Assembly (NCBI GenBank): GCA_949317995.1
Contig: OX439040.1
Location: 25,956,030-26,020,029 of the forward strand
Source: Acholoe squamosa
Lineage: Eukaryota > Annelida > Polychaeta > Phyllodocida > Polynoidae
Reading direction: 5' to 3'
Length of the DNA: 64,000 bases
The translations under genes and the position numbers were made by a program. Shown piece by piece: positions 1 through 64,000 of this stretch (positions are counted from its first letter, which is position 1; the number at the start of each line of letters is the position of its first letter). The notes beneath the pieces were generated by a model. It was given only the letters and a program-made list of their open reading frames with translations. It was not told where the DNA came from and did no database searches.

Positions 1-346
1 AGAAACTAATTATGATCTGTAACATTATTTTGCCTTTGTACCCTGTCTATGTATTTATTTTCTTAACTATAGTACTTATGTTAAATCGCTGTCATGCTGC
101 TGCTATGGTTCAACCCACCTGTACCAAGCTATGAAAATATACTATACCTTTAGAGGGTGCGGCATTAAGGCCTATGCCCCTTTTATGGTAGCAACTTTGA
201 AAATTGATTATGGAGTCTGGGGGGGGCTCTGATTGTAATTTTAAATGTAAACTCTACCTGTTAGCAATGTACCTTGTATTTTCTAACATGAAACAAATTA
301 TGCTATACAACACACAGTATTAACTGATTTAAATGGCACCAAGGGA

Positions 347-2416
347 TTGCGCTTTTTGCATATGAATGCTCGTAGCTTCAAATGTAATTATGCTAGTATT
401 TGTGCCGAAATTTATCCTGCTAATTTTGAAATTTTTACTTTCTCTGAAACATGGTTTAAGAGTGAAGACGATGAATCGGAATACCAATTTTCAGGTTATA
501 CCCGCTATAGGTTAGATAGGCAAGTCCTAGATGAAAAAGGTGATATCAAAATTAGTGGTGGCGTATGTATCTATATTAAAAACGGTCTGAAACATGACTA
601 CAATAAATTTTCTACACTATTTCTTTCTGACTCCGACATTGAACTACAATGTATTACCTTAACCAAAGACCATATGAAACCTATTCTACTTTTCAATATA
701 TATAGACCCCCTGATGGGTCTAAATTAGCTTTTATTGATACTCTGATTGATACGATTTCTACCATTGTTGATAAGGATCAATATGAAATTATAGCTATGG
801 GAGATTTTAATTTCAATGTATCTGAGGATAATGACCTTGTTCACGATCTGTTGAATAAAATGAAGGGTTTAGGTCTAAATCAGGAAATTAAAACTGGTAC
901 AAGAAAAAAATCTATTTTAGATTTAATCTTTACCAACCTACGAGAGAATTATATTTATACTGGAGTTTGTAACAATACTATAACAGATCATCTACCAGTG
1001 TTCTTGGTAAGAAAGAAATGGAAAATAAAAAATGAAAAGACTTATATTACCGGTAGGTCATATTCTAAACTAGATAATGATACATTGTTGAGGGAATTTG
1101 ATGCTTACGACTGGACTGAATTTAATAGCACTGATGATGTTAACCGTGCCTGGTATCATATGGAATCAGCAATAAGGAAAATATTGGATAAATACTGTCC
1201 AGTTCATAAATTCCTGGTTAATAAATATAGGGATCCATGGATGTCCCAAAATGTGTATGAGGTTATACTTGATAAAAATGCCAAACTTTGGAAAGCAAGA
1301 CGATCTGGTAAAGAGGAAGACTGGACTACTTTAAGTGAAGCACGTAACAAAGCTAATAAAATTATTGACAAATCGAGAAAAAACTTTTTTATAGATCAGC
1401 TAGAAATTTATAAGAACGATCACAAAAAATTCTGGAGAACCATTAATAATATATTACCAGGTCAACCAAATCGCTCAAAGAAAATTTCACTGGTAGATCA
1501 TGAAAACAATAACACCCCAATTGAAGATGAAAAAGTACCAGACTTTATTAACCAATACTTTGCCAACATTGGTCCCTTGCTTGCCAAAGACCTCTTTATA
1601 CCATGGAAGCCTTATGACGAATATGTGATTAACAAGATCGATGATATTGAAACCAATGTTCAAGAGGTGATAAAACTGGTACAAGACATAAACACGATTA
1701 AATCCTCAGCCATTGAAAATATTTCTTCAACAATATTAAAAACTGTATTCAAACATGCTCCTACGAAATTAGTAAAAATATTTAACTTGTCATTTAAACA
1801 AAATTGTATCCCAGATTCTTGGAAAATATCCAAAGTCACACCGATCCCCAAAATGGGAGACCAGAAACTAGTAAACAATTATAGACCGATCTCACTCCTA
1901 CCCCTACCATGTAAACTCATAGAGAAAATTGTACATAATCATGTTTATGGTTTCTTGATTAAAGAAGGTATATTAACATCGAAACAAGGTGGATTTAGAT
2001 CTGGTTTTAGTACAATAGATACACTAGCAAAATTTACCGATGATATTAAAAGAAATTTAAATGTGGGTAATTCAACAGTAGCTGCCTTTATAGATCTTAA
2101 GAAAGCATTTGACACTGTAGACCATTCAGTTCTATTAACCAAAATACACCACTATGGCATCCGTTCTAATACATACCACTGGTTCAAAAATTATTTAGAC
2201 AACAGGTACCAGACAACCTTTGCAAATGGAATACTATCCGATCGGGCTAAAGTGATATGTGGCGTACCCCAAGGCTCGATATTAGGTCCTTTACTATTTT
2301 TAATCTATGTTAATGATGTTATAAAATGTGTGAAAAATTGTGAGGTTAGACTATACGCCGATGATACTGTCATTTATTCATCACAAAATATCTTTGAAAA
2401 TAAATTTACAAACTGA
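347..2416 (+). CDS. Endonuclease-reverse transcriptase of non-LTR retrotransposon (N-terminal part, frameshifted)
   Basis: This is an open frame of about 689 codons that nicks target DNA and copies element RNA in the family. Endonuclease signatures appear in order: the NARS start near residue 7, SETW near 33, IYRPP near 119, MGDFNFN near 150 and a TDHLPV motif near 213. Reverse transcriptase motifs follow: YRPISLLP near 515, FIDLKKAFDTVDH near 582, GVPQGSILGPLLF near 645 and catalytic YADD near 668. The frame runs upstream of the first ATG (362) with no clear start. It ends at a stop shortly after YADD, because a 1-nt shift around 2385-2405 moves the rest of the protein into the next frame. 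It is therefore probably not functional as it stands, unless the shift is an assembly or read error. Confidence 0.88.
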   Translation: MRFLHMNARSFKCNYASICAEIYPANFEIFTFSETWFKSEDDESEYQFSGYTRYRLDRQVLDEKGDIKISGGVCIYIKNGLKHDYNKFSTLFLSDSDIELQCITLTKDHMKPILLFNIYRPPDGSKLAFIDTLIDTISTIVDKDQYEIIAMGDFNFNVSEDNDLVHDLLNKMKGLGLNQEIKTGTRKKSILDLIFTNLRENYIYTGVCNNTITDHLPVFLVRKKWKIKNEKTYITGRSYSKLDNDTLLREFDAYDWTEFNSTDDVNRAWYHMESAIRKILDKYCPVHKFLVNKYRDPWMSQNVYEVILDKNAKLWKARRSGKEEDWTTLSEARNKANKIIDKSRKNFFIDQLEIYKNDHKKFWRTINNILPGQPNRSKKISLVDHENNNTPIEDEKVPDFINQYFANIGPLLAKDLFIPWKPYDEYVINKIDDIETNVQEVIKLVQDINTIKSSAIENISSTILKTVFKHAPTKLVKIFNLSFKQNCIPDSWKISKVTPIPKMGDQKLVNNYRPISLLPLPCKLIEKIVHNHVYGFLIKEGILTSKQGGFRSGFSTIDTLAKFTDDIKRNLNVGNSTVAAFIDLKKAFDTVDHSVLLTKIHHYGIRSNTYHWFKNYLDNRYQTTFANGILSDRAKVICGVPQGSILGPLLFLIYVNDVIKCVKNCEVRLYADDTVIYSSQNIFENKFTN

Positions 2417-3164
2417 CCTAGAGGCTTACGAACCCTGGTGTATTCAGAACAAACTATCTATTAACGCCTCTAAAACAAAAATTATGTTCTTCTCATCTAG
2501 TACCAGGAGATTGAATACCTTAACTGCCAACATTAATCTTAACGACCAATTACTACAAGTGGTACCAAGCTATAAATACCTAGGTGTTATACTGGACCCC
2601 CTGCTAAATTATAACCTTCATCTAAGTAACCAGGTGAAAACCATAGGTTATAAAACTTATAAATTATGTCTATTAAGAAGATATCTAGATGTCAAATTGG
2701 CTATTCAACTTTATAAATCGACTATTCTACCTTTTATGGAATATGCTGACATTTGTTTCATGTCTACCTATGATAAATATGTGGATCCTCTCCAATATGC
2801 CCAAAATAGATGTTTAAAAATCTGTCTAAAGGTTCCTCATTTAACTAATACCAAATATGTACACAATACTACTAAAGTAAATATGCTAGATGAAAGAAGA
2901 GATGCTCATCTACTTAATTATATGTACAATAGATCGAGATGTGACTTGTATATAGATAAGAGAGACTTAAATACTCGTCTACATGATGCTCCTATTGTTA
3001 AATGTCTTACCGCAAATTGTCTATCGTATGCTAGAAGTGTTGAATATCATGGTGCCATTGCTTGGAATGCCTTGTCAAAGGATCGAAGGAATACCCCTGA
3101 GATTGCCAAATTTAAAAGTGACACAAATATCTGTATGAAAAACTTACTACCATATGTCTTTTGA
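2393..3164 (+). CDS. C-terminal part of the same reverse transcriptase, displaced by a frameshift
   Basis: This continues the preceding polymerase in the +1 frame. It covers the RT thumb region (NKLSINASKTKIMFF, then YKYLGVILD) and the typical non-LTR tail with an LYKSTILPFMEYAD motif and an RRDAHLLNYMY motif. It ends in a stop near 3164, followed by AT-rich 3' UTR. The true protein would join the two frames near 2385-2405. Nothing marks this as programmed frameshifting; a single indel is the simplest reading. Confidence 0.8.
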
Positions 3165-3617
3165 TGAGGAATTACCGATTAATATTTTTGATGTGTGTAT
3201 CTTGTGAACCATATTATATTAATGTACATTGTTACAGATTTTTTACTTTCGAATATACCCCCCCTCGTATGTATTTTTCTACTACTCCATTTGTATCCAT
3301 ATAATAAGGTGTCATATACTTCACTTATATTCTATAAGTCAGGTAGGACCAGAAGTACCAACCCAACACTACTGTGGGGATGAGGTCCTCTGCCTTCTTT
3401 TTTGTCTGAATTGAAACTTATATTACAATATTATTGTTCAGCTTTGTTTACGTGGTTGAAAACCTGAACACCTGTATATTTAACCTATAATACATATGAC
3501 TACCAATAATATTGACTCAAGCAATACTAGTGTACGATGAAATATATTTTCTTTAGACAAATAAAGTGAATTCAAAACAAAAAAAAAAGTTACGAATAAA
3601 TATAAAGGTGTCAACAG

Positions 3618-3672
3618 ATCCTACTGCATCCACGGGAAGAGGTACCAGTGATGAAAGAACAGGGCTTTGCTT
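3618..3672 (+). pseudogene. Truncated exon 7 of DEG/ENaC locus 1
   Basis: After an AG acceptor the reading ILLHPREEVPVMKEQGFA closely matches exon 7 of locus 2 (ILLHPREEAPVMKEQGFA). Homology stops there, before the PG motif. It lies 28 bp downstream of the poly(A) of the upstream retrotransposon. Confidence 0.75.
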
Positions 3673-3828
3673 TAGTTTTTAACTCCTTAAGGGCCACATA
3701 GTTTCTAACTTTATTGTAGCAGCCTTGATATAATGAACATAGACATTAACCCCTCTAGGTTCAAATTTTGCATAAGTATATTTTGAGGGCCACGTGGTGC
3801 ATAAACTTATTTTGGCAAGCTTTGTTTA

Positions 3829-4005
3829 ACCCTTTAAGGGCTGCTAATGTATTAATACATCATGTCCATTGGTCTGCATGATGCTCCAATGAAGTGCTGG
3901 CAAGACTGCTCTATCCTTACTACATCGGTTAACCCTTTAAGGGCTGCTGATGCATTAATGCATCATTCATGCCCATTCCTTGCCATGATGCATGAATGCA
4001 GCCCT
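3829..4005 (+). repeat. Direct repeat of about 60 bp with internal palindromes
   Basis: Two units starting AACCCTTTAAGGGCTGCT (3829 and 3931) are each followed by a palindromic TATTAATACAT or CATTAATGCAT core. Similar AACCCTTTAA starts recur near 51709. The function is unknown; they look like dispersed repeat fragments. The surrounding 3673-4700 shows no supported gene. Confidence 0.5.
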
Positions 4006-4714
4006 GGCGAGTTATGGCCATAGAATATGGAAGTCATTCATACTTGTGCCTGTGGCACAGCCTTAATCATTGTAGACACAGAGGGACATGTTGTAAATGG
4101 CATTGGTAGGAATGGGGATATATAAGATAAGCTGTAGTTGGCCACCCCGTGAGGGTTGGCGGACGAGGCTTGTTTACTAGGTAACTGCTTGACCGAAAAT
4201 GACACAGAGACAGAGGGTTGGACTTCCCTCCTAAACTTGCTGTTGCATCATGGGACCCCTCTGGAAAAAGGTATCCAGATGAGTTGTTTACAGTTGCTAG
4301 GTGTGTCCTTTTCTAGGGTTCCCATTGGTTCCCTTTGAAGGTCAAGGTAGGGTTGGGGTAAGAGCACACCCCAATCCTAGACTTGTTCCAAGGCCCACCT
4401 TTAGTGGGCTTCTATAGGTGCACCCACAGTGAAAAACACTGTTGTATATTTTGAATGTGATTCAAAATATTTTTCATAGCAACCATAAGGTTCGATTTCG
4501 TGAATTGACTCATCAGAAGCATGTTAGTTAACATTTTAAGTTTTGTTTGACAAAAATGAAAAATAAGCCACAGGTGTACTTGATTGGTACTTAGTTGGAG
4601 TAGACTTGACCCATTTTCAAAAAAAGGGTTCAGGTCATGGGTGGGGGGGATCTAGCAAATTAGAGTCAGCCATGAGTGAGTCAGGGTGACCATGGGTTAA
4701 ACTTTTTTGCATCT

Positions 4715-5045
4715 GAACGCAAGGGGTGAGGATGTGTGAGATATATGTGAGCTTTACGCATGTCTCACCCATCCTCACTCAAGTGTCCCTAGTGACCAGG
4801 GTGTGTTGGGTTAAGATGTGTCAGTTCTGAGTCAGGGCCTTCTAGATGCTCACACAAGGTGTGAGGATGTGTGAGTTGTGTGTGAGATTTCCTCCACCTC
4901 TCACCCATCTTCACTCAAGTGTCTCCAATCATTGGGGTGGTTGAGGCTTAGATGTGCTAATCCTGGGTGAGAGCCTTGAAGATTCTCACACAAGGTGTTG
5001 GGAAGTGTGAGGTGTGTGGGAGGCGCAACACAAGTCAACACAAAG
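4715..5045 (+). repeat. Minisatellite, period about 134 bp, two and a half units
   Basis: The segment GTGAGGATGTGTGAG recurs at about 4727 and 4862 and in altered form near 4996. Each is followed by a CTCACCC-TC-TCACTCAAGTGTC block. The units have diverged. Nothing gene-like is seen from 5045 to 6181. Confidence 0.6.
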
Positions 5046-6181
5046 CAAGCCCATGAGTGAGCTCTCTTAATGCATCAGACACCATCTGGCACAACCTCAC
5101 ACATGTGGCAATAAATAACTTATTCATTTTCCACCAGGTAGCATATAGATCATTCTGGTTTTACTATACAGTGAAATCTCTATAAACCAGCCATCTCCGT
5201 TTGAGATAAAATTTGCCTGGTTCCTGAAACAGCTGGTTCTCTGAATCATGATTACAATAGAATTCAATGGCTATAATCAAATCTGTTGGATGGTATAGGT
5301 GGCTGGTTAGTGAATCAAACGACCTATTGTAGACCGGTTTATAGAGACATGACTTTACATATTATTGTTGCATTAACATTGTGCGAGGCACATGGCAGTT
5401 TACTTTGTTGCATTATTGGTTATTTGGGCTGGTATATCCTCGCATATAAGGTCAGTCTTCACAAAAAAGAATTTTCACTCTGCAGGACATTCAGTCCAGG
5501 ACCAGGTAGCTGATATTTGTACTGAATATGTATATTATGTCTTGCACCATGCATAAAACCAATAAAGTATTCATAAAATTGCATTTGCCGCACCATTTTG
5601 CTATATTATTTGCAAAGATGTTCTAATGCTTTCAAATACCAAAATACCATGTGTTTAAACCACAGCTTATATGTAAAGATTGATCCCTCATAAAGTCATA
5701 AAAAGGATGGGGGTATTCATAGGCTTTTGAATTCAGAAAATATATATTGATCAAATCATATACTGCAGTTCATCATTACTTCATTTAAAGTAACCATTTG
5801 CACCATGTCAACATGAATATTCAATATGTTGGTGTCATCTATTCTACTGGTAATTGTACAGTATGTAAAGAAGGTATAGCCCCTATAGCACTGCATATGG
5901 TACTATTTATGTCAGTGAGGTTCAAAGAAAGTTTTATTTAAGGTGTGCCTTATATGCAAATTATTATGGTATATTTGCATTTTTAAGGTCAATTTGATTT
6001 GTCTATGGAACATAGCACTGAAGTGGAAGAATCTAGATTTTATGCAGTGAAGTGGCAATGTATGCCTATGCTCTGTGTTGGATAAGAAAATAGAGTGGAC
6101 AGAGAATCACATAATAGTATAATTTATATCTATGAGAAAATGGTTGAAATACTGAGTATTAAGGTAAAATATACTTCTTAA

Positions 6182-6548
6182 AGTGGCATAGTCCGATTTT
6201 TTTCATTTTTCAAATTCTATTCAAAAGTGTTTTACACAATGTAATAACCCCATATTTAGGGGTTTGTGGACAATTTATTGTTGCCTTTAGCTCATACGCA
6301 CTTAAAAAGGGGGTCCCATGGACCTTGCCATAGGCATTTTACAGTGTATTTCCAATGGATGGAGTTTTGGCGTGCACGCCAAAAGTAGGCAATGGGGTAT
6401 AAATCTGACAATGCTTTCAAATATGAGCTTAATTATGAGGAAGGAGAGCCACTAAAGTAGTCACCATAGGAAGTATGATCTATGTGAACATCCTGGTTCA
6501 TTTTGGAGAAGATTGATTTTTTGGCCCCAACCATCGGACTATGCCACT
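6182..6548. mobile_element. MITE with TTAA target duplication
   Basis: The 367-bp element has inverted ends AGTGGCATAGTCCGAT and is flanked directly on both sides by TTAA (6178-6181 and 6549-6552). No transposase is encoded. TTAA duplications are typical of the piggyBac and Kolobok superfamilies; the sequence alone does not decide between them. Confidence 0.85.
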
Positions 6549-6666
6549 TTAATGTGTGATAATAGGGGTTTCTACACAAGGGAGGCTAGACAGAGAATTC
6601 TCATTCCATCTAACACATGTTCACACATGGTTACACATCCTCATGCAAGGACACTCAAACAGACAC

Positions 6667-6750
6667 TAAGTGTGTGGTGTGATACTACATGCTGCTCTCT
6701 GATTGGTCCTTGAGTGTGGTGTGATTCTATCCTCCTCTCTGATTGGTCTA
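6667..6750 (+). repeat. Short direct repeat, about 40 bp, two units
   Basis: The pattern GTGTGGTGTGAT, followed by CTCTCTGATTGGTC, occurs twice in tandem. CCAAT-type boxes on the minus strand (ATTGG on plus) come with it. No adjacent gene is supported. Confidence 0.5.
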
Positions 6751-7187
6751 TGTTTAAATGTCAAGGTTCATTGTTTATGATAGTAGCAGTTACACCAAGC
6801 AGCATGAGGAGAGATTACATATTGAGTTAGGTAGTCCTCTATATTGTTTTATCAAGATTTGCAGCTGAGTTATTTCCTTGGTACACATACAGTATTGCCC
6901 ACCCTGCCTCTGTAACCATTACATGTATGTCTGATCTAATCTGACTCTTTTCTTTTGAAACAGGTCCAAAAAGGAAGAGAAGTCTTGTAATTACAATACA
7001 GTTGTCATACACTGAAGAGGAAGATACCAGTGAATGACATTGTGGAAGGAGGACGAATGGAAGGAGGACCTAATTGGTGTTTCAATTGTTAATAAAGAAT
7101 TTAAGGCATGTATTGGAACCCTCCCCCCCCACTCGCCCCCTCCCCCCCCACAATCCTGAAGCATCCTCACGCAAATCAACCAAATAG

Positions 7188-7335
7188 TGTCAACACCAGG
7201 TGTTGAACTTTGAGTTCAACACCTGGTGTTAGCTTGAGTCACTTTGGGTTTAACACCTGGTGTTAACTTGGGCTAGTTTTGAGTCTACCACCTTCCTCAC
7301 ACTGTGTACACGTTTCTAACACCTAGTGTGAGCCC
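7188..7335 (+). repeat. Iterated palindrome AACACCTGGTGTT
   Basis: Near-perfect palindromes lie at 7191-7205 (AACACCAGGTGTT core), 7218-7230 and 7250-7266, with a weaker version near 7318, spaced about 30 bp apart. Each contains back-to-back CACCTG/CAGGTG E-boxes. The region 6750-8007 otherwise shows no supported gene. Confidence 0.6.
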
Positions 7336-8007
7336 CTATCTCAAGTTAACACAAGCTGACACTAATTTGCTGGGATTCCTCCCCTTCCCAACTGATATGA
7401 TGATTCATTTTTATTCATATTTTTATGCAAAAATGACTTTTCTCTTTATTTTAGAGTGTTTATTTAGTTTCTGTTTGTCGGCCATACTGCTAACACCAGG
7501 GTGCATAACACTTTATTTGATTTTTTTTTGGTGAAATTTACCGTAAAAAATAAAATAAAATATATGAGATAAGCAACATCCCAACCTTTATAGTGAGAAT
7601 AAAATATAGGGAAGCTGAATTTTATCATGTGCTGAGAACACACGTTCCAATAGAAAAGCATAGGAAGAGCCAGGGCCTGAAGAAGTTGCATCATTCCTCA
7701 GAAAAACCCCTAGTCCTCAAGTTGCCCAATGTCACACGAAATGTCAGTCTCAGTACATCATTGATAACTGTGGATGCCAAACAGAATATATGCAGTCAAT
7801 AACCAAAAATACTAGTGAGTAACATTTTAGATGGTTTTTTTATATATATTTCAAGATGCACCAGGGCTAGAGGGTTATTGATTTAAGATCATACACTATA
7901 ATAATTCATGATGATAACTCCAGGTTATTCTATGTTGTGAACATTATGCAGACATTATTACAATTCTTTGTAATATTCATCTATCATTTCTTTCTACTTT
8001 GCTGCAG

Positions 8008-8055
8008 GTGTATGTGATTTCAAGACCACACTATCCTGTGTCAGGCAAACACTTG
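8008..8055 (+). pseudogene. Exon 9 of DEG/ENaC locus 1
   Basis: This 48-nt exon lies between a TTTGCTGCAG acceptor and a GTAAGA donor. It reads VCDFKTTLSCVRQTL, matching locus 2 exon 9, and supplies two ectodomain cysteines. Confidence 0.75.
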
Positions 8056-8380
8056 GTAAGAGCCTTCATTCTTATACTGGTATTCAGTAAGTTTCTGTAA
8101 TTTAATACATAGCTATAGACTACGGAATTTCTGTATTTTGATGCAAAAATCGATAATCCATCAAGCTGGTCAATACAGTAGCTCACAGTGATAGATCTTC
8201 CAGGCCGATATTCCAGATTTCTTGGACATTCAATGTCCATATCAAACATTCTGGGAACAGAGTTGGTGAGGAAGGTTTTACTTCACTGTATATATGAACA
8301 AACATGGCAGATATAATAGGGCATAGAGATACCTAGGATAGCTTTACAGGATGTAATTATGAATTTTCTCTTCACATCAG

Positions 8381-8544
8381 CAGAGATGACAAAGTCAAAA
8401 TGGCGGTGTGACTGCAAACCTCCGTGTAAGCAGATTCACTACAACCCACAGCTATCATACGCTCAACTCTCCAAGTTCAACATAGACCGCATGATTCTCG
8501 ACCAACCAGAAAAACAGAAAATACTTCAAGAGTCTTATTTGAAG
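8381..8544 (+). pseudogene. Exon 10 of DEG/ENaC locus 1 (C-x-C-x3-C cluster)
   Basis: This 164-nt exon lies between an ATCAG acceptor and a GTACTG donor. It encodes WRCDCKPPCKQIHY and then LSYAQLSKFNIDRMIL, the last cysteine cluster of the DEG/ENaC ectodomain. It is nearly identical in plan to locus 2 exon 10. Confidence 0.8.
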
Positions 8545-8652
8545 GTACTGTGTGTTTACTGCTAATCAGAGCATAGGATATTAACTTTGAATCAACTATC
8601 TATCGGTGTAACACCTCCAATTAAACAATGGGCATGATGGCTTACCTTTTAG

Positions 8653-9732
8653 GCTCGTGAGATTACCCAGCGCTACAGAGAGGAGGTAAAACAAAAGGAT
8701 ACAGCTGATCTAGTACGACTTGTAACTATAGCTGACAGACTGAATCACATCCTACAGAACATCAGCAAAAATGTAACTGACCCACTCACTACATCTCATC
8801 ACTACAACCTTCCTGCCATCATTGTTCCACACCCCCTCAACATGGACGTAGTAACAATCAGGCAAAGACTCATGAAGTTGAAGGACATCATGCATGAAAA
8901 TGCTGATCGTCTTAAGCGCCTAAAAGTTTTATTGTATGGTCTCCTGCCCTTGGATATAATATTTGAGGAAAGGTTTTTGAGTATGTGCTTTAAGGAAACA
9001 AATAATCCTGAAGATTTCAAATCTGATATGTTAAAAGGAGATGCACTTACTTATGTTATACCTACATGCAGAGATGAATATATACATTTAAAGGGTGTCA
9101 GATTGAGAACATATCTTGAACGTTTAACATATTACAGTAAACTTTTAGATATTGGACAGTATGAAACAAGTTATCATAATGTTATAACCAGCATCTTTGA
9201 GGATACATCCAAATCACCTGAAGTATCTGAGAGTCACAGAAACTGCCTACATGTCATAGGCTTAGGAGCAGAAATCAAGAAAACTGCCTTTACTTTTACT
9301 AATTACACAAAGGAACTATTCAAAGTTCAGACACTGAAACATCATAGATGGCTCTTAAAACAAATCAAAGAACTCAAGTATCAGGGACTGCTGCTTGAAG
9401 CATCTATGAACCTGACCCTGTGCAGTTGGGTTAAAGGAATCTTCAATGAGATTTCTTCTGGGCTGAATCTACCTCAGCTCTCAAACGAGGCATTTCAGCA
9501 AAACAACAGACTGTTGACAGCCTTTGACGACATGTCAGAGACTATGGTTTTTATGGCTTTGGACTTTGAGGTACTGGTGGAACCAATTCTTGAGATGATT
9601 GCTGCCTACACAACTGGAAATACCACCAAGATGGATCTCTCCAGACATATGCATTCTCCAGTGAAGACTTGCATTATTGGGAGACTGAGTCAATTCGAAA
9701 GCAGTGCCTACAAAGTCATCAGGTCACTCCAG
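8653..9732 (+). pseudogene. Exon 11 of DEG/ENaC locus 1 (giant insert exon, still open)
   Basis: This 1080-nt exon is open throughout (360 codons), with a TTTTAG acceptor and a GTACAT donor. It aligns along its length with the 1095-nt exon of locus 2. The most conserved part is the 3' end: FDDMSETMVFMALDFE, then SRHMHSP and AYKVIRSLQ. It is predicted largely helical and hydrophilic, with no membrane segment. I recognise no domain family in it. The open frame inside an otherwise broken gene suggests recent loss. Confidence 0.75.
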
Positions 9733-9980
9733 GTACATGTATAGTGATTATGAGTTGTTAATGATAATCATTGTTGTTGGTAGAACATTAAAGCTATATA
9801 CATACACTTATTACAGGGCTTATATTATGTACAGATATTCCTGAATATTTCTGTATCAATCCACAAGGTAGCATTAGTTCTATGTGTTTATCCTATTCGA
9901 AACATATGGATACCCTTTTTGATTAAACCAGCTGACATTGTTCACAGTAAAAATTGGCCTTTTATGATTGTATCTTTCAG

Positions 9981-10181
9981 AAGAAATTGACAAACTTCTA
10001 AAATGTTGTTATACCAATATATGCGAAAGTAGCTAAATCACCACTACCGCTACTGAAGGTGGGGAAGGTGAAGAGTCTGGAGTTTATCAAAAGGGCTTAT
10101 GCGACTAGACGAGCTGATTTCCAAGACCTTATAGATCGTCTCTCCAAGAATATGACAAATGTAAAAATACTACTAAGATTG
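9981..10181 (+). pseudogene. Exon 12 of DEG/ENaC locus 1 with in-frame stop
   Basis: This 201-nt exon lies between a CTTTCAG acceptor and a GTAGGC donor. TAA at 9999-10001 replaces the lysine codon found in locus 2. The rest reads SPLPLLKVGKVKSLEFIKRA, like its partner. Confidence 0.75.
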
Positions 10182-10360
10182 GTAGGCTACCATTTAAAAT
10201 TGGTTTTCAATCCCCTCTAACTTCTTAATGCAACCTTTATCGGTTTTTATTAAAGAGACACCTCAACATCATTATACTGAAGTCCTTTTCATTTAGTTTC
10301 CACCATCGATAGTCAGAAGGGTAATGCCAGAACTGTTATAATCAGGTTTTCTGATCTCAG

Positions 10361-10492
10361 ATATTCTCTGAGTTTGATAATGGGTTTCAGGAATTTCTGG
10401 AGGCACTAATTGGGCGATTCAAAGAGTTATCTCTTGCGTGATCAACTCCTTGAGTATGCAGAATCTAATACACTGAATGTGAACTTCTTTAT
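10361..10492 (+). pseudogene. Exon 13 of DEG/ENaC locus 1 with 14-nt deletion
   Basis: It reads IFSEFDNGFQEFLEALIGRF and then loses 14 nt relative to locus 2, giving TGA at 10439-10441. Downstream bases still match locus 2 as far as the GTAAAT donor. Confidence 0.7.
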
Positions 10493-10526
10493 GTAAATAT
10501 ATGTTTCATATATTTCAAAACTCGTA

Positions 10527-11135
10527 CACTGCAAAAATGGTGTTTAGATTTTAAACATGTTTAGGTCTAAACACGTTTAAAACCTAAACATATAGGTCAG
10601 TTAGGTGTCTCATTGACTACACGTTTAGAAAATGAACACTTTTATTCTAACTACATAAACATTTACGCTAAACATGTTTAGATGTTTAGAGTTGAGACAG
10701 TTGAATAATAACTGTTTAGATTTAAACATCAATATGTTTAGATACTTGGATGTTGAATCCACACCAGGTAGCAGCACTACCTTTGACTGGACTATCTGCA
10801 CACAGTTATAATCAATTGTTCTGACAAATGTCCCCAAATCCCATGTTTATTATGATTTCATTTCATAGAATGTCATCTGAATAGAAAGGGCAATAGTAAA
10901 TTGACTAGATTCACCTCATGCCACCATCACTAGCATAAAAAATCAATAAACTCCATGACTGACACCTATTTGATGTTATTCTGGAATAGATAAGGCAATG
11001 TCCTTCCTGCCAAGCTGTTGTACTTTCTTAAGTCTCTCATTCTGATGCAGTGTGTACACGTATATAACTGTGGCTGACATCTTTGGAGACTTTGACAAGT
11101 AAATACATGCTGATGCCCCCCCACAGTAAATGGGA

Positions 11136-11180
<45 letters not shown>

Positions 11181-11442
11181 GTTTTTTAATGCATACTTGT
11201 CTGCAAACCTTAACTCTCCATCAAATCATTTAAACATCTAAACACAAAAATTCATAAACACCTAAACACAAAAATTCATAAACACCTAAACACAAAGTTT
11301 TGACCTAAACACCTACATTTCTAAACACTTGAGCTAAGCACATTGTTTGGCTAAACATGTTTAGGAAATTAATGTGATTACAAAAACGTTGCAAGAATCT
11401 GTTTAGAATTGTGTTTAGGATCTAAACACCATTTTTGCAGTG
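10527..11442. mobile_element. Non-autonomous DNA transposon with CACTG ends
   Basis: The 916-bp element has inverted ends starting CACTGCAAAAATGGTGTTTA and is flanked by TA on both sides. The interior is packed with iterated CTAAACATGTTTAG-like palindromes, a 22-bp tandem repeat (about 11238-11300) and an (AT)n run. It sits in the intron between exons 13 and 14 of the channel pseudogene. CACTG ends recall EnSpm/CACTA or Chapaev families; the 2-bp flank does not settle it. Confidence 0.75.
11141..11178. repeat. (AT)n microsatellite
   Basis: An uninterrupted AT dinucleotide run inside the CACTG-ended element. Confidence 0.95.
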
Positions 11443-11607
11443 TATTCATATTTAATGACCATTGCAATGAAATGTAGGGCCTGTGATCTTCTATGTATTA
11501 AATAAAGGATGCTTTGACTTTTCTATACAAAATTATAGTGGCCATATTATTGAGGATACACTGAAATCAAATTTCACATCTTTAACTACAAATGTCTCAT
11601 GTTTTAG

Positions 11608-11861
11608 GGAAAACTTTCTTCAAGTGGATATCTTCTACAAAGACATGTCATTTGAGGTGATCACCCAGCAGGAGACATTTGGTGCACTTAGTCTTCTCAG
11701 TGAGGTGGGAGGCTTCCTAGGGTTGTTCTTGGTGCCAGTGTTATCACCGTGTTTGAACTGCTTGACTATCTCATACTTAATATGGTTGCTAGCTGTGCTC
11801 ATTACCAAAGTGACCATCAAAGTGTTGTCAAGGTACTGACATACCATTGTCATATGTAAAC
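11608..11861 (+). pseudogene. Exon 14 of DEG/ENaC locus 1 with frameshift at TM2 filter
   Basis: After a TTTTAG acceptor it reads ENFLQVDIFYKDMSFEVI and LLSEVGGFLGL. A 1-nt deletion near 11721-11730 then shifts out the GAS filter and TM2. In the restored frame, GASVITVFELLDYLIL is still legible up to a stop near 11861. Confidence 0.8.
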
Positions 11862-12115
11862 ATAGGGTATTGAGTAAGCGCATATATCAAATAAGTGCCA
11901 GAGGTACAGGGGTCAGGACAAGCATCTTAAACATTAAAGTCTCAAAAGCCTGTGATGAATAAGGGCCGATCATAATGACATTGAAGCCTGACTACTTATT
12001 CTAGGATCATAATTTGTTTTGAGCAAATTTAAATGAAATTGTTATTAAATAATTTCGGTGGATCTGCTGATTTGATATAACAACTAGTGGATTAAATTAA
12101 CCCATCTGTTTCAGA

Positions 12116-12205
12116 CAGAGCATCCTACAGCTCAGGAGCTTCTGCAAGACATGTCATGTGAAGTTGATTGTTGAGTTGGGAGGCCTTGCCAAGTGGAGGA
12201 ATGTA
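12116..12205 (+). pseudogene. Possible third, badly decayed DEG/ENaC exon-14 fragment
   Basis: A stretch with a CTTCTGCAAGACATGTCA core followed by GAGTTGGGAGGC resembles the exon 14 block (CTTCTACAAAGACATGTCA, then GAGGTGGGAGGC) with an internal deletion. It lies just downstream of locus 1. It could be a chance or partial duplication. The rest of 11862-12843 holds no supported gene. Confidence 0.3.
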
Positions 12206-12843
12206 ATATCTGTGGTGTATCATTGGTAATGTGAGTCCCTCTCTCAACACCAGCAGGGTCTTGCAGCAGCAATTTTTGTATCATTCCGATACACCATTGG
12301 AACATCCTTCTCAGCCTCTGAACTGCACAGTAAAATCTTACGTTGGAAGAACAATTGGAAAGCTTCCTTGCATATGTATAAGAAGCCTTTTGCAATTAAT
12401 GAAAGGAAATACCAAAATGTTATTTTAATAACACTGTGTGTTTTACTGCCCTCTCTTGGGTTACGCTCTTGGGTTTCATTTTCAATTAGGACATTAACAG
12501 TCTCGTCCGATCGGGATTTAGGGAACTCCCTCTCTCGTGTTTGGGGATTGTAGGTCCCCATATTCTGGGGAATATTACTACGCACTATACCTGCCTACAT
12601 TTAACCACTACAGCAACCAGCAACCAGAACTACTTTTACCCAGAATTGCTAGTCGCCAGAGACGACTCACGCTAGTGGTCGAGCTGGGGCCATATTGGGA
12701 CATTACCATAAATCCTCATTAAGCCGGGCCCAAAGAGTTAAAGATAGAGTAAGAATAATGCCGATGTGAAAGGATTCAGATTGTAATGTGTAAGGCAATT
12801 GTTTCATAATGTTCCATCGAGGCAATTTGGTGTCTTGCACAAA

Positions 12844-13070
12844 TGGTAGGTACAATAGCACCACCTGTAAAACAACATGGAATTTTACCAAAACTAACTC
12901 ACTATTAATTTTAGGTAATTAGAGTCCTCTCCTAGGAAATCCCTCCCTTCTTTCAAAACCAGGAAATAGAAATATGTCCTGCTTACAAAGGTGGCATGTT
13001 TATTGATTCACAAGGAGAAGGGAGATGGACTGTTTTGATTAGTAGGGAGCACAGAAGAAGCAGATTTTGT
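12844..13070 (+). repeat. Left 227-bp direct repeat
   Basis: It starts TGGTAGGTAC and ends CAGATTTTGT, and matches 14507-14733 over its full length with few differences. The homologous element at 23.1 kb lacks a second copy. Confidence 0.85.
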
Positions 13071-13340
13071 GGGGCGGCCTACACCTTAGATCAGGCTAAC
13101 AGTGATCATGATGCATTCCTGGCTCTCACTGCTGAACTCAGCCTGGAGTTATCCCTCAAAAAACGCCAGCCACTAACTCAACAACTTGAATGGCTAGGGT
13201 TTGACTTTAACACAGTAAACATGACTATCGCATCTCTAAATGCATACCACAGAGCAGAAAGTTCATCTGCAGAATTCTTTAAATTTTCAGAAAATCACCG
13301 GAACAGGGTGTTGTCTACCTCACAAAAGGCTTCCAGCTAG
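13071..13340 (+). pseudogene. Reverse transcriptase fragment (DIRS/Ngaro-like)
   Basis: It reads DAFLALTAELSLELSLKK and LEWLGFDFNTVNMTI, matching the RT segment just after the YLDD box in the 23-kb copy. The YLDD box itself is lost, and a deletion removes the segment that follows VNMTI in the other copy. Confidence 0.7.
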
Positions 13341-13603
13341 ATGTGCGTTGGTTTTACATGTATGCTAGAGTATGTTATGGAATACACTTCCCTGGCAGAT
13401 GAGTTCTGGGTTCAGTGCGATTCAACACTCAAGAGTGGAGGTGGAAATTCAGAAACTCATTATTATTCTCTAGACTACTCAGAGAAGCAGAAACATAAGT
13501 ACCCACTCTAACTCACCTGGAAGCCATCAATCTCTTAATTGCATACAGAACTCTCGTCCCGGAGACCACACAGGGCTACCTCATCATACTCTATACAGAC
13601 AAT

Positions 13604-13867
13604 ATGGCTTCAAGCCAGGCACTGCATACAGGCAGATCCAAAGACCCAATTCTTGCTGCCTGTGCTAGACAACTGTGGATAGAGGCAGCCAGAGGTGATC
13701 ACCATATTGACATAAGACACAAGCCGGGCAGGGATATATCACTGGCGGATGCTCTCAGCAGACAGAACCTCCCCGACAAATTGAAATACGTTAAAAGTGA
13801 TGTCAAGGCTAGAGGGCTCAGCAAGCTGGAGCCAGCCTCAGCCATACCACTGTTTGACCCTATCTGA
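13604..13867 (+). pseudogene. RNase H fragment of DIRS/Ngaro-like element
   Basis: Upstream bases encode LYTDN (catalytic aspartate box). The open stretch then gives LAACARQLWIEAARGDHHI and RHKPGRDISLADALSRQN, the C-terminal RNase H signature of retroelements. It is almost identical to 23763-24026. Confidence 0.8.
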
Positions 13868-13899
13868 TTCCCTTTCAGACTGCCCCCTAGGGCAATAGC

Positions 13900-14506
13900 C
13901 TATTACATTTTTAAAGCAGCATCCGAAGAAGCTACAGAGGTCAATAGAATTAGGCAGGCAACATACTACTTGACTTTTGCCTTGGACTGTGGGGTGAATC
14001 CCCTCTTTCCTTCAATCGCTTATGCAGCTTTGTATGCACAAACTCCTTATCTGCCCCGGCTAGAAAGAACTATCTCCAGATGTTGGATAGAGGCCAGGGG
14101 CGGTGACCCATCACCACTAACATCACTAGAATGTAACTCAGAACTCAAAGGTGCTTCGTTATTAACCCACACAAACCAGTACCAGCACCTGCACTATTGC
14201 CTAAAGACTTAGTGAGAGTGTGAATTTCTCCACTCAGCTGAGGATGGACCTACCATTATCGCTGCACCCACAATAGGCTACTTCAGGTTTCTGAGAGCAT
14301 CTAACTTACTGTCCCCATCACTTGCTTTTTGGTCGGGCCCTCATTCTCTACTCGCAGGGACATTGTGTATACCATTACTGGACTCTCAGTGGTAATTAGA
14401 TCTTCAAAGACAATTCAAGTCGGCTCTAACCCACTTGTCATATCTTTGTTATATATACCCAACTCTCCTGCTTGCCCTACACAGGCCTGGGTTAGATATG
14501 CATCAC
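13900..14506 (+). pseudogene. Tyrosine recombinase fragment of DIRS/Ngaro-like element
   Basis: It includes RRDIVYTITGLSVVIRSSKT at 14350-14410, resembling the recombinase arginine/lysine box of DIRS-type elements. It is cut off at 14506 by the right direct repeat, so the C-terminal RRGGS box seen in the other copy is missing. Confidence 0.6.
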
Positions 14507-14733
14507 TGGTAGGTACTATAGCACCACCTGTAAAACAACACAGAATTTTACCAAAACTAACTCACTATTAATTTTAGGTAATAAGAGTCCTCTCCTAGGA
14601 AATTACTCCCTTCTTTCAAAACCAGGAAATAGAAATATGTCTTGCTTACAAAGGTGGCATGTTTATTGATTGACAAGGAGAAGGGAGATGGACTGTTTTG
14701 ATTAGTAGGGAGCACAGAAGAAGCAGATTTTGT
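14507..14733 (+). repeat. Right 227-bp direct repeat
   Basis: It matches 12844-13070 and interrupts the recombinase reading frame immediately after a codon stretch shared with the second element copy. Nothing gene-like was found between 14734 and 15985. Confidence 0.85.
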
Positions 14734-15985
14734 AATGGTTGAGTGAGGGTATAGGAAGGAGGGGTGAAAGGAAGAACCTTTTCACAGGAAACATGGGACA
14801 ACGATGCCTTGAGGTTGCTGTGGATTGTGTATGTCCGTGTGGAAGGGTGGTAGGAGTGTGGAGGTCAGTGATGTCAGATTGCCTCACTTTATGCTGACAC
14901 GACCTCCATAAACTATCCAGACAACAGCAGCACAAGCCTCTGCCACAAGCTACCTCATCCGTGGCCCTACCGTGACTGTGGCCACGCTGAGGTATGGGAC
15001 CTTAAGATGGTGCTGAATACTTTTAAACACATACTATTTCTGCATATCCATCACATCCATTTTTTACTCATTTATTTGTAATAGCATCAGCTTGTGTGGA
15101 AAACAAAAATAAATTGTAGTAATTGATGTAACTGTCCTATCAATTTACCACAGATGTGGTAAATTTGGAACCGTTAGAATCTAGAACAGCAGGCAGATGG
15201 CTGCGAGATGTTGACAGTCTGTTAGGATAAATTAATGGCAAAAGATTTTAAGATGTAGTTTCTCTAGCGGCATATGTTTCCCTATTTATAAGAGGAAAAT
15301 TATGGTAAAATATACTTTAAATCGGGGGCTCTGCCCCCCAACCCCCATTTTCTTTTTTCATCTACTTTTGGGCTGTGCTCTGGCCTTCAAAAAGGTCAGA
15401 TACTAACTTTGTTCTATCACTCTCAATCAGATTGTGCTCGACCTTGACCTTCCCGTCCGCCCGCTGTTCCATATTCTATGGTTTCGGGTAAATTTAGTCT
15501 TCCAGAATACTATGGGTCATCAGCTGAGGTTAGATACACACCTAACAAAAAAGGAGTCTATCCCATGCCAGTTCAGAAACCGGAATGTGGTATTGCTGAG
15601 ACCACACATGTTATCAGTATATCCTGGAAGATGAAGATCTGATTACTGTCCTCCTTCTGCATGAGGAGCAATGGTGCTAGGTAAGGGCTAGGCCTGTCTG
15701 TGGGGACTTTAGGAAGGATCCACACAAACCTTTCTCATTGTATCCCCTGGAGCACGGCTACCTAAGAGACTGCCTGTGGGTGATCACCAGGCAGCCTCCC
15801 ATTCCTGCATGTTCTCCCAATTTACAGCCCCCCGGGATGGTTTCTATAGCCGTACGCCTTCCGGAACAGCTAGCTGCCCTCTATAGTAGGAGGCCCATAG
15901 GTACTTCCCAAGGTAAACCCTGTATGGTACTAGCAGGCATAGCCGTCACAGATAGTTTTTCAGGTGTATCTACATACAAGTTGCA

Positions 15986-16071
15986 AGAAACTATCCTGAG
16001 GGATGTGAAAGGATGTTTTTATCACATCAGGCATAACCACTATGCAACCCTTGCCTGAGGTAAGGGAAGGA
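15986..16071 (+). repeat. Direct repeat flanking a hairpin element (left copy)
   Basis: It shares GAAACTATCCT-AGGGATGTGAAAGGAT and CCACTATGCAACC with 16854-16937. The two copies bracket the hairpin MITE. Confidence 0.6.
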
Positions 16072-16166
16072 GTGTGTGTTCATATGGGAAGGTAAATGGC
16101 AGCTACTATAAGATAACCAAATCCCTTTTTTAGATGTTAGCATTTTCCAACTTTTGTTAAAGAAAG

Positions 16167-16601
16167 AGAAAAGCCTAATTTCATGATGACTACTTTTAAT
16201 AGTATTTTCATTCTAGCAAACCTGCTATGGTAAGGGCAGGAAGGAGACCTCTCTGATGCAGAGTATGACGTCACAGGGGATCAGATGCAGCCCAGTATTA
16301 ACTGTACTGCACTGACCGTCTACAACTATATGGTCCATGGACAAGTGTCCTTAGACCCTGTTGTCATATTTCCTTTCATAACTAGCACTATATAGTCCCA
16401 TTGACAACTACAAACATGTCTTGTAGCACTGTCCATACTCAGACAATGAAGCTCCCGATGCATCTGGTCTCTTGTGACGTCATACTCTGCATCAGAGAGG
16501 TCTCCCTCCTGCTCTTACAATAGCAGATTTGCAGGAAAGTATGACTGAATCTTTTTATTCAATGAAAATACTCCCAAATGAAGTCATCATGAAAATAGGC
16601 T
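16167..16601. mobile_element. Hairpin MITE with long imperfect inverted arms
   Basis: Arms at about 16167-16295 and 16453-16601 are inverted copies, best matched over GGAGACCTCTCTGATGCAGA and TATGACGTCACA. Each arm carries a full TGACGTCA palindrome. The loop is about 155 bp. No open frame of note and no clear target duplication were found. Confidence 0.75.
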
Positions 16602-16853
16602 TGTCTTTTCCATTAAGCTCCAAGGTAATCTTTCGCATTGCTTTTTACAATCATCATTCAAGATACTCTGCTGTCAATATAGACACTGTACTTTCTACCT
16701 CCAGTTATCTATCCTCAGTAGCAAAAGTTATTTAGCATCCCCTCCAACAAAAATGTATATTCACCCTTCATTCACTACCTGATGATATCCAATATGTCTG
16801 CCCTTTTACATGAAACTGGGATAATGGGAACATTTTAGCTGGGATGAACTGAC

Positions 16854-16937
16854 GGAAACTATCCTCAGGGATGTGAAAGGATATTACATTATTGCGTAAG
16901 CCACTATGCAACCTATGCCCGAGGGGAAGGGAGGAAG
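16854..16937 (+). repeat. Direct repeat flanking a hairpin element (right copy)
   Basis: Partner of 15986-16071. The following 17000-17750 contains a G-rich run near 17070-17084 but no supported gene. Confidence 0.6.
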
Positions 16938-17748
16938 TATCTTTAATGGGGTAATAGGATGTATTTTAGCCGAATATGCTGAGTGCCAATTTGGGTTGCC
17001 CCCCTGGAAGGCACTTTCATTGGATTTTGGGTTACCCTGATGGAAAGCTCTTTCATTGGAGTGGACGGGGCAGGGGGGGGGGGGCATTCCCCACCTGTCC
17101 CATGGTCTCCAAACCAACCCTCCTTGCCAACCACCACTTTGCTCCCACTTCTTCTTCCCCAAGGATCTCCTGTCTGTCTGATCCTTATGTACAACAGTAA
17201 CTCGCCAACATTCATCTCAAACTAATTGCATTATATTGTCTCCCTCTCCTGCTTTTTGTGCCACTCAATACCAAAGCTCTATAATATCCCCCTGCCTCTC
17301 CAGCTAATGGGGCATAACACTCATAAACAGCCTTGCTGTCAGAGCAAATGGCTATCTCTACAAAATATGAGTGGAGCATCAAAGCTAGGCCTGCACTGTG
17401 TATTGATGTCAACTGAGATATATCAGCACCATAACATGGCAGAAATGTGCAAAAAGCTTGATTTCATATTCCAATCTGGCCTCAGCTATTTTGATGATGT
17501 CAAAGTGGTTGAAGGCTTGGGTATTGTGACATTTAACATATCAAAGAACAACCTTTCATCTCATTAACCCTACACAATCCATTGCTATATGATGCCCTCT
17601 GGCTGCTATGATGCGCAAAATTCTTTTTACCCATGGTGACACTTTCAACGTTTTTCTTCAAAAGGAGCGTATAATATGAGCAGTTTCCTTCTGCGACTCC
17701 TGAGCGTCCTTTAAGGATGCAATTTCAACTAGAAAATGACCAACTCGA

Positions 17749-18083
17749 AGAATATTAATTACTCATATTGTAATTCATGTTAAGTCTTTCCTTATCAAAT
17801 GGTATGAGTGCTGCCTGTATGTGTAAACAGGATATCTCTTGATATAAGATCTATATTTACTTCTTATGGCAGGAAAGCTAAGTCAGGTTCCTCACCAGCT
17901 AAGGACTATAACAGAAGGGAGCTCCACCAGTCCTATCCCCTGTCATAATACCTGTGTGAATGTGCAAGGTTCTATGGGCATAGTGTTTCACTTGCCCACA
18001 AGATGCCACTAATGAGCCATATACTGCACAAGAAACCACTCATCCATGAAGTACCAAAAACACTGAGGTGTTTTAGTGTCGAC
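17749..18083 (+). repeat. Dispersed repeat, copy A (partner at 50547-50874)
   Basis: About 330 bp are shared with 50547-50874 at high identity, with indels. Landmarks are CTAAGTCAGGTTCCTCACCA, ATAACAGAAGGG and a TTTTAGTGTCGAC end. No terminal inverted repeat or coding capacity is clear. Confidence 0.75.
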
Positions 18084-19394
18084 CTACAGTAACAAAATAT
18101 TACAATCGAAGTGCACATTTCAGTCTGAAAGGCCCTGAATATAACTTTGAATGTTGGTGAATATCTATGGACAGGAATATCACCTAGAAATATGACATAA
18201 CTGGAAAATGACAGAATTTTAGCTGGGATACCATCTTTAATACCTAAGGTCTACCGACTTCTACCCCAGGGATGCTTTATGTATTACACATGCATACAGT
18301 AGTAGAGCCAAAGCAGGAGGGAGGTTTGTCTCCTGCACCCTTTAAAGCATTGCAGGGACACACAGGACTAGCTGTAAGGGGGGCCTCTCTTTAGGGAAAT
18401 AAAAAAATAGTTAACACTCATTGCCCCCAATGAAGCCTGATGAAAACCACCCAGATGACTGCTACATCATAGACTAGGAACAGTGGAGGGACTGATATGC
18501 TGATGTACTGTTGGACTCTGGTCCAGGGGCTCTACTACAAGGGGCTATCAATTAATAGATTAATAGTTCGGAGGCACCATTGACACAGTTGTGGGGTCTG
18601 CTCTTCATTGTGTCTCTTTACTTATGACGCTACTCAATGAAGCGTGTTACGTAGACTGCACCGCTTTACACAATGAAAAAGACCATGTTTTGTGCTGCAT
18701 AGGCACTCTGAGTCTCTACAATCTACCTGTTTAGCATGATGATAACAGTAACCATGTATAAGAATTATATAGTCTTATTCTTTAAACAGTGTCTATGATG
18801 GATAAAACCAAGTACACATACAATAAAGGAACTGTGGTAATATAGGCCTACATTAACACACACTAACTAAGCCATAAACTATCTGAAATATCCTCTTTTC
18901 TGATTGAAGGTTCAAGAGGTAATATCTAACTCTTTGTCATTATTTGAAATTCTTTAAACCTGAGTGTAAAAGGAACAACATGACAAAAGGCAACCTTTAG
19001 AAATGTTGTACCAAAGAGCATCTGTCACAGAAGTAAGGTCATGGGGTCCTGTATGAAGTAGGAGGCCTCATCATGCATGAAGAGGAGAGGAGGTAGCTGT
19101 GTGCAGGGAGACAAGGGATGTAAAGGGGAACTAAAGGTTCTACAGGAATATCTAATTCAGGCTGGGCCACCTCCTTGTGAGACAGTCCCTAGGACATCCA
19201 GCAAAAACTCACTCCAAAATATGGCTTGTCTGGTTTGGCTAAGAAAGACGTTCTATATATGTGACATGATCTGCAAAAATAGGGCTTAGTGCAGGGGGTC
19301 ATAAGACCCCTTCTCCCAGTACATGTCACATATGTTAAATTATCTATTCGGAGGATAGGTATGATAGAGTATTTTTGCACATAAAACTGATTCA
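18084..19394. other. No supported feature
   Basis: AT-rich sequence with only short open frames. No splice-consistent exon, RNA gene or repeat was recognised. Confidence 0.4.
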
Positions 19395-19490
19395 AATATA
19401 TATAGACAGAGTTAGACAGTAAAGTGTCGACACGACCAGTTTCTTCACATGTGCGTGTCAATTTGTTCCAAATGCACAATGAGGCCGGAG
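19395..19490 (-). pseudogene. Decayed relative of the possible exon at 50.0-50.2 kb
   Basis: On the minus strand it reads VDTLLSNSVYI after an EE pair, matching VDTLLCNSVYV at 50.0 kb, with GTGTCGACACTTTA shared at DNA level. The adjoining bases are degenerate. It could equally be part of a mobile element. Confidence 0.3.
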
Positions 19491-22200
19491 GAATGAAAAA
19501 ACTGGGAGTGGAGACACTTACAGTGAAATCATTGGATGACTATTTTTGGTACACTCCTTATTTCCCTGGAGAGACAGGCCACTGTAACTATGCCCCTGTG
19601 GAACCTGATCAGGGAGATTCCTTCACATAAATACAAGATAAAGGTTCACAGGCCTCTCAGTATGGAAGCCCATATAGGACACATACAAATATTTGAAGTG
19701 TTTTCCAAAGGATAGATATATAAGACATGTCTTTGTCTTTGTATACATACACAATTAGCTATCTGAATTTCACTGTATAATCTATTACTGATAATAAGGG
19801 GGTGGGTGGGATGCACTTTATGTGCATAACTGTTGCAGTGATGGTAATAGACATCTGGCTATTACAGTATTTTCATTTAGCCTTATTGGAGGCACACTCA
19901 TATTTATACATATTTCTTTTTCGCCCAACATGGTGATAGGATACATGCTGATTTCCCTAAAGTTGTTGTTGGAACTATAACACATTCTTAATCGAAATTC
20001 AGATTACCATAGTAGTATGCATAACAGATTTGTTTTTGTGAAAATAAATATGTGTCCCACTGGAACTCCTTACAGGTCAATGAGCAGCTACTCCTCTTGA
20101 CCCTGTGTGATTCATGTTAATGGGAGCAGCTCAAACTGCTCATGGATCAGTCGAGCTGGGCACGAGGGGCTTGATAAAGACAGCCAATAGTCCAAACTGG
20201 CCCCAGACCCGGCTTAACAGCAGCAATTATGTGTGTGAGCCGTCCCTGCAGGAGACACCAGTGACACTTGATGGAACCTAAGGTACTTCACGTTAATAGG
20301 GAGAGACTTTGTAGGGGCAGGGGTAAGGGGGAAACCACGAAGTAGAGAAATCTGCCCCAAAAGACCTTTGGGGTACGTCTCACGAAGTCTTCATGGGTGT
20401 TAGCACAGTAATAGCTATATATAAAAAACAAAACATTTCAAACACCTTTAGTATTTACAGTATTGAGGAAGGGTGGTTGGAGCGGTAACAGGAGGCTGTT
20501 GCGAAAAGATTGAGGCGTTGCTTTCAGAGTAGGTACCTCACTTCCCACGTCCCGCCTCTACTTAACCACTCAGTATCACTTCCAACACTGTAGTCCAGAA
20601 GAAGTCACTTTTCCACAAATCAAACTGTGTTGCAAAAAGTGGTCACACTTGAGTGCTTCCCAGACTGCCCACACCTACATACTTATGCGACAGAGTGTAG
20701 GAAGCAACCTCCAGTTGAGGGGTTGTTAGTAACCACTTCTGGACCACTTCTGTTGGGAAGTGCCATTTGGCAATGCAGTAGCGAAGAGACTTCCAAACAT
20801 GAGTGCCTTCCATTTTTGGAAGTACACCTCTGACAGAAGTGACTTGGAGGGGGTTTAGCAACAGCCACCAGGTAGAACAGGTGAGTGAGGGGTACAGGAG
20901 GGGCAGCACCACACCACACATAACAGGGGGTGTTGAAAGGTTAGGTTATAACAGTCCCTTGGAAATACACATATAAAACAAGTATTATATAAACCACACA
21001 TTATACACATAGGATTTGATAAAACGGTCATAACACTGTACGCACTGATTTAGGTCTATATGCCACGGTACATGTACTGAAGTATACACATAAAATGATG
21101 TCACACACAAAAAACCAACACAGTCAGTTTCATTTTATTCCTTTGTTGATAACGTTTACTAAATAATGTTGATTGAACTGACCATCAAAATTAAAATAAT
21201 AGAAATGATAACATAATTACAAAACCAATACCAGCAGCAGTGTAGCAAATCTACAAGTACCATATACCGTAAAGACACTCCAGCTCATTACGTATACAAC
21301 AGGTATACAGCAGCAGTACCAACGAGGAAAGGCAGCAACAGAGCATGATCTGACCCTCACACCTCCCATGTCATAACCAAGTCATCTCTTGTCACCAGAC
21401 TGGTAATAATACACACCACACCACAGACACGGCCAGAATGATAATCATCCTTCTTCCTCACCTATAAGGTACCTCTATTTTATTTGATGTTCCCGTGCTA
21501 AGCTAAGTCATTCTATTAAAAAGACTACAACCTTGCAATCCCCTTTTCCTTCCCTTCATGCCTGCATCTTCTTTCTTTCACTTTGTCTAGCCATTGCCCA
21601 CTACACACAAGGTCTGTACCAAAATAGAAATTTTAATTACATGATCACTTATACGCACCTACATGAAGGTTCTAATATGCTCTAATAATAGCTCTTCGGA
21701 TACATATTAAAATTATTTTTACAGGTGAATTTACCTTTATATTGATGTAAGGTGGATCTAGAGAGCAACTTGCCTTGTTTAGCACTGTGACAAATCATGC
21801 CACCACTAATCGATAATGCCATAACCTAGTCAATGTTCTCTCAAACTAAAGATGTTATGTTTAGAGCATACTCTAATTCAAAGGTGCTGGAACTTAGTGG
21901 AAGATATCTATGAATCTAATGGAAGTCTAAAATATCAAAACCGTGAAAAAAAATCTCATTTGACTACTGCCTTTTGCTCCTGTCCCGTTAGTCAGAGACT
22001 GGCTGGATGTCTGAATGAATTTGCACCCTGAGGCCTTCTCATATGGCTTTAAATCTATAAGATGGACTTATTTGAATCAAGATGTAAAATTATTTTTATC
22101 ACTAGTCATATGCAGTACGCACTTTTCTTAATGTGTGAATATTGCCATACCAAAGGAGCTGCTTTGATGGACCTTCCCGGTTCCTGCCATAGGTTAAGTA
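19491..22200. other. No supported feature
   Basis: Short open frames only. No family motif, tRNA or clear repeat was seen. Confidence 0.4.
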
Positions 22201-22269
22201 CAAATAATGGTCACCAGGCTCTCAGGGTGCGACTTATGGAACACTCTTATCCTCATGGAGTTTTCAGGT

Positions 22270-22440
22270 ACACAGGACTTATAATTCTGGGAAACAAGAC
22301 TGCACAGAAATTCTGGGAAACAGGACAAGTTATTTGGGAAACGGGACTAATTATTTGGGAAACGGGACCAGCTATTTGGGAAACGGGACTAGTTATTTGG
22401 GAAACGGGACTGCTCATTTGGGAAAACGGGACATTTCTAG
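22270..22440 (+). repeat. 21-bp minisatellite (TATTTGGGAAACGGGAC core)
   Basis: Six to seven units encode in one frame a WETGxxI heptad. An inverted, related array lies at 25480-25630 with the decayed DIRS/Ngaro-like element between them. The apparent 148-codon frame here is a by-product of the 21-bp period. Confidence 0.8.
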
Positions 22441-23000
22441 CACAGGGATTAATATTTCATTTTAGAGGTCTTAAGTGGTTAATGGTGACCAGTTGGGACA
22501 GATGTTGATTTCATCTCGTCTTATCTGGTCTTCTGCTTACCCTTTAAGACCTCTAACCAATCAGGGGCAGCATGTTAAAATGTGTCCCAATTTTGCTATT
22601 TTTAGTAGTATTTACCGTCACTACTGAGGTAGCTTTAGGCGGACTGTTGGGCCCCTTTACAGCCCCCCCCCCCTTTCTGCCATGGTTTAATACCACCCCA
22701 CTACTCCAAAAGGCCTAAGAGCTACAAGGCCAAAGAAAGATTCAAGTGCTAGGAGGACAGTATTAGACCTGTCTCATCCTGATGGTACAGGAGTTAATGG
22801 CAGTATCACTAAAAACTGTCTCCATGGGTTTCTATGCCCATACACCCTTCCATCAGTAGATGATCTTTGTACAAAGATCAAGATCCTAGGTGAGGGCGCT
22901 TATCTCTGGAAGGCAGATCTAGCCTGCGCTTATTGCCAACAAAGGACCTGTCCAGGTGATTTACCATTGCTGGGAATGAAAGTACAAGACAATTACTATA

Positions 23001-23432
23001 TTGACTTATGCCCCTCGTTTGGTGCCAGCCTGCCAAAGAACTGTCAATGCAGTAGTGGACCTTATGGGTAAACAAGGCAGATGGACCCTGGCATACCTGG
23101 ACGATTTCTGTGGGGTGACACACACCTTAGATCATGCTAGCAGTGATTATGATGCATTCCTGGCTCTCACTGCTGAACTCGGCCTGGAGTTATCCCTCAA
23201 GAAATGCCAGCCACCAACTCAACAACTTGAATGGCTAGGGTTTGAATTTAACACAGTAAACATGACTATTACAGTACCTACAAAGAAACTGGAAGATATA
23301 GAAAATGAGTGTGTGTCCTGGCTTAAGCTCTCATTTGCATCCAAACATGACATACAATCACTGGCTGGAAAACTCAATCACATCTCTAAATGCATACCAC
23401 AGAGCAGTAAGTTCTTCTGCAGAATTCCTTAA
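23001..23432 (+). pseudogene. Reverse transcriptase core of DIRS/Ngaro-like element
   Basis: It contains RWTLAYLDDFCGV with the catalytic YLDD, then GLELSLKKCQPPTQQLEWLG and FNTVNMTITVPTKKLEDIE. This RT style, with L-LSLKKC-WLG-F, is typical of DIRS/Ngaro retroelements. The open frame is a surviving piece of a longer protein; flanking parts are in other frames. Confidence 0.75.
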
Positions 23433-23762
23433 ACTCTCAGAAAAGCACCGGAACAGGGTGTTGTCTACCTCACAAAAGGCTTGCAGCTAGATGTACGTTG
23501 GTTTTACATGTATGCAAGAGTCTGTAATTGAATACACTTCCTCATTCCCTCGGCAGATGAGTTCTGGGTTGAGTGTGATTCAACGCTCAAGAATGGAGGT
23601 GGAAATTCAGAAACTCATTATTATTCTCTAGACTACTCAGAAGAGCAGAAACATAAGTACCCACTCATCACTCACCTGGAAGCCATCAATGTCTTAATTG
23701 CATACAGAACTCTCATCCCAGAGACCACACAAGGCTACCTCATCATACTCTATACAGACAAT

Positions 23763-24026
23763 ATGGCTTTAAGCCAGGCACTGCATACAGGCAGATCCAA
23801 AGACCCAATTCTTGCTGCCTGTGCTAGACAATTGTGGATAGAGGCAGCCAGAGGTGATCACCGCATTGACATAAGACACAAGCTGGGCAGGAATATATCA
23901 CTGGCGGATGCTCTCAGCAGACAGAACCACCCTGACAAATTGAAATACATTAAAAGTAATGTCAAGGCTAGAGAGCTCAGCAAGCTGGAGCCAGCCTCAG
24001 CCATACCAATGTTTGACCCTATCTGA
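23763..24026 (+). pseudogene. RNase H domain of DIRS/Ngaro-like element
   Basis: Upstream LYTDN near 23749, then LAACARQLWIEAARGDHRI and SLADALSRQNHPDKL. It ends at a stop at 24024-24026, where the recombinase frame should follow. Confidence 0.75.
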
Positions 24027-24315
24027 TTCCCTTTTAGACTGCCCCCTAGGGCACGAGCCTATTACTTTGTTTAAAGCAGCATCCAAAGAAGCCACAGAGG
24101 TCAATAGAATTAGGCAGCCAACATACTACTGGATTTTGCCTTGGACTATGGGGTGAATCCCCTCTTTCCTTCAATTGCCGAGGCAGCTTTATATTCATAA
24201 ACTCCTTATCTGCCCCGGCTAGAAGGAACTTCCCTCTGCTGCCAGACGTTGGATAGAGGCCAGGGCAGTAAACTATCACCACTAACATCACTGGAATGTA
24301 ACTGAGAACTCAAAG

Positions 24316-24845
24316 GTGCTTCTGTCATTAACCCACACAAACGAGTACCAGCACCTGCACTATTGCCTGAAGACTCATGCTCTACTCCGCAGGGACATTG
24401 TGTATACCATTACTGGACTCTCAGTGGTAATTAGATCCTCAAAGACATTTCAAGTCGGCTCTAACCCACTTGTCATATTTCTGTCAAATATATACCCAAC
24501 TCTCCTGCTTGCCCTACACAGGCCTGGGTTAGATATACATCACTGGTAGTTACCCCATCTCTGTCTCCAGCATTTCTACATAGAGATGGTAGGCCTCTTA
24601 CACCTACTCAACTCAACAAGGTGGTCAGACCCACTGATGAACATTGGATGTGAATATGCTCAGTCATTCTCGGGGCAGTGGCTACGAAGGGGAGGTTCCC
24701 AAGCCGCACTACTTGCAGGCTCTGACAAGAAAGACATTGCCATACATGAAACCATACATGCCATCCTCATCATTGTTACGGGTTGCTTCCTAACTCTCAA
24801 CCCTATTTGCCCAGTGACTCTGATTAAAAACATGTACTCCTCATA
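24316..24845 (+). pseudogene. Tyrosine recombinase remnant
   Basis: LLRRDIVYTITGLSVVIRSS and KTFQVGSN (24370-24460) correspond to the SKT/NQF-type box, and WLRRGGSQAALLAGS near 24680-24725 to the HxxR-type box, of DIRS recombinases. The final catalytic tyrosine segment is not recognisable. Two frames are involved. Confidence 0.6.
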
Positions 24846-24951
24846 ATATTATATCGATTAATATGTATTACTAAATTTAGTGACATTCATATAGGTCACA
24901 TACTCGACCTACTTTAATATGTACTTAACTGGGCCATGATACCTGTGTTAT

Positions 24952-25055
24952 TGAGGTCAAAGTTCAAGGTCATTCAGACCAAGGCCATAGTTCAAGGTTG
25001 TTGACCTCTAAGGTCAAGGTCATGTCAAGACCTAGGTTCAAAGGTCAAGGTCATA
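24952..25055 (+). promoter_or_regulatory. Cluster of nuclear-receptor half-sites (AGGTCA type)
   Basis: AGGTCAAAGTTCAAGGTCA (24954-24972), AAGGTCAAGGTCA (25010-25022) and GGTTCAAAGGTCAAGGTCA (25035-25053) carry repeated AGGTCA/AGTTCA half-sites, several in the extended TCAAGGTCA form and some as DR1. No promoter or gene start is nearby, so this may be a simple-repeat relic rather than an enhancer. Confidence 0.35.
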
Positions 25056-25479
25056 TATATGACCCAGTTTACTGTTGTTAATACACTTATCGTATATAAA
25101 CTTTAATTTTATACAAATCTCACGCCTTTGTCATCATTACCAATATATTTTTTGTCTAGCTTGCATATAAGGTGCACTCACAGTCCCTCTTCCTTTGGTC
25201 AAGACGGAAATACCTGCATATAAGCTTCCCCTACACTTTTACCATGCTGCCCCAAAATGGATGAAAAACTTAAAGGGTTAGTGACAACACCAGATGAAAC
25301 ATACATCCATCCCCCTCCTTGTATTAACCCTATAAGATTTCTTAACCTTTAAGGGTGTAATATGCATTTTACCATGATGCTGGTCTCAACCCCCCACCAC
25401 CCCAACCCCACATGTGATGCCCCGTAAACCAGAAAATTATCTTCATGCAGGGCTCCCCATTTCCCTAATATATTCAATA

Positions 25480-25630
25480 TGTCCTGTTTCCAAAATCTCT
25501 TGTTGTTTTGTCCTGTTTCTCAAATGTTTTGTCTCATTTCTCAAAGGTCCTGTTTCCAAAAATTTCTTTGTTTTTTGTCCTGTTTCTCAAATGTTTTGTC
25601 TTGTATCTCAAATGTCCCATTTCCTAGAAA
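25480..25630 (-). repeat. Minisatellite, inverted relative to 22270-22440
   Basis: Repeats of TGTCCTGTTTCTCAAATGTT and variants occur here. The reverse complement carries GAAACAGGAC, as in the 22.3-kb array. Sequence just outside (ATCTCGTGCGGATAGGAGTC) is a partial inverted match to 22243-22265. Confidence 0.65.
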
Positions 25631-25664
25631 ATCTCGTGCGGATAGGAGTCTTTTTTGCATGAGA

Positions 25665-27250
25665 TGCCCGTACCAGTATCATCGGCCATCGCAGCCACTG
25701 ACCTCACAGCTCTTGACCCAACACCCCTGGAGAACACAAATATGAATAATAAACTGTCTTTGTGGCTCTTCCTGACCTGCTCTGAGTCTGGATTAGCAGC
25801 ATTTGTCAGAGGTTCTCCTAAACCTGTTGGTGCCTTGGCATGGTCTTTTATAATAGCTATTCCCCTTTTTGTACCTTATAGGGAGGTGAATAATGTGAGA
25901 AATGCCAGACCCTGGAGATAACGAAGAGAAATTGATTTAATAGAACATGTGACACTTTTGCTTATGGTCCTGGACAGGCTGTCGAGTACTTTTTGTACCC
26001 GTATACACATAGGTATGGCTGGCAGTGGTACAATAATATCTCTTAAAGGTATGTTTCTTATTTTTTCTATACAAAAACAAACCTTTGTCATATGGCAGTT
26101 GAACTATTATAATGAATGTCATGCAACAAGTTAGGTTAATGCCGAATGGGAAATTGCGATATTTATTGGAATCGAATGTGTGCACATTATTCCATATCAA
26201 CAGGGTATGTTATCCCGCTTAAATGAGTGTAGCGAGCTAATGAAAGGAATCTTATTCAGGCAGGGAGGTCAAGCAGGACAAGTGGATGATCTAGTGTTAG
26301 AATTCACCTATGGGCAGGTTCAAGGAGGTCTAGAGATGTATACCTGTACTAGGGGGTAGTAGGAGTCTGTGCCCAGGAGCTCGGTTTTCATTACAGGCTC
26401 ACAATATTGTGTCACACAGACTGATTACCAAGGATACACATGTCACATAACTACATTTCCGTACTGCTAAAGTAGATTTTATAGAAGGGATATTGGGAAA
26501 TTGTTGGTAGATGTTGCACCATTGGATCAATTCAGAACATATGATAAACTGCTGTGTGTGTTATGATTTTCTAAACTCCCCACTTAAAATAGTTATCAAA
26601 AATATCAATAGATATTATGTCTGTTTATGTTCTCAAACAAATGTACACCCACACTCATCCATTCTGGGTATTCTGTTCTCATCAACGTGTACATGGCACA
26701 GAATGCTCTTGGAAAGCTCACAAAGCCTGTCTAGCCTTATCACTCTGGTGAGCTATCCAGCTTGTACCCTTGGGTAATGTGATCTACTCTGATGTCCCCC
26801 TGGGATGGCTATGTTACTTCCTGCAGTGTGGCAAAGTCTACCCTAGACAACAGAAGATGACAGGATGGATATATAGGACATGTTAAGAGAGTATCTTTGT
26901 TATTGTGTAGGTGGACAGATGTGAGGAGACAATGATAAAGGTTGGTTTCATGAAAACCCACACAAAGGCATATATTTATTATATAGAAAAGGACATTATT
27001 GTACGGTAAACTGGCAGCTGGTGAAATACCAATATTAAGGAAGAGTACAAAGTGCAGTGACTACACCATATGCTAGACCATAGCTTTCTTATCATTCAGC
27101 TTGATTGAAATGCTGGTATTTAGTTATGTTGTCAGATGAATATTTGGATACAGTGATAACAGAATATATATGGTGGTGCATATTAGGGCCATCAGGACTC
27201 TTTTAGAGGGACACCCCTTCTTATGTTTTTTCCCTTAGGGATTGGATAGG
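25665..27250. other. No supported gene; 3' flank of the DEG/ENaC gene
   Basis: A minus-strand AATAAA (plus strand 26974-26979) lies about 270 nt beyond the channel stop codon and could be its poly(A) signal. Otherwise only short open frames. Confidence 0.35.
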
Positions 27251-27461
27251 CTATGCTTTCTTTCTACAAGCACATCTACCAGCCACATTAAGTATGAGGT
27301 AGTCAAGCAGCTCAAACACAGTGATAACACTGGCACCAAGCAACAGTCCTAGAAAGCCTCCCACCTCACTGAGAAGACTAAGAAAACTGAATGCCTCCTG
27401 CTGGTTGATCACCGCAAATGACATGTCCTTGTAGAAGATGTCCACTTGAAGAAAGTTCTCC
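27251..27461 (-). CDS. DEG/ENaC exon 14 (pre-TM2, filter, TM2, tail)
   Basis: 211 nt including the stop. Encodes ENFLQVDIFYKDMSFAVINQ, LLSEVGGFLGLLLGASVITV and FELLDYLIL. GAS is the family selectivity filter. A short cytoplasmic tail has CACRKK. Confidence 0.9.
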
Positions 27462-30400
27462 CTGAAATGTAAGATACATGTTTAGGACAAGCAATAGTTT
27501 TCGGTCACTCTAGTTACTGCTGATGCTTTTGAGTAATTTATTCATCGGCATAACTCTAAAATAAGTTAAACTCGCCACCAACTGTGAAACTACAGCTCAC
27601 CATTTCTGCCATGGGAGAGGCAGTACAGGGAGAGGCAGTACAGAATTAAATTTAAAGAATGCCACTTGAAACGTTACAAAGTACATCACCATTAGCATAT
27701 GCTAGTAGAAATTGAGACCTTGGTCATCATAATAATTATATATTTGCATAGGAATAATTTTTTGAACCAATGAAAGATATATTTACATGAAAAAGTTCAC
27801 ATTTAGTGAACTTGATTCTGCATACACAAGGAGTTCATCACGTAGCAGTGCCAGGTGGTAGGAGAGCTGTTTGAAAGGTCCAATTAATGTGTCTAGAAAT
27901 TCCTGAAACCTGTCATCATACTCAGAAAACACCTGGAATTAAAAATCTGTGTACTAAATAAGTGTAAACAGCCTACATGCAAATTATTGGGTATGAATGT
28001 ATACATTCATGTAACTCCTTTTTCATGTAATAATTTATGCAAACTTACAAATCAATACACACTGAATTGCTATAAAAGAGTGACATACCATTTCAATCAG
28101 TACCTGCACCTTGGTCATATTGTCAGATATACCATCTATGAGATCCTGAAAATCAGTCCTCTTTGTGGAATAAGCCCGTTTGATAAACTCCAAGTTCTTA
28201 ATCTGCTCGACCTTCAAGAGTGGCAGTGGCGATTCCGCTATCTTCACGTAAATGGGTAAAATGACATTCTTAAAGTTTGTCAGTTTCTTCTGAAAGAGAA
28301 ATTATACCTGCACAGCTTAAATTGAATTGAGCAGTACATAACACAACTACCATAAACCATGTAACCTTGCACATAAGCTATGGTGTATAGACAGAGGCTT
28401 ACTGCAGCTTAAAGAGTCTCCAGCAACTCTTGGTGCAGCTTGTGGGACTTTACTTGCAAGGGTAAACTGCAACATTTTCAGACCCTTACCGCATCAGTGC
28501 GAAAAACTCGAGATATTGCTTATAGGTATGTAGATGCAGCTTGTAAATATGAGAGATTCTATGGTAGTTCCAGATTTTGGATGAGAATTTCTATTCTAGT
28601 TGTACTTGTAACGGCATATTGTTATCTGCACATCAACACTACCATTATGCACATTGATTTCCTCGTGTTACCAATAATAGACATTTAACACAATATTTTC
28701 AATTTATCCCTACCTGCAGTGACCTGATGACTTTGTATGCATTGCTTTCAAAGACACTAAGTCTGCCAACAATCCAAGTCTTGATTGGGGAATGCATATG
28801 TCTGGAGAGGTCCATTTTCGTGGCACTGCCATTCATGTAGGCAGTGATCATATCAAAGATGGGTTCCACAAGCTCCTCGAAGTCTAGAGCCATGAAGACC
28901 ATAGTCTCTGACATATCATCAAATGTGTCTAACAATCTTCTGTTATGCTGTGTGGCTTCTCCTGCGGCTCCATAAAGATTTAGTCTGTCATAAATCTCCC
29001 TGAAGGTATTACCTACCCAATCACAAAGCGTTAGGTTCACAGATACTGTGTGCAGAAACTGCTGCTTCATTATGTCTCTTATCTTCTTTAAGAGCCACCT
29101 GTGATATTCTAGTGTCTGAACCTTGAATAGTTCCTGGGTGTAATTATTCATGCTGGAGGCAGTCTCTTTAACTGTTTCTCCTAGAGCCAAAACATCCTGG
29201 CAACCTTTGTGACTTGTAAATGTGTCAGCCGATTTATTTGAATTCTCAAACAAGCTGGTTATTACATTGTGATAGCTTGTCTCATACTTTTGGATATCTA
29301 GTTGCTTATTAGAATGAGTTAAACGTCTGAAGTAATGATTCAAACTAAAGCCCTTTAACCTTACAACTCTGCATGTAGGCATCATAACATATGTTGATTT
29401 ATTTTCGTCTGACAATTTGATGTTGTTACCCTGAGCACTGTCACCTAGCTGTTCTAAAGTTGTTTTTCTGAAACACCTATGCAGAAACCTCTCCTCAAAT
29501 AACATATTCAAAGGTTGGAGATCATGCAACAACATTTTCAGGTGCAAAGTAAGCTTGAAATGCTCATCTACCATATCCCGGACCACTCGGAGGCTATTCC
29601 TGATTGTATTTAAGTCCATGTGGAGGGGTTGTGGGACAATAATGGCAGGAAGGTTATAATAGTGAGATGTTGTTAGTGGGTCAGTCACTTTTAAGCTGAT
29701 GTTCTGTAGGACATAATTCAGTCTATCAGCTATGGTGACAAGCCGTATCATGTCTGTCATATCCTTTTGTTTTACCTCCTCCCTGTAGCGCTGGGTAATC
29801 TCACGAGCCTAAAATGTAAAAGGATAAAAAAAGATTTTGTACATACTGGATTTAAAAGCTGAAACCTATTGGTTATATACATGCATAATGGATCATGGAT
29901 GCTTTAACATTCCAATCCACAATAGAAACACTGTACCTTCAAGTAGGACTGCTGCAATATTTTCTGTTTCTCAGGGTTATCCAGTATCATGCGATCTATG
30001 TTGAACTTGGAGAGTTGGGCATATGAAAGTTGAGGCTCATAGTAAATCTTCTTACATGGAGGCCTGCAGTCACATTCCCATTCTGACATTGTCATCTCCA
30101 CTGAAATACATGTTAAAAGGTTTATGGCATCTTCTTTGTTTGTTTTTTCAAGGAATGGGGTCCAAATGCTAGTATGCTCTTGATCCACATAGTATGTACT
30201 CCATCCATTTTCAGTTCATAATTCCAAACTGACATACCTGACCTGTTATAACATGCAGGTCGCGGCCGTGCTTATGATAGGTCATATCTAGACTCTTCCC
30301 AAAATGTCCAGAAATGTGAAAACTTGAGAGGCTGACATTAAATCAAATTGTATAGAATCATAAAGGCTCTCACCCAATGCCCGTCTGACACAAGACAGTG

Positions 30401-33400
30401 AAGCCTTGAAATCACAGATGACTGCTAAAGAAGACATTGGTAAATTGATACTCATAACCACAGGAAGACGATTCACATAAAAAGGAATTTGAGGATTAGA
30501 ATTTCATTTTCGTCAGGATATTGAGGTCATCTGACGAGTTCTAATTAAGTTGATAGCTGACATTTCTACGGGAAGCGATATACGCAGAAGGAAAAGGTGG
30601 TCACAGGACAGCACAAGGAGAGGGTGGTCACAGGACAGCACAAGGAAAAGGTGGTTACAGGACTGCATGAGTGGAGGATGGTTACAGGACTGCATGAGGG
30701 GAGGGTGGTTACAGGACAGCATGAGGGAAGGGTGGTTACAGGACAGTAACATGAGAGGGTGGTCACAGGACAATGCTATAGTGAGGGTGGTTACAGGACA
30801 GAAAGAGGAAGGGTGGTTACAGGACACACAATTCCTTGTGTTGTCCTGTGACCACCCCTTCCCCCAATTGTCCTGTAACCACCCATTTTCCTTGCAGTCC
30901 TGTGACCAGCCTTTCCATGTGCAGTCCTGTGACCAGCCTTTCCTCACCTTGTCCTGTGACCACCCTTTCCTCACATTGTCCTGTAACCACCCCTGCCTCA
31001 TGTTGTCCTGTGACCACCCCTGCCTCATGTTGTCCTGTTACCACCCCTGCCTCATGTTGTCCTGTAAACACCCCCTCATGTTGTCCTGTGACCACCCCTG
31101 CATTATGTTGTCCTGTAACCACCCCCTCATGTTGTCCTGTAACCACCCCTGCATCATGTTGTCCTGTAACCACCCCCTCATGTTGTCCTGTGACCACCCC
31201 TGCATCATGTTGTCCTGTGATATCCTTTTCCTCGTGCATGTAGTGACACTATATGCATGAGGAGCTCGTTCGTATATCATCGGCCCATTTCTACATCATT
31301 TCCAATGTCAATAGGGCTTATATAAGAAAGGAAAGGCATTTATTTTAGGACCAAACATTTAATTGGTATAACCCAAGTCAAATGACTATACAGATAAAAT
31401 GGTACTCACTCGTATTTCTAATGATGGGCTGCATGTACTCTGCTTCACAATTGCATTTATTGATGATATCACGAGCCTGACATTGGGTGTAACACACAGA
31501 AACTGGAGGGTTATTTGGGTGGCAGATGCCATATGGTGGCTGTAGTGTTGTTACCTGAGATAGATAATTATACCAAAGAGGATATAGAAGGGGGAAATGT
31601 AGATATGTCATCCTTATCTATCATACTAGAGACCTAGACAAGGTTTTATGCATATGTTTGTTACCACCCTGGTTAGCACTTATCCACTTATGGCTACTAT
31701 AGGTGCAAGACCTTTCTGCACTAGAAGATGATCGTGGGGTAATTTGTTAGCTACCGGAAAAGGGTATTTAGTCCTCAAACTTTTCCATGACAATTTGGAT
31801 GGTACTCACATCATGAATGCCAATGGCTTTCATCCATCTTTGTTGCTATCAGGGTGTGAGTGCTACTACATCATACATCTTTTCGACTACCAGGATGTGA
31901 GCGCTACCTACATCCTAAATCCTCATGACTACCAGGATGTGAGTGGTACCTACATCATAAACCTTCATGACTACCAGGCGTGGGTTCTTCTTAGGAAGTG
32001 ATCATTTTTTAACAACAGGGGGGGGGCGGTGGGTTTGAGGTGGGGGGGTCAGAATTTTTTCAACCCCTTGACCGGGGGGTCAGAATTTTTTCAATACCTC
32101 TGATGGGGGGGTCAAAATAATTTCACCTGTTTTCAGTGGAAAACCCCCCGCGTTACTATAGGCTAAAAGGGGACGTTCGCGCACGATTTTTGTCCCTTAC
32201 GGGGGGGTCAAAAAATTTTTACCCCCTCAAGAGGGGGGGTTGAATCTTTTTTTGCGCGTCCATGCGCAAACCCACCAGCCCACCTGTTGTTAAAAAATGA
32301 TCACTCCCTTAACTCAGACCTTGTCATTGCTACCAGTGTGTGGGTACCTGGTGCCGCAGCAAAGCCCTGTTCCTTCATAACTGGAGCCTCTTCCCGAGGG
32401 TGTAGCAAGATCTGGTTGTGATTTCAGCAATTAGATTATCTCTACAAAGTATTCATTATACAACAAGTCTTTTGTGCTTTTGCTTGCAGTCACAATTATC
32501 ATCATTCAAGTATATGTCGCATCCCCTGAACCCTTCATGCCCCAAACTTACAATAATTCACTTATTTTCCGCAGTAATTCATGATGACTATCCTACTGTG
32601 AAGAAATACAAAATATCATATAATGGCATGACATAAGTTCATATCATGACATAAACCTGGATTCCACCAAAACCGATAATTTTCATGTTTTTTGTCGGAC
32701 TCATTGGGCTTTTGTCGGGCCGACAAAATTGGCTGTGCAAAACCTGGTCGATTTTAGCTCTTCCACTGAGCTGCCAGACTATGGGATTCTGTATCTGATA
32801 GATGTCTGACAGTCATCCCCAATGACTGCGAGCTGTTCCAGCGGTCACATGATCGGCGATGACCTAGTTTCAACAAAGTGGAGGTCAAGGAAGTCGCCTT
32901 GCTCGAGTGTGCATGCGACAGCAGGTGTTTTGGCACTAGAGGATGGGAAAATGAAAGTACTAGCGGGCCTAAAAAGGAAACACAGGTATCATGCAGCCCC
33001 CTACCTAAGGGACAGGACCGATGACAGCCAGAGAAATACCTTCACCAAGCTGCTCCATAACCTGATATCCGCAAGTATAGATGCAAGGGGGGGGGGGGTT
33101 TGGTACTGTACTCCCTGGTCTATGTTTGTGTGTCGGGTAGGGGGCGCCCATCAGTGTACATCACATAGATATTCATATAATACCTTATGTTTTTTGTTAA
33201 TTTTTTCATTTTAATTCAACATTTCAACGAACTAGAATTTTTTTCCTGAGTTGAAACATGCAACCATGTTAATATGTGAAAACAGTTAAACTTTACTTTA
33301 GCTCTGTCTACCTATGCACCATAAAATCGTGTTGGATTCCCGAGAGGAAACATGATTGTAACCCCTCTGCATGTTAGTATATAGCATGGAACCATGTGAA

Positions 33401-36400
33401 CATGTAAAAATGTTAAACATCACTTTATATCTGTCCTCTATGAGGAGCACTTTTCTTCATGAAACTACTGCATGAGATATTAAATATGACTCTGTGTTTT
33501 TATATAAAAGTCTTCAGATCTTCACATGTCGATATAAACCCGATAAAAATAGGTCTCACCCGTCTTGGTAACCCAAACAATGCACGATATCATGGAAATT
33601 AAAATCTGAACTTTCATATATGATGTGTTGATAAAAAAAATAACCTGATTGTTTAATTCCTGCAGACAGTCTCTCCTTTTCTTTGACAAAGACTTCCATC
33701 GTTGAAAAATTTAACCCTTACAGACTAGACTAACAGTTCAAAGTTTTAAACTCTCTCATCATCTACATGAGTACCGAGTGAACTTAAGATTCTAGGATAA
33801 ATAATGATCGGCCTGCATCTGCGACAGTTCTTGGCCTATTTATAAAGTCAACACTGCAAAACAAAACATGTAAGTAGTGTCATTAGTATACAGTCGGGGG
33901 TAGAGAGCAGGCAACACCTGCTTACATTCCATCCCATTCACCGTTGACAGCCTGCATGGCTGTCTGATAGATGTGAACTTTGAACTTATCCTTCACCTTT
34001 TGTGTCATTCGTCCAATTTCCATCTCTAACATCTTGCACCACTGTGTGTTAGGAGATACCTCCCTTGCTGGGGAGAGCAGGTTGGGCCTGAGCCTGGGCT
34101 CTCTGGCCCACTATGCCCACCAGATTGTTCAACGATTTCCCTTACGACTCAAAGTATTTGTCTTGGGACAGGAGTATCTGACACTGAATTTTTCTGAATG
34201 TTTTAGGTGCTGTGGCTCTCTCTTAGCCAAGTACTCAGCCTTGGCAGCATTACTTGCCTCAGTTTTCTTGGGGATTTTGTAATTTATTGTTTTACGATTC
34301 TTGCCATTGGTAGATGGAACAGCACCCTGATTGGTGGCAGATTTACCAGACCCCTTGCCCTTACTAGGGGGAGTAGGACGTGCCAAGAAGTGTTCTTCCT
34401 GTGAGGAGAGAATTGGGTCCTAGTGGCAATAGTATCATTTTCATCATCAGATGACTCTCCGTCAGGTTAGTAGTTTTCGTCCTTCTGACTGTCATCTTCC
34501 TCCTCCTACTGGTCAACCTTATCGGCCACTGGGATGCCTCCTCCTGGGATTTGGGCTCTACAGTCTCCTGTATTTAAAAAAAAAAAAAGATGTTTAGGAA
34601 GTCATCCGAGTCAAAAGAAATTAACTGTTTTCATAGATTCCTGCTGTTGTCATGTAGGGCTTCTCTAATATCTTGTTGATATGTACACAGACAATGAAAA
34701 TGTTTCATTAATTTCCTGTTTACCTTTTTCTGTGGATAGTTGGTGTCGTTCTCCAACTTCTTACACCAGGGATCTAAGAACCGACACAAGCGTTTTATCA
34801 GTGCTTTCATGTAAGGCAGCTTCCCCTCCTTAGCAGATGACCCCAGCTTGACTTTACCTGAGACGATTTTCTGGTAGTCGGATATCAAAGAAGTCATGCG
34901 CCTATTTATGAAGTAGGCTAAAATAAAAAATAAAAAATGAACATGGGTACAAGATAAAGCATGCCATAAATTACCAGGACTGAGTTACTACATGCAATGA
35001 AATTAAGGGATCTTCTGTCCTCCTATATATTATCTATATATTTGTTTTGTGAACACTCTCAGATTGGTATGTGTACACATATTGTAATAAAAAAATACTT
35101 ACCTTGGATATTGAGTTCATGGAGGGCCTTTGACAGAGACCTTCTGGGCAGGGGGCCAGATGAACATGAACTTTGAACTGGTGTGTCTATGATTTTCCCA
35201 GCGTTTTTCTTCTTTTTCTGAGGAGGGGGGGGGGTTGGAGAAGCTGGAGAGCCACCTTCCTCCCCCTTCTCCAAATCGGATAGCAGATTACGCTTGGTAC
35301 CGATGTTTTTAAGCAGACAGGGTAGAGGACCAGAGGAGCCACCGGTAGCCCCCCCCCCTTCTTAGACACGGGAGTTGAAGTAAGGGGTGCCTCTTGACAC
35401 TGTCTGGTTTAGTGAGGTCTATAGGTGAACGATCCTCCTGTCTATTTCCTCCATTTCGTCATCCACCACTACCTTGGTGGCCTTTTTTTTTTGCACCAGT
35501 TCTTTTCTTTTTAACCATTACCGACTGAGCGTCCTCGATCTCCTCCGCTGTCTTATCAGGTAAACGGGGCTTACCTTGGGCAGAGAAACGTTTGGGAGCT
35601 TGCTTAGGTTGATTCTCTGTGTCATTGACATCTTCTGCTGCTTCTGTTTTCTGTCTGTGAGGATTAAAAGACCTATTTCCCTGCCCCCGACGCCTTGAAG
35701 TTCATCTCCCGACATTTTGTTTGTTTACAAACAAATCAAAGGTCATATGACTTGCATCTGACACACAGCCCAATAGCGATACCCCAAGTGAGAAAAAGGG
35801 GAACTACTTTTGTTTCCTGATGAAAAGAATAGACTTCTTCCACGAAGACAATTTCGGCCCGATTCTTGCCCGACAGGAGCCTGACAGTGCCCGATAGATG
35901 GTGGACGGTCCCCGATGTGTCCCCAACACAGGGCGATGACCAAATCGGACAAGAATTGGCTTTGGTGGAATCAACCCCATAACATATCTCCAATGTAATG
36001 CAAAAAAAAAGAAGAAAAAACAAACAAACGAACCCTGTCTTTTGCTGAATATTGAATCTGATGACATGCTGTAGACCTTAGACATTCAAATAGCCTAGAT
36101 AGTAAATTGCTAGAACTACCACTCTCCTTCCGTAATATTATGAGTAGAAATCATCACCTTTATACCAGCATCATTTTGAGGGCCTCTCATGTACTCATAC
36201 TGTTCAATATTAACCACAAGCTTCAGTCCACTGCCAGCTCCTGCAACCAAATCACATTGATATATTTTCAAAAACTATAAATCTATTGTTCTGTTTGGCT
36301 GACTACCTTCTTCAGTAGACCTCTAGTGGAAATATTATCCAGACCTGAGTTGTTATGAGCTACTTAACAGTACTGCGATGGATAACGGTGGTAAAAGGTA

Positions 36401-38058
36401 TTTCTAAAAAATAAAGGACTATGTGAAATACCTGTTTTTCATTCTTAGAACAAGTGTTTTACCTGCTTCATGTGTAATGACTGCAGCCGTGTTTTCCTTG
36501 CCATTGAAGGTATAGCAGAGGCCAAGATCTGTGAGCACTGCCTTGAAGTCCCTGTCAATGTCACAGTCTATGCCATTCCATGTACAACTGAAACAGTAAA
36601 GATGCGTGTCTCTAATATAGAAGAGGAGTCAGAATATAAGTAAATGAAGACAAGGGACAGCAAGCAGAAACAAATTTCACCACATTGCCTCAGGGCCACA
36701 GGGCTAAAGATTATCTTTACAGCAAAGGTTTGCTTTGATAGAACTGTTATGTCTAGGGCAAAATAAGTTATTTAAGACTGCCAAAGTCCAACTCACCTGT
36801 CAATAAATCGGTGTCTTTGATGTCCTGTTTGCATTGTAAATTCGCCATACCTGATGCCATTGACTCTGCTTTCAAATTTGCTCCAGGGAATTTCTAGAGA
36901 CAAATGCAAACTGATTGTCAAATATCATCTAATTGAACCTTTTCATGAAATGTATGTTCTGTTTTCTTTAAAGCAAATTTATATATTTTACCTTTTTTCA
37001 CCTTGTGATTTTTTACCTTGAAAACGGTATGGCTTTGCAGCCTACACAGCCTGTAGTTTTTGAATTACTATGTTATTTTGTCACGTGAATTATAATAGTT
37101 TGTAGCCTTTTATGTCAAGGACATTGAATTGTTCACTTTGATTATTACGTGTGATACAAATTAACCTAGCAATTCGCCTTACGAGATGTATTACTTCTTT
37201 TGAAGACTTCATCAACAACATCATACAGGCCGTGTTCTACTACCGCAGTTGTTCTGCAATATACACACAAATAAATTAATTCCAGTGCTCCATTCAAAGA
37301 ACGATATTTCTACTAGGATTCCACTATGATTGGGGGCTCTCAATTTTCTTTAAATAAAAATGTGAATCAATTGCTCTACATTTGCATGCCTACGAAATGG
37401 CGTTGTTTTACAAAGAAATAAAGATAATCAACAACCTGTGTCTGTTCTGATTGCAGATAGTTATGGCTGGGAACACCAGTGAGTCAGTATAATACAATCC
37501 AATGGCAGTTGTAGTTTCATACTCAAAATAGTGACCAGTCCTGATCCCAACTTGTATGACAAACACTAAGAGTGCTGTGACAACTACTGACAACCAGACA
37601 GGCCTGTTGAAAACATTTGATGTTATAAGATTTATTAGCGACTTTAATTGTAATTGTTAGTTGTCTTAATCGCTATTGATGCACAGAATCCTGCTTACAA
37701 GTTAATTATGTACTCCAAAATGTTGGTGTTATGTACTCCAAAATGTTGGTGTTACCTTGGTGTTACTTTCAAAACAAGCATTTATGTCATTAACATCTCA
37801 TCTAGTGCAAAATACACAGAAAATACATGATTAAATTAAGGGTACAAATGTGATGAAATTATGCTCCTTTACATACCTCCTGAATCTTAGCCTGGACCTT
37901 TCAAAAATATAGCGTACACCATGAAACGTTGTCCTCTCTGTGAATTCTGTCCACGAGACAACCTGTCTAGGACTGATATCATCTGAAATGGGAAGATATT
38001 CTTCTGAATCCAGCTCCGTAGATTCCTCAAGGACATCTCCTGCTTTGAGCGATCCCAT
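27251..38058 (-). CDS. DEG/ENaC-family cation channel with giant ectodomain insert (14 exons)
   Basis: Trimeric sodium-permeable channels of this family open to protons, peptides or force. Joining 14 exons gives 2835 nt in one frame, 944 residues plus stop. Landmarks: HG gating pair at 46-47, TM1 about 64-80, FPAITICNQNR at 105-115, CTWNGIDC at 174-181, GLCYTFNG near 194-201, PG at 263-264, PPYGIC at 281-286, CxCxxxC at 349-355, pre-TM2 ENFLQVDIF at 876-884, GAS filter at 917-919, TM2 to about 933, and a short basic tail ending RKKA. Usual members are 500-700 residues; here residues about 395-875 form an extra, mostly helical, cysteine-poor region just before TM2. All junctions follow GT-AG except exon 7, whose donor reads TT. 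The ATG at 38058 is chosen because it precedes the HG block without an upstream in-frame alternative seen. Ligand and ion selectivity cannot be told. Confidence 0.85.
27787..27932 (-). CDS. DEG/ENaC exon 13 (insert ends)
   Basis: 146 nt. Reads VFSEYDDRFQEFLDTLIGPF and LSYHLALLRDELLVYAESSS. The donor is GTAAAT. Confidence 0.8.
28089..28289 (-). CDS. DEG/ENaC exon 12 (insert continues)
   Basis: 201 nt, phase 0 at both ends. Reads KKLTNFKNVILPIYVKIAES and LEFIKRAYSTKRTDFQDLID. The donor is ATG|GTATGT. Confidence 0.8.
28714..29808 (-). CDS. DEG/ENaC exon 11 (giant insert exon)
   Basis: 1095 nt, 365 codons, with a TTTTAG acceptor and a GTAGGG donor, both phase 0. The sequence looks helical and charged (for example LTLHLKMLLHDLQPLNMLFE), with a few scattered cysteines and no membrane segment. 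Its 3' third (FDDMSETMVFMALDFEELVE) is nearly identical to the locus 1 copy. I recognise no known domain. Conservation of frame and ends in two diverged copies argues that it is coding. Confidence 0.82.
29937..30100 (-). CDS. DEG/ENaC exon 10 (CxCxxxC cluster)
   Basis: 164 nt. Encodes SEWECDCRPPCKKIYYEP and LSYAQLSKFNIDRMIL. In ordinary family members TM2 follows within about 50 residues; here the insert begins. Confidence 0.88.
30374..30421 (-). CDS. DEG/ENaC exon 9
   Basis: 48 nt. Encodes IICDFKASLSCVRRAL, two conserved thumb cysteines. It has the same length and splice phase as the pseudogene exon at 8008-8055. Confidence 0.8.
30570..31285. mobile_element. Foldback-like transposon, copy A1, in intron 8 of the DEG/ENaC gene
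   Basis: 716 bp, flanked by a 9-bp duplication CATTTCTAC (30561-30569 and 31286-31294). Ends are GGGAAGCGATATAC and GTATATCATCGGCC, an imperfect inverted pair. The whole interior is two inverted arms of 24/27-bp tandem repeats (GGTGGTCACAGGACA unit, then its complement) meeting at ACACAATTCCTTGTGT with almost no loop. No protein is encoded. Drosophila foldback elements have the same plan and a 9-bp duplication; that comparison is from general knowledge. Confidence 0.85.
30590..31235. repeat. Inverted 27-bp minisatellite arms of copy A1
   Basis: Left arm about 30590-30833, right arm about 30834-31235. Units of 27 bp, and some of 24 bp, keep both strands open for long stretches without being genes. 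Confidence 0.9.
31410..31554 (-). CDS. DEG/ENaC exon 8 (cysteine-rich thumb)
   Basis: 145 nt, with a CTCAG acceptor and a GTGAGT donor. Encodes LQPPYGICHPNNPPVSVCYT, then CQARDIINKCNCEAEYMQP, matching PxPYGxC...C...C....I...CxC of the family. Confidence 0.88.
31858..31985 (+). repeat. 42-bp minisatellite in intron 7
   Basis: Three units of GACTACCAGGATGTGAG followed by a TACATCATAAA-type half. It lies between exons 7 and 8 of the channel gene. Confidence 0.8.
31997..32305. mobile_element. MITE in intron 7, next to exon 7
   Basis: 309 bp with near-perfect 23-bp inverted ends starting AGTGATCATTTTTTAACA. The interior is G/C-rich with several G-runs. No clear target duplication. The right end is 7 bp from the exon 7 junction whose donor is lost. 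Confidence 0.8.
32313..32411 (-). CDS. DEG/ENaC exon 7 (PG block), donor site lost
   Basis: 99 nt, exactly 33 codons, after an AACCAG acceptor. Reads ILLHPREEAPVMKEQGFA and APGTHTLVAMTRSE, the family PG block. The expected donor GAG|GTAAGG reads GAG|TTAAGG, so the intron start is TT. A GT exists 8 nt inside the exon but would shift the frame. The end of a MITE lies 7 bp beyond the junction. Confidence 0.75.
33924..35715 (-). pseudogene. Nested lysine-rich gene of unknown family, probably decayed
   Basis: It lies within intron 6 of the channel gene, same strand. Pieces: a basic start region (about 35690-35480; KTEAAEDVNDTENQPKQAPK in one frame), a proline/lysine segment ending at a GTAAGT donor (to 35103; PASPTPPPPQKKKKNAGK), a clean exon 34917-34724 (AYFINRRMTSLISDYQ, then FLDPWCKKLEND) with AG and GTAAAC borders, and an exon from 34567. 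The last includes an acidic stretch (EEEDDSQKDEN) interrupted by stops and SKGKGSGKSATNQGAVPSTN. A final piece reads MEIGRMTQKVKDKFKVHIYQ, with WDGM at the end. Stops and frame changes suggest a pseudogene. I do not recognise the family; lysine and acid blocks suggest a nuclear protein or a mobile-element protein. Confidence 0.45.
34724..34917 (-). CDS. Best-preserved exon of the nested unknown gene
   Basis: 194 nt after a TTTTATTTTAG acceptor, ending at AAAAAG|GTAAAC. One frame reads RRMTSLISDYQKIVSGKVKL and LCRFLDPWCKKLENDTNY. It joins in phase with the exon ending at 35103. Confidence 0.5.
35104..36157. other. Part of DEG/ENaC intron 6 with decayed coding and repeat sequence
   Basis: Apart from the nested gene pieces, 35740-35990 carries repeated GCCCGAC/CCCGAT motifs. 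It also has a GATTCCACCAAAGCC segment (on minus) resembling GATTCCACCAAAACC at 32660, perhaps the end of a dispersed repeat. Confidence 0.35.
36158..36240 (-). CDS. DEG/ENaC exon 6 (palm)
   Basis: 83 nt. Encodes GAGSGLKLVVNIEQYEYM and NDAGIK, the palm strand pattern GL.L.LN....EY...AG.K. The donor is AAG|GTGATG. The intron that follows is 3.7 kb. Confidence 0.85.
36463..36587 (-). CDS. DEG/ENaC exon 5 (first cysteines)
   Basis: 125 nt. Encodes CTWNGIDCDIDRDFKAVLTD and GLCYTFNGKE, matching the family pattern CxWxGxxC...F...T..G.CYTFN. Confidence 0.88.
36797..36893 (-). CDS. DEG/ENaC exon 4
   Basis: 97 nt between a CTCTAG acceptor and a GTGAGT donor. Reads WSKFESRVNGIRYGEF and GHQRHRFIDR in frame. 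Confidence 0.7.
37183..37253 (-). CDS. DEG/ENaC exon 3
   Basis: 71 nt between a TTGCAG acceptor and a GTAAGG donor. Reads VVEHGLYDVVDEVFKRSN in the frame carried from exon 2. Finger-domain start, little conserved. Confidence 0.7.
37436..37603 (-). CDS. DEG/ENaC exon 2 (TM1 and post-TM1 motif)
   Basis: 168 nt. Encodes the hydrophobic stretch VWLSVVVTALLVFVIQVG, then YYTDSLVFPAITICNQNR, the family's post-TM1 signature. The donor is CAG|GTTGTT. Confidence 0.88.
37877..38058 (-). CDS. DEG/ENaC exon 1 (cytoplasmic N terminus)
   Basis: 182 nt, with a GTATGT donor. An acidic start (DSEEYLPISDD) is followed by WTEFTERTTFHGVRYIF, the conserved N-terminal gating segment with HG. Confidence 0.85.
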
Positions 38059-38735
38059 ATTTCCCGAAAGTCCTAATTCAGGTTGAACAACTACTTCTTA
38101 CATTCATACTGTTACCACTGTTGTGGTTCTAACTGCCGGTTCAGTTGGTCTATGGTGTCTAGGTCTAATGGCCATAATGGATATGGTCATCTGTGCATTC
38201 ACCTTGTTGCCATCAGGTTGCCATTAGCCTCTAATGGTTCATGATGCTACACAGAGAAAATTTTGATACTCACAGTGAGCCTGATGTTAGCCTCAGGCAA
38301 ATATCGCCAAAATGAGTATATTTTGATACTCAGGGTGAGCCTAGGGTGTAGGCATACTCCAGCAATACCTGACACTGGATTCTACCTTCAGAGGGAGTCC
38401 AGCAACACCACCCAGTGGGCACAACCCCATTTAATGAGTTACTAATCAGCACTGCATTGTAGGGCTTACATAGGGCTTACAGACAGTCTAAAATGTAATG
38501 GTTATGTAGCCCTGCATTTGTAGCCCTTATTAAACTACTCAGCTGTAGGGTGTATTAAGCCCAACACATGAGTGGTTTGTTAAACACTATAAAGAAATAT
38601 AGAAATTAAGGTCACCATATGAGAAAAGCCCATTTTTTCATACACACAAGGATTTCAGATGGTCGAACATTCAACTTCCTAAGGCAGTCTAATTAAGCGA
38701 TGAATAGTTTGTGCATTCCTGGTTTCAGTGTCCTC
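38059..38735. other. Upstream flank of the DEG/ENaC gene
   Basis: No TATA box or other promoter element is convincing. Two short direct repeats TTTTGATACTCA(C/G)(A/G)GTGAGCCT occur at about 38262 and 38321. Confidence 0.3.
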
Positions 38736-38739
38736 ATTG

Positions 38740-38812
38740 CTCCTTGGTGGGATTTGAACCAGGTACCTCCTTATTGTGACTCCTTTATGCTCCTATCTGT
38801 GCTAGTGGGGCA
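38740..38812 (-). repeat. tRNA-like sequence (SINE head), 1 of 4
   Basis: On minus: A-box-like TAGCACAGATAGGAGCA and a perfect B box GGTTCAAATCCC (plus 38749-38760). It does not fold as a full tRNA by eye, so a tRNA-derived SINE is more likely than a functional tRNA. Confidence 0.5.
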
Positions 38813-39029
38813 GGTCTTGAAAGTGGCACTATCAATATGATATTTTAACCATAGACCTACTACAGTGAGATGTCATTGGTCATATGAGGCCCAGTAGACT
38901 AAGAGGAAACACAGACTGGAGTGACCATAGTAAGGAAAAATGCCCATAGTAAGGACAAATGTCCACAATGTCCTCAGTAAGTATGGCACAGTCCTACTTA
39001 TTTGCCTATTGCAACCTGGCTCAACAGTT

Positions 39030-39100
39030 GTAGCGGTGGCACAGCGGTAGGATTCTCTCTTTGCATGTGAGGGGTCTCAGGTTCAAATCTTGGTGGTGCT
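39030..39100 (+). repeat. tRNA-like sequence (SINE head), 2 of 4
   Basis: A box GTGGCACAGCGGTAGGA and B box GGTTCAAATCT (39080-39090). The anticodon-loop position holds TTTGCAT (TGC, Ala-like). Acceptor stem pairing is poor. Confidence 0.55.
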
Positions 39101-39309
39101 GAGAAACATTTTTTCAGTTTAATAGGAAACATCTCTATTGCAGTGTATTTTTCTAAGACCTAACTTTGGAACAAATTGAAATAGATGCTTGCTTGAAAAC
39201 TGACAGAATCTTCAACATCTGCCATAGTCAGAAAATAGCAAGAAAATTAATTATTTGCATAACAAAAAAATTTCTGGTTGAAAACTTGCAGCTTTCGAAG
39301 AGCATCCCT

Positions 39310-39376
39310 GGGCTGGAATTGAACTCAGGATCTTCTCACATGAAGGTAAACATGTTACCACTACACCATCTTGACT
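39310..39376 (-). repeat. tRNA-like sequence (SINE head), 3 of 4
   Basis: On minus: GATGGTGTAGTGGTAACATG (A box) and GAGTTCAATTCC (B box). It resembles the Glu/Gly-type tRNA start. Followed by non-tRNA sequence. Confidence 0.5.
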
Positions 39377-39769
39377 GTGCTGAAAGATCTCCACTTGAAA
39401 TCTCATATGATCTGCTCCCTCTGTGTGTTGAAAGCTGGTATTCTACTTTTTTCCAAGCCCTAAAACATTAGAAATATGCCTGGGACCATATGTCACTTTT
39501 GCATTTACTGCAAAGATATGATCATACTCTAAATGTTTTAGTGATTAATTCCTATTATATTCCTATATAGATAAATTTATTTCTTAGATATCATGGTTAC
39601 AAGGACTAGAGGATAATAGAAAGGATATTGAGTATGTGCAAGAATGGGTGAGAGGGAGGGGGGGGCTTAATAGGGAACAATTTTCTCACAAACCCATTAT
39701 AAATGCATATTCATGCTCACATTGTAGCAATAAGATTGACTTACCGAAATAAGTTATCTTTACAAAAAA

Positions 39770-39841
39770 TCTCAATGGGGCTTGAACTTGCCACCTTCAG
39801 ATGCAAAGTTCAGTGCCGTATCAACTGAGCTAAGGAGGCAC
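39770..39841 (-). repeat. tRNA-like sequence (SINE head), 4 of 4
   Basis: The best tRNA look-alike of the four. On minus: CCTTAGCTCAGTTGATA (A box), TTTGCAT loop (TGC), and AAGTTCAAGCCCC (B box). No clean 7-bp acceptor stem is seen, so a SINE or pseudo-tRNA(Ala-like) is preferred. Confidence 0.55.
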
Positions 39842-40109
39842 ATGGTGTGGTTGGTGCTAGGATATGATATAATCTCAGACATCAGTGTAGGGGCTAGACC
39901 CCTGCTTTGCTGGAGCATTCAGTTAGATTTAGACTGAGTATGGCACCATGGCTGAGCCTTGTACCATACTCATGCTGATTCTTTTTTCCCAATGTATGGC
40001 ATTGAAGCAGGCTCAGCATGAGTATGGTGTGTCAGGGGAGAGCCTCTAGCTCTCATGATACTCAGGCAGCGCCAGAGATTAGGTGAAATTCAGACTGATG
40101 CTCTTTTTT

Positions 40110-42655
40110 TCGTCAGTGTACTTATTGGCTTATGATCACCACCACCCAAAGGAGTCACCAGCATCACACAAATGTCTATTCAATTGCCTTTGAAGATGAT
40201 CATGGCATATCACACTTACAGACAATATCATGATATGAGCCCAAATAAAAAAGGGGTGTTTCAGGTTATCCTACATACTAAAATAGGCCTAACCTGTCCC
40301 CTGTCAAGTCTGATGTATTCTAGACATTGTGTTATTTTTTTTTTCAGAGATGATTGAGAAATTTGACTGTAAATAATATTTGCCCACGTAAGCAATACAC
40401 CTCTAACAACTTCCAGACTAATTTAAAAGCTGTGAACAAACAATACATTGAAAACAATTTTAGGCAGTTTGTTTGTGGGCTTTCTAGGTCAAATAAGGGA
40501 TAATCTTAGGATCTTAGTAAGACAGATATACTTTAGCACTACTGTTCTCTAGAACATCCCAAAGTTTAGCCTGCCTTCTACGTGGGGCAGGCTAGTGACT
40601 GTCTCGTTTTTGAAGCAAACATATTTTTGTCTTCATGTCTCATTGATATCATAGAAACATAAAATATTCATATAAAACAAGAGTCACCTCTCATCAGTAG
40701 TATACATGTGTGTGATGGAATTATCACCAAGATTTCACTCAGGCATATAGATGCTGAGTTGTTTAGTAGTCCCAAAGGAACAGCAAAGTAGAGAGGGGCG
40801 GACATCCTGTCATCATAGTGACACAGAAAGTACAGTAGCCAACAGCATGGACACCAAGGGTACTTGTGATATACTGTGATGTGTTACATGCGGACTGACT
40901 AAAAGAGCCATACTAAAAGAGACATAAAAGTCGGTTTGGTACTACATTCAACAACTCAATGTCAGACTTGTTACAATGGCCAATAAGGAGGGGGTGGAGT
41001 CTCAAGGTATGTGACCGCTGAAGGTTATCTACCCTACACACAAGGACATAATGTAGAATAATGGATATAGACACACGTCTCTTGGTTTTTCTATGTCTCG
41101 ATATGATGTAACAGATGATTTTAAATAAACGACTATATCTCCATAGTAAATGTGTAATGTATTATAACCTATCGTGTATTTAGGTGTCTATTAGAATCAG
41201 CAGCTGCAGCTCTGGACGGTATGTAGGAAGTGATACATGGGTGTGTCCACAGAAATGTCGAGGTTGCGTGTCCTGTTGACATGAGACTACCAGACCTGTA
41301 CCTTCCACCCATCCAACACTACCCTGCTCTCAGTCTGGACGTTCCACAATACAGTCCCTCAGCACTGGCAACTCCCATCAATGCTGGCATACAAAAACAT
41401 CCATATAGTGTCAGCACGATTCTTTTATCATTTTAATGAGGGACTTTGATCCAATATCCCCATCCTACCAGGTTATAAGATTTAGAACAAAAGGCTTAGG
41501 TTCAATAAAGCCTCTGTCCATCAGGCCCCAGGATATAGGACCCCAGCTGAATGTTCCCATATTGAGGCACCCCCCCCCCCCCCCATCCAAAGGACTTTCA
41601 CACTTGATAGGAACGTTATTATTGAAGATGGCCGTTTTTATATACCCCCAGCTCCCGTTTGCCCCCTCTCCCCTCACAAATATACATAAAAAACAAATCA
41701 AACTTGTAATTGTTCAAAGATGCTACTCTTCAACAAAGCCCTTACATTATCCGAGACCATTGTGATCCCAAATTCAAAACTCAATATAATTTATGACCTT
41801 GGATTATCAGGTAAAGTAAGTACAATAATACAGGACAGCCTGAATGTTAAGGCAGCCTCTTGACTTGGTCATCCAGGCTGAAATAGCAGGCTGCTCCCCT
41901 TCCCCATCTACTGGAAGGCCCTTTTGATAGTAGGTGTACACCTTTTATGGCTCTCATCTAAAGAGGAATACAGATTTTAACTTGTAATTATACAGAATTG
42001 TGATGGACCAAATCCATGCTGTAATACATCCAAGTAGGCAGCTGACACAATGATCTGATAGTTCTTTACCAAACATAATTTGACATTTAGAAAGAAAAGT
42101 ACTACTGCTGTAAATAGGCTGGTTATGAGTTGTCTGCATGTGAGGGAATTCAGAACTCACACGGAAATGTCAGTAGTTGCTGCAAATAAAGGAAATATTG
42201 GAAACATTAATGTAATGTTAAACTTGTGAAAAGAGAACACACAGAATCACTTAAACACGGTCACTTTTTCAATCCCCAACACTCCCTAATTGCATAGTTT
42301 TTCCTTCAGTCTGAGGTGATGCCAACATCTATTCTACTTAAAATGGTTGACTGTCATGCAAATACAGACTTGCCTTGCTCGGTTTAATTTTAAGTAAGAC
42401 CAAGGCAAAAACTCCCAATTTATTTGGAATGGTTGTCACTTCACTGTGCCAAATCCCCTAGAAAATAATGACAAGGTCCATGCCACGATGAAATGCAATG
42501 AAAGGGATTTGGAAACATCTTTTTAAACTGTATTTCGGTTCCATGCCCTTGTTCTATATCATTGGACCAAGAGACTGGATTCTTTGCCGATTGCTCAAAC
42601 CCCGTCCACGAGGACAGTTTATAAAATGAAGGAGTATACGTTGGTATTCTCCTAT
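40110..42655. other. No supported gene
   Basis: Short open frames only. A C-run near 41571-41584 and a small AGCCTGCC/GGCAGGCT hairpin near 40568-40592. Confidence 0.4.
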
Positions 42656-43009
42656 TAGTAGAGACAGATATCCAGAATATCCTTGGCCTAGGGGCATTTC
42701 ATTCTAAAATGTAGGGAACTATACTTCTTTATCAATTTGAGGGTGTAGAATTCAATGGTGGTGGTCGTTTTTCAAAATTATCAGTTCCTATTGCCATGGC
42801 AACCACTTTCCATAGTAACAGTAGAAAATGGTGAAGCACCTTGAAATGAGCAGACGAACTTTCTACTCTGTCTAAGGGAAATGGTTGCCATGTCAGCACA
42901 TGAATTCTACACCCTCAAATTGATAAAAAGGAATAGTTCCCTAAATTTTAGAATGAAATGCCTCTAGACCCCACTTCTGGTGACATATCCTTGAAAATAT
43001 TCTAGACTA
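42656..43009. mobile_element. Palindromic MITE with TA flanks, copy 1
   Basis: About 354 bp, self-complementary halves (about 170 bp, imperfect). Landmarks GGGGCATTTCATTCTAAAAT and its complement near both ends, and CCATGGCAACCACTTTCC near the centre. Ends GTAGAGAC and CTAGAC sit within TA dinucleotides, fitting Tc1/mariner-type insertion. Confidence 0.75.
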
Positions 43010-43732
43010 CTTTGGAGGGCTGGTTGCAGGCTGTGACCCTGCTCCACCAGCATGTAACCCTCACGTTGGAGGCTCCCACAAAGGCACTCTATGTCCAATT
43101 TGCACATGTGAGGGGCCTAAGCTGTTTAGAATTGTCAGGCCTTTCATTTTGGATGAGTGGCTAAGCTATCCGACCAATAGGGGCAGAGCTACATGTCTGC
43201 AAAGTGAGAGGCAAAGAGCTGTTTTTTCAACAAAAAGCCTGCTTGTACGCAAAGTTTTCACCACATCTCAGTGGTATCCTGTCAAAATGGAGAGTAAATA
43301 GTCCCCCATAACCTCGCAAATCCTGGTGCAGATGTTTTAAATGCTTCTAGAGTTGAAGGGAAACCAATATTTTTCACTTTTTGAGCTTCTGTGGGCTGAA
43401 TGGTGCATTGTGGGTATTCTGAAAAGGACCATGGAGAGGCTAATGTTTTCTGCATCTTGCTGTCCAAGTCCCATTGAGCTATGTTAAGCAGTTCCAGAGC
43501 TACAGGCTTTCAAATTTAAAAAGATCTAACATGTATTCCTTTGCGCCCGATCACACAGTGGAGACACTTCTTACCTAATAGTTCCTCAGTGAGTAAAAAA
43601 AAAACTGGCACCTTGGCTGGTGAAAAGGTGGACCCTGCCAAGCCATCCTCTAGTCTGCACCACCTCTCAGAAGCCCAAATCCAATGTGTTACTGAGGGAC
43701 TCCTTGATGATACTTCCATAGCCATACATATA
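43010..43732. other. Spacer between twin MITEs, no supported gene
   Basis: 723 bp with only short open frames on both strands. It may be a unique interval or part of a composite unit. Confidence 0.35.
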
Positions 43733-44096
43733 TAGTAGAGACCGATATCCAGAATATCCTTGGCCTAGGGGCATTTCATTCTAAAATTTAGGGAACTATA
43801 CTTCTTTATCAATTTGAGGTTGTTTTTCAAAATTATCAGTTCCTGTTGCCATGGCAACCACTTTCCATAGTAAGAGTAGAAAATGATGAAGCACCTTGAA
43901 ATGAGCAGATGCACTTTCTACTCTGTCTAATTGAAATGGTTGCCATGGCAACAGGAACAAAAAATAATGAAAAATGACCAGTCCCATTGAATTCTACACC
44001 TGCAAATTGATAAAGGGGAATAGTTCCCTAACTTTTAGAATGAAATGCCTCTAGACCCCACTACTGGTGACATATCCTTGAAAATATTCTAGACTA
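43733..44096. mobile_element. Palindromic MITE with TA flanks, copy 2
   Basis: About 364 bp, same orientation and about 90% identical by eye to 42656-43009, with a short deletion in the left half and an insertion in the right half. Confidence 0.75.
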
Positions 44097-45649
44097 TATC
44101 AGGAGAATCAGTCCTATGAACAGAAGTGGTGCAGAATATAAAATCCCACATTACAATCAAGCCTAAATGTAGAGTTCAGTGCACGGATAAAGTAGGTGTT
44201 GGGGACGCAGTGGACCATGTAATGATATTCCAAGTCTAAAAAACACACCTCTATATAACACTTAGTCTGCAGCACACACTATTTTTAAGCAGGGCAGGTG
44301 CCTTTTCAGACTTGAGTGGCAGTTGAATGGTATAGCAGAGCATACCTTCTTTGGAAAAGAGTGTACCTACTCCCAGCTCTATTTACCATATGAGCCACAC
44401 CCTCCAGGACATACTGCATAGCCAAGATATCTAGGTACATGTTCTGAAGAATTGTGCTCCGGAAAACAGCATATATCGTACGATTGAAGATTAATTCAGT
44501 TGAAACTGAAATTTACAAATTGCATTTCATATTGTGAAGTATTTTGGTGACAGTAATATAGCAATCATTTCTTTAAGTCTAACAGCTCATCGCAGCTCTT
44601 ATATCATATATTCATGACCCACATCTTCCTAGTAACTTCGAGTCAGCTTCCATCACTGCCCATAACCTTCAAGCACATTTCCCCAAAAGCGCTAAGGCAA
44701 GAAGGGGATTTGTGAAAGGCCCTTTGCAGATTTCTGCCATGCCATAACGGCTGCAGTGACATGGATACATGGAATACCAGCAGCTTTGATGCCCCTTGCT
44801 GTCATGTACAGATGGACATTTGTTCGGACAGCAGGCACTATTTATGAGTGGCTGGCCCCGTCAGCAAGGTACCTCTAAGGGGTATGGGTTTGGCAGTGCT
44901 TTAGCTTTTAGGCGGTTTGAGGAAGATAGGAGAGATTCATGATGATGGGAGGGAACAGTGGTAAAAGCCCTTCCATATAGGTGAAGATTCTACGTACACG
45001 TAAGAGCATTGAGGTAAGGATATAGAGAGAAGGGGAGGGGAGAGGATAGGTATTTGACAATAAAACGAGGAGGGAGCCCAATCAGCAATGGAGCATTGGG
45101 CCATGCTTGTCCATGCTTGGCCCAATATAAGCCGACATTTGTCCAATATAAGCCAACGTTGGCCCAATGTATCCTTACTACCTGGGAGGGTAGCATTGGG
45201 CTGTAATGGAGGTAATGGAGGTAAGAGAGGCTTTGGGGAGAAATGGATAAGAGTGAAAAGGGTTAACTAAAGGGAATCGTGGAAGGCAGGGCAGAGTAGT
45301 GAGACAATAATAAAAGCACCTTCCATCATTTGAACACCCAGGTTTCCTACCAAGAGGATGACCCCCTCCCCCCGGGCCCCCACTGCTGTTGGCAAACTAT
45401 CGCCACTTCACCAAATGCCCAAATTGGCAGTTGCAGTACATGTATCTTTGGTATCAATATCAGCACTGAAATTTGTCTGCTTCATATATCTCATGTTGGA
45501 GGAGAAAAGGACACACAATACTGCCCTTATATAAGATGTACATGCCATTTTCCATCAACTATTAGATACCAGCTGTCACCCATATTTTACGTTCCACACC
45601 CACTACTGAATGGTGATTTTGCTGATATATATCTAGAACCGTACTGCAG

Positions 45650-45652
<3 letters not shown>
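44097..45652. other. No supported gene
   Basis: Short open frames. A small tandem pattern of GGCCCAAT-ATAAGCC(G/A)AC(A/G)TT occurs near 45118-45170. Confidence 0.35.

Positions 45653-45714
<62 letters not shown>
45653..45714. repeat. (AT)n microsatellite
   Basis: About 60 bp of uninterrupted AT dinucleotide. Confidence 0.95.
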
Positions 45715-45722
<8 letters not shown>

Positions 45723-46744
45723 TTATTCAGTTTATATATGTTTATTCAGTTTTGATTGTACATAGGATAGGCTATGCACCCTAGGTCATGCCTGTTTTTC
45801 ATCCAGTGGACAATAAATGTCTCTAAATCCAGATATTTCTTCAATTGAAAGTACAATAATACGTGTTAAATATGGTTCACTAGTTGTTAGTAACTTCTTT
45901 ACATAATTTAAATGGTGTTTGATGGCCTGTACCATAACTAAATAAGGTTAGTAGCTGATGGAGCATGGATTCAGTAGGTTTATTATCTATACCTTTTTTT
46001 AGAATTTATTAGATGGGGTAAAATATGTGGAGAAAGTATTATAGTATTTATGGAGGCTGGATATCATCCAGCTCCCTAAGTGTCTTGTCATAATACATGG
46101 ACAAGAGGTAATTGAGGCAGTTGACCCTTGCCTTTTGGTCTTCGGTTTTGAATATGCTGAAAAAGATTAAATCCTAACCAATTTGTTGATAAAAGCATAG
46201 AATTTGGTAACCAGAGCTACCCTCCCATATTTGAGCAAAACCCGTATTTCGTTTTGTGCATATGCTATGGAATATGGTTTCAAACACAGTTACCTTCATA
46301 GCTTACTGTCGTTGGTCAGATGGGTAGTGAATTCCAATGATCCCTAGACAACCTCTGTGGGGATTTAGATTCCATACATCAGCCTGCACTGGATAAACTC
46401 ATTCATCTCCCCTACAATAATATCGGAAAAGGGAGTAGGATTGGCATTCCATGACGATATGGTCGCTTTACAAGGGACGGTCAAATGTATATCTGCCAGA
46501 ATGGCAAGGTGACAGACAGCTGAATGATATCCTGGAACACGATTCAAGGGAAGGCCATCTGTGGTATACTTCTAGAAGGGAGGTCTCATCCGCCGTTTAT
46601 CTGATTACACTGTGGGGGGGGGGGTAGCATATCTTTAGGTAAAATTACATTAGAAACTAATTGTATATGTTAAATTTTGCGAGGGCACAATCTACAGTTC
46701 ATTTACAATTGGAATAATGAAATTAACATTTATATGAAACTAAC

Positions 46745-46748
<4 letters not shown>

Positions 46749-46808
<60 letters not shown>
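46749..46808. repeat. (AT)n microsatellite
   Basis: About 60 bp of AT dinucleotide. The region 45715-49071 around it has no supported gene. Confidence 0.95.
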
Positions 46809-46811
<3 letters not shown>

Positions 46812-49070
46812 GTATATATAGAACAATAGAATATTTCAAAACAAGCACTTGTTTAGCTGAGCTACGGCTTCACAAAGGGCATCGATCCTTAGTTGAAGTG
46901 GTGGAGCTCTTTTCCCATTAAATCACATATGAATTAGAGTGAGGTAAGAGTTTTTGATCTGAGTCCACTTTGGTTTGCATTAGAGAAAAAAAGGAGAAAA
47001 AAAACACATGGTTCCCTCGGGTTATGCTTCTCTAGAAGACAGAAATCCCTTGCGAATACTTTGCTTGAATAAAGATATAACCTTAATCTACTCAATCTCA
47101 TCAATTCAGTTCTGATATAACTGAATAAGGCCATCCGTCTTTTTTTGTTTAAATTAGGCATACTTAGCTAGCACTTAGCTGCTCATCTGTCTTCCACATT
47201 CTCCTAGTTGCTAATCAACCTTTTCTCTTCTGCATCCTTTTCAACGGTCGATGGAGGCCGTCTTGAACCCTTAATGCCTTGGGACCCTTGTTCAGGAGTT
47301 GGAAATGGATCCATTGGACTGCTAGCCTACATTGATTAATCAATGAGGGGCTGCAGCTGTAATACCGCTGGGCTGGTCTCTGCAGCACCTTGCCCTTTTT
47401 ATAAGGCAGGCAGTTCTTGGGAATGTCAACTGGAATAAATCTTTGCTTTCCAATGAGGTACAGATGTAAACCCGCAGGCGAACTGCTTTCTGATCAGTGT
47501 GGCAGCTACACACAGTTTCCCAACTGTGTGAATATAGTGGGATACTGGTGCACTCGTTGCTTTAGTAAACCTTGAACCAATGAGTTTGATATGTAAAGTG
47601 AAAGGTATTTGTGCCCCCTTCGCTGATCAAGAGAGAACCATTATCATACATAAGCCGCATTTTTTTACACAGGGGTATTATGTCAAGAAAGGTAGTAGGA
47701 TGAACCAACTTGTGAGAGATAATTATGAATGACAGCCGTCAACGTTCACTACATAGTTGGGAGGGTATTGCAGTAGTGCCACACCGATATTGTAGTGACT
47801 GTGAGAAGACTCTGGAGGTTTTTTTTTATTGTACTACGACTGCAGCCTCCAGGTTGTTCTCATTAGGATAACATTGTGAATTTGCAGTTGCAGGGCTGTG
47901 AGATCGTTGTGCGTTAAGAAATGGCCTCCCGCCCACGGATACTGATCTAGAGCTGAATGTGGCCAGGCAATGTGTTCACGCTCTGCTACACGTAACGTGC
48001 ACAGGACTAAAAATGGGAAGACTGATCTGCTTCTATTCAGTCGACAACTGGGTGTGTAGAATTAGAGATAGATGGTTGATAGTTGGCTTGGCTGAATTGT
48101 TATCACCTTTACTCTTTACACAACCCTCCAAGTGGTATGTGCATCTGGTGCTGGCCCAACTTGTAATTTCTTTTCATATTCTTCTTTTCAATCTAGAGTA
48201 GGTTCTGTGAAATTGATTTTATTCCAACGGTAGATTCCCAATATATCTCATGAAAATAGGGTTGTCCGGTGAGATTTTGCACCATTTAGTTCATATCGAT
48301 GAGTTCGTAAGGTTTAATTATGCATGTCCCGCTCAGTGACGTAGAAGTGTTTTTCAAGGTAAAGCAAAGAAAATGCATCAATACTTTCGCGGAAGTACAT
48401 GTATATATAACCAAGTTGCACCGCGTGACATATTGCCTATGCCAAACCTTATAAAATCAATGTAAACGAACACACCAGCGTGAATATAATATTTATTCTA
48501 TGTTGAGAACGATAGACTCTATATATTCAAGCATATGGAAGGCCATTCTCCGCTCATGCATCACACTCTATACAATCTAATCCCCTGCTCACGAAGAAAC
48601 TGTCATTCGGACAGACCATCGCGGACCTCTGTCATAGCCCTCCTGCCTGCCTAGCACTGATTGCACCATTTTATAAAAGAGGATAGGTCTGTGGTGGGCA
48701 CTATAGCTACTGATTGACTGTCAATGCTATTTACCCTATCCATATAGATATTTCATTAGTATGGCAGAGTAAGGGCTAGTAGTTATGGCATGTGGTCATA
48801 TAGCATTATATGTTATCATTATGAGGGATTAGTGAGTGGTTGGTAAGTTGCTCAATGAGCTGCTCTGTGGCTAGCAGTGGCTAGTACAGCTAGACAAACA
48901 GTGACAGTATGTGGTAATTGTGCGCGGCACAGAGTGGTTCAATAATTTACCCAAACATAACCCTGACACTGTGCCTGAGCAGTTCATTATGTAGAGGTCT
49001 AATAAAAGAAATAAAAAAGAAATCAATACCCGTTAAAATACTCTCAACTCTCCCCATCTCAGCTGCACAC

Positions 49071-49071
<1 letters not shown>

Positions 49072-49125
<54 letters not shown>
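49072..49125 (+). repeat. (CT)n microsatellite
   Basis: 54 bp of CT dinucleotide. It produces an artificial serine-leucine open frame. Confidence 0.95.
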
Positions 49126-49130
<5 letters not shown>

Positions 49131-50007
49131 TGATCATTTATGATCAGGTTAACACAAGACGAATAACGATTGCTACCACCATATTCACCATAACCCCCTC
49201 CAACCACAGGCTGTGGTTAATCATGGGGAAACAAGACCTAGCACCTTCGCCCATATGTACCGCTCTGTCAATAGAATCAACTCCTTTCCTGGTTGTTAAG
49301 TGATAGCATTTGCCTTATAGACATTTAACTGTTGCCTCAAGTGGAATGACTCTCGAATTGATTTCCCTCTTTTTCCTTCTATTAAAGAAAGGTGGGAAAT
49401 TCGATTCTTGTATCTATTCAAATCAGCAATGCATTGTTAGTGTCAGTATCAATTAATAACAAATACCTATTCCATGCTCCCTCTTAAGATTTACAGTGCT
49501 GGAATACACGCCACAGAAGAACCGGATACTACCTTACAAAAGGGACAAATACAGACGGGCAGCCATACACTGAAAAATTGGGGTCTTCAAAGTAAGCAGC
49601 ATAAGATAAACATAGTAAAACCTGTCAGATTCAACCTGCCAGACCTGGCAAAGACTCTTTGTACTGACAACTTATATGTCTAGGTTGACTACTTTAAGAC
49701 TTGTCCCTCTATGATCGTCAGGTAGGGCCATGTGCCTGGACCATCTCATCAGGGCGAAGAATCTTCACCACGGCTATATCTGAATTTGACAGGTTTGCCT
49801 CGTATATTCTATAATGTTCAATAAACCTTGGCACTGGGTGATTCCATAAGCCTAAGGTATATACTGTCCACCTGTTAAACTGCCAGCAAAGAACTAATGC
49901 ATAGACCTGCCAGTAATGTGTTGTTCTTGTTTGCGATACCCTTTTTGTTACTCACAAGGGCGGCATTCATGCATCATTTAATGGAAAGCACTAGGACATT
50001 ATATGTA

Positions 50008-50217
50008 TTAATGTATATCTATGAAAAGGTTAAGGACATAGACAGAGTTGCACAATAAAGTGTCGACACAATCAATTTCTTCATACGCAGGGTTGTTGTT
50101 GTTCCAAAAGAGGCCTCCAGTCTCATTTGGAACATGGGATTCACTAGGGATTTCTTTCACAACATCAATCTTACTTTGTGTGGAGAAGACAAGCAATGTC
50201 TCACCATAATATATCAT
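50008..50217 (-). CDS. Possible terminal exon of a membrane receptor-like gene, unrecognised
   Basis: On minus it reads SKIDVVKEIPSESHVPNETG, then NNNNPAYEEIDCVDTLL and NSVYVLNLF before a stop. Two tyrosine motifs (NPAYEEI, NSVY) resemble receptor cytoplasmic tails. An AG lies just before the codons for KIDVV. A decayed relative lies at 19395-19490. No upstream exon was found, so this may be a gene fragment or chance. Confidence 0.25.
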   Translation of the reverse strand: MIYYGETLLVFSTQSKIDVVKEIPSESHVPNETGGLFWNNNNPAYEEIDCVDTLLCNSVYVLNLFIDIH

Positions 50218-50546
50218 TGTGAAGGCTTAATGGCCCCTGTCCATATTACCGATTTAATGGACAGCTTCCTACATGAGTGAGTATTCTGTCCTGTGCATCG
50301 TCTCTCCACATCTATTATTCTAGTCAGTTCACAGTTCATTACTTCTCTATACTAATGTGTGTAAATTGTCCCCCTCTCTCTCTGAATGTGGCGTGTCAGG
50401 TGTGTCATGATGCAGCTTTAGATCAGTTTAATCCTCCACCCACCGTAGAATTGGGCCTGAGTGTGATATAGGAGGAATTCAGAACTACATGTCTTTCCAG
50501 TTCTATGTCGCGATGCAACACTGACCCAACCTCTTTCTTTATTGGT

Positions 50547-50874
50547 GAATATTAATGACTCATATTGTGATTCATGTTTACTCTTTCCCTACTAAATGGT
50601 ATGTACCATTTTTATATGAGTGCTCCCTGTATGTGTATACAGGAGATATTTCCTTCATATGGCGGGAACACTAAGTCAGGTTCCTCACCAGCTAAGGACT
50701 ATAACAGAAGGGGGCTCCGGCAGTCCTATCCCCTGTCATAATACCTGTGTGAATGTACAAGGTTCTATGGGCATAGTGTTTCACTTGCCCACAAGATGTC
50801 ACTAATGAGCCATACTGCACAGGAAACCACTCATCCATGAAGTACCAAAAACACTCAGCTGTTTTAGTGTCGAC
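50547..50874 (+). repeat. Dispersed repeat, copy B (partner at 17749-18083)
   Basis: High identity to copy A with a few indels, sharing the TTTTAGTGTCGAC end. Confidence 0.75.
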
Positions 50875-53800
50875 TAAAACACCTCATGCCGCCATAGGCA
50901 GCTTTTAGAAAAATCAGATATGATTTACATTTAAATTTGATGTCAAAATGTGCAAGGATGTCTTGTGGTTAAGCAAACTCTATTTTCCAGTGATCAAGAG
51001 TTTACACGAAAGCAGAGCTGAATATATTGTCTCTGTGAATAAGCGACTGAATTAAAAAAAAAAACACTTTTGCATTGAACTAGGCACATTCTGATTGTAT
51101 TTCAAAACCCTATCCTCATCATCTAAGCAATGCATGTAAGATAATACTCATATTTTTTATAGAAGGTGTGGTCGTCAGGTGTCATAGAAATGCTTTTAAA
51201 TACCTTACAGTCCATAAATCTATCCGACACCATTATGCCATGATGCCGAGTGATATTGTATTGTGGGTTCATTTACTCAAGTATTTATAAAAGTGTCGTA
51301 TGTGGCATTCTTATGGATCTCGTTGAATGACATTGCACATGACATATAAATTAACATAATATCTCCTATCCATTGAAGAAAGGAATTCCCATGAATACTG
51401 ATGTTTAACAGAACATCGTTGCCTCAGTGCAGCAAGGTTGTATCTGCAAATTTCAAGTTTTGCAAGAGTGGCAAAAGAAGGGTTGCAATTACTATAGCAC
51501 ACAGTTGACACAACCATATTGCATTGGATCCTGTTGACAGATATACCTAGACAGAGAGAGTTTCAATACTTTCATAAAAGGCAGATAACGGTCAATAGAT
51601 GGTAAAACAGAAGAAAACTTAATTTTGCCAAAATGTCAGTTACATCCTTGTTGCACTCATGCCGCTCATGCTGCTCGAAGGAAATTCATGGCAATGTAGC
51701 CAAGCATTAACCCTTTAACTGCCTGCCCTCAAATAGGTCATCTGACCCTTAACTGCCTGCCTTATGCCCTATGGCAGCAGAATGGGCATGCCATGCTGCC
51801 CTAAAGTAGCTTAAGAGGTTGACTAATATCAATAACTATGGGATTTTGAACTTTTCTAATTAGAATTTTTGTGAGATAGGGATATCTACCATAAAGTAGT
51901 GCTGCTCTTGGGCAACCCATTATGCTGCCCTGAGGCAGCAAGGGCGTTTCAGGGGCATTTTAGATGCTGACTGAGGGCAGCTGCAGCCCCTAAAGGTTAA
52001 GCCTATACACTGATGTGAAAGATAATTCTTATATGGTTCAGAGGTGAGTATAAGATGTGACCCAATGATCTTGACCTTTAACTTGAGGTCATTATATAAG
52101 CCGTTGTTCTTGATATATTAGATACACAATGTCATATTCAGTACTTAGGCTGAAAAAAAAGAAGATTTTCCGGTAACATAGTCAAAAATGCTGGGGTCGG
52201 TAGGTCGGATTTCCTTTTACTATCCTATGCCTCATATAGTTGTACTATGTTAGGTTTTCACTGGTTATTGTAATAAATGATCATTTCCCTGCATGGAATA
52301 TAAGAACATGATGGGAAAATACATGTATGTATTCCGAATACAAGTTTTGATATAAGAACTAAAAAAAAAATTGAAAAAACTTTCCGAAAAGATTCTGAGG
52401 TCGGCCCATTTTAGCTGAGGTTGATTGGGTGACCGAAAGCTTTTTTATTGGCCTTGAGGAATTTTTCTCCTATATAAACATTTTTGTAGTTCTTTTCAAT
52501 TAATTTTCAAGTTTTTTTTATGATTGTTAATCTAATTCGAAAAAAATAATATTAACCTAGAAACCTCGAAATTCCAGCTTGGCAACATTGATAATTGGAT
52601 TCACAGGTGAAAATTTACTGTGTTGCTTGGCCCTACTGCTCCACTATTTTCACATTGAGGTCCACCAGTCTATCTTGTATCATGTAGTACAATATGTGTG
52701 GCCTATATCAATAATAATTGCTATCAACTCAGATGATACACATCAGTACCTTCAGGTCGAATCCCACGATGCAATTTTCACAGAAAGGTTTCTGCACTTT
52801 AGCAACCTGTTGCGATTTGGTGTTCTGTTTGTACATTGCAAGAGGTATAACAGTTATAGAGAGGTATAATGGCAAAGAGACTCTTGCAAATTGGGTGGCA
52901 AATTATGATCCAGATAACTAGATATCTTTCCTTGCTTAACTGAAAAGTTTCTGCAATTTACAGTATAACTGACAGGAGTCAAACTGGAGGGGGTCACTCC
53001 AGATATCTATTAGATAATGAGCATACACTTTTATAGGATATTGACATGACACAGTGTGACAATGTATGAACTGTGTGTCTATTATTGTGAACCAATATTA
53101 AAGAGGTGTGTTTGATTTATTGTCAACATTTAACGAATTATCAATAATGACAGGTTCCTAGTCTTAATTATATGAAGTAACAGACCCCAAAATAAAATCT
53201 GAAGGCTGAAAAATCAAAGCAGTGTTGTCTAAATTTCAGAGATTGAAGGCACTTTACAACTCACAGTGGGCTTTGAGACAATAGTGTTACCTGCAATAAC
53301 TCTTGCATTTTTTTACTATAAGCAAGGATCACAATTTGCAACAGGCCATAATTGCAAGCTATTTTAAGTGATGAATTGCATCGTGGGATCCGACCTATAG
53401 GGTCTTGCACAAGGAACAGTGCATGCATGTATTGAGATGGGGCCATCTTTTATAAAATCTCTGAAAACAAATGTAATCTATGTCTTTTTTAGACCGTCTT
53501 TTTCCGCCAAGCTATAGTCATCCAAAGGTTGTGATAGCAGTTTGTGTGTAGTAAAAAGGAATGCCATTGCCATTATTCCCTTGATTTTGGACCAATTGTC
53601 CTGAAACACACCTTTTTTGGCCTAAATGATATTGGTTGCTGCTGTTTGTGAAACTGATGTATGTTCACAGTGAGGAAATCAGAAAAATAAAAGACTGCAT
53701 TGTTTTACTCCTGAGTGATTGGTTTTACTGCAAATACTTCGTCCATTCTCGTTACATTTTTTCAATGATTCAAAAAGGGAACAATATTTATCCTGTAAGG

Positions 53801-56159
53801 CAACGCCAAAAGACGTTCTTTCTTGTTTCCAGGCCTTGAATGTACAACGTGGTTGGAATCAATATTCAATCCTTGAAAGTGGGTGTCCTATATATATATG
53901 AGAACTGATGCCGACTGTGTTGTCTAAACTAATTCATAAATGGACCAATGCAATTTCATCCAATCCTTTTTCCGAGTTTCCATACCAGATAATGTCAACA
54001 CATAGATGCACAGGCAGTTTAACACTTACAAAATAGGTTTTAGCCGTATTGGATATGACATTCTGATTCGAGCATGGCTTTTGCAACTGCTTCGGTACAG
54101 TAGCTTTATGTAGTTCTGTTACACACGCTGACTGACTGCCAACATTTACCTAATAGGAAAAGGTTAAATTAACCATCCAACTACCACAGAACCCCACGTA
54201 TAAGGCGCGTTAGTAATCTAGTCACGGATTCAGACAGAGTGCACCGAGACCTTCCCATTTATACCTTACAAAGTTAGGTAAATTTCTTGCAGCGTCGCAA
54301 GCTCTAGGTGTGTCTTATGTACGCGGGTTACTATGATAAGTATTAAAAGCATTTTGTCTATTTTCAGAAAGAAAGTGAAACATTAAGTATCTTACTTACT
54401 GTTTGAATAATTTATATACTACAGTATACTCAAAAGTAGGCAGCAAACTTCACTACATGCACATTATCACCCAACATAATCTAATTGTTCTGAATCCCAC
54501 CCATCTGCTCCAATTTTACTGCACCCATGATTAGAATAATAAATATTGCTGTAACAAAATGTTCCTTATGGGAAACCACTGGAGATCTTTCCAACACCCG
54601 TCTCATTAAGACTAACGGGGTCTCATCTCTTTAGGTTGTTTTAGGAGGTGACCAGCGAGATGGGAATAGAGTGCCGATTTTATCAAGTGGTATTTTATCT
54701 GTTGGAAATGGGAGAGTTGCGGGGTGATTAGGGTCGTGGGTAAATGATTGCACTCTACTTCTTTTGTTTGGTCTTGGGAATATTTGATTGTGTAGATATC
54801 AAAAGGTGTGGACAATCCCTCATCTCTTTTGAGGCTTCTGTTATCCATCGGTCATTTTCACTCTCATTCCTTCATCAACTGATCTACTATCTTGACCTTC
54901 CTTTCCACTTCCTTCACAAAACCCCTTTCCTTCTCCATACTGCCCTGACCTACAACCAGGAGGGAGAGGCATGAATTGAGTTTAGTATTAATATGTGTGG
55001 CATCCAGGGGTTTGGGGTCAGGAGGTGGGAGGCCAGTGACTGCGCTCCCAGCCATTAATCTGCACCCCGAGACCCTTCTTACCATCATTTGTACTTAACT
55101 TACGAGGCTTAAAAAACAGTAACCTGGACCGTTGGCCTAAACCCGGGGCTTCACCCAATCAGATCTCACTAGGTCAAATTTGTGTGAGATTTTGGTGCAT
55201 TGGGACCGGCTCAGGGGTAGTCGGAAGGCACTGCTTTAGAAAGTATTCCCCTCTACCTGCAACCCTTATCTTCTTTTTTACTCTCCATGGAGAACGGTCT
55301 ACAGGGATTCTACAATTGTACTACCATGTGTTTAAAAAACTCTTATCCATCAATAATTTGTGTATCTGCACTGGTGTATATTTGCTGTACATGTACATTT
55401 ATTTTGAGATCCCTACTTCTTTCTCACTATGTTGAGAACGTTGATTCACACAAAACCAGATAAGAGGATAGGTTATAATATTATAGGCATTTCTATTTCG
55501 TACGCATTTCGTTAGATGTACAAGTGAGTGATGTTCACATAGTAGCTGCCAAAGGAAAGATTTACCCTTCACACAGGTTTTTCAAACACCTATCATAATA
55601 ATAAGGCTAGATGAAGTGTTCAAATTTCCCATCAGTCCTTATCACCTTCTTGCTGAAGTGATGTCCCCTACACATATATCTCAATCTACTCCCTAACCCA
55701 CTTACATAGCCCCTGTAGCAAGATGATTAGGCCTGTAATGGTGGAAATGGTGATATATGTTATATCTACAGATATTCATGCATATTTTATAACAGACTCA
55801 TGTTTTTACAAACCAGGATAGAGGGGATCGATGGTGGGAGAAGGAAGAGACTATGTGCTACATACTGAGGCACATACTGATGGCAGCAATGGTGGAAGGC
55901 TGTCAGAAGGTGACTAAACGTGTCTCAGTTAGGAGAAATCTGTAATGTTGGTTATGCCCAAGGTGTGGTGTGTGCTATCACCAGCCTTGTGGTGACCAGA
56001 GATGTATTGGTTATGACCTGGGTGTCTGGGTCACTGTGTAGTCTGCCGCTGCTGCTGACTGCCTACCTAAGTTGATGCCGCTTTAGTTTATTGTTACATT
56101 TGTCTTTGGTAGAATGCCTTCTTTACCACTAGGACTGCAACTCTCAATACCACAGCCCC
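50875..56159. other. No supported gene
   Basis: AT-rich. Fragments resembling the AACCCTTTAA repeat occur at 51709-52000. No exon with family similarity was recognised. Confidence 0.35.
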
Positions 56160-57475
56160 AAAATCCTAAATCAAGGATTAAATAGAGTTTAGAGCTACTG
56201 CTATTTGGGAGTTAGAATTGGCAATGAAGGAATCCATCAATGATCTCATTAGGAAGGTAAATCACAGGCTTTTTAGATTTGCAAAGATGCGACATAACCT
56301 AAGCAGGGAGGATGCCATTTTGGTATACAAATCTACTATCGTAAGTCTATTTGATTATGCCAGCTTCCTGCATGGAGGAGCCAAACAAGATCTTTTGGCA
56401 AAATTACAAAATTACAGAATTGGGGTCTCAGAATTTGCTTTCGTTGCTCAGTCCAGGATATGAGTCTTGATGATCTGCATGAACAAAGTGGTGTTCCATA
56501 TCTGGAAAGAAGAAGAGATGAACTGCATCTCTCTTTTATGTACAAGTGTTCTGTAACTGGCAAACACTTACATGTTCCTAATAATGTGAACAGAACCACA
56601 CATAGCTCAAATAAGGTTAAGTTTGAGGTAAAGCGGCCCAAAAGAGACTTCTATAAACGGTCCCCATTGTATAGGGGAGTAAAGTTGTGGGATAACCTGG
56701 ATGAATGGTACCAGAAAAGTGAGACAAAGCAGCAGTTCAAGAGCAGGCTAAACAGGATCATGGACTTGCACAAGAAGAGTAGAAGACCCGCAAATGCTGA
56801 TCTACCACAAAACAGTCTACTTATTGACGAATCTATTGTCATAATTTGACATCTAACTGTATTAACTGTAAACACAATGTCAGAGCATATCAATTGGATA
56901 TACTCGCTCCGTATTTCAAGAAATTATCTTTATGTGGCTTATGGCAAAATTCTGTCTTTTTTTTTAATTATTTTTCTTTTCTACACTAGACTTGTCAGTG
57001 CTGCATCCCTCTCCTATTTTCTCTTCATGAGAGCTATTTTCTGTCTTTGCAAAAAGCAGTCAACCGCAATAAGACTTCGTTTCCTTTTTTCACCCAAATG
57101 GCTTGACTAGCCCTTTTCTTTGTATGTATATGATTGTATGTAAATATGTCTTTTTCCACTGTTCTTTTTATTTTTCTGTGTATTCCGGTATAATACTATA
57201 ACTACTTCTCCTGACTTGGGGATGGAATCTGAGTCACTTTTTCTCACCATTGATCCAAAGGTAAACTCACTGATCATTGTAAATATCATTTTTGCTTTCC
57301 GGACACCTTAAGTGTGTGATCTGGAGAATGGTATATCATTTAATTTATATTTAATTTTCTTTTCTTTTGTATATGAACCAAGGTGAAATACCACAGGTCA
57401 CACATTTGACTGACTTAATTATCACTACAGCATGTAGTGGATCGGTTAATAAAGATTTTTAAAAAAAAAAAAACA
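56160..57475 (+). mobile_element. 5'-truncated non-LTR retrotransposon (CR1/L2-like)
   Basis: Only the C-terminal end of the reverse transcriptase remains, followed by about 600 nt of 3' UTR, an AATAAA near 57449 and a poly(A) run ending at about 57473. 5' truncation and poly(A) fit target-primed insertion. Confidence 0.8.
56218..56849 (+). pseudogene. Reverse transcriptase C-terminal fragment
   Basis: NDLIRKVNHRLFRFAKMRHN and AILVYKSTIVSLFDYASFLH come first, then after a 1-nt frameshift near 56410 LHEQSGVPYLERRRDELHLS and SPLYRGVKLWDNLDEW. This is the typical post-thumb tail of CR1/L2-type elements. No catalytic domain is left. Confidence 0.8.
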
Positions 57476-57515
57476 TTACTCTTTTAGCCTACAGTCAGTA
57501 GCAGTCATTGACACC

Positions 57516-58335
57516 TGTTGGGTTCCATTATGTCCACCCATTCCAATGTATCCATCAGATCCTTCATTTTGTTTAGTCCAACATGTTTTGTTCCAAAATT
57601 ACTTATTCCTTTGTCCACATTTTGTCCACCAGCTCTTGTTTCAAAATGTCCACCAAAAGTGTCAAAATTCCATTGTGTCCACCAACTCTTGTTCCAAAAT
57701 ATCCACAAAAATTTCAAAATTCCATTGTGTCCACCAGGTTTTGTTTCGAAACATCCGCAAAAGGTTCAAAACCCCATTTTGTCTGCGAGTTTTTGGTTCA
57801 ATATCTCCACCAAAAGTGTCCAGAAACCATTCCATCCACCAGCCCTTGTTCCAAAATATCAGCAAAAAATGTTCAAATTCCATTGAGTCCCTAGGTTTTG
57901 TTCCAAAATGTCTGCAAACAGTTCCAAAGTCCATTTCATTCACAGGGTTAGTTCCAAGTTATCCACAAAAATGCCCAGGTTTTATTGTGTCCACCAGGTT
58001 TTGTTCTGTTTTGATGCCGTCCACAAGTATTAGTTCCAAAATGTCCGCAAAATTGTCCACATTCCATTGTGTCCACTAATGATGGCTTATTCTGTTTTGT
58101 CCATAAAGGTTTGTTTCAAAATGCCCGCTAGTTCCATTTTTTCCACTATGTTTTGTTCCAAAACGCCCGCTAATTTCATTTTGTCTACAAATGTTGAGAT
58201 GCCATTCTGTCCACCAAAAGTTGTTGTGAAATGTCCACCAATTCCATATAGTCAGCCAGGTTCCCTTCTGAAATGTGCATATGAATTGATATCTGATGAG
58301 GCCTCAGAAGAAGTCTGATATTGTTTGAACATATC
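57516..58335 (+). repeat. Left arm of foldback-like element B
   Basis: About 16 diverged units of roughly 50 bp. Open frames in three phases are products of the repeat. Confidence 0.75.
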
Positions 58336-59109
58336 CACCATCAATAATGTCCCTATTAAGAAAAATTAGCCCTACCTCTAAAACCCAAAATCACCACAGG
58401 CATGATCTTGATTTTTGGGTCTCGTGCATGTCAGATTCATTTTGGTAATATGCTAAATCATAGGAGATTGTTTCTGGGGACAGGCCGACAAATTAGCAAA
58501 AAATCTCAGAAATTCTCAAAAAATTCTCTGAAATTCTCAAAATTAAAAAAGGTTTATGGTTGGAAACAAACATTTTTTTCTTATTTGGCCTGATATTAAT
58601 GTGGTTATTCCTCTAAATCAAATGTAGAACCTGCTTTGGGTATACAGTTGTAGCTTAAAAGTGAGAGAGGGTCAACCTATTATAAATAGACAGAACTTTT
58701 CAGAACTTTCCCCACATGACCCAGTTAGAAGTGAATTTCTGTGGTTCGCAGACATCAAGTCTATGTACTAGTAGTTAGATGAACATATGTGAAATTATAG
58801 CATCCAGCTGCCATTAGTTCCTCAGATTTGTACCCTTATACTCACGAGGCGTTGACCATTTATTAAAAAACCTCAATGTTAGAGTCAACTTCCAGATCAA
58901 ATATTGACCAGGTAGAGTGAGCTAGAGGTCTGGCATTGCTTGTTTTATCAAACACATACAACCACTATCAGGAAATGCCATAATAATGACGTTGTCATAA
59001 AGGTCTACCTTTGTTACCTAGGCCATTCTCATTCATCTTCAAGTTCTTAACATGGACAATGGGTGATGAAGTCCCTCTGATAAGTTGCCAATTCAATAGT
59101 AGATTTGTC

Positions 59110-59300
59110 CTAGAAGGAGCAACCCAACAACATATATTCAAACTGAAAAGTTACAAAAGAGAGCCCTGAAAATCTTTATGAAAGCTTATAACCAAAAAAC
59201 ACCCACTGACTACACACATAGAGAAACAGGTATACAGAAGTTACAAGATAGAAGGCAAGAACAGCTTGTTGTTCATACCTTTGAAATAGCCCAAGATTAG
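59110..59300 (+). pseudogene. Relic of a non-LTR reverse transcriptase C terminus
   Basis: One frame reads EKLQKRALKIFMKAYNQKTP, then TGIQKLQDRRQEQLVVHTFE, the tail pattern of CR1/Jockey elements. It lies inside the loop of element B. Short and degraded. Confidence 0.5.
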
Positions 59301-60312
59301 AAATGAGGCCCATACAAAACCCCCGCACCGTATTAAGGAACACAGCCCCTGACTAGAAGAATACAAAGAAGCCCACTGTATAAAGGTATCAGTCGCTGGA
59401 ACATGTCAAAACCTAGTGTCCAAACAGCACAAAGAATCAATGAGTTTAAAACCAATTGACCCCATTTTAGTCCCAGTTTAAACACCACAGTGCCCCTCTA
59501 TACCATATGCTAACATACCATAGGATTGGATACATCTAGTGCCGACTTTTCTCCCATCCCCCTTCCCCCTCCCCTCAGGCCCCGCCCAGGCAACAAACAA
59601 TCCCCCCTAACTATCTGTCTCTCATTCATTATCTCAGTGTATATTCATCTACTCATTTCAAGCTTATCACTACTTGGCTAATAGGGGATATAGCAAAATA
59701 GCTACTACCTTAATTATAATCAACTTTTTCTTCTTTTTTGTTTGTTGCTTTTCAACATGTATGAAATATCACATCTTGTGTTTTTATGTAACGCAGACCT
59801 CCTAGTATACATAGCCATGAGCATATTGTAACAAAAGTACTGTAGGCAGTCATAGAAGATCACTCACATGGATAAATGACAAAGTCTAACCAAAAAAATA
59901 ATTAGATATAGCTGCCTCAACATGGGAAAATATAGAATTTTGGCACATTCTAACAGCTATTTTGGGCCTGTGGGATAAATAGCAGCAACTAATATGCAAG
60001 GCGTCACTGAAAAGTACTATTTTTACGCTGAAGTGGAAAAAAAGATAGAAAAGAGTTTAAAAATTGTGAACTCTCACCATGAGGGAAGCATAGAAACCAC
60101 AGAAAATACACTAAAGTAAGTATATGTTCATAAAAAAGATGCAAAAGAAATAGTAATGAGAGGTTATTCCCCAACTTTTCTCTATATATTATGATTATGA
60201 TTATGGCAATGTTAATCTTCCATTTCAATCTAAATACTTTATCAGAAACAAAAGTCTCTAAAAATAACCTGAATAGCCTATTCACATCATCAATCATGAC
60301 CTTCTTGGAATG

Positions 60313-61205
60313 TTCAAAACAATCAGACCATTTCAACTACTGAGTCCTCATCAGATATCAATTTATATGCACATTTCACAAGAGAACCTGATGACTATAT
60401 GGAATTGGCGGACATTTCAGAACAAATTTGGTAGACGGAATGGCATCTGAACATTAAAATTTTGCAAACAAAATGGAATTAGCTGATGTTTTGGAACCAA
60501 ACATGGTGGACAAAATGGAGTTGGCAGATATTTTGGAACAAAGCCTGTTAGACAAAATGGAATTAGCCACTGTTAGTGGACATTTTGGAATGTTGACAAT
60601 TTTGTAAACATTTTAAAACAAATACTTGCGGACATGGAATTTGGAACTTTTTGAGGACGTTTCGGAACAAAACCTGGTGGACACAATGGAAATTGGCATT
60701 TTTGTGGATAATTTGGAACTAAACCCTGTGGATGAAATGGAACTGTTTGTGGACATTTTGGAACAAAACCTAGGGACACAATGGAATTTGAACACTTTTT
60801 ATGGACATTTTTGAACAAGAGCTGGTGGATAGAATGAAATCTGGACACTTTTGGTGGTCAAATTGGAAAAAAACTGGTTGACAAACTGGAATTTTGAACT
60901 TTTTGTGGAACTTTCGGAACAAAACCTGGTAGACACAATGGAATTTTGACAATTTTGCGGATATTTTGTAACAAGAGCTGGTGGACATAATGGAATTTTG
61001 ACACTTTTGGTGCACATTTTGGAACAAGAGGTGGTGGACAAAATGGAATTTGGAACTTGTTGTGGATTTTTTTGGAACAAAACCTGGTGGACACAGTGGA
61101 ATAAGTATATTTTGGTGGACATTTCGGAACAAAAAGATGGTGGATGAAATGGAATTAAGGATCTGGCGGATACATCAGAATGGGTGGACATAATGGAACC
61201 CAACA
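60313..61205 (-). repeat. Right arm of foldback-like element B
   Basis: Inverted partner of 57516-58335, with units such as GGTGGACACAATGGAATTT. Confidence 0.75.
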
Positions 61206-62307
61206 ACTCCCTTTGCCTCTGTGTCCATCACGTGGTAAGGCTTCAGCTGCAACCATACACTGAAATGCCGGGCTGAAATGTTCAGACTTTGTCAAGTTTG
61301 TTGTACAAGAACACTTTTGGGTCACTGAGTTGCAAAGCAAAGAGACTTGTCATAGTAAGCCTAGGTCTCGTGATAGTCAAAGCATGCTGTTTTAGCCACA
61401 GGCAGCTGATGGAATCTTCACATACATGACAAAATGGCTGATTGACGGTCGACTGATGGTCGTCAGTGACTAACAGACAGTGTAGGGACAGTATCCTTAG
61501 CCCTCCCTGTCTTTCTAGTTTTATTTGAGCTTGGAATATGATTCACAATTCATCCAAAATCTTTTTAATTCCACTATCACTGCACACTGGTGGCTGCTTG
61601 TGACGTCATGACGTCATAAACTAATTGGACCTGAAAAGAGGCTCGCTGTCATCAGTTGCCTGTAGCTGTGCCCTGATTGCCATCAGCTGCGGCCAAAACA
61701 GTGACGAAATTTCCCATAGCTTCAAGGTCCAAGTTAAATCAGTGCTGCAGGCTTAAAGTGCGTGGTGTCTGTCCATAGGGCTGCATGATAAACCATATGC
61801 ATGTCTTGAAAGATTTCAACTTTGGCACTGAATGTACAGTATTATTATCTACCCCTTAGTCACCATATATGAACTTTTTTGGCTGAATTCCACTTCTTTC
61901 CTGAGATATATGATGGCAAAGAAAATGTAGGCCCTTCAGGCCGGGAGGTGATAATACTGTGCGTCTAGAACCCGGAGGTATGTGGCATACCGACAGCCTT
62001 CCTATAGTGATGACCTGACGGGTTAGCCTGTCATAAGAGGATACTACGGCTGCCAGGCTTCAATTAGACCTGACAAGTCTACGGTTGTCACACGTAGAGG
62101 TGCAGTGAGCTCTCAAACCGTTACTTTTGATTTGTTAGCTATCTGATTATTGAGGGGGATGTATAGGGTAAGTCGCCCCTGACTCGACCACTAAGCATGT
62201 TGGTACCATCAGTCGACCACCCAAGGTTAATTTCATTCAGGTAACATCTAGCTATCAATTAGTTGTCTATTATTTACTACAATATGAAGACCTTGGACAT
62301 ATGCCAA
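61206..62307. other. No supported gene; tandem CRE-like sites
   Basis: Two abutting TGACGTCA palindromes at 61601-61608 and 61609-61616. Otherwise nothing gene-like. Confidence 0.4.
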
Positions 62308-62316
62308 TCATTATTC

Positions 62317-63362
62317 GGGAAGCGATATACACACGAGGGCCTTGTGGGAGGAAAAGGTGGTCACAGGACAGCACAAGGAGAGGGTGGTCACAGGACAGCA
62401 CAAGGAAAAGGTGGTTACAGGACTACATGAGGGGAGGGTGGTTACAGGACTGCATGAGGGGAGGGTGGTTACAGGACAGCATGAGGGAAGAGTGGTTACA
62501 GGACAGTAACATGAGAGGGTGGTCACAGGACACACAATTCCTTGTGTTGTCCTGTGACCACCCCTTCCCCCAGTTGTCCTGTAACCACCCATTTTCCTTG
62601 CAGTCCTGTGACCAGCCTTTCCATGTGCAGTCCTGTGACCAGCCTTTCCTCACCTTGTCCTGTGACCACCCTTTCCTCACATTGTCCTGTAACCACCCCT
62701 GCCTCATGTTGTCCTGTGACCATCCCTGCCTCATGTTGTCCTGTAACCACCCCCTAATGTTGTCCTGTGACCACCCCTGCATCATGTTGTCCTGTAACCA
62801 CCCCCTCATGTTGTCCTGTCCTGTGACCACCCCTGCATCATGTTGTCCTGTAACCACCCCCTCATGTTGTCCTGTGACCACCCTTTCCTCACATTGTCCT
62901 GTAACCGCCCCTGCCTCATGTTGTCCTGTGACCACCCCTGCCTCATGTTGTCCTGTAACCACCCCTGCCTCATGTTGTCCTGTAACCACCCCTGCCTCAT
63001 GTTGTCCTGTGACCACCCCTGCCTCATGTTGTCCTGTAACCACCCCCTCATGTTGTCCTGTGACCACCCCTGCATCATGTTTTCCTGTAACCACCCCCTC
63101 ATGTTGTCCTGTGACCACCCCTGCATCATGTTTTCCTGTAACCACCCCCTCATGTTGTCCTGTGACCACCCCTGCCTCATGTTGTCCTGTGACCACCCCT
63201 GCCTCATGTTGTCCTGTGACCACCCCTGCCTCATGTTGTCCTGTAACCACCCCCTCATGTTGTCCTGTGACCACCCCTGCATCATGTTGTCCTGTGACAT
63301 CCTTTTCCTCGTGCATATAGTGGCACTATATGCATGAGGAGCTTGTTCGTATATCATCGGCC
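62317..63362. mobile_element. Foldback-like transposon, copy A2
   Basis: 1046 bp with the same ends and centre as copy A1, flanked by its own 9-bp duplication TCATTATTC (62308-62316 and 63363-63371). The left arm is short (about 62352-62532) and the right arm expanded (about 62546-63296). Different flanks with the same boundaries show true transposition rather than segmental duplication. Confidence 0.88.
62352..63296. repeat. Inverted 24/27-bp minisatellite arms of copy A2
   Basis: Units TTGTCCTGTGACCACCCC plus CTGCCTCATG or CTCATG alternate in the right arm; complementary units fill the left arm. Frames of up to 339 codons on both strands are by-products. Confidence 0.9.
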
Positions 63363-63371
63363 TCATTATTC

Positions 63372-64000
63372 ACAATTTGTGAATATAACCTATGCTAGAT
63401 GGGTGATCGACTCAAGGTATACCAACATGCCTAGTGGTCAAGTCAGGGGCGACTTACCCTAATGGGAAGGCAACAGTATAATACACGTAGCACTAAAGGT
63501 CCCCACTTGGGCCACCAAGTATGTAGCAAGGATGTCTATACCCATCAGCAACATATGACATAGCCTTGTGTGTTTTAATTTTAAAAAATGGAAGTTGCTT
63601 GAAGGTAGTGGCAACTGCAAAACGGTGCTGGTTACAAATAACGCTGTATTTTCATCTGGGTTCAAAAGTAAAAATACCCATATCAGAATCCGTATTTGCA
63701 TGACAACCATCCATTTTAAGTAGATTAAAAACTTGATTCTTTTCCAACTGAACGAAAAACGAAGTAATTTGGCAGCACTGTCATTGAGGAATTTAGAGTT
63801 TCAATTAATTCTGGGTGTTTCGGGGCACCGCATTTTGTGTTTGAACAATACTGGGTGCCCTCACCTTTCATGGCCTTCACAACCATGTTCAAAATTGTGC
63901 CGTGTCTCAAAGCTTTCCATGCCTTTTTAATTCGGTGACCTACTCATAAATACCGGATAGATATTCGTTTCTTTTTATCTATATCCGTTTTGTCTGACTT
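63372..64000. other. No supported feature
   Basis: Short open frames only. Confidence 0.4.

Follow-up and report, generated by a model that had tools for sequence, protein, structure and literature searches.

Predicted DEG/ENaC channels with a large insert at the knuckle helix in the annelid Acholoe squamosa

The channel gene and its neighbour in the window

The window that we analyzed, a stretch of 64,000 nucleotides from Acholoe squamosa (contig OX439040.1, positions 25,956,030 to 26,020,029 of the forward strand), carries on its minus strand (38058–27251) a gene of 14 exons that join in one frame to a predicted protein of 944 residues, and the model proposed in an earlier note was thereby reproduced exactly. 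Pfam identifies it as a member of the ASC family (PF00858) with an E value of 3.5e-82 and 277.3 bits against a cut-off of 23.6, the match being spread over two stretches. DEG/ENaC channels are recognized by an HG motif, FPAxTxCN, CxCxxxC and G-x-S in TM2, and all of these are present in the 944-residue model.

Exon 1 (37877–38058) contains the start codon and the N-terminal HG motif (TTFHGVRYIF), with a similar exon at three other loci (L025, L029 and L035), and exon 2 (37436–37603), which has 13 matches in the genome with 52–100% identity including itself, encodes TM1 and FPAITICN. Placed by the exon model are exons 3 (37183–37253), 4 (36797–36893) and 5 (36463–36587), exon 6 of the palm (36158–36240) as well as exons 8 (31410–31554, cysteine-rich) and 9 (30374–30421) of the thumb. 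Exon 7 (32313–32411), for which paralogs were also compared, adds ILLHPREEAPVMKEQGFAAAPGTHTLVAMTRSE to the palm and is followed by TT, not GT. With 20 matches in the genome, exon 10 (29937–30100) encodes CDCRPPC and the start of the knuckle stretch. The main insert exon is exon 11 (28714–29808), having 365 codons with four cysteines in phase 0-0 and the 1095 nt claimed for it. According to exon model and paralogs the insert continues in exon 12 (28089–28289, phase 0-0) and ends in exon 13 (27787–27932), where the protein returns to the channel fold (SLNVNFF), and exon 14 (27251–27461; exon model and PDB alignment) covers the strand into TM2, TM2 itself with GAS, the C-terminus and the stop codon. 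The CxCxxxC motif at residues 349–355 and ENFLQVDIF at 876–884 were both found as described before, and 520 residues separate them in the model.

On the plus strand lies a second copy (copy 1), which had been described as diverged but keeping the same exon plan and which turned out to be a pseudogene instead. Its exon 7 is truncated to 18 of 33 codons (3618–3671), followed by matched stretches of exons 8 (7712–7813), 9 (8010–8054) and 10 (8383–8544) and by an insert exon 11 that is open over 360 codons (8653–9732). In the last part (9981–11799) exon 12 contains an internal stop and exons 13 and 14 are each split between frames. The TM1 exon of this copy is located outside the window, at C6:25951705.

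The minus-strand gene itself is probably disabled, as its exon 7 has no GT donor and is directly abutted by a MITE-like element. The junction to exon 8 reads GAG/TTAAGG at 32312, in contrast to a GT at the corresponding position in nine of nine paralogous copies examined, and the GT found one base earlier would, as read from the sequence, shift the frame into a stop. The element (31985–32312, without strand), identified by sequence and BLAST, shows terminal inverted repeats and carries TAA at each end, and related pieces were detected by BLAST at L024, L025 and L027. A dying or null allele, from which the 944-residue protein is not made while the family functions elsewhere, is the reading of this locus that we favour, and the pseudogene next to it points in the same direction. 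However, each of the 14 exons has an open frame and the 12 other donors are GT. The donor could also be affected by a polymorphism or by an assembly error of one base, and skipping of exon 7 would preserve the frame. A null allele concerns this locus only and is compatible with an extracellular head on the channels of the family, as proposed below.

Paralogous genes in the genome

Exon 11 occurs in 11 full-length open copies on five contigs, all bounded by AG and GT and in phase 0-0, including the two in the window. The nine outside the window comprise 355–375 codons, and their openness and boundaries are far beyond chance. Each of the best 13 matches to the TM1 exon pairs with one of 13 insert loci, two of which, copy 1 and C12:10.9, are decayed. 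A complete gene with 14 exons and 958 residues is present within 7.1 kb in the C1 paralog (L035). The family as a whole appears genuine.

As far as the loci were fetched, nine paralogous genes show the same exon order and nearly equal exon lengths. Their agreement in phase is partly built in since the boundaries were sought with the phases of the window gene, but it is supported by the position of nearly all AG and GT at the expected base. Left out of this comparison were two spurious matches (exon 1 of L031 and exon 12 of L032) and exon 5 of L023, the first part of which is unreadable; an acceptor is naturally absent from first exons. The earlier note had named as a possible refutation that exons 1–10 and 12–14 belong to different genes, but in the fetched parts of the paralogous loci the exons of both halves are neighbours and follow each other in the order seen in the window gene. 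Missing from what was fetched are exon 12 of the C2 gene and, within 9.9 kb downstream, exons 12–14 of C12:3.84.

Some family members are pseudogenes. Two matches to exon 10 come without a known insert, C18:18235369 with one TGA and C12:66619715 with 45% identity. As to the genome in general, mitochondrial COX1 translates well under table 5, which is evidence against an echinoderm, and a mollusc origin was considered but rejected since a search for mollusc haemocyanin domains gave nothing, a weak negative because the control genomes gave no signal either.

Comparison with known channels and features of the insert

The protein matches solved ASICs in two blocks, residues 38–369 and 871–930 (best E value 1.2e-50), and about 500 residues stand where these have about 16, at alpha6. 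The earlier claim of an insert of about 480 residues in a DEG/ENaC channel is well supported. ASIC2 and ASIC1 are the best of 32 matched PDB sequences, and with ASIC1, ASIC2 and ASIC5 (E 1.2e-50 to 5.5e-45) the protein shares HG, FPAxTxCN, GAS and 14 core cysteines, whereas their alpha6 region in the knuckle is short. These 14 cysteines, located between TM1 and CxCxxxC in the window gene and the C1 paralog, equal the number needed for the seven conserved disulfides known from the DEG/ENaC ectodomain. Judged indirectly, by pairwise score, the protein is nearer to ASIC than to FaNaC, as ASIC2 scores 175 bits and Aplysia FaNaC 75. In PMC10507113, H73 and K211 are named as residues for proton gating of ASIC. 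Lined up by eye, the position of H73 is occupied by T in all of the five genes in which we inspected the TM1 exon and that of K211 by K in only one of nine genes. Because of the T in these five genes, proton gating in the manner of ASIC would be unlikely for the insert-bearing channels.

FaNaC and WaNaC from molluscs and annelids have the DEG/ENaC fold in common with the protein, and alpha6 of FaNaC forms part of the peptide pocket, but the match is weaker (E 2.9e-20 for Aplysia FaNaC and 6.6e-11 for Malacoceros FaNaC1) and we know of no comparable knuckle insert in them. ENaC alpha, beta and gamma likewise combine the channel with an added regulatory module in the ectodomain and have a knuckle–finger collar, yet there the module is the protease-sensitive GRIP domain; to our knowledge, ENaC has no large knuckle insert. 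The GRIP domain is part of the finger. In EGAS of C. elegans, EGF repeats are joined to an ASC domain, which also makes a DEG/ENaC channel with an extra extracellular module, but the EGF repeats are a known fold at another position, in contrast to the unclassified domain at the knuckle found here. The earlier note knew of no described DEG/ENaC member with such a layout, and none appeared among the literature matches listed.

Four cysteines of the insert exon are invariant among the copies, and each of 11 copies carries 5–11 N-glycosylation sequons differing in number and position among the paralogs. No TM helix is predicted in the insert, and between its halves no internal repeat was detected (hhalign E 0.3). 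A profile search against the PDB gave one match with the insert, taken as chance (E 0.8), and Pfam scans with 11 members returned 11 families, each in a single member and the best being DUF6075 (E 1.2e-4), among which was no convincing relative. A match to KaiA in these scans (E 0.016) was under the KaiA cut-off and was rejected. Fold prediction for exon 11 from the two copies in the window reached a pLDDT of only 35 and was set aside.

Omega of the insert exon amounts to 0.18–0.43 in those eight of nine pairs that have a finite dS and exceeds that of the core in all seven comparable pairs, with dS near saturation in many of the pairs used. Judged by these ratios, from which exon 5 of L023 was left out, exon 11 is under purifying selection. 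In the comparison of core and insert identities, for which exon 5 of L023 was kept, the insert is less conserved in 36 of 36 pairs, a faster change that could also stem from relaxed constraint, and the two identities correlate (r 0.88, 36 pairs). Among the groups with support of at least 97 in the core tree, three appear again at 100 in the insert tree: the pair from C1, the pair from C12, and C6b together with C1. This correlation and the recurring groups indicate that core and insert are one gene.

Possible roles of the insert

Stimuli as different as protons, peptides, force and proteases are sensed by DEG/ENaC channels through an ectodomain that is almost the same in all of them, and the route from a stimulus at its top to the pore is still debated. 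A conserved core with a varied large head at a site that helps to form the peptide pocket of FaNaC would be a natural experiment on this transfer, and the insert would be a new protein domain, as no convincing relative was found in Pfam or the PDB. According to PMC6197857, PMC7413742 and PMC11026163, the collar at the top is built by alpha6, which also contributes to the pocket for FMRFamide, and in FaNaC1 alpha6 of one subunit contributes to the pocket of its neighbour. In those members that could be followed, the knuckle helix alpha6 appears to be opened to hold about 480–500 extra residues encoded by exons 11–13. From the alignment and the literature we infer that this insert forms an extracellular, mostly helical head that is braced by disulfides and sits on top of the trimer's collar. 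The head would bind a putative ligand or partner, and this contact might move finger and thumb and so open the pore; paralogs differing in the head may then differ in what they bind. The architecture, an insert in a channel core, is well supported by the sequence comparisons, while the function of the head is what we infer. That these genes form a subfamily of trimeric DEG/ENaC sodium channels on the side of ASIC, with a head on the knuckle that binds a partner, has in our view about an even chance. More tentative, and in our opinion rather doubtful, is a class of receptor-channels in which an unclassified, disulfide-braced and helical domain of about 480 residues in alpha6 acts as a variable crown for ligands or partners, diversified by a multigene family over a conserved core.

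Another role that we regard as unlikely is a mechanical tether, in which the helical head, together with its N-glycans, would anchor the channel in the cuticle or the extracellular matrix and the pore would open when force acts on the head. The sequons that each copy carries in its insert exon are consistent with it, and N-glycans added to delta ENaC raise a shear response that needs an intact matrix, according to PMC7958617. The title of a further paper names palm and knuckle N-glycans of alpha ENaC in shear sensing. However, number and place of the sequons vary among the paralogs, the matrix partner is putative, and the fast change of the insert would fit a recognition module better than a tether. 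Improbable to us is a module for assembly or trafficking without any part in sensing, by which the insert would select the paralogs that combine into a trimer or act on the channel only as a shield. With about a dozen paralogs in one genome a choice of partners would be needed, and alpha6 meets the finger of the neighbour and helps to set the subunit order in ENaC (PMC7413742), but for such a role an insert of about 480 residues, cysteines conserved, seems large. That exons 1–10 and 11–14 belong to different genes or that exon 11 is noncoding is highly improbable, although the splicing is predicted from DNA. Against it stand nine paralogous genes whose exons, as far as fetched, agree in order and almost agree in length, one complete gene inside 7.1 kb, an insert exon adjoining 13 of 13 close TM1-exon matches and an omega of exon 11 below one.

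For the proposed partner-binding head, the phase 0-0 of exons 11 and 12 means that it could be deleted with the reading frame kept intact, and as exon 11 has this phase its skipping in some transcripts is possible.

The insert and its gene family

Rebuilt exon by exon with its splice sites and phases, the DEG/ENaC gene on the minus strand (27251..38058) has 14 exons and 944 residues with CDCRPPC at 349-355 and ENFLQVDIF at 876, exactly as the earlier note had claimed, and Pfam ASC matches the product in two stretches (E 3.5e-82). The distance from CxCxxxC to G-x-S is 568 residues, compared with 104-111 in four of eight control genes (DEG/ENaC genes of this genome matching in one open frame) in which both landmarks were found by pattern.

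The window spans C6:25956030-26020029 of a 1.48 Gb animal assembly in 63 contigs. Using exon 11, the main insert exon, as query against this assembly we obtained 14 matches, and three other members gave 13, 16 and 12; all queries pooled, there are 15 insert-exon loci. Eleven are full-length and open, with two on contig C1, one on C2, three each on C3 and C6 and two on C12. The insert exon at C3:77.18 (contig:position in Mb) consists of two open blocks, that at C12:10.9 is decayed, and C17 and C18 hold one half copy each, 96% alike over their longest common stretch. Of these 11, nine lie outside the window and comprise 355-375 codons in phase 0-0 bounded by AG/GT; the two inside it are likewise phase 0-0 and AG/GT-bounded. 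These counts exclude the broken, decayed and half copies. Channel exons lie near every insert locus except the C17 fragment, which has insert exons only and copies part of the C18 fragment. The insert is real, and old within this genome. The surroundings of the two half copies (L037 4187-6790 on C17, L038 3813-6900 on C18) are 94-96% alike, each with half an insert exon plus exon 12; this likeness reflects a gene that had already decayed when it was copied, recently, from one contig to another.

Nine paralogous genes share a common exon order and near-equal exon lengths over the stretches fetched, which held only exons 11-14 for C3:1.16 and only exons 1-11 for C12:3.84. The phases were preset in this search from the outset, yet nearly all splice sites fell on the expected base. 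In three genes exon 12 came from a separate search, which showed it as an open stretch in phase 0-0; that of the C2 gene was looked for and not found. A C1 paralog is complete, with 14 exons, 958 residues, no internal stop, a GC donor at exon 1 and GT at all others. The TM1 exon has 38 matches in the genome, of which the best 13 (52-100% identity) each belong to a different one of 13 insert loci; the remaining 25 reach at most 42%, bar one short 33-residue match at 56%. At the C3:1.10/C3:1.16 pair 64 kb separate the TM1 exon from the insert exon, and exon 10 lies in between. Exon 10 itself has 20 matches, 14 at insert loci, four in long open frames like those of the single-frame DEG/ENaC genes and two counted in neither group (C18:18.2, with a stop, and C12:66.6). 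Intron 7 of two paralogous loci (L023, L024) contains several partial repeats of the exon 7 end (APGTHTLVAMKRYE-like) at a spacing of 49 bases, apparently a minisatellite grown out of this end and the donor site.

Place and possible role of the insert

Solved ASICs match the 944-residue protein at 38-369 and 871-930, corresponding to ASIC2 chain residues 21-380 and 397-456. About 500 residues therefore stand in place of about 16 in ASIC, namely residues 381-396, which we take to be helix alpha6. Alpha6 helps to build the collar at the top of the channel (PMC6197857, PMC7413742). The position beside the pore gate proposed in the earlier note is therefore unlikely. The far end of the insert returns into strand 12, which according to excerpts of structure papers, from which the order of the ectodomain elements was also taken, links the lower palm to the membrane. 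In FaNaC1 the alpha6 of the neighbouring subunit is part of the FMRFamide pocket, as an excerpt of PMC11026163 describes.

Most likely the insert would be an extracellular head recognising a ligand, a partner protein or the matrix, and its signal may be passed on via finger and thumb; we infer these head-to-pore steps by analogy with FaNaC1 and ENaC. The main rival is a glycan tether for force, for which an excerpt of PMC7958617 can be cited; each of the 11 full-length insert copies carries 5-11 N-glycosylation sequons. Assembly control ranks second among the rivals. H73 and K211 are proton-sensing determinants in ASIC (PMC10507113, in part), whereas the insert family does not keep them: aligned by eye from the ASIC alignment, the H73 position is T in all five genes whose exon 2 could be read, and the K211 position is K in one of nine.

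Neither the literature matches listed nor the portions seen of PMC10507113, PMC9822975, PMC10148893 and PMC9234716 describe a large insert in the knuckle of any DEG/ENaC channel; this negative covers the literature, and animal protein databases may well have entries with such a layout. The family could belong to the uncharacterised lophotrochozoan groups close to BASIC mentioned in an excerpt of PMC10507113.

Sequence and evolution of the insert

The 11 aligned insert copies share 16 invariant columns, four of them cysteines, and no segment is hydrophobic enough for a TM helix (top mean 1.6 vs 2.5 for TM1 and 2.0 for TM2). Pfam scans of the 11 members returned only families with one member each matching, and the PDB gave one match (E 0.8). 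An AlphaFold model of the insert exon, made from two sequences only, has a pLDDT of 35, its predicted helices being a mere hint.

Mean identity is 0.63 over five core exons vs 0.28 over the insert, which is the lower in every one of 36 pairs; core and insert identities correlate over these pairs (r 0.88). Omega is 0.18-0.43 for the insert exon in the eight of nine pairs whose dS is finite (the window's pseudogene copy is in one pair) and 0.08-0.30 for the core exons in seven of eight, and it is higher for the insert in all seven comparable pairs; these values are rough, many pairs being close to saturation in dS. Core and insert trees both recover with high support the C1 pair, the C12 pair and C6b with C1. 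Support for the C3 pair is 96 in the core tree vs only 45 in the insert tree, and the deeper nodes are weak and discordant, C2 most of all. This pattern is compatible with a single gain of the insert before the family spread, but is no proof of it.

The two copies in the window and neighbouring repeats

One junction of the 14-exon model does not hold: after exon 7 (32411-32313) the sequence runs TTAAGG, without the GT donor that is present in all nine paralogous copies read, one of them (L038) itself decayed. A GT one base earlier would lead to an immediate stop, and skipping the exon would keep the frame at the loss of 33 palm residues. For these reasons this copy is probably disabled in the present assembly, or the change is a polymorphism or base error. 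Directly adjoining the exon is a 328-base element with inverted repeats and TAA on either side, which resembles PIF/Harbinger MITEs.

The second copy (plus strand, insert exon 8653..9732) had been thought to keep the same exon plan and turned out to be a pseudogene: exon 7 is reduced to 18 of 33 codons, exon 12 contains a stop and exons 13 and 14 are each broken across two frames. Its TM1 exon lies 4.2 kb beyond the window and is 91% identical to that of the 944-residue gene. Directly upstream of this copy, adjoining the truncated exon 7, are non-LTR retrotransposon-like RT/endonuclease open frames in two overlapping pieces (287-3164).

Two similar stretches (12936-14212 and 22691-24026) contain RNase H-like retroelement frames with common words such as DIRHKxGRxISLADALSRQN, and are probably DIRS-like. 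A 27-base minisatellite forms two arrays 31 kb apart (30584-31220 and 62349-63298) and yields long open frames in several readings, which are not likely to be genes. A 52-base tandem repeat occurs at 57618-58006 and 60634-61156, by eye in opposite orientation.
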